Of a stretch of 64,000 nt of DNA, positions 1 through 64,000 are shown piece by piece. How positions within the stretch are numbered: position 1 is the stretch's first letter; each line of letters starts with the position of its first letter. The position numbers and the translations under genes are program-made. The stretch covers positions 14,428,568-14,492,567 of the forward strand of contig CM020618.1 of the NCBI GenBank assembly GCA_009829735.1. Direction: 5' to 3'. The stretch comes from Pyropia yezoensis (lineage: Eukaryota; Rhodophyta; Bangiophyceae; Bangiales; Bangiaceae). A model generated the notes under the pieces. The model saw nothing but the letters and a program-made list of their open reading frames with translations. It searched no databases and had not been told where the DNA came from.

Positions 1-1498
1 GAGTGCGGGTCCGCAGGTTCATAGGAAAACGACCGCTTTGAGGCCCAGCGCAGATCCTCATCGAAGTCACCTCGAGGACCAGGTTTAGGACCTTGGATCT
101 GAGCGCCGAGGTGTGGTAAGTGTGCGTAGACGATCGAACGGACCGGAAAAAGTCCATCGATGGGTCGCTTTTCGCCATGTCATGCGGCCAGGTCATCAAG
201 ATGCTTGGCTCGTGGGTTCAGGCCATCGGACCCCCACTCGGCGCCCGCTGGCCGCGTGACCCCTGCATCCACCCCACGACGACAGGTGCCTGTACTTGGC
301 ACAAGCACATGCACTCCGACCACCGCAGGCCAACCACGCGGCCGTCCCCTCCCCGACCCTCCACAGCAACACGTGCCGCCACACTTGCCACAACCTCCCC
401 CACACGCGCTGCCTGCTGCTCTTGCGGTGCCTGTTCTCCCGCGCCAATCGTTCCCGCGTATCCCCAACCACCCCCCCTGCGCTGCCGTGCCCAATCTTGG
501 TGATCCTGCACATGTGTGACCTGTTGCCACGCGCTGTGTCGGCTACTGGCATCAGTGCGCCCCGCTCAATATCAAGTCGGCGCAGGCCGTGCCGCAGCTG
601 CCGACCACCGGCGGTGCTGCCCCACCCCTGTTTCTCTTGGTGGTGGCGATGCCGCTGCTGCCCACAACCGCGCCGGTACTTTCTCCCCACTTTCCATCGC
701 GGCGCAGGCCGTCCCACTGCTGTCAACCACCTCGGCAGCGCTCCCCTACCCTTCTTTCATTTAGTGCCTGACGTGCCGCTGCGGCCGGTCACTGCGGCGG
801 CGCTCCCTCCCCCTTCCTCCGCGTGCTGGACGTGCCGCTGCGGCCGGCCATCGCGCTGATGCTCACTCCCCCCTTCCACATCGCTTGACGTGCGGCAGCT
901 GCTGGCCACCATGGCGGCGCTCACCTCACCCTCTGACGGTGCCCGATGTGCTGCTGTTGTGGGCTGCGGCGTCAATGCTGCCCCCTTCCTCGGGTCGGTG
1001 CTTTACGTAGTACAACTGGTGGCCGCCGCGGAGGTGTCCCACCACCTCTCTGTTGGTCACTGACGTGCCGCTTCTCCTCGCTACTGAGACGGGGTTCCCA
1101 CCTTCCCCCGCCGCGCTCTTGACAGCGGCGAATTTCAATCTCATCCTGGAGGAATTCTGTCCCGTCTCAGGACTCAGCCTGAGTAGTTGACGTGTATGGC
1201 AGTGGAATTTGCATCGAAGACCCGAGCAAGAGCGCGGATCCTTTGCGACCCCTCCGAAGAGACGGATCAAAGCATGTCGATCGTCTCAGATCCGCGGACG
1301 GCCGCAGATCCGCTCACCGGCATTGTATTACCGAACAGGGGCTCTGTGAAGTTGCATTCCCTATACCCTGCCCTTCAGCTCACGGGTCGCCCAGAAACAG
1401 GACCCGCTCGGATTGCTCTCGGGTCTGCGGGTCTCGAGAGAAGGAGACGAACTGGAACATCAGCCAGCCATGCAAATTTGTTCTGCGCAAAATACCTC
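1..1498. other. No recognisable gene; C-rich flank with a tandem array
   Basis: I see no supportable gene. The open frames here are short, Pro/Arg/Ser-rich and overlap on both strands, as expected from GC-rich non-coding DNA. The only structure I trust is the degenerate tandem array annotated separately. Confidence 0.6.
577..1140. repeat. Degenerate ~57-62 bp tandem repeat array
   Basis: About nine to ten imperfect units follow one another. Each opens with a version of GACGTGCCGCTGC, runs through a CGGC-rich middle and ends in a C+T tract such as CTCCCTCCCCCTTCC. Clear unit starts are near 577, 639, 700, 767, 827, 884, 941 and 1058. In one frame the units read as ~19-20-residue repeats resembling VPLLPTTAAALPPP, broken by stops and small indels. 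It is either a minisatellite or a decayed exon that once encoded a Pro/Leu repeat. I scored the repeats by eye; unit boundaries are approximate. Confidence 0.5.
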
Positions 1499-1590
1499 GC
1501 GCCCTGTGAGATTCGAACTCACGCGGTGAAACACCACTAACTCTCGACTACTTTAGCAGGCTAGCGCCTTAACCACTCGGCCAAAGGCGC
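1499..1590 (-). tRNA. tRNA-Ser(GCU) with an 11-nt intron
   Basis: On the minus strand the 92 nt fold as a class II tRNA. The acceptor GCGCCTT pairs with AGGGCGC. The D-arm is GCC/GGC, and the T-arm is GTGAG-TTCGAAT-CTCAC. A long variable arm (TGGTG-TTT-CACC) marks the serine/leucine class. The anticodon loop reads CTGCTA, giving anticodon GCT (plus-strand bases 1555-1557), which reads AGC/AGU serine codons. The 5' anticodon stem CTAGC pairs with GTTAG only if 11 nt (about 1543-1553) are removed directly 3' of anticodon-adjacent base 37, the canonical eukaryotic nuclear intron site. The mature length would be 81 nt. CCA is not encoded. The gene looks intact. Confidence 0.9.
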
Positions 1591-4500
1591 TCTACGTACA
1601 TCACAAAAATGTTGTGGCATCTATTCAAAAGGGGTAAGACGTGAGGCGCGCGTGACCCCAGTCTATTTTGATGTGCTCTACCGTTCTTGAACGCGAATGC
1701 ATCCGAAGAATGCCGCAGAGGTAGCCTTTTTTTGCACAGCCGAACTCGTTATGCGTTTTACGTCTCGATGCAGTGAAGCTCTCCTCGTCATAAGGAGAGC
1801 GGCCCTTTAATAAGAACAAGCGAGACTTCTAAAGATTCCTCCGAGCTTCACGGCAGCACGTCGGGCCTCTCAGCGCAGGCCAGTCCCTGGTGGGCGACAA
1901 AGTGGCGCTTTATGGCGGTTCCAAACAAGTGGGTCCGCAGTTTCGATTGTGCCTTGAATTGTACTCTTCCTGTAACTGGTCCTGTACTTCCCCATGACGG
2001 CCGCGCCGGTGGCGCGCGGCTCGAATTATGCGGCGGTCTTCCACCCCGCTGTGGAGCGGGCGCTTCCTGGCGCCTCGTCCCATCGATGGGCGCCTGCCCG
2101 CGGGTGGTGTCTGCCTCCCCCCGCGCGCACCGGCGGCCGTCACTGGCGGGCCCCGCCGCGGGACGGGGTACCGTGCGTCCCCGCCCTCCACTTCATCCTT
2201 GTTGCGGCGGCCCCTGCCTTTGGCTGCTGCTTTTGTGCCTCTCCTCCGTTTTTGTGGCCGCCCGCGCAGTGAAAGTTGGCGGCAGAGGCGGCGGCGGCAA
2301 CGCGCGCGCGCGCGTGCGCGCGCGGCACCGTTCACCCCCCCTGCTTCCACTCGCCTCTGCCCGGCAGCGGCGCCCCCGCCTGCGCAGGTGCGCGCCGGCT
2401 GCTCCCCCCGCCCCCCCCCGCCCTTGGCGTGCTTTGGGGGGCACCGGCGTGGGGCACCGGCACGGGGGCGGCGCGACCCGCCGCGGTACAAGACCCGCGG
2501 CGGGGACGGGTCACCGCCGACCAGACCGGTCGGCAGCGTCCTGTCTCCTCGCGCTTGCCCGCCCGCCCACCCTTGTGCGTTTTCGAGGCTGCTGCTGCTC
2601 GAGGGTCATAGCGCCCTTCTTCCTCGTGCGAGACGCATCACTCGCCGCTCGCGCTTGCCGCACGGGCCGCGACGCTGGGTCAACTTGCCGCGCGGTCTAC
2701 ATCGCGAGCTGGACCGCTGATGGCAGGGCAGCCAACGCCCTATCCGCCCGCTGGCCCATCTCAAGACGTCTGCGCTGCTCCGAGCTGGCTGTCTGCTTGC
2801 GTCTCACCGCCTGTACCTTTGTTTTTCTCCGTCTATCCACGTAGGGCCGCCCCGCTACGCGGGGCAGCCAGCTAGCGGCCAGGGGGCGCTAGCCTAGCCT
2901 ACGGTGTATTATCTATAAAAGTCACGTTACTGGCGCATCTTCCCCTCTTGGCCCCTGGTTAAGTCTTCCACAGCAAGCCCCGAATGCAGTGTGCCGACTT
3001 CTGGACAATCCAAACGCGACCACAAGTGCATGAACAACGGAACGAGCCTATTACGTGCTAGTTACTAGCTGAAGAAAAACCAACAGCGTGCTGTGGCGCT
3101 CAGATCTCAGGTAGCATGCCATTGACTCTTGTGACAGTGGGTCTCGAGCTCAACGCTGCTTGCTTAAACGAATGCTGTGTTCTGTTGCGTTCTCCATTGT
3201 CTTTCCTCCATCACACACCGCGTGATGCGAGAAAAACTGACAATGAGCCGCGCAGCCGGCGGATGTCTTTGGAAAATCTTCAGAAGTCCTGGATCCCTCT
3301 GTTGTATTGCAAAGGAGCGCTGTATGCTTCAGCGCTTCGTTGCACCAGGATGAACAGCAGTCGAAGGCGCATCATCTGGGAAATGTAACCGGACATCTGC
3401 AGCTCGTTTGTGTTCTTGTCCTGGTCAGCCGAAATTGGGCACCCAGCAAGAGAGCTCGACAATTGCGGTTCTTTAGTGTTGAAAACACGTTCTTCTCCAG
3501 CAGCTCGAACAGAGACACGGGCTAAAGAAGAACATTTCCTACACTGTGCGCGAGACCAGAAAAGCCTTCATCTGCAGCTATTCGAAACTTGATTGGAACT
3601 CGAACTGGTCTTTCTTGAAGAGCTCTACAGTCTCCGTTGGGTAAGAGCTCCCGTTCTCGGAAGAGCTTCATACAGAGCGTACAATGAATTGTGCAGTGGG
3701 TCCATCTGAGGAAGACTCTGGGGCACTCACGTACATCGCGTGCCCTCTAGCACCGTGCATGAAGCTACAGGCCCGGGAAGTATTCCCCATGGCTCCAAAA
3801 AAAAATACTCGACACTGTCAACACGTCCGTCGCGATGAACACCACAGTTTGCTTTTCATCAGAAAACGCTCTGGGACACCGGCGAGAGAAGGCGGGGGAG
3901 AGCCCAAGAGCATGACCAAAAAGTGCTAGTTGAGATGCATCGCCTGATAGAAGACTCCCTTGATCGGAACGGTGAACGAGCTCCGACAATGCCTCAGATA
4001 TCCGTGCATCTCGACTGCTCTCGCTGAGCAGCCAGCCAGTCTGAGCCTCTCCAACTTTGATGGGGACCCCGTGGCCGAATGTAGGAGAAAACCCACCAAA
4101 TCCACCAACTTTTGCTGTCGACTGTGCGTCGTTCTTGACTCTGTCGGGCACGTCGGTGCCGGTTCCTGGATTTTTGGGAGCGGGCCTGCGAGGAGTCATG
4201 GAGGGGGTGATGTGTGCAGACACCTTGAGACGCCGTTAAAAAGGAAGTCACGAACATGGGCGGCTCACGGCACGACCACAACCCACCAGTACGTCCCCGG
4301 CAGCCTGGACCGCGCATATTGTGCATGAGCATCGGTATCAGAACCAAGTGAAAAGACATTCAGAGCGCTTAACGACTCTGGTGCCGTTCAAAGAGCTCTT
4401 GCGTATGCTCTGTGCCAATTGGCGCTCAGTCGGCAATAAACCCGCGTGGATGTACAGAGCTGGACTGTAAATCAGTTCGCTTACGAAGCCGGTGCACTTC

Positions 4501-5052
4501 CTGTTCGAATAACCACTGCCTGATTTCACACTATCTCCGGTGATTTTGGCAGCGATGCACGGCCCAGCTCACGGCCGTCTTCTCTCATCAATGTTCACGC
4601 TTGCTCTGGGAGCTCGCCAGGCGCGTCCTTGATGGTGGCGCATTTGCAGGATTGCGCAGTTTCACATCGTTCTTGAAAGAAGCGCTTATGACCAGACGAT
4701 GTGGTTGGCCTTTTTTGCGAATACACCCAGCACACGGAGCTGCCGCGCCCTCTTCGGCAACATAAGCCTGGGCCAAGCGCCCACATTCCTGAGAAAGCCG
4801 TTCGCAGAGTTTTCACCTCCCCCAGTTGCCTGCGGCACTCTCCACGAATGCTTGGATGGCCCGATTTCCAGAGATCAACACACGTGAAGCTGCGCTCTGT
4901 TGTCACAAAGCTCGTCTTGAGCGGGCGTGTGGGCCCCGCATTCGTCGGACACTAACGCCAACCGAATGGTCGTGCGTGCCTGGACCGCCGGGCGGGACGA
5001 CCGTCTCAGACCACGACTTGCAGATGACCACCTTCATCCGCGCGCTCTTTTA
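1591..5052. other. No recognised gene; GC-rich block and small inverted repeats
   Basis: About 1,980-2,720 is a strongly GC-rich block that opens long frames on both strands, the longest being 310 codons on the plus strand at 1912-2844. They show no domain, and opposing frames are equally open, so I do not call a gene. A (CG)n-like run sits at 2301-2325 and a 10-bp GC stem at 2477-2504. From 3.0 to 5.0 kb the base composition is mixed. A minus-strand frame at 3765-4223 (152 codons) is the most protein-like, but I do not recognise it. Confidence 0.45.
2850..2921 (+). promoter_or_regulatory. Two small hairpins followed by a TATA-like box
   Basis: CCCCGC-TAC-GCGGGG (2850-2864) is followed by an inverted repeat of GCTAGCG (2871-2877) and CGCTAGC (2887-2893), and then by TATAAAAG at 2914-2921. 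The layout resembles a core promoter or the U3 region of a decayed LTR. No convincing coding region follows, so a promoter role is inference. Confidence 0.25.
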
Positions 5053-5890
5053 TCACAAGTACGGAAGTGGGCGCTGTGCACGAGGCGGCTTTAAACCTAA
5101 CGGCTGCTGGGCCGTGCCGATCATGGCGACCGGAATCTTGTGGCTCCCCGTTGCGTCGCACGCCCGAAAGTGAGTCATGAGGTCCTCTGCCTTGATCGCC
5201 TTTGTGGCAAAGGCTTGCAGCAGTCTGTCTGCCTCGACGTAGGATTGGACGGGGATACACCGGTAGAAAAGGCCTGTCTCGTCCATGTTGTAGATACCAC
5301 CTTCCTGGTAGGCCTCGAGATCAGCTTGTGTCTCTGCAATACGCCCGGTCGCCCCCTTTGACTTGCTGACTCGCCGAGCAACCACAGCGCAACGCTCCGG
5401 AGTTTGTCCGCTGCCCTCAGATCTTCACAAAGTGGCAGGAACCCTTCATATCTATGACACCCTGCTTACTCGCGATGCGCTTTGCTCTGGCCTCGTGAAG
5501 GCCGCCAGACCCGGGCTCATGTCGCGCACCCAGCCGCTGGCAGTTCGAGTACCACTCGCATAGATGGTGTGAAAACTGCTCGGAATATGAGGTTCTCCAG
5601 CATGTGGATGATGGGTCCTCAGTCGTCGATGATTCGCACTTGTAGTCAGCCCACTGGCGTAGATTCCTCTCGCGGCTAAGACACCTCTGGGAGGACTTCT
5701 TCACTCGGCCGCCAGCCGACCCCGATCCAGAAAATGGGACAGAACCTGGCAGCGGTCTCGGGAGTACCGCCCACCTCAGTGGTGATATCGTGCTTGCCGC
5801 CACGTATGGAATTATATCTGAAGTTTCGTCTTGCACGCAGAGAGGCCGTGAGTGTAAGTTTTCCCATTGGCTAAGGTGCGCCAACCCCAA
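5053..5890 (-). pseudogene. Decayed pogo/Tigger-type (CENP-B-like) DDE transposase
   Basis: Two minus-strand frames one base out of register (5890-5417 and 5385-5053) resemble consecutive parts of a Tc1/mariner-superfamily pogo/Tigger transposase. The first carries a CENP-B-type helix-turn-helix half: a CEWYSNC-like helix, then EARAKRIASKQGV, then a DMKGS element where family members read D-F-K-G/A-S. The second holds IYNMDETGLFY, the region of the first catalytic Asp, followed by ATGSHKIPVAMIGTAQQP, the typical strand after it. The later DD residues and the C-terminus cannot be followed below ~5050. With a frameshift and missing catalytic residues it cannot be active. Family assignment is by motif recognition only. 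Confidence 0.72.
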
Positions 5891-8543
5891 TTACGGTCCT
5901 GTCTTGCGGGTCTTGGGGGTTTCCGAGCGATTAGAGCTCCTAAAATGGGTTGTGCATCCATGTATTGCAGCACGCCCAATGCTGACTGATCTAGACAGGA
6001 ACACATACAAACTGAAGATGACTATTGGTATTCCTGAGGTATGGCCCCTCTGACCAAAGCTGGTGCTCATCCCACCAATGGCAGCTGCGCATGGGGGTTT
6101 GTTGAAGAGCAAACGGAGGATATGAGATTGCCAGGGAGTTTCCCGACCACATCATCACCAGTTGCAAGATGCACGAATGATCTATGGAGACTTGCTGGGG
6201 ACCCCGCATGTGATCGAGGAGATACGACCGAGATCGAACGAGAAGACAACAGTGATCGGACCAATCAACGTTCAGTTCGAGACTCACGGTCGCCGCAGCC
6301 AATGAAAGGCTTCCCGGGATCTGATCGCCACAAGACGCTATGGATTACTTCCCAGACACAGGCACACCATTGGCTCAACCTCATGCTCATGTGCTGGTGT
6401 TCTTGTTCGGATCGCCGAAAATTGGCCACCTATCAATAAGACCATCTAATATCCTGAATGAAACCGGTCAGCTTTTTTCGACTCACAGTACCAGTTCCAG
6501 GATGAGTCCGAGCGCTTCATGTTGTGGGTCCTTGAAACCTCGTCTCACGTGCTCGTCAGCTTAGTTCTGTAAGGCAAAATGTTCAACTGCCGGGGAATGA
6601 CAACTCTAGGTGCTGGTTTTGAAATGGTCTGCCATCATCTCTGCATCCCCACCACCTCTGTCCGACTGCACGCCTCACCCACCTTCGTATTGACACAAGA
6701 ATGGATCTGCTCGTCCAAAACCCCGGCTCGTTCCGCTTACCAAAGTGTGTATCTGGTCATATGGGCACAATCTCGCTGCCGAGTCAGACAAAGCGAGTGC
6801 GTAGGAGCAACATTGGCATGAGACAAATGGCAAAACTTCACGTCGGCCTTCTTGGAGCTGCCCCGACTGACACTGTCCCACAGACTTGCAGAACATGCTT
6901 AGAACTCTCAGAAATCGCCTAGGTACCGCGCAGAACAGTTCTTTGTACCTCGAAAAGACGCACTCGGCGACTCACTGGGACTATACGAGTCGCTTCGGCT
7001 CGGACCCCGTATGTGGTCCACAGTTCTGGCCAGTTCTAGCCGCAAAAATGCTGTCCGCGGCTGCTCCACGAGCTGTCCGTGTGTGAGATATCGGCTGGCG
7101 TGGGACAGGGTCGTACTCCTCTGCTCCAATGCATGTAGAGCGCAGTGATGTTGCCAAATACCTGACCAAGTCTTTTGGTGGGAGTTTCCGCGTGTGGTGA
7201 CAGGTTGATGGTAATACGCTGCAGTCTTGCTCATCACCTCGCCGAAACTTCTACAGTCGCGATTTGACCTTTCATGCGGTTGACACGCACGACGCCGCTG
7301 GCGCGGACTAGCGGAGCGGCCATCGATTCCGGCGATCCGGACGAACTTCTGTGCGGTGCACGGCGACGACGACGGCACAGACATGCCAGGCGAGTGGAGA
7401 CAGCGATCATGCGCCACTCCGCGGCGACGCGGACACGGGCACAGGAGGCGCCGCAAGGCTCGCATGCGAAGTGGGGGTGCCGTGGCTGCGCGTTACACAA
7501 CGCGGGAGGTCAAAGCCCTCACATGAGCGTGCCGATCCCGACGCTCTTCCTCGCACGCCCTAGCTATTGCTCTCTCGCGCGACGGAGTGCGTGGTGTGCT
7601 TCGACCTGCGTGCTTTTGTAGCTTGGCAGAGCTAACCTGGGCCCGCTCTACAACGTGGGGCTCTCGTCTGTCTTGATTGGCAGGTCTCGGTCTCATCCCT
7701 GGCCTGGGGGGTTTGATGGATTGACGCCGCGGGGTATCGTCGACTGCCGATCCTCGAACTTAGCGCTCAGCAAGTGAATGGCCATGTGGTTTGCAGTAGA
7801 GTCCCCCAAGGACATACAAATGTGTGTAGAAAGCCCCATACGATTCGGTTGCGCGCTAGGAGACCGCGACGCTCAGACGCTCCCCAAGGTTGGAGCGGTA
7901 CAAGGACTACAAGTTCAACACCCCCATCCTCTAGTTCTTTTACTATGACCGAAGCCTCTGCACGACGGCTGGGGACACGGTAAGGGATCTTCGCAGTTTA
8001 CGGTAGGCTGCGCGGATGCTGTGCCGAGCCTCTCCCGTACAAGTTGTTCAGCCAAATCCGTCAGGCCACCACACCCACACCGCACCATACTGGGAGAGAG
8101 TTGCAAAGCTGGGGGGTGGGCTTCACAGTTCGTTGACCTCAGGGCGGGCACGCCCGATATTATTGGTTCACCTAGTTATTCGCAGTTGGCCCAGCCACTA
8201 GATCTTCCAAGAGGACACTTGAGAGACCGACCATCGCCATTTGCTTGCACACCTGTGCGGGTGGACTGTGGTGCGTCGTTTCTCCGCTAGCGTAGGTCTC
8301 TCTGTGTCTCTCCTCCTCAGGAGAATGAGCCTGGCGGAGAGCCTGAGCTTGTGGGTGCAATTCGTTACTTTTCACTTCTGTCTGTTGTGCTTTCGCCCGA
8401 GCTGTTCTTCGCCACAGCAGAATCAACCTGACACACAGGTGTCGTGAAGCTACGTCACCATTCGGAGGTCCAGCTGAACGGCGTCCGATCCCCTATCGGA
8501 CCTTCCCACCCAGCAGCTAAAGGAGGAACAGATTGGCTTTGTT
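5891..8543. other. No recognised gene
   Basis: Only short frames without domains are seen. Stretches near 3.4-3.6 kb and 6.34-6.56 kb encode loosely similar fragments (VFLSWSAEIGHP and VFLFGSPKIGHL), which suggests two old copies of one unidentified repeat. The frames at 6908-7465 (minus) and 7274-7621 (plus) overlap each other and are Arg/Ser-rich, so I do not call them. Confidence 0.4.
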
Positions 8544-9451
8544 TTGACCATCCGCGGTGTGCCCGTGGTGACCAGGGACGGGCTTGTCTCGGGGGAGGAC
8601 CTAGGCAAGCGCTTGGTCGACCTATACCCCTTCGGGGGAATTTTCAAGTCTGGAGATGTTGAGCTCACCGTCAGAACCGCTCCTGGCTTGCCACGCACAT
8701 TCTACCTCAGGCACGGAAAGTACGTGGACGCAGTCGCCGTGCAGGCTTCGGGAATCGACCACGAGGCATTTGTTTCGGTGCGGTCTGGCTTGCCTATCTG
8801 GCGCATGGCAGGCCAGACCTCTGTTGCGCCCTCAACCGCTTGGCGCAGGTGACGCCAACGTCGTCTTGCACACGGCATGTGCAGGAGCGGAAGAAAGTCA
8901 TCACGCACGCGAAGGCGACGTCGGACCTGGGCCTGCTGTGCACCCTGCTTGATCGCGAGACGTTGGATTTGCTCTTTCACACCGACGTCCCCTCCGCCGG
9001 CAACGCCGACCAGTCATCGCGGATTGGCTCCGTCGTCACGCTGCGTGACGGCGCAGACATCTGATGCGTCGTAACCTATTCGTGCAAGAAGGCCCAACGT
9101 GTGCTCAGGAGAATCATGGGAGGCGAGGTGTACGTGTTTGCGGACGCCTTTGACGCGGCGGACATCGATAATTTGGACGTGGAGCGCATCTACCAGCAGC
9201 ACCTGCCGCCCATCATGCTCACCGACTCTCTGCATATGTCGAACATCGTCTCACGAGCGTCTCACACGACGGAGAAGCCCCTTGTGATAGATGTAGCGTC
9301 AGCACGGGAGGCCTTCAAGCGGATAGCGATCCTCAGCGTAAGACTTTTGAATTCGGAGAACAACGTGGCGGCCAGGCTCACCATGCCTCGGCCGTGCGCG
9401 GCCTTGGACGTGGTCTTGCAGAGGGGCGAAGCGAGTAACCCCGTGCGGTAG
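8544..9451 (+). pseudogene. Ty1/copia pol remnant (RT C-terminus and RNase H)
   Basis: The first part (8544 to ~8770) contains a PFGGIFKSGDVEL-like strand expected downstream of the copia RT core. A shift near 8770 then opens a frame reading AYLAHGRPDLCCALNRLAQVT, matching the copia 'A-tRPDl-a-N-aAQVT' segment. In the same frame follow a DLGLL/TDVPSAGNADQSSRIGSVV stretch and, after an in-frame TGA at 9062-9064, GGEVYVFADAFDAADID, then MLTDSLHMSNIVSRASHTTE and a SENNVAARLTMPR stretch. The last corresponds to the RNase H end normally written 'N-ADaLTK'. No LTR, integrase or gag part is seen, so this is a 5'-truncated fossil. The order of motifs, rather than any single one, supports the call. 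Confidence 0.7.
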
Positions 9452-11527
9452 TGGACCATCTGTTCCCCTGCACCGACTGGGTGCTCTTCTGCGGGAGTTC
9501 GGCGAGTCTGCCTTCACACCTTGGCGGGGATGTGCATCCTCGCGCTCAGCCGATGTAGTGCCAAAGAGAGCCAATATATATAGGCGACCAATTGGACGTT
9601 GCTTCTCTGTACTGTCGTATGGTTGGAGTGCTGGGCGTTCCGGCGGTGTGCTTGCGCTGCCGCACTCTTGTAGAGGGTGGTGGTCGCAGTGCGCTTTGAC
9701 CACTGCTGGCCAGGACCCGCGGTCACAGGACCTCGCACAGTCCGACTACATAGGACTTTGTAGCTCATGAGCACCCAACGGATTAACCTTCGGCAAACTT
9801 TCCGAGCGGAGCTGCCTCTATCGTAGTTTTTTGAAGTGTCTTTGAGTGACATGGTACAGAGCTCGGCCGGCCTCTCTTCTAATGCTTTCTTACCCGCCTC
9901 TCCGTGAGCCCTCTTGCTCCTATTCTGATTGACATCTCTTCTTTTCTCTGCTTCCTGCTCGACTGACATGAAGTGTACTGTTTATTTTATTGCAGGACCC
10001 CGAATTTTGTCTCATGGCGACAATAACAACAGACTCACGATAGGCTCATGGCATGCCTCAGATGGCGCACCACTGGCCAATGCGTGCTCCGCGTTAGGGT
10101 GGAAACAGTGCGATCTAAGAGTTTCTCGGGAACTCTGCCAACATCGAAGAGGGAACAGCCATCGCAGGAACCAGCTGCGACCTCTCCCAGTGCTCATGAG
10201 TGGATCGGGCCAATCTAGAGGGAAATCCGCCGAGATCGTGAGAGAAAGCAATAGCTATCTGCCCAACCAGCCTTCGGTGCCAGATCCGCAGCGACTGCAG
10301 GCAATCATCGCCTGATCAAAATGAAATCCCCACAGCACGCTATTGGTCCGCTGTGAGCTTCCAGCACGCGGTTGGCTCATGGCCTTGTTGTTACGCTGCT
10401 GCTCTTGTCTCCATCAGACATACTTCGGGGAACTGCTATAGCTTCGTCACCTACGATGCAATCAGAACACGCATCCCCCTCTCCGCACTCATTTACACAC
10501 ATGTACTTGGGCGGCACGGCGCATATCCCTGGCCCCCTCCATATCCTCTCCCCAGCTCGTCTCGTCCCCTCGGCATTCCCTCGCCTGGTACCCCACCGCC
10601 AATGGGCAGGCATACGACCTGCAGCGTGCAGCTCACGGCGAAGTCACAGCAACAGTGCATCCACGGGAGTCCAATATATCGGGACTCTCAACTAGGGGGA
10701 ATATTTGCACAACGTTACTTCCGACGCTATATTCTCAACGCCATGTTGAATATGCGAAACGTGAATTTGGGCAAATGACACCCCGGACTCTCTCCAAGAG
10801 TGTGAGCACCGGTAAGCCACAGGCCGAAATGCCTGTCACAGACCTCTGTTGAACTGCTCATTAGCCTTCGCATATCCCGATCAACTTCGTCCACTAATAA
10901 ATAAGTCCGTATTCAAAGTATCAGAAGTTCGCACACATTAAGCCACTGATAGCATCCTCAGCAAGTCGAGAGCACACGGGAGGTCACGATGGCCCCCCCG
11001 CTTTCTCGTGCATCTTTCCTGCCAACCTCCCGCGACCGCATCGCATTGAGTCACGAAGCATCATGCGCTAATATTCGTCGCCCTCCATCGATCCACCATT
11101 CGCCACGCCCACCACTCCCCCGCCCCACACGGCCACCATAACCGCCACCACTGCCACACATCCCCTCCGCTGGACATCACCGCTGAAGAATGTGCAAGGT
11201 ACAGCGTCCCGCATGAAATAAATACTGCGAGCCGCATGCGCAATCAATCATGCGAAAGTGGTAGGCCGGGGGAGCAGGGCAGGGGGGCAGGAAGGTGCGT
11301 CGGAGATGAGTGGTCGGCGCTACACTACAAGGGTCAAGGGGATTGCGCGGCACAGGGGTTAGATCGAGGAGCCGGTCAGGACGTCCCCGCGAGGGCCCCC
11401 CCCCCCCCGTAGACGGCCAGTGCCGTCAACGCAGGCTTCGCGAGTCACCACACGCGACAGCTCACCAGCTGCGCGCAACCACAACTGAGGAATTTGCTGA
11501 CAGAAGCCACGCACCAGGGCCTCGAAG
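9452..11527. other. No recognised gene
   Basis: This is mixed-composition sequence with short, domain-free frames. I see no tRNA, LTR or transposase motif. It is the host-side flank of the compound insertion that starts at 11,533. Confidence 0.45.
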
Positions 11528-11532
11528 CTGCT

Positions 11533-11893
11533 TGTACCAATACGGTTGGCCGTATTGTGACCCTAATATTAGGGGGCTACTTCTAACCCTAAACTTTCAA
11601 TTTGAGAGTCCGTACTGGTCACGGTATCTATAAGTTACGTGTGACCAGAGGGACTTGCATCTTGGGGTGGAGGGTAGTTAGTAGTGTCTCCGAGGGTTTA
11701 TAACGAGGGGCCGGCGGCGAATCCACCGCCGGCCAAGGTAGAACAACGAACCCCTTCCATTTGGGCTCCCATCTTGGTCCCGTGGCTTGCGCTCCAAGGA
11801 CAGCAACCTTGGCCTCTCGGTGACGTTGGTGCCGATCCCCCCTGGCGAGTGTTCTCTGAGAGTGGACGTGCAGCGGAAACCTCTTGTTCTACA
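11533..11893 (+). repeat. Family A 5' LTR
   Basis: The LTR starts TGTACCAATACGG and ends TTCTACA, with TG...CA ends. At 361 bp it is close to the 363 bp of the copies at 31,320, 42,026 and 57,772. Near the left end are two perfect palindromic stretches, CAATACGG-TTGG-CCGTATTG and CCCTAATATTAGGG. A TATA-like box and a strong hairpin follow in the middle. It is immediately followed by the primer-binding site. Confidence 0.9.
11697..11734 (+). promoter_or_regulatory. LTR TATA-like box and downstream GC hairpin
   Basis: TTTATAA at 11697-11703 is followed 5 nt later by GGCCGGCGG (11709-11717) and its complement CCGCCGGCC (11726-11734). Both are kept in every family A LTR here. A second hairpin, CCAAGG-7 nt-CCTTGG, lies further on in the LTR. 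The position suggests a core promoter and a structured transcript leader; transcription start is not proven. Confidence 0.5.
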
Positions 11894-11894
11894 T

Positions 11895-11912
11895 TGGTGG
11901 AGCAGCAGGGGA
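11895..11912 (+). other. Primer-binding site, family A
   Basis: TGGTGGAGCAGCAGGGGA begins one base after the LTR. Its complement ends ...CTGCTCCACCA, as a tRNA 3' end (acceptor strand, discriminator A, CCA) would. The same 18 nt follow the 5' LTRs of families B and C. Confidence 0.8.
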
Positions 11913-12118
11913 CGGGTTTCCGTCACCCTTGTGGTGTCGCCGTCTTCGGCCCTGGCGCACGGATAGGGATCCAGTCCTTTTCTTGTACTCGTGGTTCTGC
12001 GATATGTTTGATTGTTTTAAGTGGTTGCGTTTGACTGCGATCTACGGTTACTCTCCCCCAACTAACCCCTCGCTCTCTTATTCGTTGTGACTGTTACGTC
12101 GGTTGACTGATTGTGACT

Positions 12119-14023
12119 ATGTCTGCCCAAGAGACAGGGAACGTTCAAGGTGACGGATCGGCGTCGACGCCGACCCCGGAGCTGAACCCGGGAACCGGGA
12201 TCGGTAACCCGATTGACAACATTGAGACGCCAATGCTTTCCGGTGCCGGATCGACGTTTGGTACGGCACGGACGGCCGGGGGCGGCGGACCGCCGCAACT
12301 GCCCTTTGCCGACCTCACGCCGCCGCCACCTTCACCAGGGGACTCCCTGATGGCATCATTGGCTCGCATCAAGGCCCGGTTCACCGGGCTCGACGCCCGT
12401 CAAGAGCGTACGGAGGACGCAATGGCTGTGCTGATGTCAGCACGCCATACGACGGTACCCCGTCGGGTCCCTCCCACACCGGTACGGTTCGAACCGGCCG
12501 GACTACTTTCGGAGTCCACCAGGGTCAACCCCGGTAGTGCTACTCCTGGACAACCCCCGGACACGGCGGGTTATGGATCCGACTCGTCGGCTGAGTTGGA
12601 ACGTAGCCAGACGGAGCGCTACGCTCGAAGCACCCAGAGCGGGCTCCGGGGACATGATCGGGCGGATACTTACGCCGGAACAGAGTCGGCGATGGGGGGA
12701 GGCGGTACCGTCTCGCAGTACCCCATGGGCGAAGGGAGCCATGCAACTCGGGTACCCGACGCGCCGACGCCGGAAGTTCCAGCGTCACTGGTTCAAGCGA
12801 GGACAGCGCAGGTTACTGCGAGCTTACTGAAGCGGATGGAGTCCGATGAGTTCACTCATCAACTGGCCAAGCGACTGGATATCCAGGACGCGGACACGGA
12901 GATTGTCAATGAAGTCTTCAGGTCGGTACTGACTCCGGAACGTTATCGTTTGGAGGACCGATCCACTACCGTATCGGAATCGATGCGTACGACCTCGCAC
13001 CGAGCGATCCGCTCTATGCAGACCCTTATGCAGGAAGTCCCCATGTTCGAAACCCCTAACGGACGCCCGTTGGCAGTCATTGGCTTCTTGACTAGCTTCA
13101 AGGCAGCCGCGGACAAGGCCCTCGTCAACGAGGGGCTGGCGCTGGAGATCCTCCCGTTCTTTGTTGACGAACGGGTCGGAGGCATCCTCCGCCAGGCATC
13201 CCCGATGCCGGGAATGAGGGTCGCAGCCACTCCCATGGATTACCGCGGTATACTTAAGGAGCTGCTTAGCAGCTATCTCCGTGAGGACAAGTGCGAAGAC
13301 CACTATCGGGCTCTTCGCACTGCCACCGCCCAGTCCTGGGAGGATGAAGTGATGTTTGGTCGCCGGATCCAAGAGCTCGACTACGAGCTGGGGAAGCTCC
13401 TCGGTGAAGGGGAACTACGGGCCATCCTGTTCGCAGGAGTACCCAACTATGTGCGGATATCCACACGGGGAGCCAATACGGCTCGGACGAACTTCAGTCG
13501 ACTGATGCATATGTGCAAGTCCCTAGGGGACGCCTACCGGGTGCTACACCCGGAATGCGCCTTGGCCCCGAAGCCCAAGGGTGAGGGAGGCAAGCCCAGT
13601 CTTACCCCGGTGTCGAGGCAAGAAAAGGGGGAGCGTAAGGCTGCACCAGTACTAACGGCGACCGAGCATACCTCTACGGGTGAGGATGAACCTCTAGTCG
13701 ACCGACAGGGCCACCTGCTGCTATCGGCGACGCCGGTGATTAATGAGCATGGTACGGTAGCGTACATCGCCCCGGCTGGGACCCAGTTCCAGGTTAACGA
13801 GGGAGCGGGACGGCGCGTCCCGTATGTGCGGACTACAGGGTGGGCCCCGGTTACGGGTAGCCCTCACCAACCCCTCAGGACATGGGCAGTGCGTACGGAG
13901 GCACCTCCGCACATCGCGGGTAGACCCAACCGATTGGGGGGGTCCATGTTCCGGTTGGCACCGGGACCCAAGGCCCACCAAGGGGCGGGCACTCGGGCGC
14001 CCGAGGCAGGCAACCGGACCTAA
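12119..14023 (+). CDS. Family A gag (capsid-like), host copy
   Basis: The ORF has 634 codons, starting at the first ATG after the leader and ending at TAA 14021. The N-terminal third is low-complexity and Pro/Gly/Thr-rich. From about residue 220 an alpha-helical region runs to about residue 480, consistent with a Ty3/gypsy capsid. A Lys-rich linker and an Arg/Pro tail follow. The minus-strand copy at 38,603-40,507 has the same length and near-identical sequence. Gag would assemble the cytoplasmic particle that packages the element RNA. No zinc knuckle lies inside the ORF; one occurs in the same frame just past the stop. Identification rests on position between PBS and pol plus the helical pattern, not on a recognised motif. 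Confidence 0.8.
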   Translation: MSAQETGNVQGDGSASTPTPELNPGTGIGNPIDNIETPMLSGAGSTFGTARTAGGGGPPQLPFADLTPPPPSPGDSLMASLARIKARFTGLDARQERTEDAMAVLMSARHTTVPRRVPPTPVRFEPAGLLSESTRVNPGSATPGQPPDTAGYGSDSSAELERSQTERYARSTQSGLRGHDRADTYAGTESAMGGGGTVSQYPMGEGSHATRVPDAPTPEVPASLVQARTAQVTASLLKRMESDEFTHQLAKRLDIQDADTEIVNEVFRSVLTPERYRLEDRSTTVSESMRTTSHRAIRSMQTLMQEVPMFETPNGRPLAVIGFLTSFKAAADKALVNEGLALEILPFFVDERVGGILRQASPMPGMRVAATPMDYRGILKELLSSYLREDKCEDHYRALRTATAQSWEDEVMFGRRIQELDYELGKLLGEGELRAILFAGVPNYVRISTRGANTARTNFSRLMHMCKSLGDAYRVLHPECALAPKPKGEGGKPSLTPVSRQEKGERKAAPVLTATEHTSTGEDEPLVDRQGHLLLSATPVINEHGTVAYIAPAGTQFQVNEGAGRRVPYVRTTGWAPVTGSPHQPLRTWAVRTEAPPHIAGRPNRLGGSMFRLAPGPKAHQGAGTRAPEAGNRT

Positions 14024-14068
14024 GGAGCCAACCCGACGCGGACGCCCGGGACGGCCGGCACGTCCGGA

Positions 14069-14296
14069 TGTATGTTGTGCGGAGACCCCCAACACTGGGT
14101 GTCCGCAAGCCCCCTCATCCCGGAGGAGTCTCGACGGGCTGCGGCGCAACGCAAGGCATCCATTGGTGGGTATCCCGCCAGAGGCCCGGCACCGGGTAGG
14201 CAGCAAGCTCCAGGAGGAGTGCTGGCAGTCGAGGAGGCACCTCCTCTCCCGGATATCCCGGAAGATAGCACCCAGCCGAGCACGGGAAACGAGTAA
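14069..14296 (+). pseudogene. Gag zinc-knuckle tail after the stop, host copy
   Basis: In the same frame as gag, 45 nt after its TAA, is C-M-L-C-x4-H-x4-S. This is a CCHC knuckle whose last Cys is Ser here; the copies at 28,618 and 38,557 have the intact CX2CX4HX4C. The tail ends ...STGNE-TAA. All three copies have the identical TAA upstream, so the separation was inherited from their progenitor. It may be made by readthrough, or the progenitor was already defective. Confidence 0.6.
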
Positions 14297-14379
14297 GAGG
14301 AAGGACGACACGGGGTCGCTGGGGTAACCCTAGCAGGCCACCCCGGACTGCCGCGGGCAAAGCCCCACGGAGAGCGCGG

Positions 14380-14991
14380 TTGAGCCGACGCCGCATCAAC
14401 CCCCGGGTACACCTTCCGGCCCCGACGACACGGCGTCGGGGGATTGATGACCAACCTCCAAGGTTGGGAGGAGAGGACGGGAAGCCCCGTCACATGGAAC
14501 CAGATAAGGGCCCTGTTCAGGATGCCCGAGCTACACCGGATATCGGTGTAGGCCACGTACTGTTCACCTTGGATAACTTCAAGGTATCAGCCACACTGGG
14601 GGTTGACCCCCAGTCGACCCGGTCGTATTACCCCGTACTGGATACAGGGGCTGGACCTAACCTGATCCGGAAGGATACCCTCCCGGACAAGTGGCTCCCG
14701 CGAGTCAGAGTTGCTCGGGGACCCACGATCAAGGATGCGAATGGTCGTCTCATTCGTACGACCGCAGCGATGTCGCTGCGGGTCACTATCGGGGAGCTCA
14801 CTACGGAAGTTGACTTCCTGGTGTGTGAGACTCTATCGGTGCCCTGCATACTGGAGTGCACCTTCATCATCGTTCACGTGGATGCAATCCGGCCGGGCCG
14901 GAGGACCGTCGAGCTGCAAGAGGCCGACGGGACGAAGAGAGGACAGACAGCTATCGTCAGGGACCTGACGTTACAAGGGAAGCCACGTTAG
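14380..14991 (+). CDS. Family A aspartic protease segment, host copy
   Basis: The open segment holds VLDTGAGPNLIRKD, a retropepsin active site (D-T-G), at about residue 88 of the segment, and a later hydrophobic ILECTF stretch where the other two copies read ILGCTF. The first ATG is at 14,494, so the upstream part may be expressed only as a fusion. It ends at TAG 14989-14991. The next pol segment opens one base later in the +1 frame. The protease would process Gag and Pol during particle maturation. The other two family A copies share the layout exactly. Confidence 0.75.
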   Translation: MSRRRINPRVHLPAPTTRRRGIDDQPPRLGGEDGKPRHMEPDKGPVQDARATPDIGVGHVLFTLDNFKVSATLGVDPQSTRSYYPVLDTGAGPNLIRKDTLPDKWLPRVRVARGPTIKDANGRLIRTTAAMSLRVTIGELTTEVDFLVCETLSVPCILECTFIIVHVDAIRPGRRTVELQEADGTKRGQTAIVRDLTLQGKPR

Positions 14992-14992
14992 C

Positions 14993-15680
14993 GTGGCTGA
15001 GGTATACGCCAACGTAGAACCGAAGACACTCCGGCTGGCCAAGCGGACTCGCTTTGAGCCGCTATCGGAGACCTTCCTCCCGGTTAACTGTGACCTCGCA
15101 GGCATCTGCAGAGTCCAGTCCAACGTACGAACCTACAAGCGCCATGGGTTGACCATGGCCAACGGTATCGTAGAACTCCCAGCGGGGGGGTCGTCCCTCC
15201 TAGTGATGGCGAACTATCGCCGTAAGGCAGTCACCCTCCCGAAGGGAACTATCCTCGGGATTGCCGAGCTCTACGAAGGAGATATCCTTACCCCTGACAA
15301 GGAAGGTCAAGTGGAACCACTTGAGGTGCTGGCGGTCGCCGATACCACCGAGCGGCAGCAACCTGATGACGGGAAGCCTAACCCATCGGCAGCTCCGGCG
15401 GACATGCCGCCAAAGGACCAAGAAGCCTTGAAGGCACTGGCCAAGGCTGACCTCGACCACCTTCCCCTTTCGGTAGCTCAAGGGGTACGACGGATGCTAA
15501 GAACGCATGACGTCATGTGGACCGGCGGGGCGCTGGGTACCATTGGGGCAACCCAACACCGTATAGACCTGGTACCAGGTGCTCTACCAGCGCGGTCGCA
15601 ACCGCATCGCGCGGGACCTATGCAGCGAGAGATCGTTGATGGAGAAGTGAAGAGGATGAGCGAAGCTAATCCGACCTTCG
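14993..15680 (+). pseudogene. Family A pol linker to RT, host copy (+1 frame)
   Basis: This frame encodes the stretch between protease and RT. It contains the ATQHRIDLVPGA-like block that precedes RT in gypsy elements, followed by EVKRMSEA. At about 15,663-15,681 the coding frame moves by +1 again into the RT frame; the original frame runs on uselessly to 15,844. The same two +1 steps are present in the copies at 29.5-30.2 kb and 37.6-36.9 kb. No start codon other than GTG lies at its beginning. Confidence 0.6.
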
Positions 15681-17083
15681 ATGTCGGAGTGGGGCGCCCC
15701 AGTCGTTATCGTACCGAAGAAAGATCAGACCCCTCGGTTTTGCATCGATTATCGACGCCTCGACTTGGTTACCAAGAAGGACTCATACCCTTTACCAAGG
15801 ATGGACGAGTGCATCGACTCGCTGGGGGAGGCCACAGTGTTTAGCACTATTGACTGCAATGCCGGGTATTGGCAGATCCCCGTTGCGGAGGACGATATCC
15901 CCAAGACGGCGTTCGTCTGTCACAGTGGCGTGTACGAGTTCCTCAGGATGCCCTTCGGATTGTCCAACGCCCCCGCCACATTCCAGCGGGCCATCGACAT
16001 TATACTGTCGGGAGTCAAGTGGCGTAACTGCCTGGTGTACTTGGACGACGTCATCGTCTTCTCACGTAACATGGATGACCATGTGCAACACGTCGATGAG
16101 GTATTCACCCTCTTGCGGAACGCCGGGGTAACCCTGCGCCTCAAGAAGTGCGCCTTCTTCCAGCAGACCGTCGAGTATCTGGGTCACCAGATCACACCTG
16201 GTAAACTGGGAGTGCTCGAAGCTAATACCCGGGCACTCCGGGATGCGCAATACCCGACCACCCAGACACAGCTGAAAAGCTTCCTGGGGATGTGCAATGT
16301 ATACCGTCGGTTCGTCAAGGGCTTCGCTCGTATAGCCAAACCGTTAACGGTCCTGAAGAGCAGCGCCTTGCCAAAGGTACTCCAACCTCCCTCGCCCAGC
16401 GAGGGAGAGGCATTCGAGCTGCTCAAGCAAGCTCTGCTAGCCCCACCCATGCTTGCGTTGCCGCATAGACGCAGGACCTTCGTCATCGACGTCGATGCCT
16501 GCGATACCCAAGTGGGATGCACCCTGTTACAGGGAGAGACTATCATCGGTACCGATAATGCTATCCCGGACCTACATTCGGTAGGGTACTTCGGCCGGAC
16601 ACTCAACCCGGCTGAGCGTAGCTATAGTGCCACCGAGCGCGAGTGCCTCGGAGTCATTTGGGCAGTGCAACTGCTCCGGCCATACCTGGAAGGTTCCAGG
16701 TTCATCCTAAGGTCCGACCACGAACCTCTACGATGGCTCCTCAACCTTGGTGACAAGGATTCCGACAGCCACGGTCGGCTAGCCCGGTGGAGGCTGAAGA
16801 TGGCCGAGCACGACTACCGGACCATATATAAAGCCGGCTCTACCCATCATCTGGGAGACGCGCTGTCGCGACTCGATGCACCGAGCAGGGATACCCGACA
16901 GGTGGACGAGGATATCCCGGTTGTACCAGTTCGCATGGTGGGTGATGCTACCCAAGGTATGGTTGACCATACCATGGCACACCTTGCGTGCCCATTGACC
17001 CTCGCGGACTTCCGCGAGGCACAGGCAAATGACGACGACTGTAAACGCCATCGTGCCAACCTCCTGGCCGGCACGGCCGGCAT
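15681..17083 (+). pseudogene. Family A reverse transcriptase-RNase H, host copy, cut by element B
   Basis: The segment opens with WGAPVVIVPKKD and FCIDYRRLD, then SYPLPRMDECIDSLG, and carries the catalytic YLDDVIVFS box. RNase H follows, with FVIDVDAC, the TERECLGVIWA helix, the RSDHEPLRWL strand and a GDALSRL end. All motifs are in the Ty3/gypsy order. It would copy element RNA to cDNA and remove the RNA strand. The frame breaks at 17,083, where family B is inserted; the rest of pol resumes at 27,164. Confidence 0.85.
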
Positions 17084-17728
17084 TGTGGCGTTCTCAGCCC
17101 CTGGGACCGTTGGAACCCGGGAGACTTACTTGGGACCCGGCTGGCAGCGTTACGTGGAACCACGCGCTGGCCGAGGATCCCTGCATCGGTGGCCCGGGGC
17201 AGTGGCGACACGCCCGGTGCCCTGACTGGTCACCTGGAGCGGTGGACTTGCCGGGTTGGGGCATACTGACCTTCGGGTTATTTGTTTGATTTTTCGCATT
17301 TGTTTTCCTTGCGTGATTTCGTGTCTTTCCCCTTTTTCCCACTGGGTTTTTTTTGGGGATTGACATTTGTGTGTGGGGGGATTTCGCTTGCTTTTTGTGT
17401 GTTAGCCCGGTGAGCGGCCGGTGCCTTGCTGGCACTTGGCCCGCTGGGGGCGCCCTCTGGGGGCCTCGCTCAGGGCCCCTGGAGGGGCCAGGGGGGGGAG
17501 GTTCTTGAGGGGTGCTCCGGGGTTCTCCCCGGGGCCATCTTGTAAAATCAACAGTACTTTGGGTTCCTTCTCCCTCGGGCTTTTGTCCTGTTTTCCTTTG
17601 CCCCGTATCGTAGCGGGCGAGTGGATCAGCAAGGGCTCTTACCTGTTCCTTCCTGGGCTTCGGACTGTGGTCTCTGTGTGTGTGGTTGTGGTTTCTGGGT
17701 CCGGGAATCTGGGTCCCATTACGCTACA
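17084..17728 (+). repeat. Family B 5' LTR
   Basis: TGTGGCGTTC ... ACGCTACA, 645 bp. It includes a T-rich tract around 17,280-17,400 and GC hairpins GGCCCC-TGGA-GGGGCC and CCGGGG-TTCT-CCCCGG near 17,480-17,540. An artefactual run-on of family A pol reads into its first 140 bp. Confidence 0.93.
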
Positions 17729-17732
17729 TTTA

Positions 17733-17750
17733 TGGTGGAGCAGCAGGGGA
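17733..17750 (+). other. Primer-binding site, family B
   Basis: TGGTGGAGCAGCAGGGGA lies four bases after the LTR end. It is identical to the site in families A and C. Confidence 0.8.
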
Positions 17751-17869
17751 GGGCTTTACTCTTCTCCCGTATCGGGACAGCCCTCTTCTTTCTCTGTGGC
17801 GTTTGGTTCCTTGGTCCCCGTTTCTAGTAACGAGATCGTTTGGTTCAGGTCGAGTGCCGCACGGCCAAC

Positions 17870-19576
17870 ATGACGGACCCTGTCCCTTCGGACGGTCGTG
17901 GCCGTGGTGCGCCGTCTGACGTTTCGATGGTTACTCCCGCTGGCCGTGGCCGCGGCGGTCTCTCGGGTCCGTCGAACCGTGGTGAAGGCGGGCCGAGAGG
18001 GATTCCTCGTCGGGGGACAGCGCCCCCGGGTGGAATCCGGGTTACAATGGGTCAGGATTTACGTGGGAACGCGGGTTCCGAGCCAGGGACCCGAGTTCCA
18101 CCTTCGGCTACTGTTGCTGGGTCCCCGGACATTGTGTCCACACTGGAAACGTTTCGAGATGAGATTTTGGCTACTGTTTCCCAGGCCCTGAGCCAGAGTC
18201 CTGCTGGCCAGGGTGGGTCCCGTGATACCAGTCGGTCCGATCGTTCTCGTTCCCGCCGTCACCGGCGTCGTCATCATTCGAGTGGCTCCTCTTCCTCTTC
18301 TTCCACTGGTACCACATTTTTATCCGTCTTCGACGAGGAGGACCTGGAACCCATTCAGAACCCACGAACCGAGCCCCAGGTACTCAAGTGTTCCGACGAT
18401 CGTTTTGCTCGGGTCCTGGACTATCGTACGTATCGCCTACGGAACAAGAAGTCGACCTATGGGACGCGAGACGCACGTAAGATGGGACGGGTTGCTCGTA
18501 ACATGAAACACTCTTTTGCTGGGTACCCTCATTTCGCTGGGAAGGAGGCCCTCAAGGTGTTCACGTGGCTCCGCAAACTGGTTAAGGCATGTAACGATAA
18601 TGGGGCTTCCGAGGGCATGGCCCTGTACGCGATCCCTCATTTCCTGCCTGGGGACGCGGAACTGCGGTACACTCGGGCCTTTCCGGACTCCTCAAGCGCG
18701 TCAGGTGGCGCTTCGATCACGAGTTACCCTGAGGCTGTTAACTAGTTCCTTGAAGCGTACGCTGAACCCCATACGTTGGCACTGGCGCAGGACAAGTTCA
18801 GTCGGGCCGCTAAGGAACCAGATGAGGGTATCGAGGCCTTTGCGGTACGCTTACGGGGTCTGACGGAACTATGCGGTAACATCCACACCGAAGGTACCAT
18901 GAAACAACAGCTGATTCAAGGGCTCCCTGAGTACCTACGTACGGACGCATTTGTTTACAATATCCCTGAACGTACGAACCAGCAGCTGGTAGCGTTTACT
19001 GCGAGCAAGAACAAGGCGGCTACAGAGGTTATCAAGATGGCCCGAGCGTCCTCTGTGACCAAGGCTGGCCCCTCTGGAACCGTCCGCAGACCCACTGAAC
19101 CGAGGCCCAATCGTTCGATGGACTCGTCCCCGTTGATGGCTGTTAATCCTATGGGCCCCTCTTCGATCCTTAAGGGCCCCCTCGAGAAGGAACCTGAGAA
19201 GAAGGGGTCGAGTCAAGTGTTTGGGTTCAAGGGACCCACGCCCCAGTTCGTGGGAGTACGTACCATGGACAGTCGACGCCCGTACCGTTGTTACCTTTGT
19301 TGGGAACCGGGTCACATGGCCCATCAATGTTCCATGTTGTCTGAGGTCCAACGGAAAGCGGTTCTCCAGACCCGGGACTCGTTCCTTGCGGCCACTCGTG
19401 GACGGAGTCAGAGTACCGATGTAAAGCCGAACGCGGACCGCCAGTTCCATCGTCAGATCCGGGTTGCTATGGTTCAGGCCCTTTGTGAAGGGATAAACCT
19501 CTCGGATGACGAGGCAGACCAAGGGTACCAAGTGAACGACGGTTCCCAGGAGCCGGGACCCTCGGGAAAAGAGTAA
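17870..19576 (+). pseudogene. Family B gag with CCHC knuckle and one amber stop
   Basis: ATG at 17,870; TAA at 19,574-19,576; 568 codons plus stop. The N-terminus is Gly/Arg/Pro-rich, with a Ser/Arg-rich stretch near residues 115-150. A helical capsid-like region follows, aligning with family C gag (shared AR-MGR-NMKHSF / AMGRAKKNALHSF type block). Near residue 480 a zinc knuckle C-Y-L-C-W-E-P-G-H-M-A-H-Q-C binds nucleic acid. A TAG at 18,743-18,745 interrupts the frame where family C gag has Trp in an ANWLL context. Without suppression the capsid would be truncated. Confidence 0.88.
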
Positions 19577-19578
19577 CG

Positions 19579-22500
19579 GTGGGCGGATCGAAACGGTCCC
19601 CTCCCCATCGTCGGGATAGTACCTGCTCGTTTGCAACTGCGTTGGGGTTCTCCAAGATCTTTAAAGGCCCCGTTATACCTGTACGTTCTGAGTCTCCTAT
19701 TACTTTGAAAACCCCGTGTTCCTGTTTGCCCTCTCTGGCACGACGATCCAAGTCTGGGCTCCGACGTCGGATGGGGATGAAGAAGCCCTATGGGTTCAAG
19801 GGTACCTTGCTTGTACTGCGTAAGAGAAACTTTGCTTTAAATGCTTTGGTTCAATTGGACAAGGAGGAACCGAAGGACACTACGGCTATTCTGGACACTG
19901 GTGCAGGGCCAAGCGTGGTACGTGAGGATGTCCTCCCTGAAGGATGGCGACGACTGGCGTCAAGGGCCCCCAAGTCGACGCATGTGTGTAACGCCTCGGG
20001 TCAGTTGTTACGGGCCCGTGGGATCGTGGAACGATCGATGATTGTGAACGGGAAGCCGATGTAGTTCGAGTTCCTCGTGGTCAGGGCCCTCTCGGTACCA
20101 TTGATCCTCGGGAGGGACCTTCAGAAGGAACACGTTAAGGCGATATACCCTGGAACAGAGTCTGTGCTTTGGAACCTGGGTTTCCTGACCTACGCCAAGA
20201 GAACGTGGGACGGAAAGACCCAGAACGCTTTTCCTGTGAAGGGTAACCCCGTACGCCAAGATCCTTCCGCCCTATACCTCTCCAAGGGTGTAACTTTGGC
20301 ACCCCGATCCCTCCAAGCGGTCTACGTCAAGTGCGGAACGAATGGACGTTGTTTACTTTATGAACGACCGCACAAGATGTCAAAGAAAGGGCTCCGTCTG
20401 CATAACGCCCTGGTTAACGTACGCACCCGGCGGGACTTCCGGATCCACATCATGAACATCTCGAACCGGGCGGTCAACTTGCCCAAGAACTTCGCCGTAG
20501 GCCTCGCTATCCCGTACGACGGACCCGTGCTCGAGGTCCCCACTGGTCACTTGCCGGCCCCTAGTGAGGGGGCCGACCCTTTTGTTACGCTGGGAACAGA
20601 GCAAGGGAACACGTCGGGTCAAGCGTCGTCACCGGAGGGCGAGACCCCTGAGGGATCCGATGGAACCACGGTACCTGAGCCGGATACAAAAGGCAAGACG
20701 TCAAACGGAACCCCGGTCAAGATGCCCAAGGTGGCGTACGAGCTGATCCCGCCTGAACTTCACCAGGCTGTACGTGAACTTTTGGAATGCTACAAGGGTC
20801 TGTGGGACGGACAACTGGGACATATTGATGTAACACCGCACCGGATCACTTTGAAGGACGGGGCCAAGCCTATTCGTTCCCAACCGTACCGTACCGGGCT
20901 CCATCATCGGGACCTGATGAAGGAACAAGTGGAAAAGCAGACCAAGCTCGGGGTCATTGAACCGTCTCAGGCTGAGTGGTCGTTCCCGGTCGTCTTGGTC
21001 CCCAAGCCCGATGGTACCCCGCGGTTCTGTGTTGACTACCGCAGACTGAACGATGTGACGGTTAAGGACACGTACCCGTTACCGAGGATGGACGACTGTA
21101 TCGACTTTCTGGGAGAGGCAACCGTGCTTTCGATGTTGGACGCGAACTGTGGTTACTGGCAGATCCCTGTTGCTGCCGACGACCAGGATAAAACGACGTT
21201 CACGTGTCACGAAGGAACCTTCCGGTACATCAGGCTCCCCTTTGGTCTTACGAACGCTCCGGCTACGCTTCAACGGGCCATCGATATGATCCTGTCCGGG
21301 GTTAAGTGGAAGACGTGCCTCGTGTACCTTGACGACGTTATTGTTTTCTCTAAGAACCCTACGGAGCACATGGAACACCTGGAAGAGATCTTTGGGCTAC
21401 TCGCTAAGGCCGGTGTTTCCCTGAAGGCCAGCAAGTGCTTTTTGTTCCATGACGAGGTTGAGTACCTTGGCCACATCGTCGGCAAGGGCCAGCTCCGCGT
21501 GAACGAGAAGAACCTGGTCGGGCAACGGGAAGCCAAGACACCGAGAACCAAGAAGGACCTACGCAGTTTCCTGGGAATGTGTAACGTTTACCGTCGCTTT
21601 GATAGGGACTATGCTCAGGTGGCCCGCCCTCTGTTGGCTATGGCAAGTACCAAGGTACCCGACCCTCTGCCCCCTTTTACTCCGGCTCAGACGGACGCGT
21701 TCGAGGAACTTAAGTACCGTCTGACCCACACGCCGATCCTGGCGCTTCCGCGACGCTCGGGCTAGTTTATTGTGGATACCGACGCGAGCGCTGCCCAGAT
21801 TGGGTGCGTTTTGCTACAGGAACAAGAGGACGGGGCCTACAAGCCCGTGGGTTACTGGAGCAGAGTCCTGACACAAGCGGAACGGAACTATAGTACCACG
21901 GAACGCGAGTGCCTTGCTGTTGTCTGGGCTCTCTTTTTGTTACGACCGTACCTAGAGGCGACACGCTTCGTTGTACGTACGGATCACACCGCTTTGAAGT
22001 GGATGTTACACATGGACGGAGCCCATGGACGTTTGGCTCGCTGGCGACTCCGGTTAGCCGAGTACAATTATACCGTTGAGTCCCGTCCTGGTCAACACCA
22101 CCATGCTGCAGACTTTATGTCAAGGCTAGAAACTACGGGACACGACCGAGGACCTATACCTGAGGAGATACCTTCCCTGTTAACCATGGCCAACTTTGTT
22201 ACCGGATGGGTCCGTCCGAACTTCAAGACACACAAGAGGTACCCACCGTTGTCGGTTGACAGGATCCTCAAGGCTCAGGGGAATGATAAGCGTTGCAAGG
22301 AACTTCAGGAAGAGATGAACCGGAACGCTAACTCGCGGTACGGGGAAACACCTGAGGAGTTACTTGTACGACTGGCTCCTCTGGACCGAGCCGTTCAGAT
22401 TGTGGTACCCAAGGATTTACAGCAGGAGGTACTGACTTTGGAACATGAACCAGGCCACGCGGGACACCCAGGGATCAATAAGATGTATACCTCTATGAGA

Positions 22501-23826
22501 CGAACGTTCTACTGGGAAACTATGGTGGCCGACGTGCACGCTTTTGTTACGAACTGTACCGCTTGTTCCAAGGGCAAGGTTCAGGGAAGGCGACGTACCA
22601 ATCCGTTGAAGTTGTTCCCCGCCACGGATCCCTTTAAGGACGTATGCCTTGACCTGTTGGGACCCTTGCCCGAAACAGTGAACGGGAACAAGTACCTTTT
22701 GGATATCGTGGACAGGTTTACCAAGCTTACCAGAGTGGTACCCATCAGCAGTCAGGACGCGGAAGTGGTGGCCCCGGCCTTCTTGGATACATGGGTCGCT
22801 TCTTATGGGCCCCCGGAAACGTTACTGAACGACAACGGGCCCCAGCTGGCGTCCACGCACTTCCGTGGCGTCTGCAGTATGCTTGGGATCAAACACGTAA
22901 CGTCTACCACGTACCATCCGCAGACCCAGGGACAAGTGGAACGCTTTGACCGTACTATCGTGGCCCAGTTACGTACGTACATTGTGGACCATCAGGACCA
23001 GTGGGACGAGTTGGTTTCCGTGCTTACCGTGGCGTACAACACAAGGCCACAACAGAGTACCGGCGTGGCCCCGTTTGAGTTCCTTATCCCTGAACGCGTG
23101 CGTACCTTTGCACTGGACCGGCTCCCAGGGTCCCCGTATCCCAATGAGGTCAGTGGCAATGCACGCCAGGTACGCGAGATAAGACGGGCCCACCTCAGGA
23201 ACCTAGCCTTCACGGTACGCAAGAACCTTGTCCTGGCCCAGCGTCGGTACAAGAGGGGTTATGATAAGCGGGTTACGCCTGTGAACGAGACCCTTCGCGT
23301 GGGAGACTGGGTGTACGTGGATACCAACAACGACAGTCGGAAGAAACTGGACCAGAGGGTCAAGGGTCCCTATCGGATCGTGGACCGGGATGGGCACACG
23401 TTTACGGTACTGGTTGAAGGGATCCGTGACCGGGTCAGTAGTGACCATGTGGCCCGTGCACCCACACCCTCTGGCCAGACGAACTCCACGTCCATGTTAC
23501 ATGGTCCGCAAGAACCGGTTGTACCCCTGGACCACGAGGACTCTGGCACCCCTTTTGTTTGGAAACGGTTTTTGGGGCACGACAGGGACCAGGAAGGGAA
23601 CCTATGGCTCTTGGTACGCTGGTGGGGTTACGCCCAGTCCGAGGATACCTGGGAACCTTACCACAAGTTCGACAGGGCCAAGGTTATCCAGTACTGTGAA
23701 CGCGTTGGGACCGTACCTCCACTGCGGGAGGAGGAGGCCATCGTACTACTGGAACCGTTCAAGGCTATCTATGCTGTGTGGCCCTGGAACCTTGAACCGG
23801 GTTCAGACATGTGTCCCCGTTGCTAA
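19579..23826 (+). pseudogene. Family B pol: protease-RT-RNase H-integrase-chromodomain, two amber stops
   Basis: This is one frame of ~1,415 codons following gag in a different frame; the first ATG is at 19,771. Approximate residue positions: retropepsin LDTGAG (105); RT FCVDYRRLN (482) and YLDDVIVFS (582); RNase H DTDAS (733) with the TERECLAVVWA and RTDHTALKW elements; integrase H-H-C-C zinc finger (955-990); DDE core with NDNGPQ (1083) and GQVERF (1118); a chromodomain ending WWGYAQSEDTWEP (1325-1375). The chromodomain places it with chromoviruses, whose integration is guided by chromatin. TAG stops at 20,062 and 21,763 break an otherwise intact frame; no frameshift is seen. It ends with TAA. 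Confidence 0.93.
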
Positions 23827-24203
23827 CCCTGGGCCACGCACCCTTGACCTGGTCAGCCAGTTCCCCAAGGCCAAGTGCTGGTTGAGACACCCGAGTAGGT
23901 GGGCAGGTTGATGGTTCGACTCGGGACACCAAGGGCAACATTTGGTTCCTGCAAAGATTGTTTTCCTTCGAAAGGAGGGCTACTTGGAAATCTGTTTCTG
24001 GCTAACCTTGAATTGGCTCTTTCCCCCTTTTCCCCATTACTCTCACCTCCCATCCAGGGATTACAAGAAAAGGTGATTACTGGAAGGGAGCAGGACTACC
24101 AAGAGGATGACAAGAAGCAGTGGAAACTTTATGACTCTCCAAGCAACAAGACGTAGGGTCAACACATGGAGCACGCACACAGAACCCTCATACCTTCGCT
24201 AAC
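23827..24203. other. Spacer between convergent pol and antisense ORF, family B
   Basis: These 377 bp without a gene separate the two convergent stop codons. They contain A-rich stretches on one strand and a C+T tract near 24,020-24,055. Transcript ends for both directions would be expected here, but no clear polyadenylation signal is visible. Confidence 0.5.
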
Positions 24204-25949
24204 CTAGTACCTACGGAAACGACTGTCGGGACGAGAAGACTCTTCCTCGTCCATGTCGTCTCGACCACGGACACGAGAACCTTCCTGGGTACCCGTCCAG
24301 GCACGTCGCGCGGCCGCCTCGGCGTTACCCAACTCGGTACCAAGGTCCCCACGGATCCCGTTACGGTCAACCAGGTTCAGTAGCCCTCTGTAGTCTGGGT
24401 TACTGGAGCCCCCTTGAGCACGGGTCCACTCGGCCACACGGGCCCCATGGTTAACCGTCGCGTGAAGGGAAGCCGACAACAGGGGCCCGACATGAGCGTT
24501 CGCAAGGACGTCCGCGGAACCCCCAAAGAAACTGCGTAGCCCAAGAACCGCCGTGGTAGTCAGGTTTCCGTCCAGGTCCATAAGTTCCGCGTCGGGCACG
24601 TCCCCATGGTCCAGAAGGTTAGCCACGTACACGGTACGACCCCCGGGAGGGTTGGAACGATGACCAGCTGACCCCGATGACCGAGCGCCCGGAAACCCAG
24701 AAGGACCTGCGGGAACCACCTCGTCCGACTGATCAGCGTTCTCGTCCTGGGCCCCGAGGATCTCACGCCCTTCCAGTACGTCCGATGAGTACGGTAGGTC
24801 CAGTGGGGCCAGGTCCTCGTCTACCAGGGCCGCCCATACCCCGTCCCGACTCTCGAACCGAAGCCGAACGAAGGAACCGCGATCCTTGCGACGTTTCCCG
24901 GAAGCGAGGAGACGCGCACGAAGCCCCGCGACGGAAATCACTTGGTCACTAAGGGTCAGAAGGGCGTCCAGGTCCCGCAAGGCGGCCTCGTCCACGCCAC
25001 CGGGACCCTGACAGATGGTACGGGTACCGACGCGCTGGATCCACGTACGCAGGGGCCGAGAGAAGAGGCACAGATAACTTTCCCGACGGGCGAACTCAAG
25101 CAGGTACACTGCACAGTTGGTAGCCCATTCCGTCCGAAACACGTACCAAGCGAACGCGTCCGACGAACGAAGAAGTTCCGTGAAGTAACACTGGACCGCA
25201 GGAAGTTCCACAAGGGCCCCGTATGGTAGTTCCACGTTCTCGAACCAGTGCGGAACCCGAACGTAATGGAGCCCACGGGTAGTCGCGGAACAACTGGGGA
25301 ACTCTTGTTGATGCCACCCGACCAGGAACCGACTCTTGTCACGATGGTGCCGACTGAACCCCAGGCTAGGTAGGGTCACTTGGTACCCGGGACGGTTCAG
25401 GTATGGGGGAGACCCGATCAGGTAACAGGGTGAAGGTGCGGCAGGTAGGGGACATTGGAGGACTTCCTTGCGGACCGTCTTGAACCGTTCGACGTACCCG
25501 ACCTCGTCCGCGTGCCGTACAACCGTGATCGACAGGGAACGGTCCGCAAGGACAGGGATCAGAGCTTCCGGCATTACCGCCATCTGCTTACGAAACGAGT
25601 TACCCGGACAGCTCCCGTCCACGGCTCGAAGGATCCCATGGGCCCGGGTACCAGTCACCCAACCTCGTGCCTCCTCCCGACGCCACGCCGTAACCGTCTC
25701 GGATCCGAAATCCTCAGGAACCACGCCAACTATGGCCGCGTACGACTGGCCCGCCCCGGTTTCCTCTTGATCCATTGGGAGAACGTCTGGCCCAGTAGCG
25801 GGGCCACCTTGAGCATCGCGTACGCCTTGCCCAGCTGGTACCCCGGACCCAGGAGCGGGTCCACCTTGCCCAGCTCGGTCACCTTGACGCGCAGGGGCCC
25901 CAGCGCCCGCGCCAGCAGGCGAACCCGCCGCGGCGCTGCCGGTAATCAT
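24204..25949 (-). CDS. Antisense accessory ORF of family B (uncharacterised)
   Basis: An intact 581-codon minus-strand ORF lies between pol and the 3' LTR, opposite in direction to gag-pol. I start it at the first ATG (25,949); an upstream GTG extends the frame to 26,003. The N-terminus is Ala/Gly/Pro-rich. The centre (about residues 80-360) is well-ordered mixed sequence with several Trp and Tyr, including a SPPYLNRPG block, an EFARRESYLCLFSRP helix-strand block and AALRDLDALLTLSD. The C-terminus is charged, with DMDEEESSRPDSR near the end. Families A and C carry a related antisense ORF at the same place. I see no signal peptide, membrane segment, catalytic motif or known domain. It needs a promoter in or beside the 3' LTR. 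Function unknown. Confidence 0.8.
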   Translation of the reverse strand: MITGSAAAGSPAGAGAGAPARQGDRAGQGGPAPGSGVPAGQGVRDAQGGPATGPDVLPMDQEETGAGQSYAAIVGVVPEDFGSETVTAWRREEARGWVTGTRAHGILRAVDGSCPGNSFRKQMAVMPEALIPVLADRSLSITVVRHADEVGYVERFKTVRKEVLQCPLPAAPSPCYLIGSPPYLNRPGYQVTLPSLGFSRHHRDKSRFLVGWHQQEFPSCSATTRGLHYVRVPHWFENVELPYGALVELPAVQCYFTELLRSSDAFAWYVFRTEWATNCAVYLLEFARRESYLCLFSRPLRTWIQRVGTRTICQGPGGVDEAALRDLDALLTLSDQVISVAGLRARLLASGKRRKDRGSFVRLRFESRDGVWAALVDEDLAPLDLPYSSDVLEGREILGAQDENADQSDEVVPAGPSGFPGARSSGSAGHRSNPPGGRTVYVANLLDHGDVPDAELMDLDGNLTTTAVLGLRSFFGGSADVLANAHVGPLLSASLHATVNHGARVAEWTRAQGGSSNPDYRGLLNLVDRNGIRGDLGTELGNAEAAARRAWTGTQEGSRVRGRDDMDEEESSRPDSRFRRY

Positions 25950-26518
25950 AGGGGCCAGGGTGGAGGGGAACGTGGTGGTACGGGTGATGGGGTACGTGGG
26001 CACGGAGACGGAGAAGGGGAACGAGGAAGCGGGGGAGAACGAGGTGACCTCGGGAAGCGCCGCGGGGACGATGGTACAATGGGACCCGGGTGCTGGGGAC
26101 GAGGGAACCCGTGAGGGTGCTCTTATCCACTGGCCCCCTGCGTTCCTAATGGTACCAGGGCTGCGCCCACGTTCCGCTGGCCCCCGCCTGTGCCCCTACA
26201 CCGCGTCACTCCCCCCTGGCGTACGGCGCACATGGGGAGGGCGACGGGGAGGAGGAATGCAGGTGGGCGGCCGGCGCGGGCTTCGCCACACCCCCTTTGG
26301 TTCCCATGCGCGTGGCCTGCACCTCTCCTGTACCCGCCCCTGGCCAGTCTGAACGGGTTCCCCTGGCACGAGACACTCGTCGGGGGGCCCCTGTTGACAG
26401 ACACTGGCCCCACAACCCGTTCGTTGTGGCCCTGTTGTAACCCTGTCAGACGTTCCCCAGTCGCTTTCCTCGGTTTCCTTGTTGGCCGGCGGGACGCTCG
26501 GCCCTAGTGAGGGGGCCA
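25950..26518. other. Family B untranslated region and polypurine tract
   Basis: No gene is supported. It would hold the antisense ORF leader and promoter. The last bases before the 3' LTR, GTGAGGGGGCCA, form the polypurine-like tract that would prime plus-strand DNA. Run-on frames such as 26196-26981 (minus) are mostly LTR sequence. Confidence 0.6.
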
Positions 26519-27163
26519 TGTGGCGTTCTGAGTCCCTGGGACCGTGGGAACCCGGGAGACTTACTTGGGACCCGGCTGGCAGCGTTACGTGGAGCCACGC
26601 GCTGGCCGAGGATCCCTGCATCGGTGGCCCGGGGCAGTGGCGACACGCCCGGTGCCCTGACTGGTCACCCGGAGCGGTGGACTTGCCGGGTTGGGGCATA
26701 CTGACCTTCGGGTTATTTGTTTGATTTTTCGCATTTGTTTTCCTTGCGTGATTTCGTGTCTTTCCCCTTTTTCCCACTGGGTTTTTTTTGGGGATTGACA
26801 TTTGTGTGTGGGGGGATTTCGCTTGCTTTTTGTGTGTTAGCCCGGTGAGCGGCCGGTGCCTTGCTGGCACTTGGCCCGCTGGGGGCGCCCTCTGGGGGCC
26901 TCGCTCAGGGCCCCTGGAGGGGCCAGGGGGGGGAGGTTCTTGAGGAGTGCTCCGGGGTTCTCCCCGGGGCCATCTTGTCAAATCAACAGTACTTTGGGTT
27001 CCTTCTCCCTCGGGCTTTTGTCCTGTTTTCCTTTGCCCGGTATCGTGGCGGGCGAGTGGATCAGCAAGGGCTCTTACCTGTTCCTTCCTAGGCTTCGGAC
27101 TGTGGTCTCTGTGTGTGTCGTTGTGGTTTCTGGGTCCGGGAATCTGGGTCCCATTACGCTACA
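26519..27163 (+). repeat. Family B 3' LTR
   Basis: 645 bp, the same ends and length as the 5' copy, with about 11 mismatches counted by eye. It is followed directly by the GGCAT duplication and the resumed family A integrase. Confidence 0.93.
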
Positions 27164-27880
27164 GGCATCTTCTCCGAAAATGAGGATGGCCTCATATACC
27201 GGCAGGCACCCGCCGATGGACGACATCAGGTAGTGGTTTCCGTGTCCTTACGGCAAGCCGTCATGGAACGAGAACACGACAACCCCACAGCCGGACACCC
27301 GGGGGGTTTGCGCATGTTCGCAGCACTGCGAAGGTTCTTCTACTGGCCAGCTATGGCCGTCGACGTAATCGACCACGTGCGGGGAAACCACCCGTGTGCA
27401 CGGAATCGCATGAGTCTTCATAGGCGGGCATCCGCTTTGAAACTGTTCCCCCCGGATGGGCCCAACGAACAAGTCGCTAACGACATACTCGGGCCGCTTC
27501 CGGTAACGAAAGAAGGGAACAGGTACATCCTGGTCATGTCGGACCGCTTTACTAAGCTGTCACGGGCAGTAGCAATCCCGAACGATACGGCCTACACAAG
27601 CATGAACGCAGTGGTTGACCACTGGATCAGTGCTTACGGAGTAATGAAGCAACTCCTCTCCGATAACGGAGCAAACCTGACGTCAGCATTCTGCACTAAG
27701 GTCCTGGGCATGTTCGGCATCGAACCCCGTCGGGCATCCGACTACCACCCGCAATCCAACGGGCAGGTGGAGCGGTTCAACCGCACCATCGTGAAGATGC
27801 TCCAATGCTATGTGGCGGAACACACGAAGACGTGGGACAGGCTTCTGTCCGTCTTGACCCTGGCGTACAATGCCAGACCC
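27164..27880 (+). pseudogene. Family A integrase fragment, host copy, resumed after element B
   Basis: Reading from the GGCAT duplication, the frame gives GIFSENEDGL, the H-H-C-C region (REHDNPTAGH ... HPCARNR), the DDE core with DILGPLPVTKEGN, SDNGAN and GQVERFNRT, and then LTLAYNARP. At about 27,878-27,882 it jumps without warning into gag sequence (QSWEDEEMFGRR), sharing only CCC/CCCA at the switch. The chromodomain end of this copy is therefore missing. Confidence 0.85.
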
Positions 27881-28572
27881 AGTCCTGGGAGGATGAAGAG
27901 ATGTTTGGTCGCCGGATCCAAGAGCTCGACTACGAGCTGGGGAAGCTCCTCGGTGAAGGGGAACTACGGGCCATCCTGTTCGCAGGAGTACCCAACTATG
28001 TGCGGATATCCACACGGGGAGCCAATACGGCTCGGACAAACTTCAGTCGACTGATGCATATGTGCAAGTCCCTAGGGGACGCCTACCGGGTGCTTCACCC
28101 GGAATGCGCCTTGGCCCCGAAGCCCAAGAGCGACGGAGGCAAGCTCAGTCTTACCCCGGTGTCGAGGCAAGAAAAGGGGGAACGTAAGGCTGCACCAGTA
28201 CTAACGGCGACCGAGCATACCTCTACGGGTGAGGATGAACCTCTAGTCGACCGACAGGGCCACCTGCTGCTATCGGCGACGCCGGTGATTGATGAGCATG
28301 GTACGGTAGCGTACATCGCCCCGGCTGGGACCCAGTTCCAGGTTAACGAGGGAGCGGGACGGCGCGTCCCGTATGTGCGGACTACAGGGTATGCCCCGGT
28401 TACGGGTAACTCTCACCGACCCCGCCCGACATGGGCAGTGCGTACGGAGGCACCTCCGCACATCGCGGGTAGACCCAACCGATTGGGGGAGTCCATGTTC
28501 CGGTTGGCACCGGGACCCAAGGCCCACCAAGGGGCGGGCACGCGGGCGCCCGAGGCAGGCAACCGGACCTAA
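27881..28572 (+). pseudogene. Family A gag C-terminal fragment (duplicated)
   Basis: The 3' third of gag, from QSWEDEEMFGRR to the same TAA stop context, is joined in frame to the broken integrase. It differs from the host gag at scattered positions and lacks the gag N-terminus, LTR and PBS. It is part of a second, partial plus-strand copy running to the LTR at 31,320. Confidence 0.85.
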
Positions 28573-28617
28573 GGAGCCAACCCGACGCGGACGCCCGGGA
28601 CGGCCGGCACGTCCGGA

Positions 28618-28932
28618 TGTATGTTGTGCGGAGACCCCCAACACTGGGTGCCCGCATGCCCACACATCCCGGAGGAGTCTCGACGGGCAGCGGCGCAACG
28701 CAAGGCATCGATGGGTGGGTATCCCGCCCGAGGCCCGGCACCGGGTAGGCAGCAAGCTCCAGGAGGAGTGCTGGCAGTCGAAAAGGCACCCCCTCTCTTG
28801 GATGTCCCAGGGGACAGTACCCGACCGAGCACGGGAAACGAGTATGAGGAAGGACGACACGGGGTCGCTGGGATAACCCTAGCAGGCCACCCTGTACTGC
28901 CGCGGGCAAAGCCCCACGGAGAGCGCGGTTGA
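28618..28932 (+). pseudogene. Zinc-knuckle tail, duplicated family A copy
   Basis: Intact C-M-L-C-x4-H-x4-C in frame after the gag TAA. The stop that ends this tail in the other copies (GAGTAA) is changed to GAGTAT, so the frame runs on for ~30 more codons. Confidence 0.55.
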
Positions 28933-29540
28933 GCCGACGCCGCATCAACCCCCGGGTACACCTTCCGGCCCCGACGACACGGCGTCGGGGGATTGATGAC
29001 CAACCTCCAAGGTTGGGAGGAGAGGACGGGGAGCCCCGTCACATGGAACCAGATAAGGGCCCTGTTCAGGATGCCCGAGCTACACCGGATATCGGTGTAG
29101 GCCACGTACTGTTCACCTTGGATAACTTCAAGGTATCAGCCACACTGGGGGTTGACCCCCAGTCGACCCGGTCGTATTACCCCGTACTGGATACAGGGGC
29201 TGGACCTAACCTGATCCGGAAGGATACCCTCCCGGACAAGTGGCTCCCGCGAGTCAGAGTTGCTCGGGGACCCACGATCAAGGATGCGAATGGTCGTCTC
29301 ATTCGTACGACCGCAGCGATGTCGCTGCGGGTCACTATCGGGGAGCTCACTACGGAAGTTGACTTCCTGGTGTGTGAGACTCTATCGGTGCCCTGCATAC
29401 TGGGGTGCACCTTCATCAACGTTCACGTGGATGCAATCCGGCCGGGCCGGAGGACCGTCGAGCTGCAAGAGGCCGACGGGACGAAGAGAGGACAGACAGC
29501 TATCGTCAGGGACCTGACGTTACAAGGGAAGCCACGTTAG
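28929..29540 (+). pseudogene. Family A protease segment, duplicated copy
   Basis: It matches the segment at 14,380-14,991 almost base for base, with the LDTGAG active site and the same TAG end followed by a +1 frame. It belongs to a fragment without a 5' LTR. Confidence 0.75.
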
Positions 29541-29541
29541 C

Positions 29542-30229
29542 GTGGCTGAGGTATACGCCAACGTAGAACCGAAGACACTCCGGCTGGCCAAGCGGACTCG
29601 CTTTGAGCCGCTATCGGAGACCTTCCTCCCGGTTAACTGTGACCTCGCAGGCATCTGCAGAGTCCAGTCCAACGTACGAACCTACAAGCGCCATGGGTTG
29701 ACCATGGCCAACGGTATCGTAGAACTCCCAGCGGGGGGGTCGTCCCTCCTAGTGATGGCGAACTATCGCCGTAAGGCAGTCACCCTCCCGAAGGGAACTA
29801 TCCTCGGGATTGCCGAGCTCTACGAAGGAGATATCCTTACCCCTGACAAGGAAGGTCAAGTGGAACCACTTGAGGTGCTGGCGGTCGCCGATACCACCGA
29901 GCGGCAGCAACCCGATGACGGGAAGCCTAACCTATCGGCAGCTCCGGCGGACATGCCGCCAAAGGACCAAGAAGCCTTGAAGGCACTGGCCGAGGCTGAC
30001 CTCGACCACCTTCCCCTTTCGGTAGCTGAGGGGGTACGACGGATGCTAAGAACGCATGACGTCATGTGGACCGGCGGGGCGCTGGGTACCATTGGGGCAA
30101 CCCAACACCGTATAGACCTGGTACCAGGTGCTCGACCAGCGCGGTCGCAACCGCATCGCGCGGGACCTATGCAGCGAGAGATCGTTGATGGAGAAGTGAA
30201 GAGGATGAGCGAAGCTAATCCGACCTTCG
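29542..30229 (+). pseudogene. Family A pol linker, duplicated copy
   Basis: Same content and same +1 frame steps at both ends as 14,993-15,680. The unused frame continues to 30,402. Confidence 0.6.
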
Positions 30230-31189
30230 ATGTCGGAGTGGGGCGCCCCAGTCGTTATCGTACCGAAGAAAGATCAGACCCCTCGGTTTTGCATCGATTA
30301 TCGACGCCTCGACTTGGTTACCAAGAAGGACTCATACCCTTTACCAAGAATGGACGAGTGCATCGACTCGCTGGGGGAGGCCACAGTGTTTACCACTATT
30401 GACTGCAATGCCGGGTACTGGCAGATCCCCGTTGCGGAGGACGATATCCCCAAGACGGCGTTCGTCTGTGACAGTGGCGTGTACGAGTTCCTCAGGATGC
30501 CCTTCGGATTGTCCAACGCCCCCGCCACATTCCAGCGGGCCATCGACATTATACTGTCGGGAGTCAAGTGGCGTAACTGCCTGGTGTACTTGGACGACGT
30601 CATCGTCTTCTCACGTAACATGGATGACCATGTGCAACACGTCGATGAGGTATTCACCCTCTTGCGGAACGCCGGGGTAACCCTGCGCCTCAAGAAGTGC
30701 GCCTTCTTCCAGCAGACCGTCGAGTATCTGGGTCACCAGATCACACCTGGTAAACTGGGAGTGCTCGAAGCTAATACCCGGGCACTCCGGGATGCGCAAT
30801 ACCCGACCACCCAGACACAGCTGAAAAGCTTCCTGGGGATGTGCAATGTATACCGTCGGTTCGTCAAGGACTTCGCTCGTATAGCCAAACCGTTAACGGT
30901 CCTGAAGAGCAGCGCCTTGCCAAAGGTACTCCAACCTCCCTCGCCCAGCGAGGGAGAGGCATTCGAGCTGCTCAAGCAAGCTCTGCTAGCCCCACCCGTG
31001 CTTGCGTTCCCGCATAGACGCGGGACCTTCGTCATCGACGTCGATGCCTGCGATACCCAAGTGGGATGCACCCTGTTACAGGGAGAGACTATCATCGGTA
31101 CCGATAATGCTATCCCGGACCAACATCCGGTAGGGTACTTCAGCCGGACACTCAACCCGGCTGAGCGTAGCTATAGTGCCACCGAGCGC
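30230..31189 (+). pseudogene. Family A RT-RNase H fragment, truncated
   Basis: RT motifs FCIDYRRLD and YLDDVIVFS are intact. RNase H starts (FVIDVDAC) but stops at the ATER helix, where the sequence changes at about 31,189 to seven A residues followed by GGGGTGTCTG, sequence that normally lies ~120 bp before the 3' LTR. Integrase, chromodomain and antisense ORF are deleted. The rest of the 30230-31309 frame is non-homologous run-on. Confidence 0.8.
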
Positions 31190-31319
31190 AAAAAAAGGGG
31201 TGTCTGTCGCGACAGGGCGCAAAGCCCCACCCGACTGGTAAACGGTCACGCGACCCACTTACATTCGGTAACCCGAATGCAACTCGACCCGAGGACGGGC
31301 CGAATCTAAGGGGGGGATA

Positions 31320-31682
31320 TGTAGCAATTTGGTTTGCCGTATTGTGACCCTAATGTTATGGGGGCTACTTCTAACCCTTGACTTTCAATTTGAGAGTCCG
31401 TACTGGTCACGGTATCTGTAAGCTACGTGCGACCAGAGGGACTTGCATCTTGGGGTGGAGGGTGGTTAGTAGTGTCTCCGAGGGTTTATAACGAGGGGGC
31501 CGGCGGCGAATCCACCGCCGGCCAAGGCAGAACAACAAGCCCCTCCCATTTGGGCTCCCATCTTGGTCCCGTGGCTTGCGCTCCAAGGACAGCAACCTTG
31601 GCCTCCCGGTGACGTTGGTGCCGATCCCCCCTGGCGAGTGTTCCCTGAGCGTGGACGTGCAGCGGATACCTAATGTGCTACA
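31320..31682 (+). repeat. Family A LTR (plus), 3' LTR of the nested copy
   Basis: 363 bp, starting TGTAGCAATTTGG and ending GTGCTACA, with the tract AAGGGGGGGATA directly upstream, so it is a 3' LTR in plus orientation. It is followed by GGCAC, which pairs with GTGCC outside the minus-oriented LTR at 40,733-41,087. Confidence 0.88.
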
Positions 31683-33707
31683 GGCACCCCGGCTGGGACG
31701 GCGGGTCAAGACGGTGCGGGTGCCCGCCCGGTTGGTGTGTCCGCGGCGGCGGGTAAGGGGTCTACCCCTGCTGCCCGCGTGGTGCCCACGTCGGGCCCGA
31801 GTGGCGGCGATGCTCTTTCCACGGTGCCGCGAACGATGGGTGGTCACGAAGTGTCTACCTCGATGGCAGTGGACTACGGGAGTTACTCCGGGCGGGCGCC
31901 CTCCCTTCTTCTTCCTCCTCGGCCCCGTGCTCCTCCGGTGCCGGCCCATCTGCCCGTGGGGCTTCCCCCGGCACCCCCTATTCTTCCTGGTCCTGCCCGG
32001 GTTGCCCCTTTGGGTGGCGGTGTCGCCTTGGCGGCGGGTCCACCCGCTATGTCGATGTCCGACTTGGTGGCTCGGGTCCGAGGCCTGACGGTGCAGGAGT
32101 CGATGGAGTCCGCTGGGCGGATGCGGGTGGACTTCCACCAGCCGCGTCTTCCTGGAGAGACCTCCCGGCGCGTCAAGGTGGACCCGAGTCGGGAGCGGGA
32201 GTTGGTGCGGCTGGTCAACCAGCCGAACGCGGTCCGGGTGGAGCATCATTGGATCGTGGGCCAGCCGGACGACCGGCATGCGCAGCTCTGGCGCACCCGG
32301 ATTGGGCGGGGTGAGGTCTAACTCGACTCTGCCTTCGGGATATGCGACTTGATTGCCCCCGCGTTGCCGCGGGAGGTTGACTACCTGGCTAGTGCTCGGG
32401 GGATTGCGGCGGCGGCGGAGCCGGTGGCGTTTGGGGAGACGGTGGGTGATACCGGCCGGTATCCCGGGTTTGAGTACTTCCCGGGGGTATCCCCGTACCT
32501 GACGTTGACGGCTCCGTACCCGCCTATGGCGGGGTTGAAGTCAGCGTCGAGCTGGCGACGCAAGCATGGTGTCATGGCGGATGCGTTCCGCACCGATATA
32601 ACGTGTGCGTTGCAGACCGGTAATGGTCGTGCGCCGGTTTACACTGCCGTGCGCCCGCCTCTGTGGCAGGAGGGGTGGGAACCCGCCCCTCCTTTCCGGT
32701 TTGTCACCGGCTCCTGTCTCCGATACTTCGGGAGTGTGTTGGCCTCCCGGCCGGTCCACCCGTTGCAGGGGACCTTCACCCTTGAGGTTACCCTCGGGCA
32801 GGCTTCCTCCTTCTTGCTGTCCGTCCGCCGGCAGGGGCGCCTGTTTCATCTTCCGACGGGTGTCCGTCGGCACATCAAGCAGCTGGGCGTGGACATGATA
32901 GCCGCCAAGACCGGGTTGGCCCGGGAGCTCGAGGCCCTGCTGGCTGTTCACGATGCCGTGAACTGGGCTGGGGTGTTGGCCCTTCCCCCGTACCGGGACC
33001 CGCAGGCTGGGGCTTCCCCCTTGCCTCGTCACTCGTTGCGTATCCGGCATACTCAGCCGGGTGAGCCCAATTGCCACGGGTGGGCGTCCACCGAGGCTGT
33101 TGCTGACCTGGGTATTCCCATGGTTATCCATGACCCTCTTCAGATCCTCGCCCCGTGGTTCGGTAACCCGATACCGGTGGCGGTTGGCCGTCGTCCCCGA
33201 GAGTGGGGCTCTGCGGGTGGGGAGCGTGATGTGTCCCGTCGTCGGGCGGAGCCCCGCCGGGTTTACGGTGGAGCCACATCAGTAGGGTCCTACCGGGCCT
33301 CGTATCAGGCGCCACCGGCTCGGGTGGTAGCCGTGTCGGCTCCTGTGGCTCCTCTGGCTGCCCCAGTGTCACCTTCCGCCCCTGCCATGCCTGGCGGGGG
33401 TCCCCGTCTATGGTATGAGGGCGTTGACGCCCTCATTGCCCGCGCAATGCGGGAGGGTCTCTCTGTTAGCTGGGGGGATATCCCTCCAGGTGCTGCGCTG
33501 GTTGGGTCCGCGCATTGCTTCGGTGGCGTGCTGGACCGCCTCCAGTCCGCTCTGGCGGACGTGGAGACTGGCCGCAGCACCCTCGTCCAGCTAAGCACCG
33601 AGGTAACTCGGGCGATTGACCGTCGTGAGATTGCCGACCGGTGGGGCACGGACGTGTACGCGCTTACGCGCGAGTGGCCTCCCTCGGGCAGTAGGTCTAC
33701 CCACTGA
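31683..33707 (+). pseudogene. Antisense accessory ORF of family A, main C-terminal part
   Basis: This plus-strand frame is antisense to the minus-oriented gag-pol beside it. It is open from the LTR edge to TGA at 33,705, with one TAA at 32,319-32,321. Its first codons, GGC ACC, continue in frame from the N-terminal part at 41,437-41,088 across the GGCAC duplication, so an insertion split one gene. It contains a VSPYLTLTAPYPP block, then FGSVLASRP, VRRQGRLFHLP and LARELEALLAVHDAVNW. These align with blocks in the family C antisense ORF and more weakly with family B. The end is a helical segment (QSALADVETGRSTLVQLSTE). No known domain, signal peptide or membrane segment is seen. Function unknown. 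Confidence 0.75.
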
Positions 33708-34158
33708 GGAGTGCTACTGTTTGTGAGGGAGAGGGACCCGGCGACCCTTATGGTGGCCGGGTAGTAGTGAGTATAAACTCATCCCCCGCTGGGGCGTTTG
33801 CATGGTACCGATGCCTGCCATTGGGGAGTACCCCGTCTGACTTAGCCGTGGTCTGCTTCGGTTCTTTCCCGCGCCCCCCAACCCATCCTGCTTGGTTAAT
33901 ACTCATGAAGGTCAACCTTCCTTGGTCCGTCACTTGCCCCATGGATGAAGGTTTACCATGGTGTAAGCCTCAGGTCACATTGAATTTATCGGAGTTAGTC
34001 ATCTCCTTCAAGTAAGCTTGTAAAAGTCAGTAGCTTACTTAGTTTGCCTAAGTCCGCTCCAACTTAGTGAACCTAAGTCTTGCCGAATCCATGTGACACC
34101 CTACTTAGTAGGTATAAGCCTCACCCCCCAACAGCCGAAGTCGGTGTCGGTTGGGTTG
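33708..34158. other. Spacer with stacked hairpins between convergent ORFs, family A
   Basis: These 451 bp lie between the stop of the antisense ORF and the stop of pol. The sequence is less GC-rich than its surroundings. At 34,010-34,112 four inverted repeats lie close together: AAGTAAGCT/AGCTTACTT (34010-34018 and 34032-34040), ACTTAG-5-CTAAGT twice (34037-34053 and 34062-34078) and CCTAC-TTA-GTAGG (34100-34112). The first two overlap and cannot form together. They could end or stabilise both convergent transcripts. Confidence 0.6.
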
Positions 34159-36945
34159 TTACAGTAGGCGTCGTCGCCTCATGTAAGGCATGAGAAGTTG
34201 GCGGGGTATATTCGCCGCCTGTTCCCAGGTGGGTGAGTCGTATCCGACCCACATCACTTTGACGTACCAGGGTCCTGGTAGGTCCGGGTCGGTGTGTCCG
34301 ACCACGCTCTCTACTTGGTATGGAATCCCATCCGGTCCCACCGGGTCATCTGACCGGTGGGTTGTAAGAGCTTCATGTAGCAACCCAGCCGGTACCGGCT
34401 GAGGCTCTTCCGGCTTCAGAGCAGGTGTCACATCATTGAGTTTGATGCGTTGTATCTCCGTATCAGAGTGCAGGATGACAGAGTGATCATCTCTGTGTAA
34501 GATCTGGTACGGTCCCTTGACCGGTTGCATAAGCTTGTTCCCTCGGGACTTCTGGTGTCTGATGTAGACCCAGTCACCTGTTACCAGGGTTGCGTTGCGT
34601 ACCCGTAGCCGGGCGTCAAAGTTCTTATTGTATCGAAGTTGTGTACGGTCAAGGGCACCCTTGAGCTTCGGTATTATCCACGATAGCTTGGCCAACCAAG
34701 CTAAGTGGATCCGTTCGGCCGGTCGGCCCTTCGGTATGTCATACCGAGTGCACCTGCCCGGTGGCAGCGTCAGGTTCCCGACGCCCATTGGCATGACCCA
34801 TTCCAGTGGTGCAATACTGGTACTTCGGTGGGGCCTGGTATTGTATGCCAGGGTCAAGACGGACAGAAGCCTGTCCCACGTCTTCGTGTGTTCCGCCACA
34901 TAGCATTGGAGCATCTTCACGATGGTGCGGTTGAACCGCTCCACCTGCCCGTTGGATTGCGGGTGGTAGTCGGATGCCCGACGGGGTTCGATGCCGAACA
35001 TGCCCAGGACCTTAGTGCAGAATGCTGACGTCAGGTTTGCTCCGTTATCGGAGAGGAGTTGCTTCATTACTCCGTAAGCACTGATCCAGTGGTCAACCAC
35101 TGCGTTCATGCTTGTGTAGGCCGTATCGTTCGGGATTGCTACTGCCCGTGACAGCTTAGTAAAGCGGTCCGACATGACCAGGATGTACCTGTTCCCTTCT
35201 TTCGTTACCGGGAGCGGCCCGAGTATGTCGTTAGCGACTTGTTCGTTGGGCCCATCCGGGGGGAACAGTTTCAAAGCGGATGCCCGCCTATGAAGACTCA
35301 TGCGATTCCGTGCACATGGGTGGCATCCCCGCACGTGGTCGATTACGTCGACGGCCATAGCTGGCTAGTAGAAGAACCTTCGCATTGCTGCGAACATGCG
35401 CGAACCCCCCGAGTGTCCGGCTGTGGGGTTGTCGTGTTCTCGTTCCATGACGGCCTGCCGTAAGGATACGGGAGCCACGACCTGATACCGTCCATCGGCG
35501 GGTGCCCGCCGATACATGAGTCCGTCCTCGTTCTCGGAGAAGATGCCGGCCGTGCCGGCCAGGAGGTTAGCACGATGGCGTTTACAGTCATCGTCATTGG
35601 CCTGTGCCTCGCGGAAGTCCGTGAGGGTCAATGGGCACGCAAGGTGTGCCATGGTATGGTCAACCATACCTTGGGTAGCATTACCCACCATGCACACCGG
35701 TACCACCGGGATGTCTTCGTCCACCTGTCGGGTATCCCCGCTTGGGGTATCGAGTCGCGACAGCGCGTCTCCCAGATGATGGGTAGAGCCGGCTTTATAT
35801 ATGGTCCGGTAGTCGTGCTCGGCCATCTTCAGCCTCCACCGGGCTAGCCGACCGTGGCTGTCGGAATCCTTGTCACCAAGGTTGAGGAGCCATCGTAGAG
35901 GTTCGTGGTCGGACCTTAGGATGAACCTGGAACCTTCCAGGTATGGCCGGAGCAGTTGCACTGCCCAAATGACTCCGAGGCACTCGCGCTCGGTGGCACT
36001 ATAGCTACGCTCAGCCGGGTTGAGTGTCCGGCCGAAGTACCCTACCGAATGTAGGTCCGGGATAGCATTATCGGTACCGATGATAGTCTCTCCCTGTAAC
36101 AGGGTGCATCCCACTTGGGTATCGCAGGCATCGACGTCGATGACGAAGGTCCCGCGTCTATGCGGGAACGCAAGCACGGGTGGGGCTAGCAGAGCTTGCT
36201 TGAGCAGCTCGAATGCCTCTCCCTCGCTGGGCGAGGGAGGTTGGAGTACCTTTGGCAAGGCGCTGCTCTTCAGGACCGTTAACGGTTTGGCTATACGAGC
36301 GAAGTCCTTGACGAACCGACGGTATACATTGCACATCCCCAGGAAGCTTTTCAGCTGTGTCTGGGTGGTCGGGTATTGCGCATCCCGGAGTGCCCGGGTA
36401 TTAGCTTCGAGCACTCCCAGTTTACCAGGTGTGATCTGGTGACCCAGATACTCGACGGTCTGCTGGAAGAAGGCGCACTTCTTGAGGCGCAGGGTTACCC
36501 CGGCGTTCCGCAAGAGGGTGAATACCTCATCGACGTGTTGCACATGGTCATCCATGTTACGTGAGAAGACGATGACGTCGTCCAAGTACACCAGGCAGTT
36601 ACGCCACTTGACTCCCGACAGTATAATGTCGATGGCCCGCTGGAATGTGGCGGGGGCGTTGGACAATCCGAAGGGCATCCTGAGGAACTCGTACACGCCA
36701 CTGTGACAGACGAACGCCGTCTTGGGGATATCGTCCTCCGCAACGGGGATCTGCCAATACCCGGCATTGCAGTCAATAGTGGTAAACACTGTGGCCTCCC
36801 CCAGCGAGTCGATGCACTCGTCCATCCTTGGTAAAGGGTATGAGTCCTTCTTGGTAACCAAGTCGAGGCGTCGATAATCGATGCAAAACCGAGGGGTCTG
36901 ATCTTTCTTCGGTACGATAACGACTGGGGCGCCCCACTCCGACAT
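34159..36945 (-). pseudogene. Family A pol: RT-RNase H-integrase-chromodomain with one amber stop
   Basis: The frame starts at the WGAPVVIVPKKD segment and runs to TAA/TAG near 34,159. It holds RT FCIDYRRLD and YLDD, RNase H (DVDAC, TERECLGV, SDHEPLRWL, DALSRL), an integrase H-H-C-C finger (HPCARNR), a DDE core (DILGPL, SDNGAN, GQVERF) and a chromodomain (YQVESVVGH ... VMWVGYDSPTWEQ). The sole break is TAG at 35365-35367, within FFY-stop-PAM. The host copy at 27.3 kb has TGG (Trp) at that codon, so this stop arose by a G-to-A change. Conserved upstream frame steps separate it from protease. Confidence 0.9.
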
Positions 36946-37633
36946 CGAAGGTCGGATTAGCTTCGCTCATCCTCTTCACTTCTCCATCAACGATCTCTCG
37001 TTGCATAGATCCCGCGCGATGCGGTTGCGACCGCGCTGGTCGAGCACCTGGTACCAGGTCTATACGGTGTTGGGTTGCCCCAATGGTACCCAGCGCCCCG
37101 CCGGTCCACATGACGTCATGCGTTCTTAGCATCCGTCGTACCCCTTCAGCTACCGAAAGGGGAAGGTGGTCGAGGTCAGCCTCGGCCAGTGCCTTCAAGG
37201 CTTCTTGGTCCTTTGGCGGCATGTCCGCCGGAGCTGCCGATAGGTTAGGCTTCCCGTCATCAGGTTGCTGCCGCTCGGTGGTATCGGCGACCGCCAGCAC
37301 CTCAAGTGGTTCCACTTGACCTTCCTTGTCAGGGGTAAGGATATCTCCTTCGTAGAGCTCGGCAATCCCGAGGATAGTTCCCTTCGGGAGGGTGACTGCC
37401 TTACGGCGATAGTTCGCCATCACTAGGAGGGACGACCCCCCCGCTGGGAGTTCTACGATACCGTTGGCCATGGTCAACCCATGGCGCTTGTAGGTTCGTA
37501 CGTTGGACTGGACTCTGCAGATGCCTGCGAGGTCACAGTTAACCGGGAGGAAGGTCTCCGATAGCGGCTCAAAGCGAGTCCGCTTGGCCAGCCGGAGTGT
37601 CTTCGGTTCTACGTTGGCGTATACCTCAGCCAC
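36946..37633 (-). pseudogene. Family A pol linker, minus copy
   Basis: It carries the same between-protease-and-RT segment and the same +1 steps on both sides as the plus copies. The unused frame extends to 36,773. Confidence 0.6.
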
Positions 37634-37634
37634 G

Positions 37635-38246
37635 CTAACGTGGCTTCCCTTGTAACGTCAGGTCCCTGACGATAGCTGTCTGTCCTCTCTTCGTCCCGTC
37701 GGCCTCTTGCAGCTCGACGGTCCTCCGGCCCGGCCGGATTGCATCCACGTGAACGTTGATGAAGGTGCACCCCAGTATGCAGGGCACCGATAGAGTCTCA
37801 CACACCAGGAAGTCAACTTCCGTAGTGAGCTCCCCGATAGTGACCCGCAGCGACATCGCTGCGGTCGTACGAATGAGACGACCATTCGCATCCTTGATCG
37901 TGGGTCCCCGAGCAACTCTGACTCGCGGGAGCCACTTGTCCGGGAGGGTATCCTTCCGGATCAGGTTAGGTCCAGCCCCTGTATCCAGTACGGGGTAATA
38001 CGACCGGGTCGACTGGGGGTCAACCCCCAGTGTGGCTGATACCTTGAAGTTATCCAAGGTGAACAGTACGTGGCCTACACCGATATCCGGTGTAGCTCGG
38101 GCATCCTGAACAGGGCCCTTATCTGGTTCCATGTGACGGGGCTCCCCGTCCTCTCCTCCCAACCTTGGAGGTTGGTCATCAATCCCCCGACGCCGTGTCG
38201 TCGGGGCCGGAAGGTGTACCCGGGGGTTGATGCGGCGTCGGCTCAA
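37635..38246 (-). CDS. Family A aspartic protease segment, minus copy
   Basis: LDTGAGPNLIRKD active site and an ILGCTF strand, ending at the same TAG as the other copies. The segment is in the frame preceding the linker by one base. The first ATG is about 38 codons in. Confidence 0.75.
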   Translation of the reverse strand: MSRRRINPRVHLPAPTTRRRGIDDQPPRLGGEDGEPRHMEPDKGPVQDARATPDIGVGHVLFTLDNFKVSATLGVDPQSTRSYYPVLDTGAGPNLIRKDTLPDKWLPRVRVARGPTIKDANGRLIRTTAAMSLRVTIGELTTEVDFLVCETLSVPCILGCTFINVHVDAIRPGRRTVELQEADGTKRGQTAIVRDLTLQGKPR

Positions 38247-38329
38247 CCGCGCTCTCCGTGGAGCTTTGCCCGCGGCAGTCCAGGGTGGCCTGCTAGGGTT
38301 ATCCCAGCGACCCCGTGTCGTCCTTCCTC

Positions 38330-38557
38330 TTACTCGTTTCCCGTGCTCGGCCGGGTACTGTCCCCTGGGACATCCGAGAGAGGGGGTGCCTTTTCGACTG
38401 CCAGCACTCCTCCTGGAGCTTGCTGCCTACCCGGTGCCGGGCCTCGGGCGGGATACCCACCCATCGATGCCTTGCGTTGCGCCGCTGCCCGTCGAGACTC
38501 CTCCGGGATGTGTGGGCATGCGGGCACCCAGTGTTGGGGGTCTCCGCACAACATACA
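38330..38557 (-). pseudogene. Gag zinc-knuckle tail, minus copy
   Basis: Intact C-M-L-C-x4-H-x4-C in frame with, but beyond, the gag TAA. It ends at the family-typical STGNE-TAA. Confidence 0.6.
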
Positions 38558-38602
38558 TCCGGACGTGCCGGCCGTCCCGGGCGTCCGCGTCGGGTTGGCT
38601 CC

Positions 38603-40507
38603 TTAGGTCCGGTTGCGTGCCTCGGGCGCCCGAGTGCCCGCCCCTTGGTAGGCCTTGGGTCCCGGTGCCAACCGGAACATGGACTCCCCCAATCGGTTGG
38701 GTCTACCCGCGATGTGCGGAGGTGCCTCCGTACGCACTGCCCATGTCGGGCGGGGTCGGTGAGAGTTACCCGTAACCGGGGCATACCCTGTAGTCCGCAC
38801 ATACGGGACGCGCCGTCCCGCTCCCTCGTTAACCTGGAACTGGGTCCCAGCCGGGGCGATGTACGCTACCGTACCATGCTCATCAATCACCGGCGTCGCC
38901 GATAGCAGCAGGTGGCCCTGTCGGTCGACTAGAGGTTCATCCTCACCCGTAGAGGTATGCTCGGTCGCCGTTAGTACTGGTGCAGCCTTACGTTCCCCCT
39001 TTTCTTGCCTCGACACCGGGGTAAGACTGAGCTTGCCTCCCTCGCTCTTGGGCTTCGGGGCCAAGGCGCATTCCGGGTGTAGCACCCGGTAGGCGTCCCC
39101 TAGGGACTTGCACATATGCATCAGTCGACTGAAGTTCGTCCGAGCCGTATTGGCTCCCCGTGTGGATATCCGCACATAGTTGGGTACTCCTGCGAACAGG
39201 ATGGCCCGTAGTTCCCCTTCACCGAGGAGCTTCCCCAGCTCGTAGTCGAGCTCTTGGATCCGGCGACCAAACATCTCTTCATCCTCCCACGACTGGGCGG
39301 TGGCAGTGCGAAGGGCCCGATAGTGGTCTTCGCACTTGTCCTCACTGAGATAGCTGCTAAGCAGCTCCTTCAGTATACCGCGGTAATCCATGGGGGTGGC
39401 TGCGACCCTCATTCCCGGCATCGGGGATGCCTGGCGGAGGATGCCTCCGACCCGTTCGTCAACAAAGAACGGGAGGATCTCCAGCGCCAGCCCCTCGTTG
39501 ACGAGGGCCTTGTCCGCGGCTGCCTTGAAGCTAGTCAAGAAGCCGATGACTGCCATCGGGCGTCCGTTCGGCCCCCCGAACATGGGGACTTCTTGCATAA
39601 GGGTCTGCATAGAGCGGATCGCTCGGTGCGAGGTCGTACGCATCGATTCCGATACGGTAGTGGATCGGTCCTCCAAACGATAACGTTCCGGAGTCAGTAC
39701 CGACCTGAAGACTTCGCTGACAATCTCCGTGTCCGCGTCCTGGATATCCAGTCGCTTGGCCAGTTGATGAGTGAACTCATCGGACTCCATCCGCTTCAGT
39801 AAGCTCGCAGTAACCTGCGCTGTCCTCGCTTGAACCAGTGACGCTGGAACTTCCGGCGTCGGCGCGTCGGGTACCCGAGTTGCATGGCTCCCTTCGCCGA
39901 TGGGGTACTGCGAGACGGTACCGCCTCCCCCCATCGCCGACTCTGTTCCGGCGTAAGTATCCGCCCGATCATGTCCCCGGAGCCCGCTCTGGGTGCTTCG
40001 AGCGTAGCGCTCCGTCTGGCTACGTTCCAACTCAGCCGACGAGTCGGATCCATAACCCGCCGTGTCCGGGGGTTGTCCAGGAGTAGCACCACCGGGGTTG
40101 ACCCTGGTGGACTCCGAAAGTAGTCCGGCCGGTTCGAACCGTACCGGTGTGGGAGGGACCCGACGGGGTACCGTCGTATGGCGTGCTGACATCAGCACAG
40201 CCATTGCGTCCTCCGTACGCTCTTGACGGGCGTCGAGCCCGGTGAACCGGGCCTTGATGCGAGCCAATGATGCCATCAGGGAGTCCCCTGGTGAAGGTGG
40301 CGGCGGCGTGAGGTCGGCAAAGGGCAGTTGCGGCGGTCCGCCGCCCCCGGCCGTCCGTGCCGTACCAAACGTCGATCCGGCACCTGAGAGCATCGGCGTC
40401 TCAATGTTGTCGATCGGGTTACCGATCCCGGTTCCCGGGTTCAGCTCCGGGGTCGGCGTCGACGCCGATCCGTCACCTTGAACGTTCCCTGTCTCTTGGG
40501 CAGACAT
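38603..40507 (-). CDS. Family A gag, minus copy
   Basis: 634 codons from the first ATG after the leader. Intact and nearly identical to the copy at 12,119-14,023; differences include Gly for Ser near residue 140 and a changed stretch near MFGGPNGRPMAV. The start is supported by identical position and sequence in both copies. Confidence 0.82.
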   Translation of the reverse strand: MSAQETGNVQGDGSASTPTPELNPGTGIGNPIDNIETPMLSGAGSTFGTARTAGGGGPPQLPFADLTPPPPSPGDSLMASLARIKARFTGLDARQERTEDAMAVLMSARHTTVPRRVPPTPVRFEPAGLLSESTRVNPGGATPGQPPDTAGYGSDSSAELERSQTERYARSTQSGLRGHDRADTYAGTESAMGGGGTVSQYPIGEGSHATRVPDAPTPEVPASLVQARTAQVTASLLKRMESDEFTHQLAKRLDIQDADTEIVSEVFRSVLTPERYRLEDRSTTVSESMRTTSHRAIRSMQTLMQEVPMFGGPNGRPMAVIGFLTSFKAAADKALVNEGLALEILPFFVDERVGGILRQASPMPGMRVAATPMDYRGILKELLSSYLSEDKCEDHYRALRTATAQSWEDEEMFGRRIQELDYELGKLLGEGELRAILFAGVPNYVRISTRGANTARTNFSRLMHMCKSLGDAYRVLHPECALAPKPKSEGGKLSLTPVSRQEKGERKAAPVLTATEHTSTGEDEPLVDRQGHLLLSATPVIDEHGTVAYIAPAGTQFQVNEGAGRRVPYVRTTGYAPVTGNSHRPRPTWAVRTEAPPHIAGRPNRLGESMFRLAPGPKAYQGAGTRAPEARNRT

Positions 40508-40713
40508 AGTCACAATCAGTCAACCGACGTAACAGTCACAACGAATAAGAGAGCGAGGGGTTAGTTGGGGGAGAGTAACCGTAGATCGCAGTCAAACGCA
40601 ACCACTTAAAACAATCAAACATATCGCAGAACCACGAGTACAAGAAAAGGACTGGATCCCTATCCGCGTGCCAGGGCCGAAGACGGCGACACCACAAGGG
40701 TGACGGAAACCCG

Positions 40714-40731
40714 TCCCCTGCTGCTCCACCA
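40714..40731 (-). other. Primer-binding site, minus family A copy
   Basis: The complement of TGGTGGAGCAGCAGGGGA, one base inside the LTR edge, as in the plus copy. Confidence 0.8.
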
Positions 40732-40732
40732 A

Positions 40733-41087
40733 TGTAGGAATCCGTCGCACGTCCACTCTCAGGGAACACTTACCAAGGGGGATCGGCACCAACGTCACCG
40801 GGAGCCCAAGGTTGCTGTCCTTGGAGCGCAAGCCACGGGACCAAGATGGGAGCCCAAATGGGAGGGGTTTGTTGTTCTGCCTTGCCCGGCGGTGGATTCA
40901 CCGCCGGCCCCCTCGTTATAAACCCTCGGAGACACTACTAACTACCCCTCACCCCAAGATGCAAGTCCCTCTGGTCACACGTAACTTATAGATACCGTGA
41001 CCAGTACGGACTCTCAAATTGAAAGTCAAGGGTTAGAAGTAGCCCCCGAATATTAGGGGTCACAATACGGCCGACCATATTGCTAGA
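40733..41087 (-). repeat. Family A LTR (minus), 5' LTR of the nested copy
   Basis: 355 bp. Compared with the 363-bp copies it lacks 8 bp in the CCTATTGTGCTACA end. The outer end reads TCTAGCA instead of TGTAGCA, a base change at the usually invariant G of the TG terminus. It keeps the TATA-like box and both hairpins. Confidence 0.88.
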
Positions 41088-41437
41088 GTGCCGCCACAAC
41101 CGTCCGACACGCCGGCGACGCCGTCTTGGGGTAGAACCGCGCCGGCACCGGCGACAGCAGCCATCGGGGCCGCCGGAGGAGTAGGGGTAGAGGCAGCCGC
41201 TACACGCGGTTGCCCGCCACCCGACGGAGCCGTCGTGCCGCTGCACACGGACGACAATCCGCCCGGCGTCCCTTCCGGGGCCACACGAACAGTCACCCGG
41301 TCGTCCTCGTCCTCCGACGAGCTCTCCAAGAAGCACTCGGCGGCGGTGTCAGAGACGGGAACGGCGTCCACCATCACCTCTTCCCCCTCCTCAAGCAGGA
41401 GGTCGTCCTCGCCCCCGGGTACCAGGGGGTCCGACAT
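41088..41437 (-). pseudogene. Antisense accessory ORF of family A, N-terminal part
   Basis: ATG at 41,437 opens an acidic N-terminus (GGEDDLLLEEGEE, SSSEDEDD) followed by a Pro/Ala/Gly-rich linker of ~60 residues. The frame is cut at 41,088 by the LTR, after GGC GGC AC. The continuation is the plus-strand frame at 31,683, which resumes in phase across the GGCAC duplication. The part belongs to the outer element: it is antisense to the outer gag-pol and lies next to its polypurine tract and 3' LTR. Confidence 0.75.
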
Positions 41438-42025
41438 GGTGAAACCGGGGTAGCAGGTGCTTCTCGTGCCAAAAAGCCGCAGCCTGCTCGACCCGGTACA
41501 AGGAACGCTCGCGCGGACGAGCCAGGGAGGCGCGGGCACCCGCGCTTATAACCACACAGCTAAGCACGAGCGATACGGCAGCGCGGGACGACCGGCGCCA
41601 GCCGAGCTACGAGGGCGCTCCACCCAGGCACGTGGATCGGGGCCACGCCCCCCTCACACGGGGTAACCAAGAGGGGTCCCCCCCAAGCGCCCCCACGCAA
41701 CGCGGGCAGCCCCCGCCACCCACTCAATCGTCTCACGAGAGGGGCCCCCCTACCACCAGACGCCTGGTGGCGGATCCGCTTGCACCATCCCTCGGAAAGG
41801 GGGGTCGTGAACAGAAGCCCGCATCGGGAATTCAACGGTCCGGAAAACGGATCGTGTGTGCACCACACAAAGGGGGGCACCCCCGTCAGACAACCTCGAA
41901 TAGGGGTGTCTGTCGCGACAGGGCGCAAAGCCCCACCCGACTGGTAAACGGTCACGCGACCCACTTCCATTCGGTATCCCGAATGCAACTCGACCCGAGG
42001 ACGGGCCGAATCTAAGGGGGGGATA
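41438..42025. other. Family A untranslated region and polypurine tract
   Basis: No gene is supported. It should hold the promoter and leader of the antisense ORF. It ends with AAGGGGGGGATA just before the LTR. Its last ~130 bp recur at 31,190-31,319. Confidence 0.6.
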
Positions 42026-42388
42026 TGTAGCAATTTGGTCGGCCGTATTGTGACCCTAATGTTATGGGGGCTACTTCTAACCCTTGACTTTCAATTTGAG
42101 AGTCCGTACTGGTCACGGTATCTGTAAGTTACGTGTGACCAGAGGGACTTGCATCTTGGGGTGGAGGGTAGTCAGTAGTGTCTCCGAGGGTTTATAACGA
42201 GGGGGCCGGCGGCGAATCCACCGCCGGCCAAGGTAGAACAACAAACCCCTCCCATTTGGGCTCCAATCTTGGTCCCGTGGCTTGCGCTCCAAGGACAGCA
42301 ACCTTGGCCTCCCAGTGACGTTGGTGCCGATCCCCCCTGTTGAGTGTTCCCTGAGAGTGGACGTGCAGTGGATACCTATTGTGCTACA
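42026..42388 (+). repeat. Family A 3' LTR of the outer element
   Basis: 363 bp, TGTAGCAATTTGG ... GTGCTACA. It is followed by CTGTT, the partner of CTGCT before 11,533. The sequence is closest to the LTR at 31,320 rather than to the 5' LTR of the same insertion, a sign of recombination or conversion. Confidence 0.88.
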
Positions 42389-42393
42389 CTGTT

Positions 42394-43638
42394 CCTCACT
42401 CGTGAGTATTCTCTAAACGTATTCACGAGCTGACCGGAGCTCCTGCGAATATCTTCCTCTTCTCAAATGGATTGCAGGGGGGGAAGCAAGCAATAAAACC
42501 TCTTTCATCACCTCCAGAGCCTTCAAAAATCCTCCATCTATTGACAAAGGTTTGAAAGGTCTTTGGAGAACATTGCGAGGTCTTGTGTATTGGGGCGGGC
42601 CATGCGTCGGCGCGACGGCAGTAGCCGACGCTGGATGACTTGACACCACGCAGACACTCTCATATTGAGAACTGCCGCGCGTAGTAGCGAGCTGGTGGGA
42701 ATGCGCTGCATTCTTTCTCGACATCTCTCCGACGTTCCACAGCGAGGGCTCGTTTTATGAAACGAAACTTCCTTTCTCTTTCCACTCGAGACCAGCCAGG
42801 TGAGACTCACTTTGCTGGCCGTTTAGCAGATACTTGACTCGCCGGTTGCTTCTCTCTCCCGGGGTAGCGACGGAACGCGAAGCCCCTCTATACAAAGCGA
42901 TCCAGGTGACACATGGTGTGTAGAGTGCTCCGTCGTGCAGTCACTCGGTTTCTTATGTTGGCTCTGGAGGTACTCTCTCTGACGCTGGCGGCTTCTGACA
43001 GTGAATGGCTTGAACAAGGCTCACGTCGATTTAATGCGTCGCAGTCATTCCATTAACAGCAGGGCATTTCTACTCCACAGGCCAGGGCTGCGTGGGGGAG
43101 AATTCAGTTTCAGTTTCGCATTTCTTATTGTGGTCGATGTACTCGGACGCCGGTTGGATTCGCACGTGCATGACTTGCGTTAAGTGCACGTGGCGAGCAA
43201 ATTGCACGGGTCGTAAAATACATGAGACCGTTCGATCGCCATGGTCCACTGCCTCATCCGAGAGTGAGCTCAGAACAATGATCGAGCGCCGTGGGGAGAG
43301 GAAGCGAGACTCTGGCCAGCTCGCAGGCGCTTTCGCAGTTCCGATGTTGCGTGCACGCGGCAATTTCATTGGTTGGCAGCGTCGGCCCAGTGCACGCGTC
43401 GTGCATGCACGGGCAACATATGCGGACGGGCCGCCGGCCTCGGTGCACGGTGCACACTCCCGTCGCAAGTAATGAAACAATCAGTCTTATTTGCGAGATC
43501 CAACTTCTATCATGGGATCGTTGACCACACACTCCATCGCGCGCATATCGCCACGTCATGCGAGATGACCTTGCCCTCCGCTCACCGGACGCGCGCCATC
43601 GCTTCCCCACCCTTGCTCTTTTACCCAAGGGTTTCACC
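42394..43638. other. No recognised gene
   Basis: Short frames only. A 26-nt stretch at 43,329-43,354 matches 47,553-47,578 on the opposite strand with one mismatch, so part of this is an old dispersed repeat. Confidence 0.45.
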
Positions 43639-45064
43639 ATGGCAGCCCGCATCACTGTGGACGCTCCACGCTCGTTCCTGCGCAGTCGAGGTCTCCCTTC
43701 CCATGGCCGCAAGGCCGATTTGCTGCAGCGCTGTCGCGCGAACAGGGTCGCTCTTTCTCCTGGGCCCGCGATAGCCGGACCAGCGCCGTCGGGCACCCCG
43801 CGAGGGCCACTTGTGCATGCAGCCCCGGCACCACCTGCGCAGGCGCATGCCGCCTTTGATGGAGGTGCCGGCTCGAGCGACCCGCGCCCTGGGCCCGTGT
43901 CTTCTCTGCCATTGGCTGACGCGGGTCGCGTTGTCGGCGAGGCTGCTGGGGCGCTGCCACCTGTGGATCCTGTTGATTGAGCCGCCACAGCAGGGGGGGG
44001 TTCTGGGGTAGCTGCGACGGCGGGTACAGCCCCCCACGTGGCTCGTAAAGAAGGCCGTGCGCCCAGCTTCGTCAAGCATGAGCGGGCACGGCTAGCCCAC
44101 ATTTTATGCTTGGCTGAGGTTGATTCTGGCGTAGTGGCGCCACTGGGGGGGATGACACGGAAACAGCAGTACGCCCGTCAGTCGCGCGCTGCCGCGTGGG
44201 TTGTTGTTCTGACGCCCACTTTAAACAGTTTCGACATGTTGATATTCCGGCAAAGTGCGCTGATGGGGGAACAATGTTGTTTCTTATGCCTTCGTGTGCA
44301 CCGCAAATTTTTTTCTATGCATCTTTGCCATGGCATTCTCTAACGGATGCAGTGTGATGCTGGCTTGTTCTCTCGTGGCTACGGCCGATGCCGCGCGCAG
44401 ATAACTAAGTACAATGTGTCTGGGAAGCCTGTTCTCTGCCTGCGCTGACCCGCGGTTTGTCTTTGTGGGCTCTTAGCTATGCTTTCTTTTGGCGCGTCCA
44501 CAAGAACTCTTCCTGCTCAGAGCAGAAGACTCCAGCCTGTGGGCCAGGCTTTTCAAGGGGGATATGTTGATGGAGTATCGTTTTGTATCTCTTCAAGGAC
44601 AACGCCGTCGTTGATTTGGTGTGCCCAGAGGTGGGCCCTGCGGGGGTCGAGGAGGACCTCCCCCCACTGGTGAGCCACGCAACGCGCGCGTCGCCTACCA
44701 ACCGTGGCAAGCGTCGGAGTGACGCCAGCCAGTCACAATTTGAGGCCTTTGCTACCAACGCGGCCAATGTGGCAACAGCTGTTTGAGTGGACTCTAGCAG
44801 TCGAAAGCTGGCTAACCTGTCGGAGACGCTCAAAAACCTCCGCGCAGCGGGGGCCGAACCCCGTTCTACTGGAGCTGTGGAGCACAAGCTTAGGCGCCGC
44901 TTGGTGCCACCGCCTGGGGCGCTTGTAACCCCCGGCAGCAAGGGAGCATCTGGGTCCGCGGGCGAGGCCGAGCCAGCACCTGCCGCAGTGGTTGATGATG
45001 CATCGCTCGACCTTGAGGAGAGGGGGACGAAGGGCTTCTTTTCACAGATCGGTAGCGTTCTCTG
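43639..45064 (+). pseudogene. Decayed ORF with SAP-like N-terminus (unidentified)
   Basis: ATG at 43,639 in an ACCATGG context starts a frame reading VDAPRSFLRSRGLPSHGRKADLLQRC, which fits the two-helix SAP DNA-binding pattern (hydrophobic-x2-FL-x2-RGLP-x-G-KADLL). An Ala/Pro/Gly linker follows, then TGA at 43,978. The same frame then gives FVKHERARLAHIL up to 44,343. A later part in another frame (44,583-45,064) has NRGKRRSDASQSQFEAF, TGA at 44,784 and a charged tail ending GFFSQIGSVL. With two stops and a shift it is dead or mis-assembled. The layout could be a transposon-associated DNA-binding protein. No confident family. Confidence 0.4.
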
Positions 45065-47791
45065 AAGGGTCTTTAATTTCTTTTGGCAGTCTGTTAATGA
45101 GTCGCACCTGGTGCAAAAAGCGCCTTCAGATGGTTGTCTATGCAGTACTAACTGGCTCATCCATTCACAAAGCGCACTGGCAGTCATAGTCATCTAGAGA
45201 CAGGGTGGAGAAATATAGCAGACGGTAGTCTCTCAGACTGCTCAGCAAAATGGAGACGCTACCACAGTCCATCCCTGTGCAAAAGTCGGCGATACTCCCT
45301 GTCAAAGCAGCGCCAAGCTCTCGACTAGGGCCCTCATATGCGCTTGAGTTGGAGAACGCTCTCTGTCAAGGCGCCGCCCACGCTGATCAGCGCAACCGAG
45401 ACGTTGGGAGCAAGGGACACATCACCCCCAATACGATCAGTTCCATAAGGAGAAACGGAACTATTCCTTGCACTCTCACGCCCACAGCAGAAATTGTGCA
45501 AACAAATAACAAGCACGAACATGACCGGGACGCTTAAAAAACCGAACGCGTAGAGGGCGCTAAAGAGCACCTCAGCACCAATGAAGCATGCCAAAGGCCT
45601 GCACAATATGGATGCGGCTCGATGACTGACAGAAATTGTACCTGTCCCTCCAACGGTTCTCGCGACCACAGCCCGGCCACGGAACCGCCAGAACTTCACT
45701 TGCCCCATACATTTCATCGTTCATGATGCTGTGCCCATCTGCCACCATTGCTCGTGCCAGGACGTGCGTGGGGTCCAATACGATGCGCCCCAGCTCCGTG
45801 CACGCACACGCCGATGTGTCATGGCCTGAGCAGGGGCTCGTACAGCTCATGCAGCGAAACTTGTAGTCCACGAGCTTGGATGCTGAGGGAGTTAAAAAGA
45901 AAAAACCTTCGGGACAGTAGTAGTCCGCCACGTACTGGACATCGTTGGCCAGGAGTTCTTCCTTCTGTATAGCCACACCGTCCCGCGCCCCAGCCATGTT
46001 ACCAACCGGCGGGCTACTCTGGGATTGGAAACGTCTGCTTAGCCCAACCGCCGCTGGCGACTCCCCAGCCCAAAGCTAAAAGCCAGAGCAGGACAGCATC
46101 AACAACCTCCCAGAGGGCGCGGTACATTGTTGCAGGGTGCACTCCAAAAGTAGGACCAATATCAATGTAGCTGCCCCCCCCGAGTTATCGCAAGGCCATG
46201 CCGGTGCGACACTCAGGGGACAGGTCTCAGCGAGGCAACCGGGAGCGCAAAACCTCGACCAGATCCTCCACGCCATCAACAGGGATACGCATAGCTCTGA
46301 TAAAAACAGCTCCGTAACGCTCCTGGATCTTCGGCACCGTCTTCGGGATAGTGTACCGGGTCGGCGAGGGGTTCTCACGGTGGTAGGTTATGGACAACTG
46401 CTTGGAGGGTATAGGCGGGGAAAATATTCGCCTATGGTAGTACAATGCGACAGGGGCGCTAGTCATAAACGCCGCTGTCGCAGTGTGCCACGCAGGTCGG
46501 AACGTGATAATGCGACGTCTGCGGGCACCGTATGGTGGGCCTCAAGAGAAACTCCGTACGCGTCCCCCTAGAGGAGGTCGCACGTGTCTAGGATGTTCCC
46601 CGTCTCCCCCGGCGAACTGCCGCTCCTGCCTGAGGTCATTGTAAGTTGGGCACTTCCATCTGCTGCAGTGGGCGCCTCACTTCTTCCTTTCTCAGAGGGG
46701 TGAATTGTAAGGATTTCCACCCGAGTCCCTTGCAACATAGCTAAGCGATGATATCTGGGGCCTCTCCTTACAGATCCTGCCGAACCAACTCCTGGCAATC
46801 AATCATTTCCTTTTATTGTGGGGCATGTCGCGGTGTACCTTCCAGACTCAACATGAGTCAGCCGCTGTCTCACGGTGTCTGCTGGCCGCACGACAGCAGC
46901 CATTGACAACCCATCATGGCCTGTCGAAAGGCGCCACCGTCAGCACCCATGACGAGCCACATCTGCCACAGCTGGCGAGTCCGTAAGAATGTCCTCGCTG
47001 CAGCATTGCAGCGATGTGACTGGCTAGCCGGCTGACAGATTCGATCGACTCGATCGAACCATGCTTGCACGCCTCTCGGACCTTCGGACCGACTGGCGTC
47101 TGGGGCCGGCTGGGACGGCGCACTAGGCGCCGCACGCCGGACCCCTTCGTTTGGGACAAACTGGGGCTACACTCCTTTTGTGCGCACGCCCGCCCATGCT
47201 TTGTTTTGAGAGCCATGCTTTGTTTTTGGGCCGTCTTGTGCCTACCGGCAGCGCGACGGGCAAGCGCATGCTTTGGGGCACCTCGGGTGCCCCGACGCGA
47301 GCATATAGTGCGTTGGTGTCGGCGCCACCGGGGGAGACCTGACGGGCAACCGCAGACACAGACCAAAGACGACCTTAACCCTTCGAACCCCCCTCGATCA
47401 CCACCGACTTCGCGCCGTCTTCTTCCCCAGACCCACCACCGTCACCATCTCCATCCTCTTCCCCGCACACTGTCACCCTATTGGCTGGCACGGGCCGCTG
47501 ACACCATCACGAGTACGTTGAGGGCTGCCCAAGTGTGGGTGGTTCCTCACATGCACGCACCATCGGAACTGCGAAAGCTGCCGTGAACGGGCCTACTACA
47601 TGGCGCCAACATGGAGTGTCAATGCACAGGCACTGGCTGAAGCGCGCCGCAGGACAAGACAGCGTTGAGATGACCAGGCTCCGCATCACCTTGCACGTCG
47701 TTCCGCCTGGTCTCAACGACGGGGCACCAAAGAGGGCCCTCGCCCAGCGTACGCAAGCCCAGCGAGCGCTCTCCCGCCGTCGTTCGTACTT
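45065..47791. other. No recognised gene; a few protein-like frames
   Basis: The minus-strand frame at 45,572-45,997 has several Cys pairs (CMSC, CSGHD, CAC) and is protein-like. An overlapping minus frame at 45,334-45,717 has one hydrophobic run (ALYAFGFLSVPVMFVLVICL) resembling a membrane helix. The plus frame 47,535-47,813 is Arg-rich and appears to be cut at 47,802 by the element at 47,803. I cannot assign any of them. Confidence 0.35.
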
Positions 47792-47802
47792 CTACGGCCG
47801 GC
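47792..47802 (+). repeat. 11-bp direct repeat, left copy (putative target duplication)
   Basis: CTACGGCCGGC, repeated at 60,114-60,124. Joining the outer flanks across one copy keeps a plus-strand frame open (...FYGR into a Pro/Arg stretch ending at TGA 60,184), which supports an insertion between the repeats. The partial palindrome CGGCCG inside it is a caution. Confidence 0.45.
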
Positions 47803-47820
47803 TGGAATTGTGATTCACGC

Positions 47821-48099
47821 CTAATTTTGGGCAGCGTGCAGGCGTGACACGCCTACAACACGCCTAGTGCACGGCGCTGAACTTTGATGACGCCGAGCAC
47901 GCCGCCTAAGTAGCCTGATAAAATTGTATTTATCTATCAGTTTCGGAGCGCCACCGCCAGCCCCGCTGTCACCAGCCGGTTGGCCAGCCGATACAATTGG
48001 GGTGGAACGACGGACGGCAGCGGCAGCGCCACGAGGGCGGGTGCTGGCGACTTGGGGCGGAGAGGGTTGGCGGCGCGCGATTCTATGCATGCTGTACAG
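47821..48099 (-). pseudogene. C-terminal part of an ORF split by family C
   Basis: The minus-strand frame continues in phase from 59,665 across the TACAG duplication and ends at TAG 47,821. It is Ala/Pro/Arg-rich with a GAPKLIDKYNF stretch. The in-phase junction indicates that the insertion cut a genuinely open frame. Function unknown. Confidence 0.4.
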
Positions 48100-48568
48100 T
48101 GTGGCAGTATTGGCCCCCAGGTACGGGGGCAACACGTGCCATGCAAGGAGCGGCAGGCCACTAGCCTGATCCGTTCCTCCCCCTGCATTTGGGTCCATAT
48201 TCCCTAAGGTTGGGATAGTTAGCTTAGTAGTAAATCCAACTTGGATTTGAGGGTTTTCTGCATTTATCGTCTTGAATTTTCGTGTGGCCCGGTGGGCAGG
48301 TGCTGGGGTGGGAGATTCTGAGTGGCGAGATTCTGAGGGGACCCTGGGGGGATAAGGGGAGGGACAGCGGGGCTTCGCCCTGCTTCCCCGTCCCTACCAA
48401 GAAACTGTTGGACCACACACCATCTTCTTGTTTGTCAGTGGGGGGATTGCCCCACAACAGGGATAGAGTGTGTGCGACTTGCACGTCTTCCGGTTCCCCC
48501 GACACGGGAGGCAGCCCTTGTACACCGCCCCAACTTGGGTGTCGCGTGTGCGAGAGGTTTTTGCCACA
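48100..48568 (+). repeat. Family C 5' LTR
   Basis: 469 bp, TGTGGCAGTATTGG ... TTTTTGCCACA. The ends are imperfect inverted repeats (TGTGGCA/TGCCACA). It is preceded by TACAG. Confidence 0.92.
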
Positions 48569-48570
48569 TT

Positions 48571-48588
48571 TGGTGGAGCAGCAGGGGA
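48571..48588 (+). other. Primer-binding site, family C
   Basis: TGGTGGAGCAGCAGGGGA lies two bases after the LTR and is identical to families A and B. Confidence 0.8.
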
Positions 48589-48687
48589 CAGAGGTAAACT
48601 TTACCTCCGGGTGCACCCGGGTGTAGGGGGCCCTCTGTCTCAGAGGAACGGTGGACTTGGACCGTGTCACTCGGATCGTTAGCCAAC

Positions 48688-50499
48688 ATGGCTAGTTCGG
48701 ACCCCCCGTCGCCCGGGGAGTACACGGGTGACGTACGTACTTCAGTGCCTTCGAATACTGGTGAGACACAGGTCGGTTTACCTGGGGTCGCAGAGGGACT
48801 AGAGGTCCCTAAAGCCAGCAGGACTGGAAGTGCGGGCGGGCAACAGGCCACCCCGACTCAGTCGGGAGTTCACTCGGGTGACACTTCTGATGTGGGTGGG
48901 CCGACGTCTGGCCACCGTGTGGTACACTCAACGGGAACGTCCCAAGGGGTGAGGACTGTCCCCGCGGGTTCCACTCGGGTTTGAGCCAACTTTGGCTTGG
49001 AGCCGTCGCCAACTAGGCTTTCGGAGGACGGCGGACCTCCGTTGGTCGGCGATGGGCTCGCGCCCATGCCCCCTGTTGAGACCCCTGAGGATCGTGGTTA
49101 CCCCTCAGGTGGACTCCCGGAGGCGGACCGAGACTCAACTGGAGTCGACAATCCACTCCTCGCGGAAACTGTCCGTCGGGAGGCGACCAATGTGTTACGG
49201 CAGACTTTGCCGGACCTGGTGGTCACGATGACGAATACTATTCTGAATCAGATTGTGGCGAGTTTGCCAGATGGCCTTAATGTCCAGACCGGATTGGGGC
49301 TTTCGAGCCCGCAGGCGCAGGGGGAATCCCTCCTCACGCCTATCTCGGGTCGCCCCGAACAGGGGGCGACCCCTGTGACTCCCAACGAGGGAGCCACACT
49401 ATTCTCGGTGGGGCGTACGCCCTTCACGGGGGAGTTCCCCTCGGAAACGCCGGCGGCTACACCAAGCTCGCCGCGCCAGACTACTGGCACTGAGGGTCAA
49501 CTTACCCCAGTGCCACAGCGGCTTTTCCCTCAACGTGAGGTGCCGCTCAAGATCCAGGTAGCCAACCCGGTCTACCAGAGGATCTTTGACTGTGAGACCT
49601 ACGCCCTCCACAACAAGTCGGTGGCGTATGGTCCTATCCAGGCCCGAGCCATGGGCCGTGCCAAGAAGAATGCACTTCACTCTTTTGGGCACACAGCGGA
49701 GTGGGATGGAACTCCCCCCCTCCGTGTCTTTGAGTTTCTACGTCGTTTCACAAAAGCCTGTGACGACAATGCCATAAGTGAAGGCATGGCTTTCTATATG
49801 CTACAGGAGTTTGCAAAGGGCGACCTGCGGACAGAACTTATGTTTGTCATGCCCAGTTCTATAAGTGGAGGCGCTGGTGAGGTGACGTCCTATTTGGAGC
49901 TCGCCAACTGGTTGTTGAGAGCCATGGTGGATGAAGCAGCGTTGGCTTCTCAAGTTGAGGATTTTACCCAAGCTCACCAGGAAGAGGCTGAGGACGAGTC
50001 GCCCTTTGCGGAGCGAGTTCGTAAGCTCAACAATCTTTGTGGGTTCCTTCATCCACAAGCTGTGGTGAAGAGTCGGTTTGTGGAGGGACTCCATTGGTCA
50101 GTCCGGATGGAGACCCGGGAGCGTAACACTGCCCGGGCGACCCTGGCCGAGTTGGCGAGGTTCACCTACCGCAGAGGTGAGGCCTACCGCAAGTTGCGGG
50201 AAGAACAACGCCAGGAGGGTCAGGCCGAGTTGGCCAAGGAACGCGAGGAGGCGCGCCAGGCCAGAGAGCTGAGGGAGGCGCGCCGAATCCGCAAGGAAAG
50301 GGTGGCGGCTGCCGTGGGAACTTCCCAGGGTACCTCTTCGTCTTCCCCAGTCGGGAAGACCCCTCCGGAAACTGACAATCGGTGTTGGAACTGCAACTCC
50401 GATGGACACTGGGTATATGATTGCCCCAAGTTGAGTAAACGCATTCAACAACTTGTTAAGAATGCGAGTAGGAAGTCGGCTACGAACGAAGTACGTTAA
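48688..50499 (+). pseudogene. Family C gag with CCHC knuckle and one opal stop
   Basis: ATG at 48,688; TAA at 50,497-50,499. The N-terminus is Ser/Thr/Gly/Pro-rich and contains TGA at 48,982-48,984. After it come a helical capsid-like region and an ARAMGRAKKNALHSF block that matches family B gag. A highly charged coiled-coil-like stretch (REEQRQEGQAELAKEREEAR) precedes the knuckle C-W-N-C-N-S-D-G-H-W-V-Y-D-C and a basic tail. A downstream ATG-initiated product could still cover the capsid and knuckle. Confidence 0.87.
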
Positions 50500-50630
50500 C
50501 GCCGCGAGGGTGGCCCTCGACCGGTAGTGGCGGTCGCCACACCCTCGGCGGAGGGGGCGGACACGTCGTCCTCGGACTCGTCGTCTTCCTCCCCGCCCTC
50601 AGATTCGGACGCCAAGTCGGCAGGAAACGA

Positions 50631-53600
50631 ATGACCGTTGGGGCTGGTCGTCCGAAGCTCACAACGGCAGCCTCGGCCAAGTGGGCCAGGAGGACGAACC
50701 AACCGTGTCGGATACTGCGGCGACCTAAGGGAGTCCGCCCACCTCGGGTAGGACTCCCCAAGAACGTAAACCCACGTCGGGTCATCGCGGTGCTGACGGG
50801 TGAGAACTTCCAGGTGGCTGGACGGGTGCAACTTGCCCCCGGCCGTGCATGCTGTACCCGTATCGTACTTGATACCGGGTCAGGAGCCTCCTTGATACGC
50901 AAGTCGCTATTACCAAAGGAGGTAAAGCTCCAACGCTGGAGGTCCAAAGCTGACCATATGATTGACATCAATGGTGGGGTACTTCCCATCGTTGGTGCCG
51001 TGACCCTACCAACTAGGTTGGGGACCCATGAGGTCGACGTGACCTATGGCGTAGTTGAGAATATATCGCTACCCCTGCTTCTGGGTACCCCTTATGTTGT
51101 TACACAAGTGCCTTTGATTTGTGGCCCTGAGTACTGGGTCAAGTTGATGAATGGGGAGACTATCCCCATCCTTGGTAAGGGAAAGTCTGTGGCTCCTGTG
51201 ACAGTCCCACAGTCGAAGCCTGTTTGCTCTGTGAGGGAAGGGTTTACTGCTACCCTGCGTCTAGCCCGTAAAGTCACGTTGCCCCCCAACTCGGTGGCGC
51301 ACGTTGATGTTGTAACTGATTTTACGGGGAACGGGTTGGTGCACCCTTACCCCCGTCTTGCTCGCAAGCACCAAGTGCATGTTGCCCTTGGCACGATGGA
51401 CTCCAAAGCCGGAGTCCCGTGGAGGATCCAGGTGATGAACCTGAGCCCGACGCCCAAGTACTTCAAGTCGGGAGCCAAGTTCGGCTATATCGACCAACAC
51501 GAGGGACCGGTAGTAGCGGTCACCCTCAACGCGGGCGCAAGTAGCGACCCGAAGTCCGGAAAGGAGAAGCATCAAGCCAAGTCGGCCGCCTCTCCTCGAC
51601 CCCATGTGAACATGGAGGGTGTCCCCCCCAGGTTGAGGGTTCAAGTTGAACGCCTCTTGGACCAATATCACAAGTTGTGGGATGGTCAATTGGGACTCAT
51701 GAGAGCCACCCAACACCGGATCGAGTTGAAGCCCGGTGCACCCCCTATCCGCCAACAACCGTATAGGGGAGCACCTCGTTCAAGGGCCCTCGTTAAGGAG
51801 CAAGTTGCTCGCATGGAGGCCCTCGATGTGATCGAGGCCAGCAACGCCGAGTGGGCGAGTCCGGTGGTTATCGTCCCCAAAGTTGATGGGACCCCCCGGT
51901 TTTGTATCGACTACCGTAAGCTCAACGAGAGCACGGTGAAGGACAGTTATCCCCTACCTAGGATGGATGACTGTCTGGACTCTCTGGGGGAGGCAAACGT
52001 GTTCTCTACCCTGGACTGTAACACGGGGTACTGGCAAATTCCCATTGCCCCGGAGGACAGGCATAAAACTACCTTTACCTGTCACTGTGGTACCTACCAG
52101 TGCAAGCGTCTACCGTTTGGTCTGTGTAACGCGCCGGCAACTTTCCAGCGCGCTATGGACATGATTCTGGCCGGAGTAGGGTGGCAGATCTGTCTTGTGT
52201 ACCTAGACGATATCATTGTGTTCTCCCGAAGTCCGGAGGAACACATTGGCCATCTTGGCCAGGTGTTCAAGCTACTTGCTGACGCCGGTGTGTCACTGAA
52301 GGCGAGTAAGTGCCACCTCTTTACTCAAGAGGTGGAGTACTTGGGACATGTTGTCCATCCGGGGCGTCTCAGTGTTAACGAGAAGAACTTGAGGGCCATT
52401 CGTAAGGCTCAGTACCCCCGGACCCAGACCCAGATGAGGAGCTTCCTCGGGATGTGTAACGTGTACCGACGTTTCACCATGGGCTTCGCCAAGGTGGCGA
52501 AGCCGTTGAATGAGCTAGTGAGCTCAACGCTACCGAAGAACCTGCCTCCCCCAAGTCGGGTGGAGCAGAAATCCTTTGAGACTCTTCGGGACCTTCTGCT
52601 AAAGCCCCCTATCTTGGCCATTCCCAGGTTGGGAGGCCACTACATCCTGGATGTGGACGCTAGCTACGACCAACTTGGTTGTGTGTTGCTTCAGCAGCAG
52701 CCGGACAAGGAGTACTTGCCGGTGGGATACTTTAGTAAGGGGCTGAACTCGGCCGAGAAGAACTACGGAGTCACCGAGTTGGAAGGACTCGCAGTGGTGT
52801 TGGCGGTGACGTCACTTCGTCACTACCTGGAGGGTGAGAAGTTCCTCATCCGCTGTGACCACCGCGCGTTGCAGTTCATCTTTAAGACGGACTGTACGAA
52901 CACTCGTCTCAACCGGTGGAGGGTGCGACTGGCACCCTTCAACTTTGACATTGAATACCGACCTGGCAGGCAACATGCCCTTGCCGACGGCCTCTCTCGG
53001 GTACCTACCGAGGGGCTGGACACTAACCCAGTCGATGAGGACATCCCCATCGTGGGGGTAGTCACGCGCTCGGGTCAGGCGTTGAACCCCGAGGCGCCAG
53101 GGAACAAGAAGTACTTGCCCCTGTCCCTGGACGAGGTGGTGAAGGCCCAGGCCGAGGATCCCTTCTGCAAGTCGCAGAGGGATATACTGGATACAGTGGT
53201 AGAGACGCGTTTCTTTCTGGGAGACGATGGCCTCCTCATGAGGAGGGGGGTATTCCAGGGGACCGAACAACTTGTCGTCCCCGCATCCCTCAAGGACAGT
53301 ATCCTTGAGAGGGAGCACAACGCTCCCACGGGTGGACACCTTGGGTCTAGTAAACTGTACCAGACCCTGAGGACCAGGTACTACTGGCCGTCCATGGTGG
53401 TGGACATCTACAAATGGGTGGCTGCCTGCACAAGTTGTGCACAGAATCGTCTGATGGAACGGCGGCCTACTACGGCTATGCTATTGTTCCCGGCCAAAGA
53501 GCCCTTCGCCGCGTTGGCGATGGACATCCTTGGGCCACTGCCCGTGACCGAGGAGGGCAACCAGTACCTCCTGGTCATCTGTGACCGCTTCACGAAACTT

Positions 53601-54614
53601 ACGCGAGCGATCCCACTGGCAGAGATCACGGCCACGTCGGTCGTGTCAGCCTTCCTAGATCACTGGGTTGCCGCGTATGGCATCCCAGATAGTACACTAT
53701 CGGACAATGGACCGCAATTTGCGTCTGTACTGTTTCAGGGAGTGCTGGATATGTTGGGGGTTAAGGCAAACTATGCCACCCCCTACCACCCACAAACTAA
53801 TGGGCAGGTGGAGCGCTTCAACAAAACTATTGTTAGGCAGCTGCGCCACTATGTGAGTGAGCACGTGAAGACGTGGGACCAATACATTTCTATCCTTACT
53901 ACTGCCTACAATTCGCAGGTTCACTCATCTACAGGGGAAGTACCCCTCGCTTTTGTGACCCCCCGTCGCGTGCGGTCTATTGCCGTGCGGCGGTCGCTCC
54001 CAACTAGGGAGGATGGTGGCAGTACGCCTACTCCTACTGAGAGTAAGGCGGAGTTCGCCGCTAGGCTTGAAAACCTCATCCCTTAAGTCAGGGGTGAGAT
54101 GGACAAAGCACAAAAGCGCTACAAGCGTACCTTTGACAAAAAGGTGCGCAATGCTAAACATGTCCCCGAGCAGGGTGACTGGGTGCTGGTACACTCGCAC
54201 ACCCCAACTGGGGGTAAGCTGGTATTCCAGACGAAGGGACCGTACCAGGTCCTTCGTACTGATGGGCGGCGCTTCACCATCGAAAGTGACGATGGGGTCC
54301 GCACAGTGAACGGACAGGACGTGGTCAAAGTTGCACCACCGCCTGCAGGCGACCCAGCTTGGGCGCGTGCGCTGGAAGCGTGGCGCCTCCCCTCACTGCC
54401 TGCGGCCAAACAGGGCCCGCAGGAGTACGTGTTCGATAAGTTCATCGACCACGGATGGGATGAAGACACTGACCGCCTCATGTTGAGGGTGCGTTGGTTT
54501 GGTTACAAAGCCAAGGATGATACGTGGGAGTATGTGGAGGACCTTCCCGCTGAGACGGTCCGGGCGTACTGTGCCCGGAATGAGATAGACCGTAACAGCC
54601 CTCCCTCAACGTGA
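50631..54614 (+). pseudogene. Family C pol: protease-RT-RNase H-integrase-chromodomain, one ochre stop
   Basis: The ATG at 50,631 opens a frame separate from gag. Approximate residues: retropepsin LDTGSG (80); RT FCIDYRKLN (424) and YLDDIIVFS (524); RNase H DVDAS (673), then RCDHRALQF and ADGLSRV; integrase H-H-C-C (893-935), SDNGPQ (1023), GQVERF (1058). TAA at 54,084-54,086 stops the frame at residue 1151. The same frame continues with KAQKRYKR, a DWVLVHSH GPY-type segment, and a chromodomain (FIDHGWDED ... VRWFGYKAKDDTWEYVEDLP). The stop would remove only the chromatin-targeting end, leaving protease, RT, RNase H and the integrase core. Confidence 0.93.
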
Positions 54615-54725
54615 GGGAAGGCCGAGCAACAGTGCCAAGAGAGTGCTTCAAGTCGAAGTGGTACGCAGAGTGGCTTCTAACTACAGCCCTAACCCTCACA
54701 CTCTCACAACAAAGGCAGCTACCAA
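54615..54725. other. Short spacer between convergent pol and antisense ORF, family C
   Basis: Only 111 bp separate the two stop codons, so mature transcripts of the two strands probably overlap. It recurs at 57,580-57,690. Confidence 0.5.
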
Positions 54726-56669
54726 CTAGGCACGAATGCTAGACTCTCCCACTCCACGGCCCTCGCCCTCACGTGGAGGCGAGCGGCGAGACCCACGCCG
54801 ATAACGGTCTCCACTCGTTGGAGGGGGCGGCGGCTCCAAGTCGGAACCGTCGCGCCCCTCACGGTCGCGCAAGTGGCGCCGACCGTGGCCACTCTTCTGC
54901 CTGGTCTTGCGCGCAAGTTTGCGACGCAGACGCTGGACAGACTCCGTCTCCGACGGGGTAGAGGACTCCGAAACGGAGTAAGACAACTCGTCTTCCGATA
55001 CGGAAGGAGAGCGCCGCGAGTGTCGGCGACGACGGCGAGGAGGCGAGTATGCCCGGCTCGCGCGACGTTTGCCACGCCCAAGTGGGGCTGGCTGGGGCAT
55101 AATAGCCCCAATGCGAGCCAAATCGGCTGTCATAAACTCCGCCACCGACTCGCAACTCGCGGTCGCCACTGCAGTACGAACGCGCTCCTCAAGTTGTGGA
55201 GTCTCGGAATTCTGTAGGGTTGCGGTCGACGCGGCCAACCAGGAAATGGTGCGCACCAACGTGGTGATCATCATCTCTGAGGTTAGAGGCGTGGGCGGCA
55301 ACACCAACTTGGGGTATACCGTCAGGAGGGTGGCCCCAAAGTTGGGGGACACCGGGGTGGAAGACTCCACGGCCACGCTGATCGGGATGTTCCCGTGAGG
55401 TTGGACAGGAACAGGAGGAAGCGGAGGGGCCCGCCGAGGTGGCGGTACCCAGGTGTAACTGCGACCCCGACTTGGGGCCCCCGCAGTGGGTTGAGTCATA
55501 TGGTCATCATAGGACGGCACGGCCATAACTATGGGCTTGTCCGGGGGTGGCGCAGTGTGGCGATCCACCCCCGGGGCATACGGGTAGTCCCCGACGCCCA
55601 ACCCCTCTCGTAGGACCACACGGCCGTCGTGAAGTTCACGAGCGACCCACACGAACTGGCGAAGTGCGCCATCGTCCTTGGGCCCACGAGTGGGGCGGCG
55701 CAACTTGTGCTCAATGCTCTCCCACTCGATAAACTTATGGAGCCGGAGCATCTCCTCAAGTAGAGTGAGTTGTCCTGATGAGCACCCCTCAGCAACTAGC
55801 TGAGGGGTGAGCTGTTCCAAACCTTGGAGGAGCCGGAGGGGGAGATGCCAGAGCATCCCCCGCCGCTGAACACAGGACACCCAGGTCGACATGACCTCGA
55901 GGAGCCACTGGGTGGCCAACATGGCCCACACCAGGTGATCAGGGGCAGCCGTCAACATGACGGAGCCGAAGTGGTCGAGCAACCGTGGCAACAACGCCGG
56001 GAACCCGTAGGGGACCTCAACTTGAGGCTACCACTCGGGCTTCTTCGGATAGTACTGCTCCTTACTGGCAGCAGACTGTTGAGGAAACTCAAGTTGAGCC
56101 GAGGTCACCAAGTAGGGACCTCGCCGGAAGTCTTTCTCCATCCGCACATCAAAGTGATGAGTGTGCGGATCGGCCTCGTGGAGGTACGGTGGGCGAGTTG
56201 CCACAGCGTCCCACGTGAAGGTCGGCAAGTCGCCGGGACCCGGGATAGTTCCCCCGCGGTCCACCATGGCCTTGGCACGCTGAACGTCCTCAACCTCCTC
56301 ATCGTCCAGGAAGGCAAACTGGTCCGTCCTGAAGCCGGCAGGGAACCCGACCCTACGGGGATACTTCTCCCGTAGGCGGTCCCATACCCGGCCCATCGCT
56401 GCGCCAAGTCGGCCACAGCGAAGAACAGTCAGCCCCTCCTCATAGAGAGGCCAAGCGGGGTAAAACCACCGCCCCAAGGCCTCACGCGGGACAACTTGTC
56501 CCGCCTCCGGGGGAGACCCCGCCGTCAACCCAAAGCCGGGCGACGCGGGAGTCCCGTCCCCCGGAGCGATCGCGGAGCCCCCGCCGGAAGTCCCGGCGGG
56601 TGCTGCCCCGTAGGAGGTGTCCTCCATGCGCTCGTCAAGAGAGTCCGTCTCCACTCCCGGAGTCGCCAT
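54726..56669 (-). pseudogene. Antisense accessory ORF of family C, first unit (one amber stop)
   Basis: The first ATG is at 56,669 (GCCATGG context). The frame runs to TAG 54,726, with TAG at 56,028-56,030 in the middle. The N-terminus is Gly/Pro/Ala-rich. The centre includes ATRPPYLHEAD, then FGSVMLTAAPDH, VQRRGMLWHLP and GQLTLLEEMLRLHKFIEW, matching the family A antisense ORF in order and spacing. A Pro-rich linker, a helical block (TSEMMITTLVRTISWLAA) and a strongly basic Arg/Ser tail follow. The tail resembles a nuclear-localisation or RNA-binding region; that is inference. No known domain. Confidence 0.75.
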
Positions 56670-57006
56670 GGCTCTCCCCAAGTTGGGGAGAGACGCTCTG
56701 GCTATCGCAGCACGAGACCCGCCTCGAGTTGAGGGGGACTCGGATCGTGGGTATAGGGTGGCCTCCCCAGCGTGGGGCGGCCCAGTGGAAGGTGAAGGGG
56801 AGGTGGTGGTGATGGTGAAGTGTGAACTGAGGAGAGCAAGCTGCCGAGTGGGCAAGCTTGAGGAGAGGGGCGGTCAACGTGACCGCCTCCACATCCGCGT
56901 TACGTACTCGAGGGGGGACAGCAAGTCGCGCCCCCAACGCCGAGACGTGCGCTTACGCACCCCCTCACAGGGCCGACCGGGTCGGTCGGCACTGAGGAGA
57001 GGGGAG
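56670..57006. other. Family C untranslated region and polypurine tract
   Basis: 337 bp without a gene, expected to hold the antisense ORF leader and promoter. It ends with GAGGAGAGGGGAG against the LTR. It recurs at 58,857-59,195. Confidence 0.6.
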
Positions 57007-57475
57007 TGTGGCAGTATTGACCCCCAGGTAGGGGGGCAACACGTGCCATGCAAGGGGCGGCAGGCCACTAGCCTGATCCGTTCCTCCCCCTGCATTTGGG
57101 TCCATATTCCCTAAGTTTGGGATAGTTAGCTTAGTAGTAAATCCAACTTGGATTTGAGGGTTTTCTGCATTTATCGTCTTGAATTTTCTTGTGGCCCGGT
57201 GGGCAGGTGCTGGGGTGGGAGATTCTGAGTGGCGAGATTCTGAGGGGACCCTGGGGGGATAAGGGGAGGGACAGCGGGGCTTGGCCCTGCGTCCCCGTCC
57301 CGACCAAGAAACTGTTGGACCACACACCATCCTCTTGTTTGTCCGTGGGGGGTTTGCCCCACAACAGGGACAGAGTGTGTGCGACTTGCACTTCTTTCAG
57401 TTCCCCCGACACGGGAGGCAGCCCTAGCACACCGCCCCAACTGGGGTGCCGTGTGTGCTAGTGGTTTTTGCCACA
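57007..57475 (+). repeat. Family C middle LTR
   Basis: 469 bp, clearly more diverged than the outer two, especially over the last 100 bp (for example CTGGGGTGCCGTGTGTGCTAG). It is followed not by a target duplication or PBS but by pol sequence. Confidence 0.9.
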
Positions 57476-57579
57476 CCAAGGATGATACGTGGGAATATGT
57501 GGAGGACCTTCCCGCTGAGAAGATCCGGGCATACTGTGCCCGGAATGAGATAGACCCTAACAGCCCCCCCTCAACGTGA
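57476..57579 (+). pseudogene. Duplicated chromodomain end of family C pol
   Basis: CCAAGGATGATACGTGGG onward repeats the end of pol (KDDTWEYVEDLP) to its TGA. It has no upstream pol, so it is a by-product of the 3' end duplication. Confidence 0.85.
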
Positions 57580-57771
57580 GGAAAGGCCGAGTAACAGTGC
57601 CAAGAGAGTGCTTCAAGTCGAATTGGTACGCAGAGTGGCTTCTAACTACAGCCCTAACCCTCACACTCTCACAACAAAGGCAGCTGCCAAGTAGGCATGC
57701 ATGCTAGACTCTCCAACCCCACGGCCCTCGCCCTCACGTGGAGGCGAGCGGCGAGACCCACGTCGATAACG

Positions 57772-58134
57772 TGTACCAATATGGTTGGCCGTATTGTGAC
57801 CCTAATGTTAGGGGGGCTACTTCTAAACCTTGGCTTTCAATTTGAGAGTCCGTACTGGTCACGGTATCTATAAGTTACGTATGACCAGAGGGACTTGCAT
57901 CTTGGGGTGGAGGGTAGTTAGTAGTGTCTCCGAGGGTTTATAACGAGGGGGCCGGCGGTGAATCCACCGCCGGCCAAGGCAGAACAACAAACCCCTCCCA
58001 TTTGGGCTCCCATCTTGGTCCCGTGGCTTGCGCTCCAAGGACAGCAACCTTGGCCTCCCGGTGACGTTGGTGCCGATCCCCCTTGGTGAGTGTTCCCTGA
58101 GAGTGGACGTGCGACGGATTCCTATTGTGCTACA
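57772..58134 (+). repeat. Solo LTR of family A in the family C array
   Basis: 363 bp, TGTACCAATATGG ... GTGCTACA, flanked by TAACG at 57767-57771 and 58135-58139. No internal sequence. It cuts the second antisense ORF. Its central hairpin is perfect (11-bp stem, 57,950-57,975). It shows that family A moved after this C array had formed. Confidence 0.95.
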
Positions 58135-58856
58135 TAACGCTCCCCACCAGTCGGCGGGGCCGGCGGCTCCAAGTCGGAACCGTCGCGCCCCTCACGGTCG
58201 CGCAAGTGGCGACGACCGCGGCTACCCTTCTGCTTAGTCTTGCGCGCAAGTTGGCGACGTAGACGCCGGATCGACTCCGACTCTGACGGAGTGGAGGACT
58301 CGGAGACAAAGTAACACAACTCGTCTTCCGATACGGAGGGAGAGCGCCGCGAGCGTCGGCGACGACGGCGAGGAGGCGAGTATGCCCGGCTCGCACGACG
58401 TTTTCCACGCCCAAGTGGGGCTGGATGGGGCACAATAGCTCCGATGCGAGCCAACTCGGCCGTCATAAACTCCGCCACCGACTCGCAACTCGCGGTCGCC
58501 ACCGCATTACGAACGCGCTCCTCAAGTTGAGGAGTCTCGGAAACTTGAAGGGTTGCGGTCGACGCGGCCAACCAGGAGATGGTGCGCACCAACGTGGTGA
58601 TCATCATCTCTGAGGTCAGAGGCGTGGCCGGTAACACCAACTTGGGGTAAAACCACCGCCCCAGGGCCTCACGCGGGACAACGTGTCCCGCCTCCGGGGG
58701 AGATCCCGCCGTCAACCCAAAGCCGGGTGACGCGGGAGTCCCATCCCCCGGAGCAACCGCGGAGCCCCCACCGGAAGTCCCGGCGGGCGCTGCACCGTAG
58801 GAGGTGTCCTCCATACGTTCGTCAAGGGAGTCCGTCTCCACCCCCGGGGTCGCCAT
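58122..58856 (-). pseudogene. Antisense accessory ORF of family C, second unit, deleted and interrupted
   Basis: ATG at 58,856 with the same start context as the first unit. After ALGRWFYP it skips directly to KLVLPATPLTSEMM, an in-frame internal deletion of roughly 1.1 kb between two Tyr-Pro codons. The conserved central blocks are lost, and the helical block and basic tail remain. True homology stops at 58,135, where the solo LTR begins; the last residues are read from the LTR, and the original tail continues beyond 57,771. Confidence 0.75.
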
Positions 58857-59195
58857 GGCCCTCCCCAAGTTGGGGAGAGACGCCCTGGATACAGCGGCAC
58901 GAGACCCGCCTCGAGTTGAGGGGGGCTCGGATCGTGGGTAGATGGGTGGCCTCCCCAGCGTGGGGCGGCCCAGGGGAAGGTAAAGGGGATGTGGTGGTGG
59001 TGGGTAAGTGAGAACCGGGGAGAGCAAGCTGCCGAGTGGGCAAGCTTGAGGAGAGGGGCGGTCAACGTGACCGCCTCCACATCAGCGTTACGTACTCGAG
59101 GGGGGGACAGCAAGTCGCGCCCCCAACGCCGAGACGTGCGTTTACGCACCCCCTCACAGGGCCGACCGGGAAGGTCGGAACTAAGGAGAGGGGAG

Positions 59196-59664
59196 TGTGG
59201 CAGTATTGACCCCCAGGTACGGGGGCAACACGTGCCATGCAAGGAGCGGCAGGCCACTAGCCTGATCCGTTCCTCCCCCTGCATTTGGGTCCATATTCCC
59301 TAAGTTTGGGATAGTTAGCTTAGTAGTAAATCCAACTTGGATTTGAGGGTTTTCTGCATTTATCGTCTTGAATTTTCTTGTGGCCCGGTGGGCAGGTGCT
59401 GGGGTGGGAGATTCTGAGTGGCGAGATTCTGAGGGGACCCTGGGGGGATAAGGGGAGGGACAGCGGGGCTTCGCCCTGCTTCCCCGTCCCTACCAAGAAA
59501 CTGTTGGACCACACACCATCTTCTTGTTTGTCAGTGGGGGGATTGCCCCACAACAGGGATAGAGTGTGTGCGACTTGCACTTCTTCCGGTTCCCCCGACA
59601 CGGGAGGCAGCCCTTGTACACCGCCCCAACTTGGGTGTCGCGTGTGCGAGAGGTTTTTGCCACA
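59196..59664 (+). repeat. Family C 3' LTR
   Basis: 469 bp, about 4 differences from the 5' LTR. Preceded by GAGAGGGGAG and followed by TACAG. Confidence 0.92.
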
Positions 59665-59891
59665 TACAGGGCCGCCCCTGTATGCGGGGGATAGTGCCCC
59701 CCCGCGTACACGAGCGGTGCCGCAGCCCGTAGTCGTCTCTGGCTTCTCTCAAAACGCATAGCCACCCAGTCACGCCAGAGGTCCCGTGCGAGGTTGTCGG
59801 CCATCCAGCCCAGCTTGACAGCCCTAGCCCGAGATGGACGAAGTTGTGCAGCACCGCCCAAATACGTTTCCACGGCACTGCCGCGGAACAC
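59665..59891 (-). pseudogene. N-terminal part of the ORF split by family C
   Basis: The minus-strand frame reads AVETYLGGAAQLRPSRARAV and then MADNLARDLWRDWVAMRFER before meeting the family C LTR. It is in phase with 48,099-47,821 across TACAG. The only ATG in view is at MADNLAR. It looks protein-like but I do not recognise it; a small protein of the surrounding DNA element is possible. Confidence 0.4.
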
Positions 59892-60113
59892 GCCAGCACC
59901 AGTCCGCTGTCCATGTCATCCTATGTAAGCCTCTACTCTCTCGTTTCGTGTTGCATTCGTGTTTCAGTATGGAACTTTAAATTAATTGTTATTGATAAGT
60001 ACGGGATCACGCCGTAGTGCGCGTCGTGAAAAGCGCGGCGTACAGGCGTGTCACGTCGTAAATCACGCCGTTAGAGCACGCCGTGTGTCACGCCGCTGGC
60101 GTGCAGATCAACC

Positions 60114-60124
60114 CTACGGCCGGC
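60114..60124 (+). repeat. 11-bp direct repeat, right copy
   Basis: CTACGGCCGGC, partner of 47,792-47,802. Confidence 0.45.
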
Positions 60125-60549
60125 CGCGTCGGCGGCTGGCCATGGGCTCTCTGAGAAGGCAAGGAGGAGGCGGATGGTCGGAGTGACGGCAGTGAGGCAG
60201 CCTTTATTAAGGTGCTTATAGCGCCCCCGCGAGCAATCCTGGTGGGTGACGGGCTCCTCGTTGCTTGAAGTTGTTTAAATATTACTGTAAGAAAGCTGTA
60301 AGGCCAGGCGAACGCGTTCGGTTTCGGTTTCTGCAATTGCACCCTAGCACCAAACGCTTGGGAGATTCGGGTGAAAGTTGCAACCCTGCCACAGGCCTTC
60401 GGGCGAGAGACAGTCCGGAACTTCAGAGGTTCAGAAGCAAACGGCAGTCAACTGCATCACTCTCATTACGGGCTGACCGCAGTGAGCAAGTTGTTTCAAC
60501 TATATGTTCAAGTGCACACGTGGCCTGATTGCATTCCAAAACTCAGCTA
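60125..60549. other. Upstream region of the F-box-like gene
   Basis: No gene beyond a short frame tail ending at 60,186. Composition drops to moderate GC before rising sharply at ~60,550. No clear TATA box; this is the likely promoter and leader of the next gene. Confidence 0.4.
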
Positions 60550-63120
60550 ATGGTGGCGGTTGCCACGCCGTGCTGCCCTGGCGGTGCTGACGGGGGCGCC
60601 GTTTCGCCCCAGCCGTGTGATGGTGGCGGCAATGAGAGGGGGGTGTGTGACCGCAAAGCGCCACCGCACTCGCGCCCGTCGCCCGCCCTTCCCCCGCCGC
60701 ACGTTTGGTTGCATGGACGGGACGCCTCCGGCACGCCCTTCGGCCGCGGCCGCCCATTGGCCAGCCCCACACCGCCCACCGTCGACGCCGCCGCCGTCGC
60801 CGTCGGCCGCCGTCGCGTCACTGCTGTCACTGTGGGGGGCGTGGGGGGGGCGCCGGCCGGCGGGGCTGGGCGCCCCTCTGTGCGAAAGACCCCGCGGCGG
60901 CGGCGGCGGCGTCGTGCGGTGTTTGGTGTGACCAAGACAGGGACACGGCAGCCACCCTTCTCCGCTCCCCCTCCCCCCCCCCCCCCTTCGCACAGTCGGG
61001 CACTGCCGCCGTCGCCGTCGGAACCGCCCCGTCATCCCCGCCACCGTCCCGGACCGCATGCCGCCGGTAGGCCACCGCTGTCCCTAACGCCATCCCCCCT
61101 CGCTCCCGGCACTCCCCCCCCCCCCCCTGTCTTCCCCCGCCCGCTCTTTGTCCTCGTTCCGATGGGTGTCTTGCCGGGGGGCGGCCAGCCGCCCCCCTCC
61201 CCTTCCCCTCGCCCCGTGGTGGTTGCCCCCGCGGCAGGACCGCCGCCCCTGGCTGGAGTCACCGGTGCCCCCCCCCCTCCCCCCCCTCCCCCTCCCCCTC
61301 TTCCCCCCACCCTCACTCCCACTCCCATCTCCATTCCCACCTTCACTCCCACCCCCGCCCCCACCCCCCCCCCCCACCGCCTTCGTCGCTGCTGCGGAGG
61401 CCCCCCCCCCCCCCCCCCGCCCGCCGCGGGCCGCCCCCTCACCCTCTTGGACCTGGACGACGACACGCTGGGCCTCATTGCCGGCCACTGCTGGGCCGCC
61501 GGCGCCGCGGACGGCCTCTTTGGCGCCTGCCGCCGCACGAGGGCTGTGGGGATGGGGGCCATCCCCGACGTGGCGCTCGAGTGGTGTGCCGCCTGCGACG
61601 GGGGGGTGGCAGACGCGGCGGTCCCGCCGCCGCCGTCGGGCCCGCCCCACCCGCCCTGCCTGGCCGACCACCTCCCGTCCACGGTCGGGTGGCTCCGCCG
61701 CGCTACCCACCTCCGCACCGCCCTGCTCGTCGACGACGCAGCCGCAGCCGCGTCGGACGGCCGCCCGACCCCCCCGCCGCCCTGCGCGGTGGTGCCGCCG
61801 GCACTGCGCCGGCGCGTGTGGCAGAGGGTGGGGGCCACACTCGCGGCCGCGCCGCTGGGCTCGCTGGCCATTGTGGGCGCCCCGGCGGCGGCGGCGCTCA
61901 GCGGCCTTGCCACGGCGGTCGCCGCGCCGGGTGGGCCACCCGCCCCGCCGGTGCGGCGGCTGCACCTGCAGGCTGGGCACGACAGCGCCGCCGCCGCCGC
62001 CGGCGGTGACGATGGCGGTGACGATGGCGGTAGTGGTGGCGGTGGCGGTGGCGGTGGCGGTGGCGGTGGCGGTGGCGGTGGCGGTGGCGGTGGCGGTGGC
62101 GATGAGTGGGGGGTGGGGGAGGTGGCCGCCGCCCTGGGCGCCGCCGCCGCGGCGGTGGCGCCCACCCTCGAGTGGCTGGGCTTGGACGGCCGCCGCGGCT
62201 GGCCGGCGGGGGGTGTGCGCGTCGCCCTTGCCGTCGCGGGCACGCTGGCCGCGCTGCGGCACGTGGAGCTCCGGCTGGCGCACGGGCGGCGGGAGGTGGT
62301 GGACGCGCCTACCGCCGCGGCGGTGGCGGCGGCGGCGCCCCGCCTGACGTCGCTGGTGGTTGAGGCGCCTGCCGCGGCGGGCTGGGGCGCCGCTTGGTCC
62401 CTCGCCGCGGGTGCGCTGCCACGGCTGGCCGTCGTGGACGTCAGCTTTACCTCCTGGGGAGTGCTGGACTGCGCCAGAGACGGTGGGGCAGACGCAGACG
62501 CCGCCGCCGCTGCTGCGGCTGCCGCGGCGGCCGCCACCGCCATGGACGCGGCGGTTGGAGGGCTGGCGCCTTTTCTCACCGGCCGCGCTCTCGACTCGCT
62601 GACGCTGCGGCTGCCCCCCCGCCCGGCGTCGGCATCCGCGTCGTCCACCTCTGCCGGTGACGCGGTGGTGGCGGCACTGCTGAGCTGCGCAGCCCTGCCC
62701 GGCACCCTCGACATGGCGGGGGTGCCCGTGGGGGCGGCGGCGCTGGCGCGCCTCGCCGCCGACCCGCGGGCGGCGGCCGACGTGACCGCCGCGGCCGTGG
62801 CTGTACCATGGGGCCACCCGCCGGGGGACACCATGGCCGCGCTGGCGCCGCTGTCGTCGCTGCGGTCCCTGCGGCTGGTGGTGGCGCCGGCCGCGTCGTC
62901 GACCGGTGGTGGGGGCGGGGTTGGGGACGGCGAGCCGCTGCCCGTGGCGCCCTGGCGGGGCCTCCCGGCGCTCGCGTCCTTTTCCGTCGCCGTCGTGTCG
63001 TTGGCAGAGGGCGCCCCGGACGGGGCGGCCACTGCCGGCCACGCGTCTGAGGGGCTCCTCGCCGCGGCGGCGGCCGAGTCGGTCGACGAGGCCGTTGCGG
63101 GCCTGCCCCTCCTGGCATGG

Positions 63121-63171
<51 letters not shown>

Positions 63172-63420
63172 CCGGCGGCAGCGGCGCTGACGCACGTGGC
63201 GCTGTCGGCGCCCGCGCCACTGAGCGTGTGGGACGCGGCGGCGCTGTCGCCGCTGGCGTCCTGCCCCGCGCTCCAGTCCCTGTCTTTGACGGGCGGGGGG
63301 GGATGGGGCGCACGGGGGCCCCGCGCCGCCGCCGCCACCGCGCTGCTCCGTGCCGAGCTGGTCGCCGCCCTGCCGGGGGTGGCGGTCACGGCAGAGGCGA
63401 GGAGGGGGGTGTGGGGGTGA
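60550..63420 (+). CDS. F-box-like, leucine-rich repeat-like protein (hypothetical)
   Basis: An intronless ORF of 956 codons from the first ATG; an alternative ATG at 61,162 gives ~752 codons and may be the real start, since the first 200 residues are low-complexity Pro/Arg. Near residue 298 LLDLDDDTLGLIAGHC followed by LFGACRRTRAV resembles an F-box helix pair, which recruits targets to SCF ubiquitin ligases. After it come many short segments of the form LxxLxLxG/LRHVELRL/LTSLVVEAP/LRSLRLVV/LQSLSLTG, as in irregular leucine-rich repeats. Runs of Pro, Gly (encoded by GGTGGC repeats) and Ala separate them. The minus strand is also open for 800+ codons, but those frames are pure Arg/Ala/Pro/Gly without repeat logic. 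F-box assignment is tentative. Confidence 0.6.
62031..62101 (+). repeat. (GGTGGC)n microsatellite coding poly-Gly
   Basis: About eleven GGTGGC units inside the gene encode ~22 Gly in a row. It is probably length-variable. Confidence 0.9.
63118..63172 (+). repeat. (GCC)n microsatellite coding poly-Ala
   Basis: About 17 GCC triplets near the end of the gene encode poly-Ala. Likely polymorphic. Confidence 0.9.
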
Positions 63421-64000
63421 GGGCGCACGCGCCGCTGCACTGGTGGGGCAGCAGCCGCAGCCCCGCTTGGGTCCTCGTACCATGCGCGCGCCCTTTTTCT
63501 TGTTTTTTCTTCTTTTTTTGGACGGTGAAGGAGAGGGGAGGGGGGGGGAAGGTGTGGGAGGGCGATGGGAGAGACTGTCCGAGCGACCGACGCTCGATGA
63601 GTTGAGCGGCGGACACACGGCGCCGCGCGGCTGAGCTGTCTTGCCCAAGAGGGCGTCAGCCGTCACCCGTGAGGCCCACAGCTAATTTTCCTTTTTTTTG
63701 GTAGGCATTAATAGCAACAGCGACAGCACGATTCGATGTCGATGTCCATGGTCATGTTTTCTTTGTTTGTTTTCTGTGCTGGCCAGCAGGCGTCTCTGCC
63801 CTCCGCGCCCATTCGCAACTCCTCCATCTACCCCCCTTCACGCCCTCCCTCGCATCCCTAGCGCGCGCCTCCCCCCTCAGTCCCACCGCCGGGACGCGCA
63901 ATACCAGTGCCAGTCACTGCTGCGCTTGCAGTAATTCGTCTCTGGGTCACAGCAGGGGGACTCGGCAATGCCATGCCGCGGCGCCCCACACCGCTGGCCC
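63421..64000. other. Downstream flank, no gene seen
   Basis: A T-rich tract lies at about 63,490-63,520 and a second T-run near 63,691. Either could be a 3' UTR feature of the preceding gene. The remaining frames are short and C-rich. Confidence 0.45.

Follow-up and report, generated by a model that had tools for sequence, protein, structure and literature searches.

Extra open reading frames (ORFs) on the strand opposite gag-pol are known in plant Ty3/gypsy lineages (PMC11963269, PMC7264820), as the earlier note on this DNA correctly stated, so a gene of this kind is not in itself new. The antisense ORF of Retand elements (TRP28, PF04195) resembles the one described here in its location, its orientation, its many copies, and its spread over families and species (PMC11963269, PMC7264820). 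Retand elements are flowering-plant non-chromoviruses, and 97% of their clusters carry TRP28. In contrast, the algal elements have a chromodomain match at the C terminus of pol, which sets them apart from a lineage defined by a pol without a chromodomain, and PF04195 was found neither in 5 of their antisense proteins (E ≤ 1) nor in 17 family members (E ≤ 10). A whole-genome search for PF04195 at E ≤ 10 also gave 0 matches; among 14 control genomes, which included no positive plant control, 1 had a match and none had a match over the cut-off.

Other described systems share single aspects of this arrangement. The antisense protein of Grande is nuclear, and its own promoter drives its transcription (PMC11963269, PMC7264820). 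The brtn gene of Boty in Botrytis cinerea is a non-plant example that is likewise antisense and lies in the interval between pol and the 3' long terminal repeat (LTR) (PMC7264820); Zhao et al. 2011, cited in PMC8365987, has a title on this gene. Unlike the algal elements, Boty has a fungal host, and the likeness is one of layout. HBZ of HTLV-1 and related retroviral antisense genes yield nuclear proteins from antisense transcripts whose promoter lies in the 3' LTR (PMC11963269, PMC7264820), although HBZ is a gene of a human retrovirus and is likened here only in its way of working. Red algae are known to harbor chromoviruses in general (PMC3605345). Among the titles and abstract openings listed for red-algal or Pyropia retrotransposons and for chromovirus antisense ORFs, we found no description of a red-algal antisense retrotransposon gene, and the terms antisense, red alga, and Rhodophyta are absent from the main text of PMC6317226.

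Three nested elements and their antisense frames

The window, by which we mean the whole stretch of 64,000 nucleotides that was analyzed (C1:14428568-14492567), comes from a 107.48-Mb assembly of 11 contigs, which was also the genome searched for further copies. Three related Ty3/gypsy families (A, B, and C) are nested in it, and reverse transcriptase (RT), RNase H, and integrase are present in all three pols. RT-region identity among the families is 49 to 59%, which fits a single ORF-bearing ancestor. For each family, a long antisense ORF had been claimed in the interval from pol to the 3' LTR, and the ORF coordinates and LTRs bear this out, with the A copy rearranged.

Element B (17084-27163) is inserted into an A-element pol and is flanked on each side by a GGCAT target repeat. 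Its 5' LTR (17084-17728, plus; 645 bp, TG..CA) and 3' LTR (26519-27163, plus) are 98.3% identical. The gag frames (17831-19576, plus) have an in-frame stop at 18743-18745 and a CCHC zinc knuckle under the Pfam cut-off, and pol (20065-23826, plus) has an in-frame stop at 21763-21765. The chromodomain at the pol C terminus scored over the cut-off when the last 120 aa were searched (5.8e-6) and just below it with a longer piece (4.3e-5). Family B thus carries the chromodomain at the integrase C terminus by which chromoviruses are recognized; the corresponding matches in C (1.7e-4, in copy L040) and A (0.015) were both under the cut-off. The antisense ORF of B (24204-25949, minus) is intact and encodes 581 aa inside a 663-aa stop-to-stop frame. 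It lies between the end of pol at 23826 and the 3' LTR, with its ATG 570 bp inside the LTR edge, and is supported by the ORF call, by copies in the genome, and by the ratio of nonsynonymous to synonymous substitutions (dN/dS).

Element C has the same layout, an opposite-strand frame in the interval between pol and the 3' LTR (aORF-3R). The aligned parts of its 5' LTR (48098-48568, plus) and 3' LTR (57005-57475, plus) are 95.3% identical, and between them lie a gag with a CCHC zinc knuckle (48985-50499, plus), a pol (50472-54086, plus), and the antisense frame (54726-56873, minus; likely start codon at 56669), which is broken by a stop at 56028-56030. A truncated C copy follows at 57476-59664. 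It holds a second antisense frame (58122-59081, minus), an open frame of 319 aa that joins C-protein residues 3-152 to residues 508-700 and so lacks about residues 153-507, the core; further C LTR sequence then occurs at 59194-59664. Just inside the 5' LTR, at the expected position of the primer-binding site, B (17729-17750) and C (48569-48590) are nearly identical: TGGTGGAGCAGCAGGGGA.

In the A element (31320-42378), LTR sequences are found at 31320-31672 (plus), 42028-42378 (plus), and 40735-41085 (minus), and gag-pol is oriented as the last of these. Its gag (38603-40519, minus) resembles the C gag (63.2 bits, 0/300 shuffles), and its pol (34159-36966, minus) has an in-frame stop at 35365-35367. 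The central and C-terminal part of the antisense ORF lies at 31674-33707 (plus), with an in-frame stop at 32319-32321. The N-terminal part is set apart at 41087-41661, where a protein match places residues 71-201 of protein P0016 at 41473-41087 and residues 9-97 at 41661-41392, both on the minus strand. The earlier note was therefore right to assign a piece at 41,088-41,437 to the same protein, but this piece is on the strand opposite to the remainder. The window copy of the A ORF was apparently split by inversion, and the arrangement of the element suggests an inversion of 9.4 kb, either genuine or an assembly artefact.

The expectation that the frames are open with few stops held for B, which is intact, and less well for the window copies of A and C, each of which has one in-frame stop in the ORF. 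Longer frames occur elsewhere in the genome. Among the listed places, the A-type frame exceeds the 461 aa of the window copy in 87 of 92 (most commonly 825 aa, in 38 of 92), and the C-type frame is 724 aa in 73 of 97.

Relatedness and features of the antisense proteins

The three proteins had been proposed to be related, and this stood for A with C and for B with C by every comparison. BLASTP gave E values of 2e-8 for A-C and 5e-5 for B-C. Against the full C protein, B scored 57.0 bits and A scored 42.4 bits, scores reached in 0 of 1000 shuffles each, and three more B-C or A-C pairings likewise gave 0/1000. By itself, the A-B resemblance was not significant (BLASTP E value, 0.046; 34 of 1000 shuffles reached the score), and three more A-B pairings were reached by 31, 419, and 206 of 1000 shuffles. 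A profile-profile comparison, set beforehand as a refuting test, matched the families beyond chance: A-B at E 5.8e-5 (probability, 66%), A-C at 9.7e-6 (83%), and B-C at 6.1e-8 (95%). These profiles are shallow, and their matches span 168 to 236 columns in a common core. The case for homology of A and B thus depends on their profile match and on the link of each to C. Of the sequence blocks pointed out previously, PxYL can be aligned in all three proteins, and FGSV, RRxGxLxHLP, and LExLL align best between A and C.

The antisense protein consists of a conserved core of ~170 to 240 residues with variable ends. Net charge is +6 to +13 in A and full-length C and −10 to +1 in B. The protein had been described as having no visible domain, and our searches agree: none of 5 proteins matched Pfam at E ≤ 1, and 17 members at E ≤ 10 yielded one weak match, to DUF6214 (0.014), in one member. 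PHROGs (5 proteins) and NCBIfam (6 proteins) gave no match, and the Protein Data Bank (PDB) gave none in one search and one chance-level match (0.72) in another. None of these four collections returned a domain pointing to nucleic-acid binding. Viral contigs scanned with the B and A profiles held no relative. Searches of 5.8 billion proteins gave at least 4 matches with a joint profile, at least 1 with C, and 11 with A; the joint-profile and C searches each covered 8000 candidates, so that distant relatives may be missed. Six of the 11 A matches are named Pyropia vietnamensis (Bangiales), at 51 to 67% identity, which places A-type proteins in a second species.

Genome copies and selection on the antisense frame

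The antisense ORF recurs in the genome in a constant position relative to integrase. In B, 53 of 75 listed ORF places have one of 106 listed integrase places tail to tail at a distance of no more than 4 kb, the median gap being 437 bp; 0/75 have integrase solely in another arrangement. In C, 35 of 97 listed ORF places lie tail to tail with one of 105 listed integrase places, at a gap of 646 to 652 bp, and another arrangement alone was seen in 0/97. Counted from integrase, 51 of the 106 listed B places and 35 of the 105 listed C places have a listed ORF place. When a stretch was picked solely by the position of an A integrase, it contained the A core in an open frame with 94% identity to the window protein. 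Two stretches picked by B-type integrase position and without a listed ORF had only the start of the ORF, and the core was absent at the expected spot.

Many of these copies are open. Among the matches listed, which are the best ones and therefore biased toward good copies, the searched stretch is free of stops in 41/75 places for B, 74/92 for A, and 94/97 for C (stop-free rows and frame lengths were tallied visually). Identity among the listed B copies goes down to 40%, and stop-free frames of 549 aa occur at 51 to 53% identity. Stop density in B is similar in the ORF (18 stops in 16922 codons) and in integrase (10 in 8962 codons); C has no stops in 12990 ORF codons and none in 7014 integrase codons.

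We compared dN/dS across reading frames in 15 of 30 B loci (those with a full-length, stop-free frame) and in 30 C loci out of 97 places. In the ORF frame, dN/dS was 0.223 between B1 and B2 (8 × 7 copies), 0.430 within B1, 0.309 within B2, and 0.089 within C (30 copies), with the reservation that copies were chosen by similarity score, which can depress dN. The mirror frame on the sense strand gave 0.356, 0.465, 0.375, and 0.212, respectively. The ORF frame was thus below the mirror frame in 4/4 comparisons, by a narrow margin in B1, and the remaining four reading frames had dN/dS of >1. For integrase at the same loci (28/30 B loci and 29/30 C loci), dN/dS was 0.089 for B1 × B2, 0.260 for B1, 0.299 for B2, and 0.171 for C. 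Constraint on the ORF is therefore weaker than that on integrase in B1 × B2 and B1, similar in B2, and stronger in C. Third positions of antisense-frame codons account for 81% of the substitutions among the C copies. In B1 (12/13 loci), pN/pS was 0.82 to 1.29 upstream of the ATG and dropped to 0.40 to 0.53 downstream of it; the B2 values past the ATG (0.77 to 1.07) come from ungapped length-variant copies compared out of register. The antisense frame of B and C, the two families measured, is under purifying selection. With dN/dS well under 1 in these two families and the ORF adjoining integrase in many listed copies, the second outcome that the earlier note had named as refuting did not arise.

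As for the presence of the ORF in most copies, many listed copies have it, and 16 listed B copies are without its core. We paired 106 listed matches to the ORF N terminus with the 106 listed integrase places and found 68 B ORF starts with integrase within 4 kb. Their distances were 1977 to 2469 bp in 48 cases, 1057 to 1096 bp in 16, 1669 to 1878 bp in 3, and 2718 bp in 1. In the group of 16, which includes the two integrase-picked B stretches (L070 and L071), the antisense ORF is shortened by ~1.1 kb. The simplest reading is one common deletion of ~1.1 kb in a B subfamily that later multiplied; two pairs among the 16 are separated by 4 to 8 kb and could represent duplications. An open pol of 1437 to 1438 aa is retained in four of the 16, together with a frame of 161 to 173 aa at the ORF start. 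The core is thus not strictly needed in cis, and the protein may act in trans, may be dispensable, or may restrain its element.

A putative accessory gene and its alternatives

The explanation that we favor as a whole, at a probability of roughly 0.6, is that a single lineage of chromodomain-bearing Ty3/gypsy retrotransposons in red algae has the ORF as a real accessory gene and that its protein most likely acts in trans, probably in the nucleus. The antisense gene codes for a protein that is homologous in the three families (least clearly between A and B), is selected in B and C, and keeps a fixed position; about this we have hardly any doubt. The gene was probably already in the common ancestor of A, B, and C and would have stayed tail to tail with pol, kept by the purifying selection on its protein seen in B and C. 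Judging from the layout, an antisense transcript very probably arises in or near the 3' LTR and would serve for expression, and in B1 constraint sets in at the ATG. The weakest step is the function. By analogy with what has been proposed for plant antisense ORFs, the protein could regulate or assist transposition in trans, perhaps as a nuclear regulator, a role that we put forward tentatively. The spread of B copies without the core agrees with action in trans, although the same 16 copies, four of them with open pol, also count against it, because the protein may be dispensable. The lack of a recognized nucleic-acid-binding domain and the fact that the B proteins are not basic count against a nuclear regulator. 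Also weighing against the explanation are the two integrase-picked B stretches with nothing but the ORF start and the weaker constraint on the ORF than on integrase in B1 × B2 and B1.

Core-deleted elements could also mean that the ORF product is a self-limiting factor, one that holds its own element family in check, so that lines losing it multiply. The 16 listed B copies with a common core deletion, four of them pol-open, and the in-frame core-deleted C copy in the window would suit such a factor. However, deleted elements are also expected under trans action or dispensability, and we consider this explanation unlikely.

The ORF might instead be a captured host gene or encode an env-like or particle protein, since both gene capture and env-like additional ORFs have been documented in other lineages (PMC7264820). 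Env-like ORFs are sense oriented and have transmembrane segments; here the ORF is antisense, and the highest 19-residue hydropathy among 8 proteins was 1.41, with no transmembrane-like segment, which argues against an env-like role. Nor did the antisense protein appear to derive from gag, an origin that we rejected because 11 of 12 gag comparisons were unremarkable (at least 16/300 shuffles). The nominally unusual one, C gag against P0006 (25.0 bits, 1/300 shuffles), consisted of short matches, the second of them 40 residues long (E value, 0.31), and was read as chance. Moreover, the matches listed by the protein searches were confined to relatives without a name, one EukProt contig, and proteins of Pyropia vietnamensis, which speaks against capture. 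We judge capture or a particle role to be rather improbable.

It has been discussed for plant elements that antisense transcription by itself is possibly regulatory (PMC7264820), and the antisense RNA could matter here through silencing or self-regulation by double-stranded RNA, with the protein incidental; selection on amino acids, including the excess of third-position substitutions in C, makes this very unlikely. Finally, although the regions have ~60 to 65% GC, long sense frames lie opposite the ORF, and mirror-frame dN/dS is also low, we dismiss the idea that GC-rich sequence produced the long frames as a by-product or that they mirror a sense coding region, because dN/dS is higher in the mirror frame than in the antisense frame in all comparisons and the similarity among families is seen in the antisense protein, the only frame compared.

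A more far-reaching version of the accessory-gene explanation seems doubtful to us. It would make the ORF a new antisense gene family, evolved independently of TRP28 and no younger than the divergence of several red-algal chromovirus families, encoding a trans regulator with a new fold and accompanied by core-deleted satellites. If this version were true, these seaweed genomes would hold a helper-satellite system within one retrotransposon lineage. Antisense extra genes of LTR retrotransposons have been described from flowering plants and one fungus, and the elements described here widen both the hosts and the element types, to chromodomain-bearing ones. Intact, stop-bearing, and core-deleted copies coexist in a compact genome, which makes an antisense accessory function directly testable.

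Separate from the antisense frames discussed above, the region at 60529-63420 has 72 to 75% GC and contains overlapping frames of 963 aa on the plus strand and of 876 and 865 aa on the minus strand. It is possibly a single host gene plus mirror frames.
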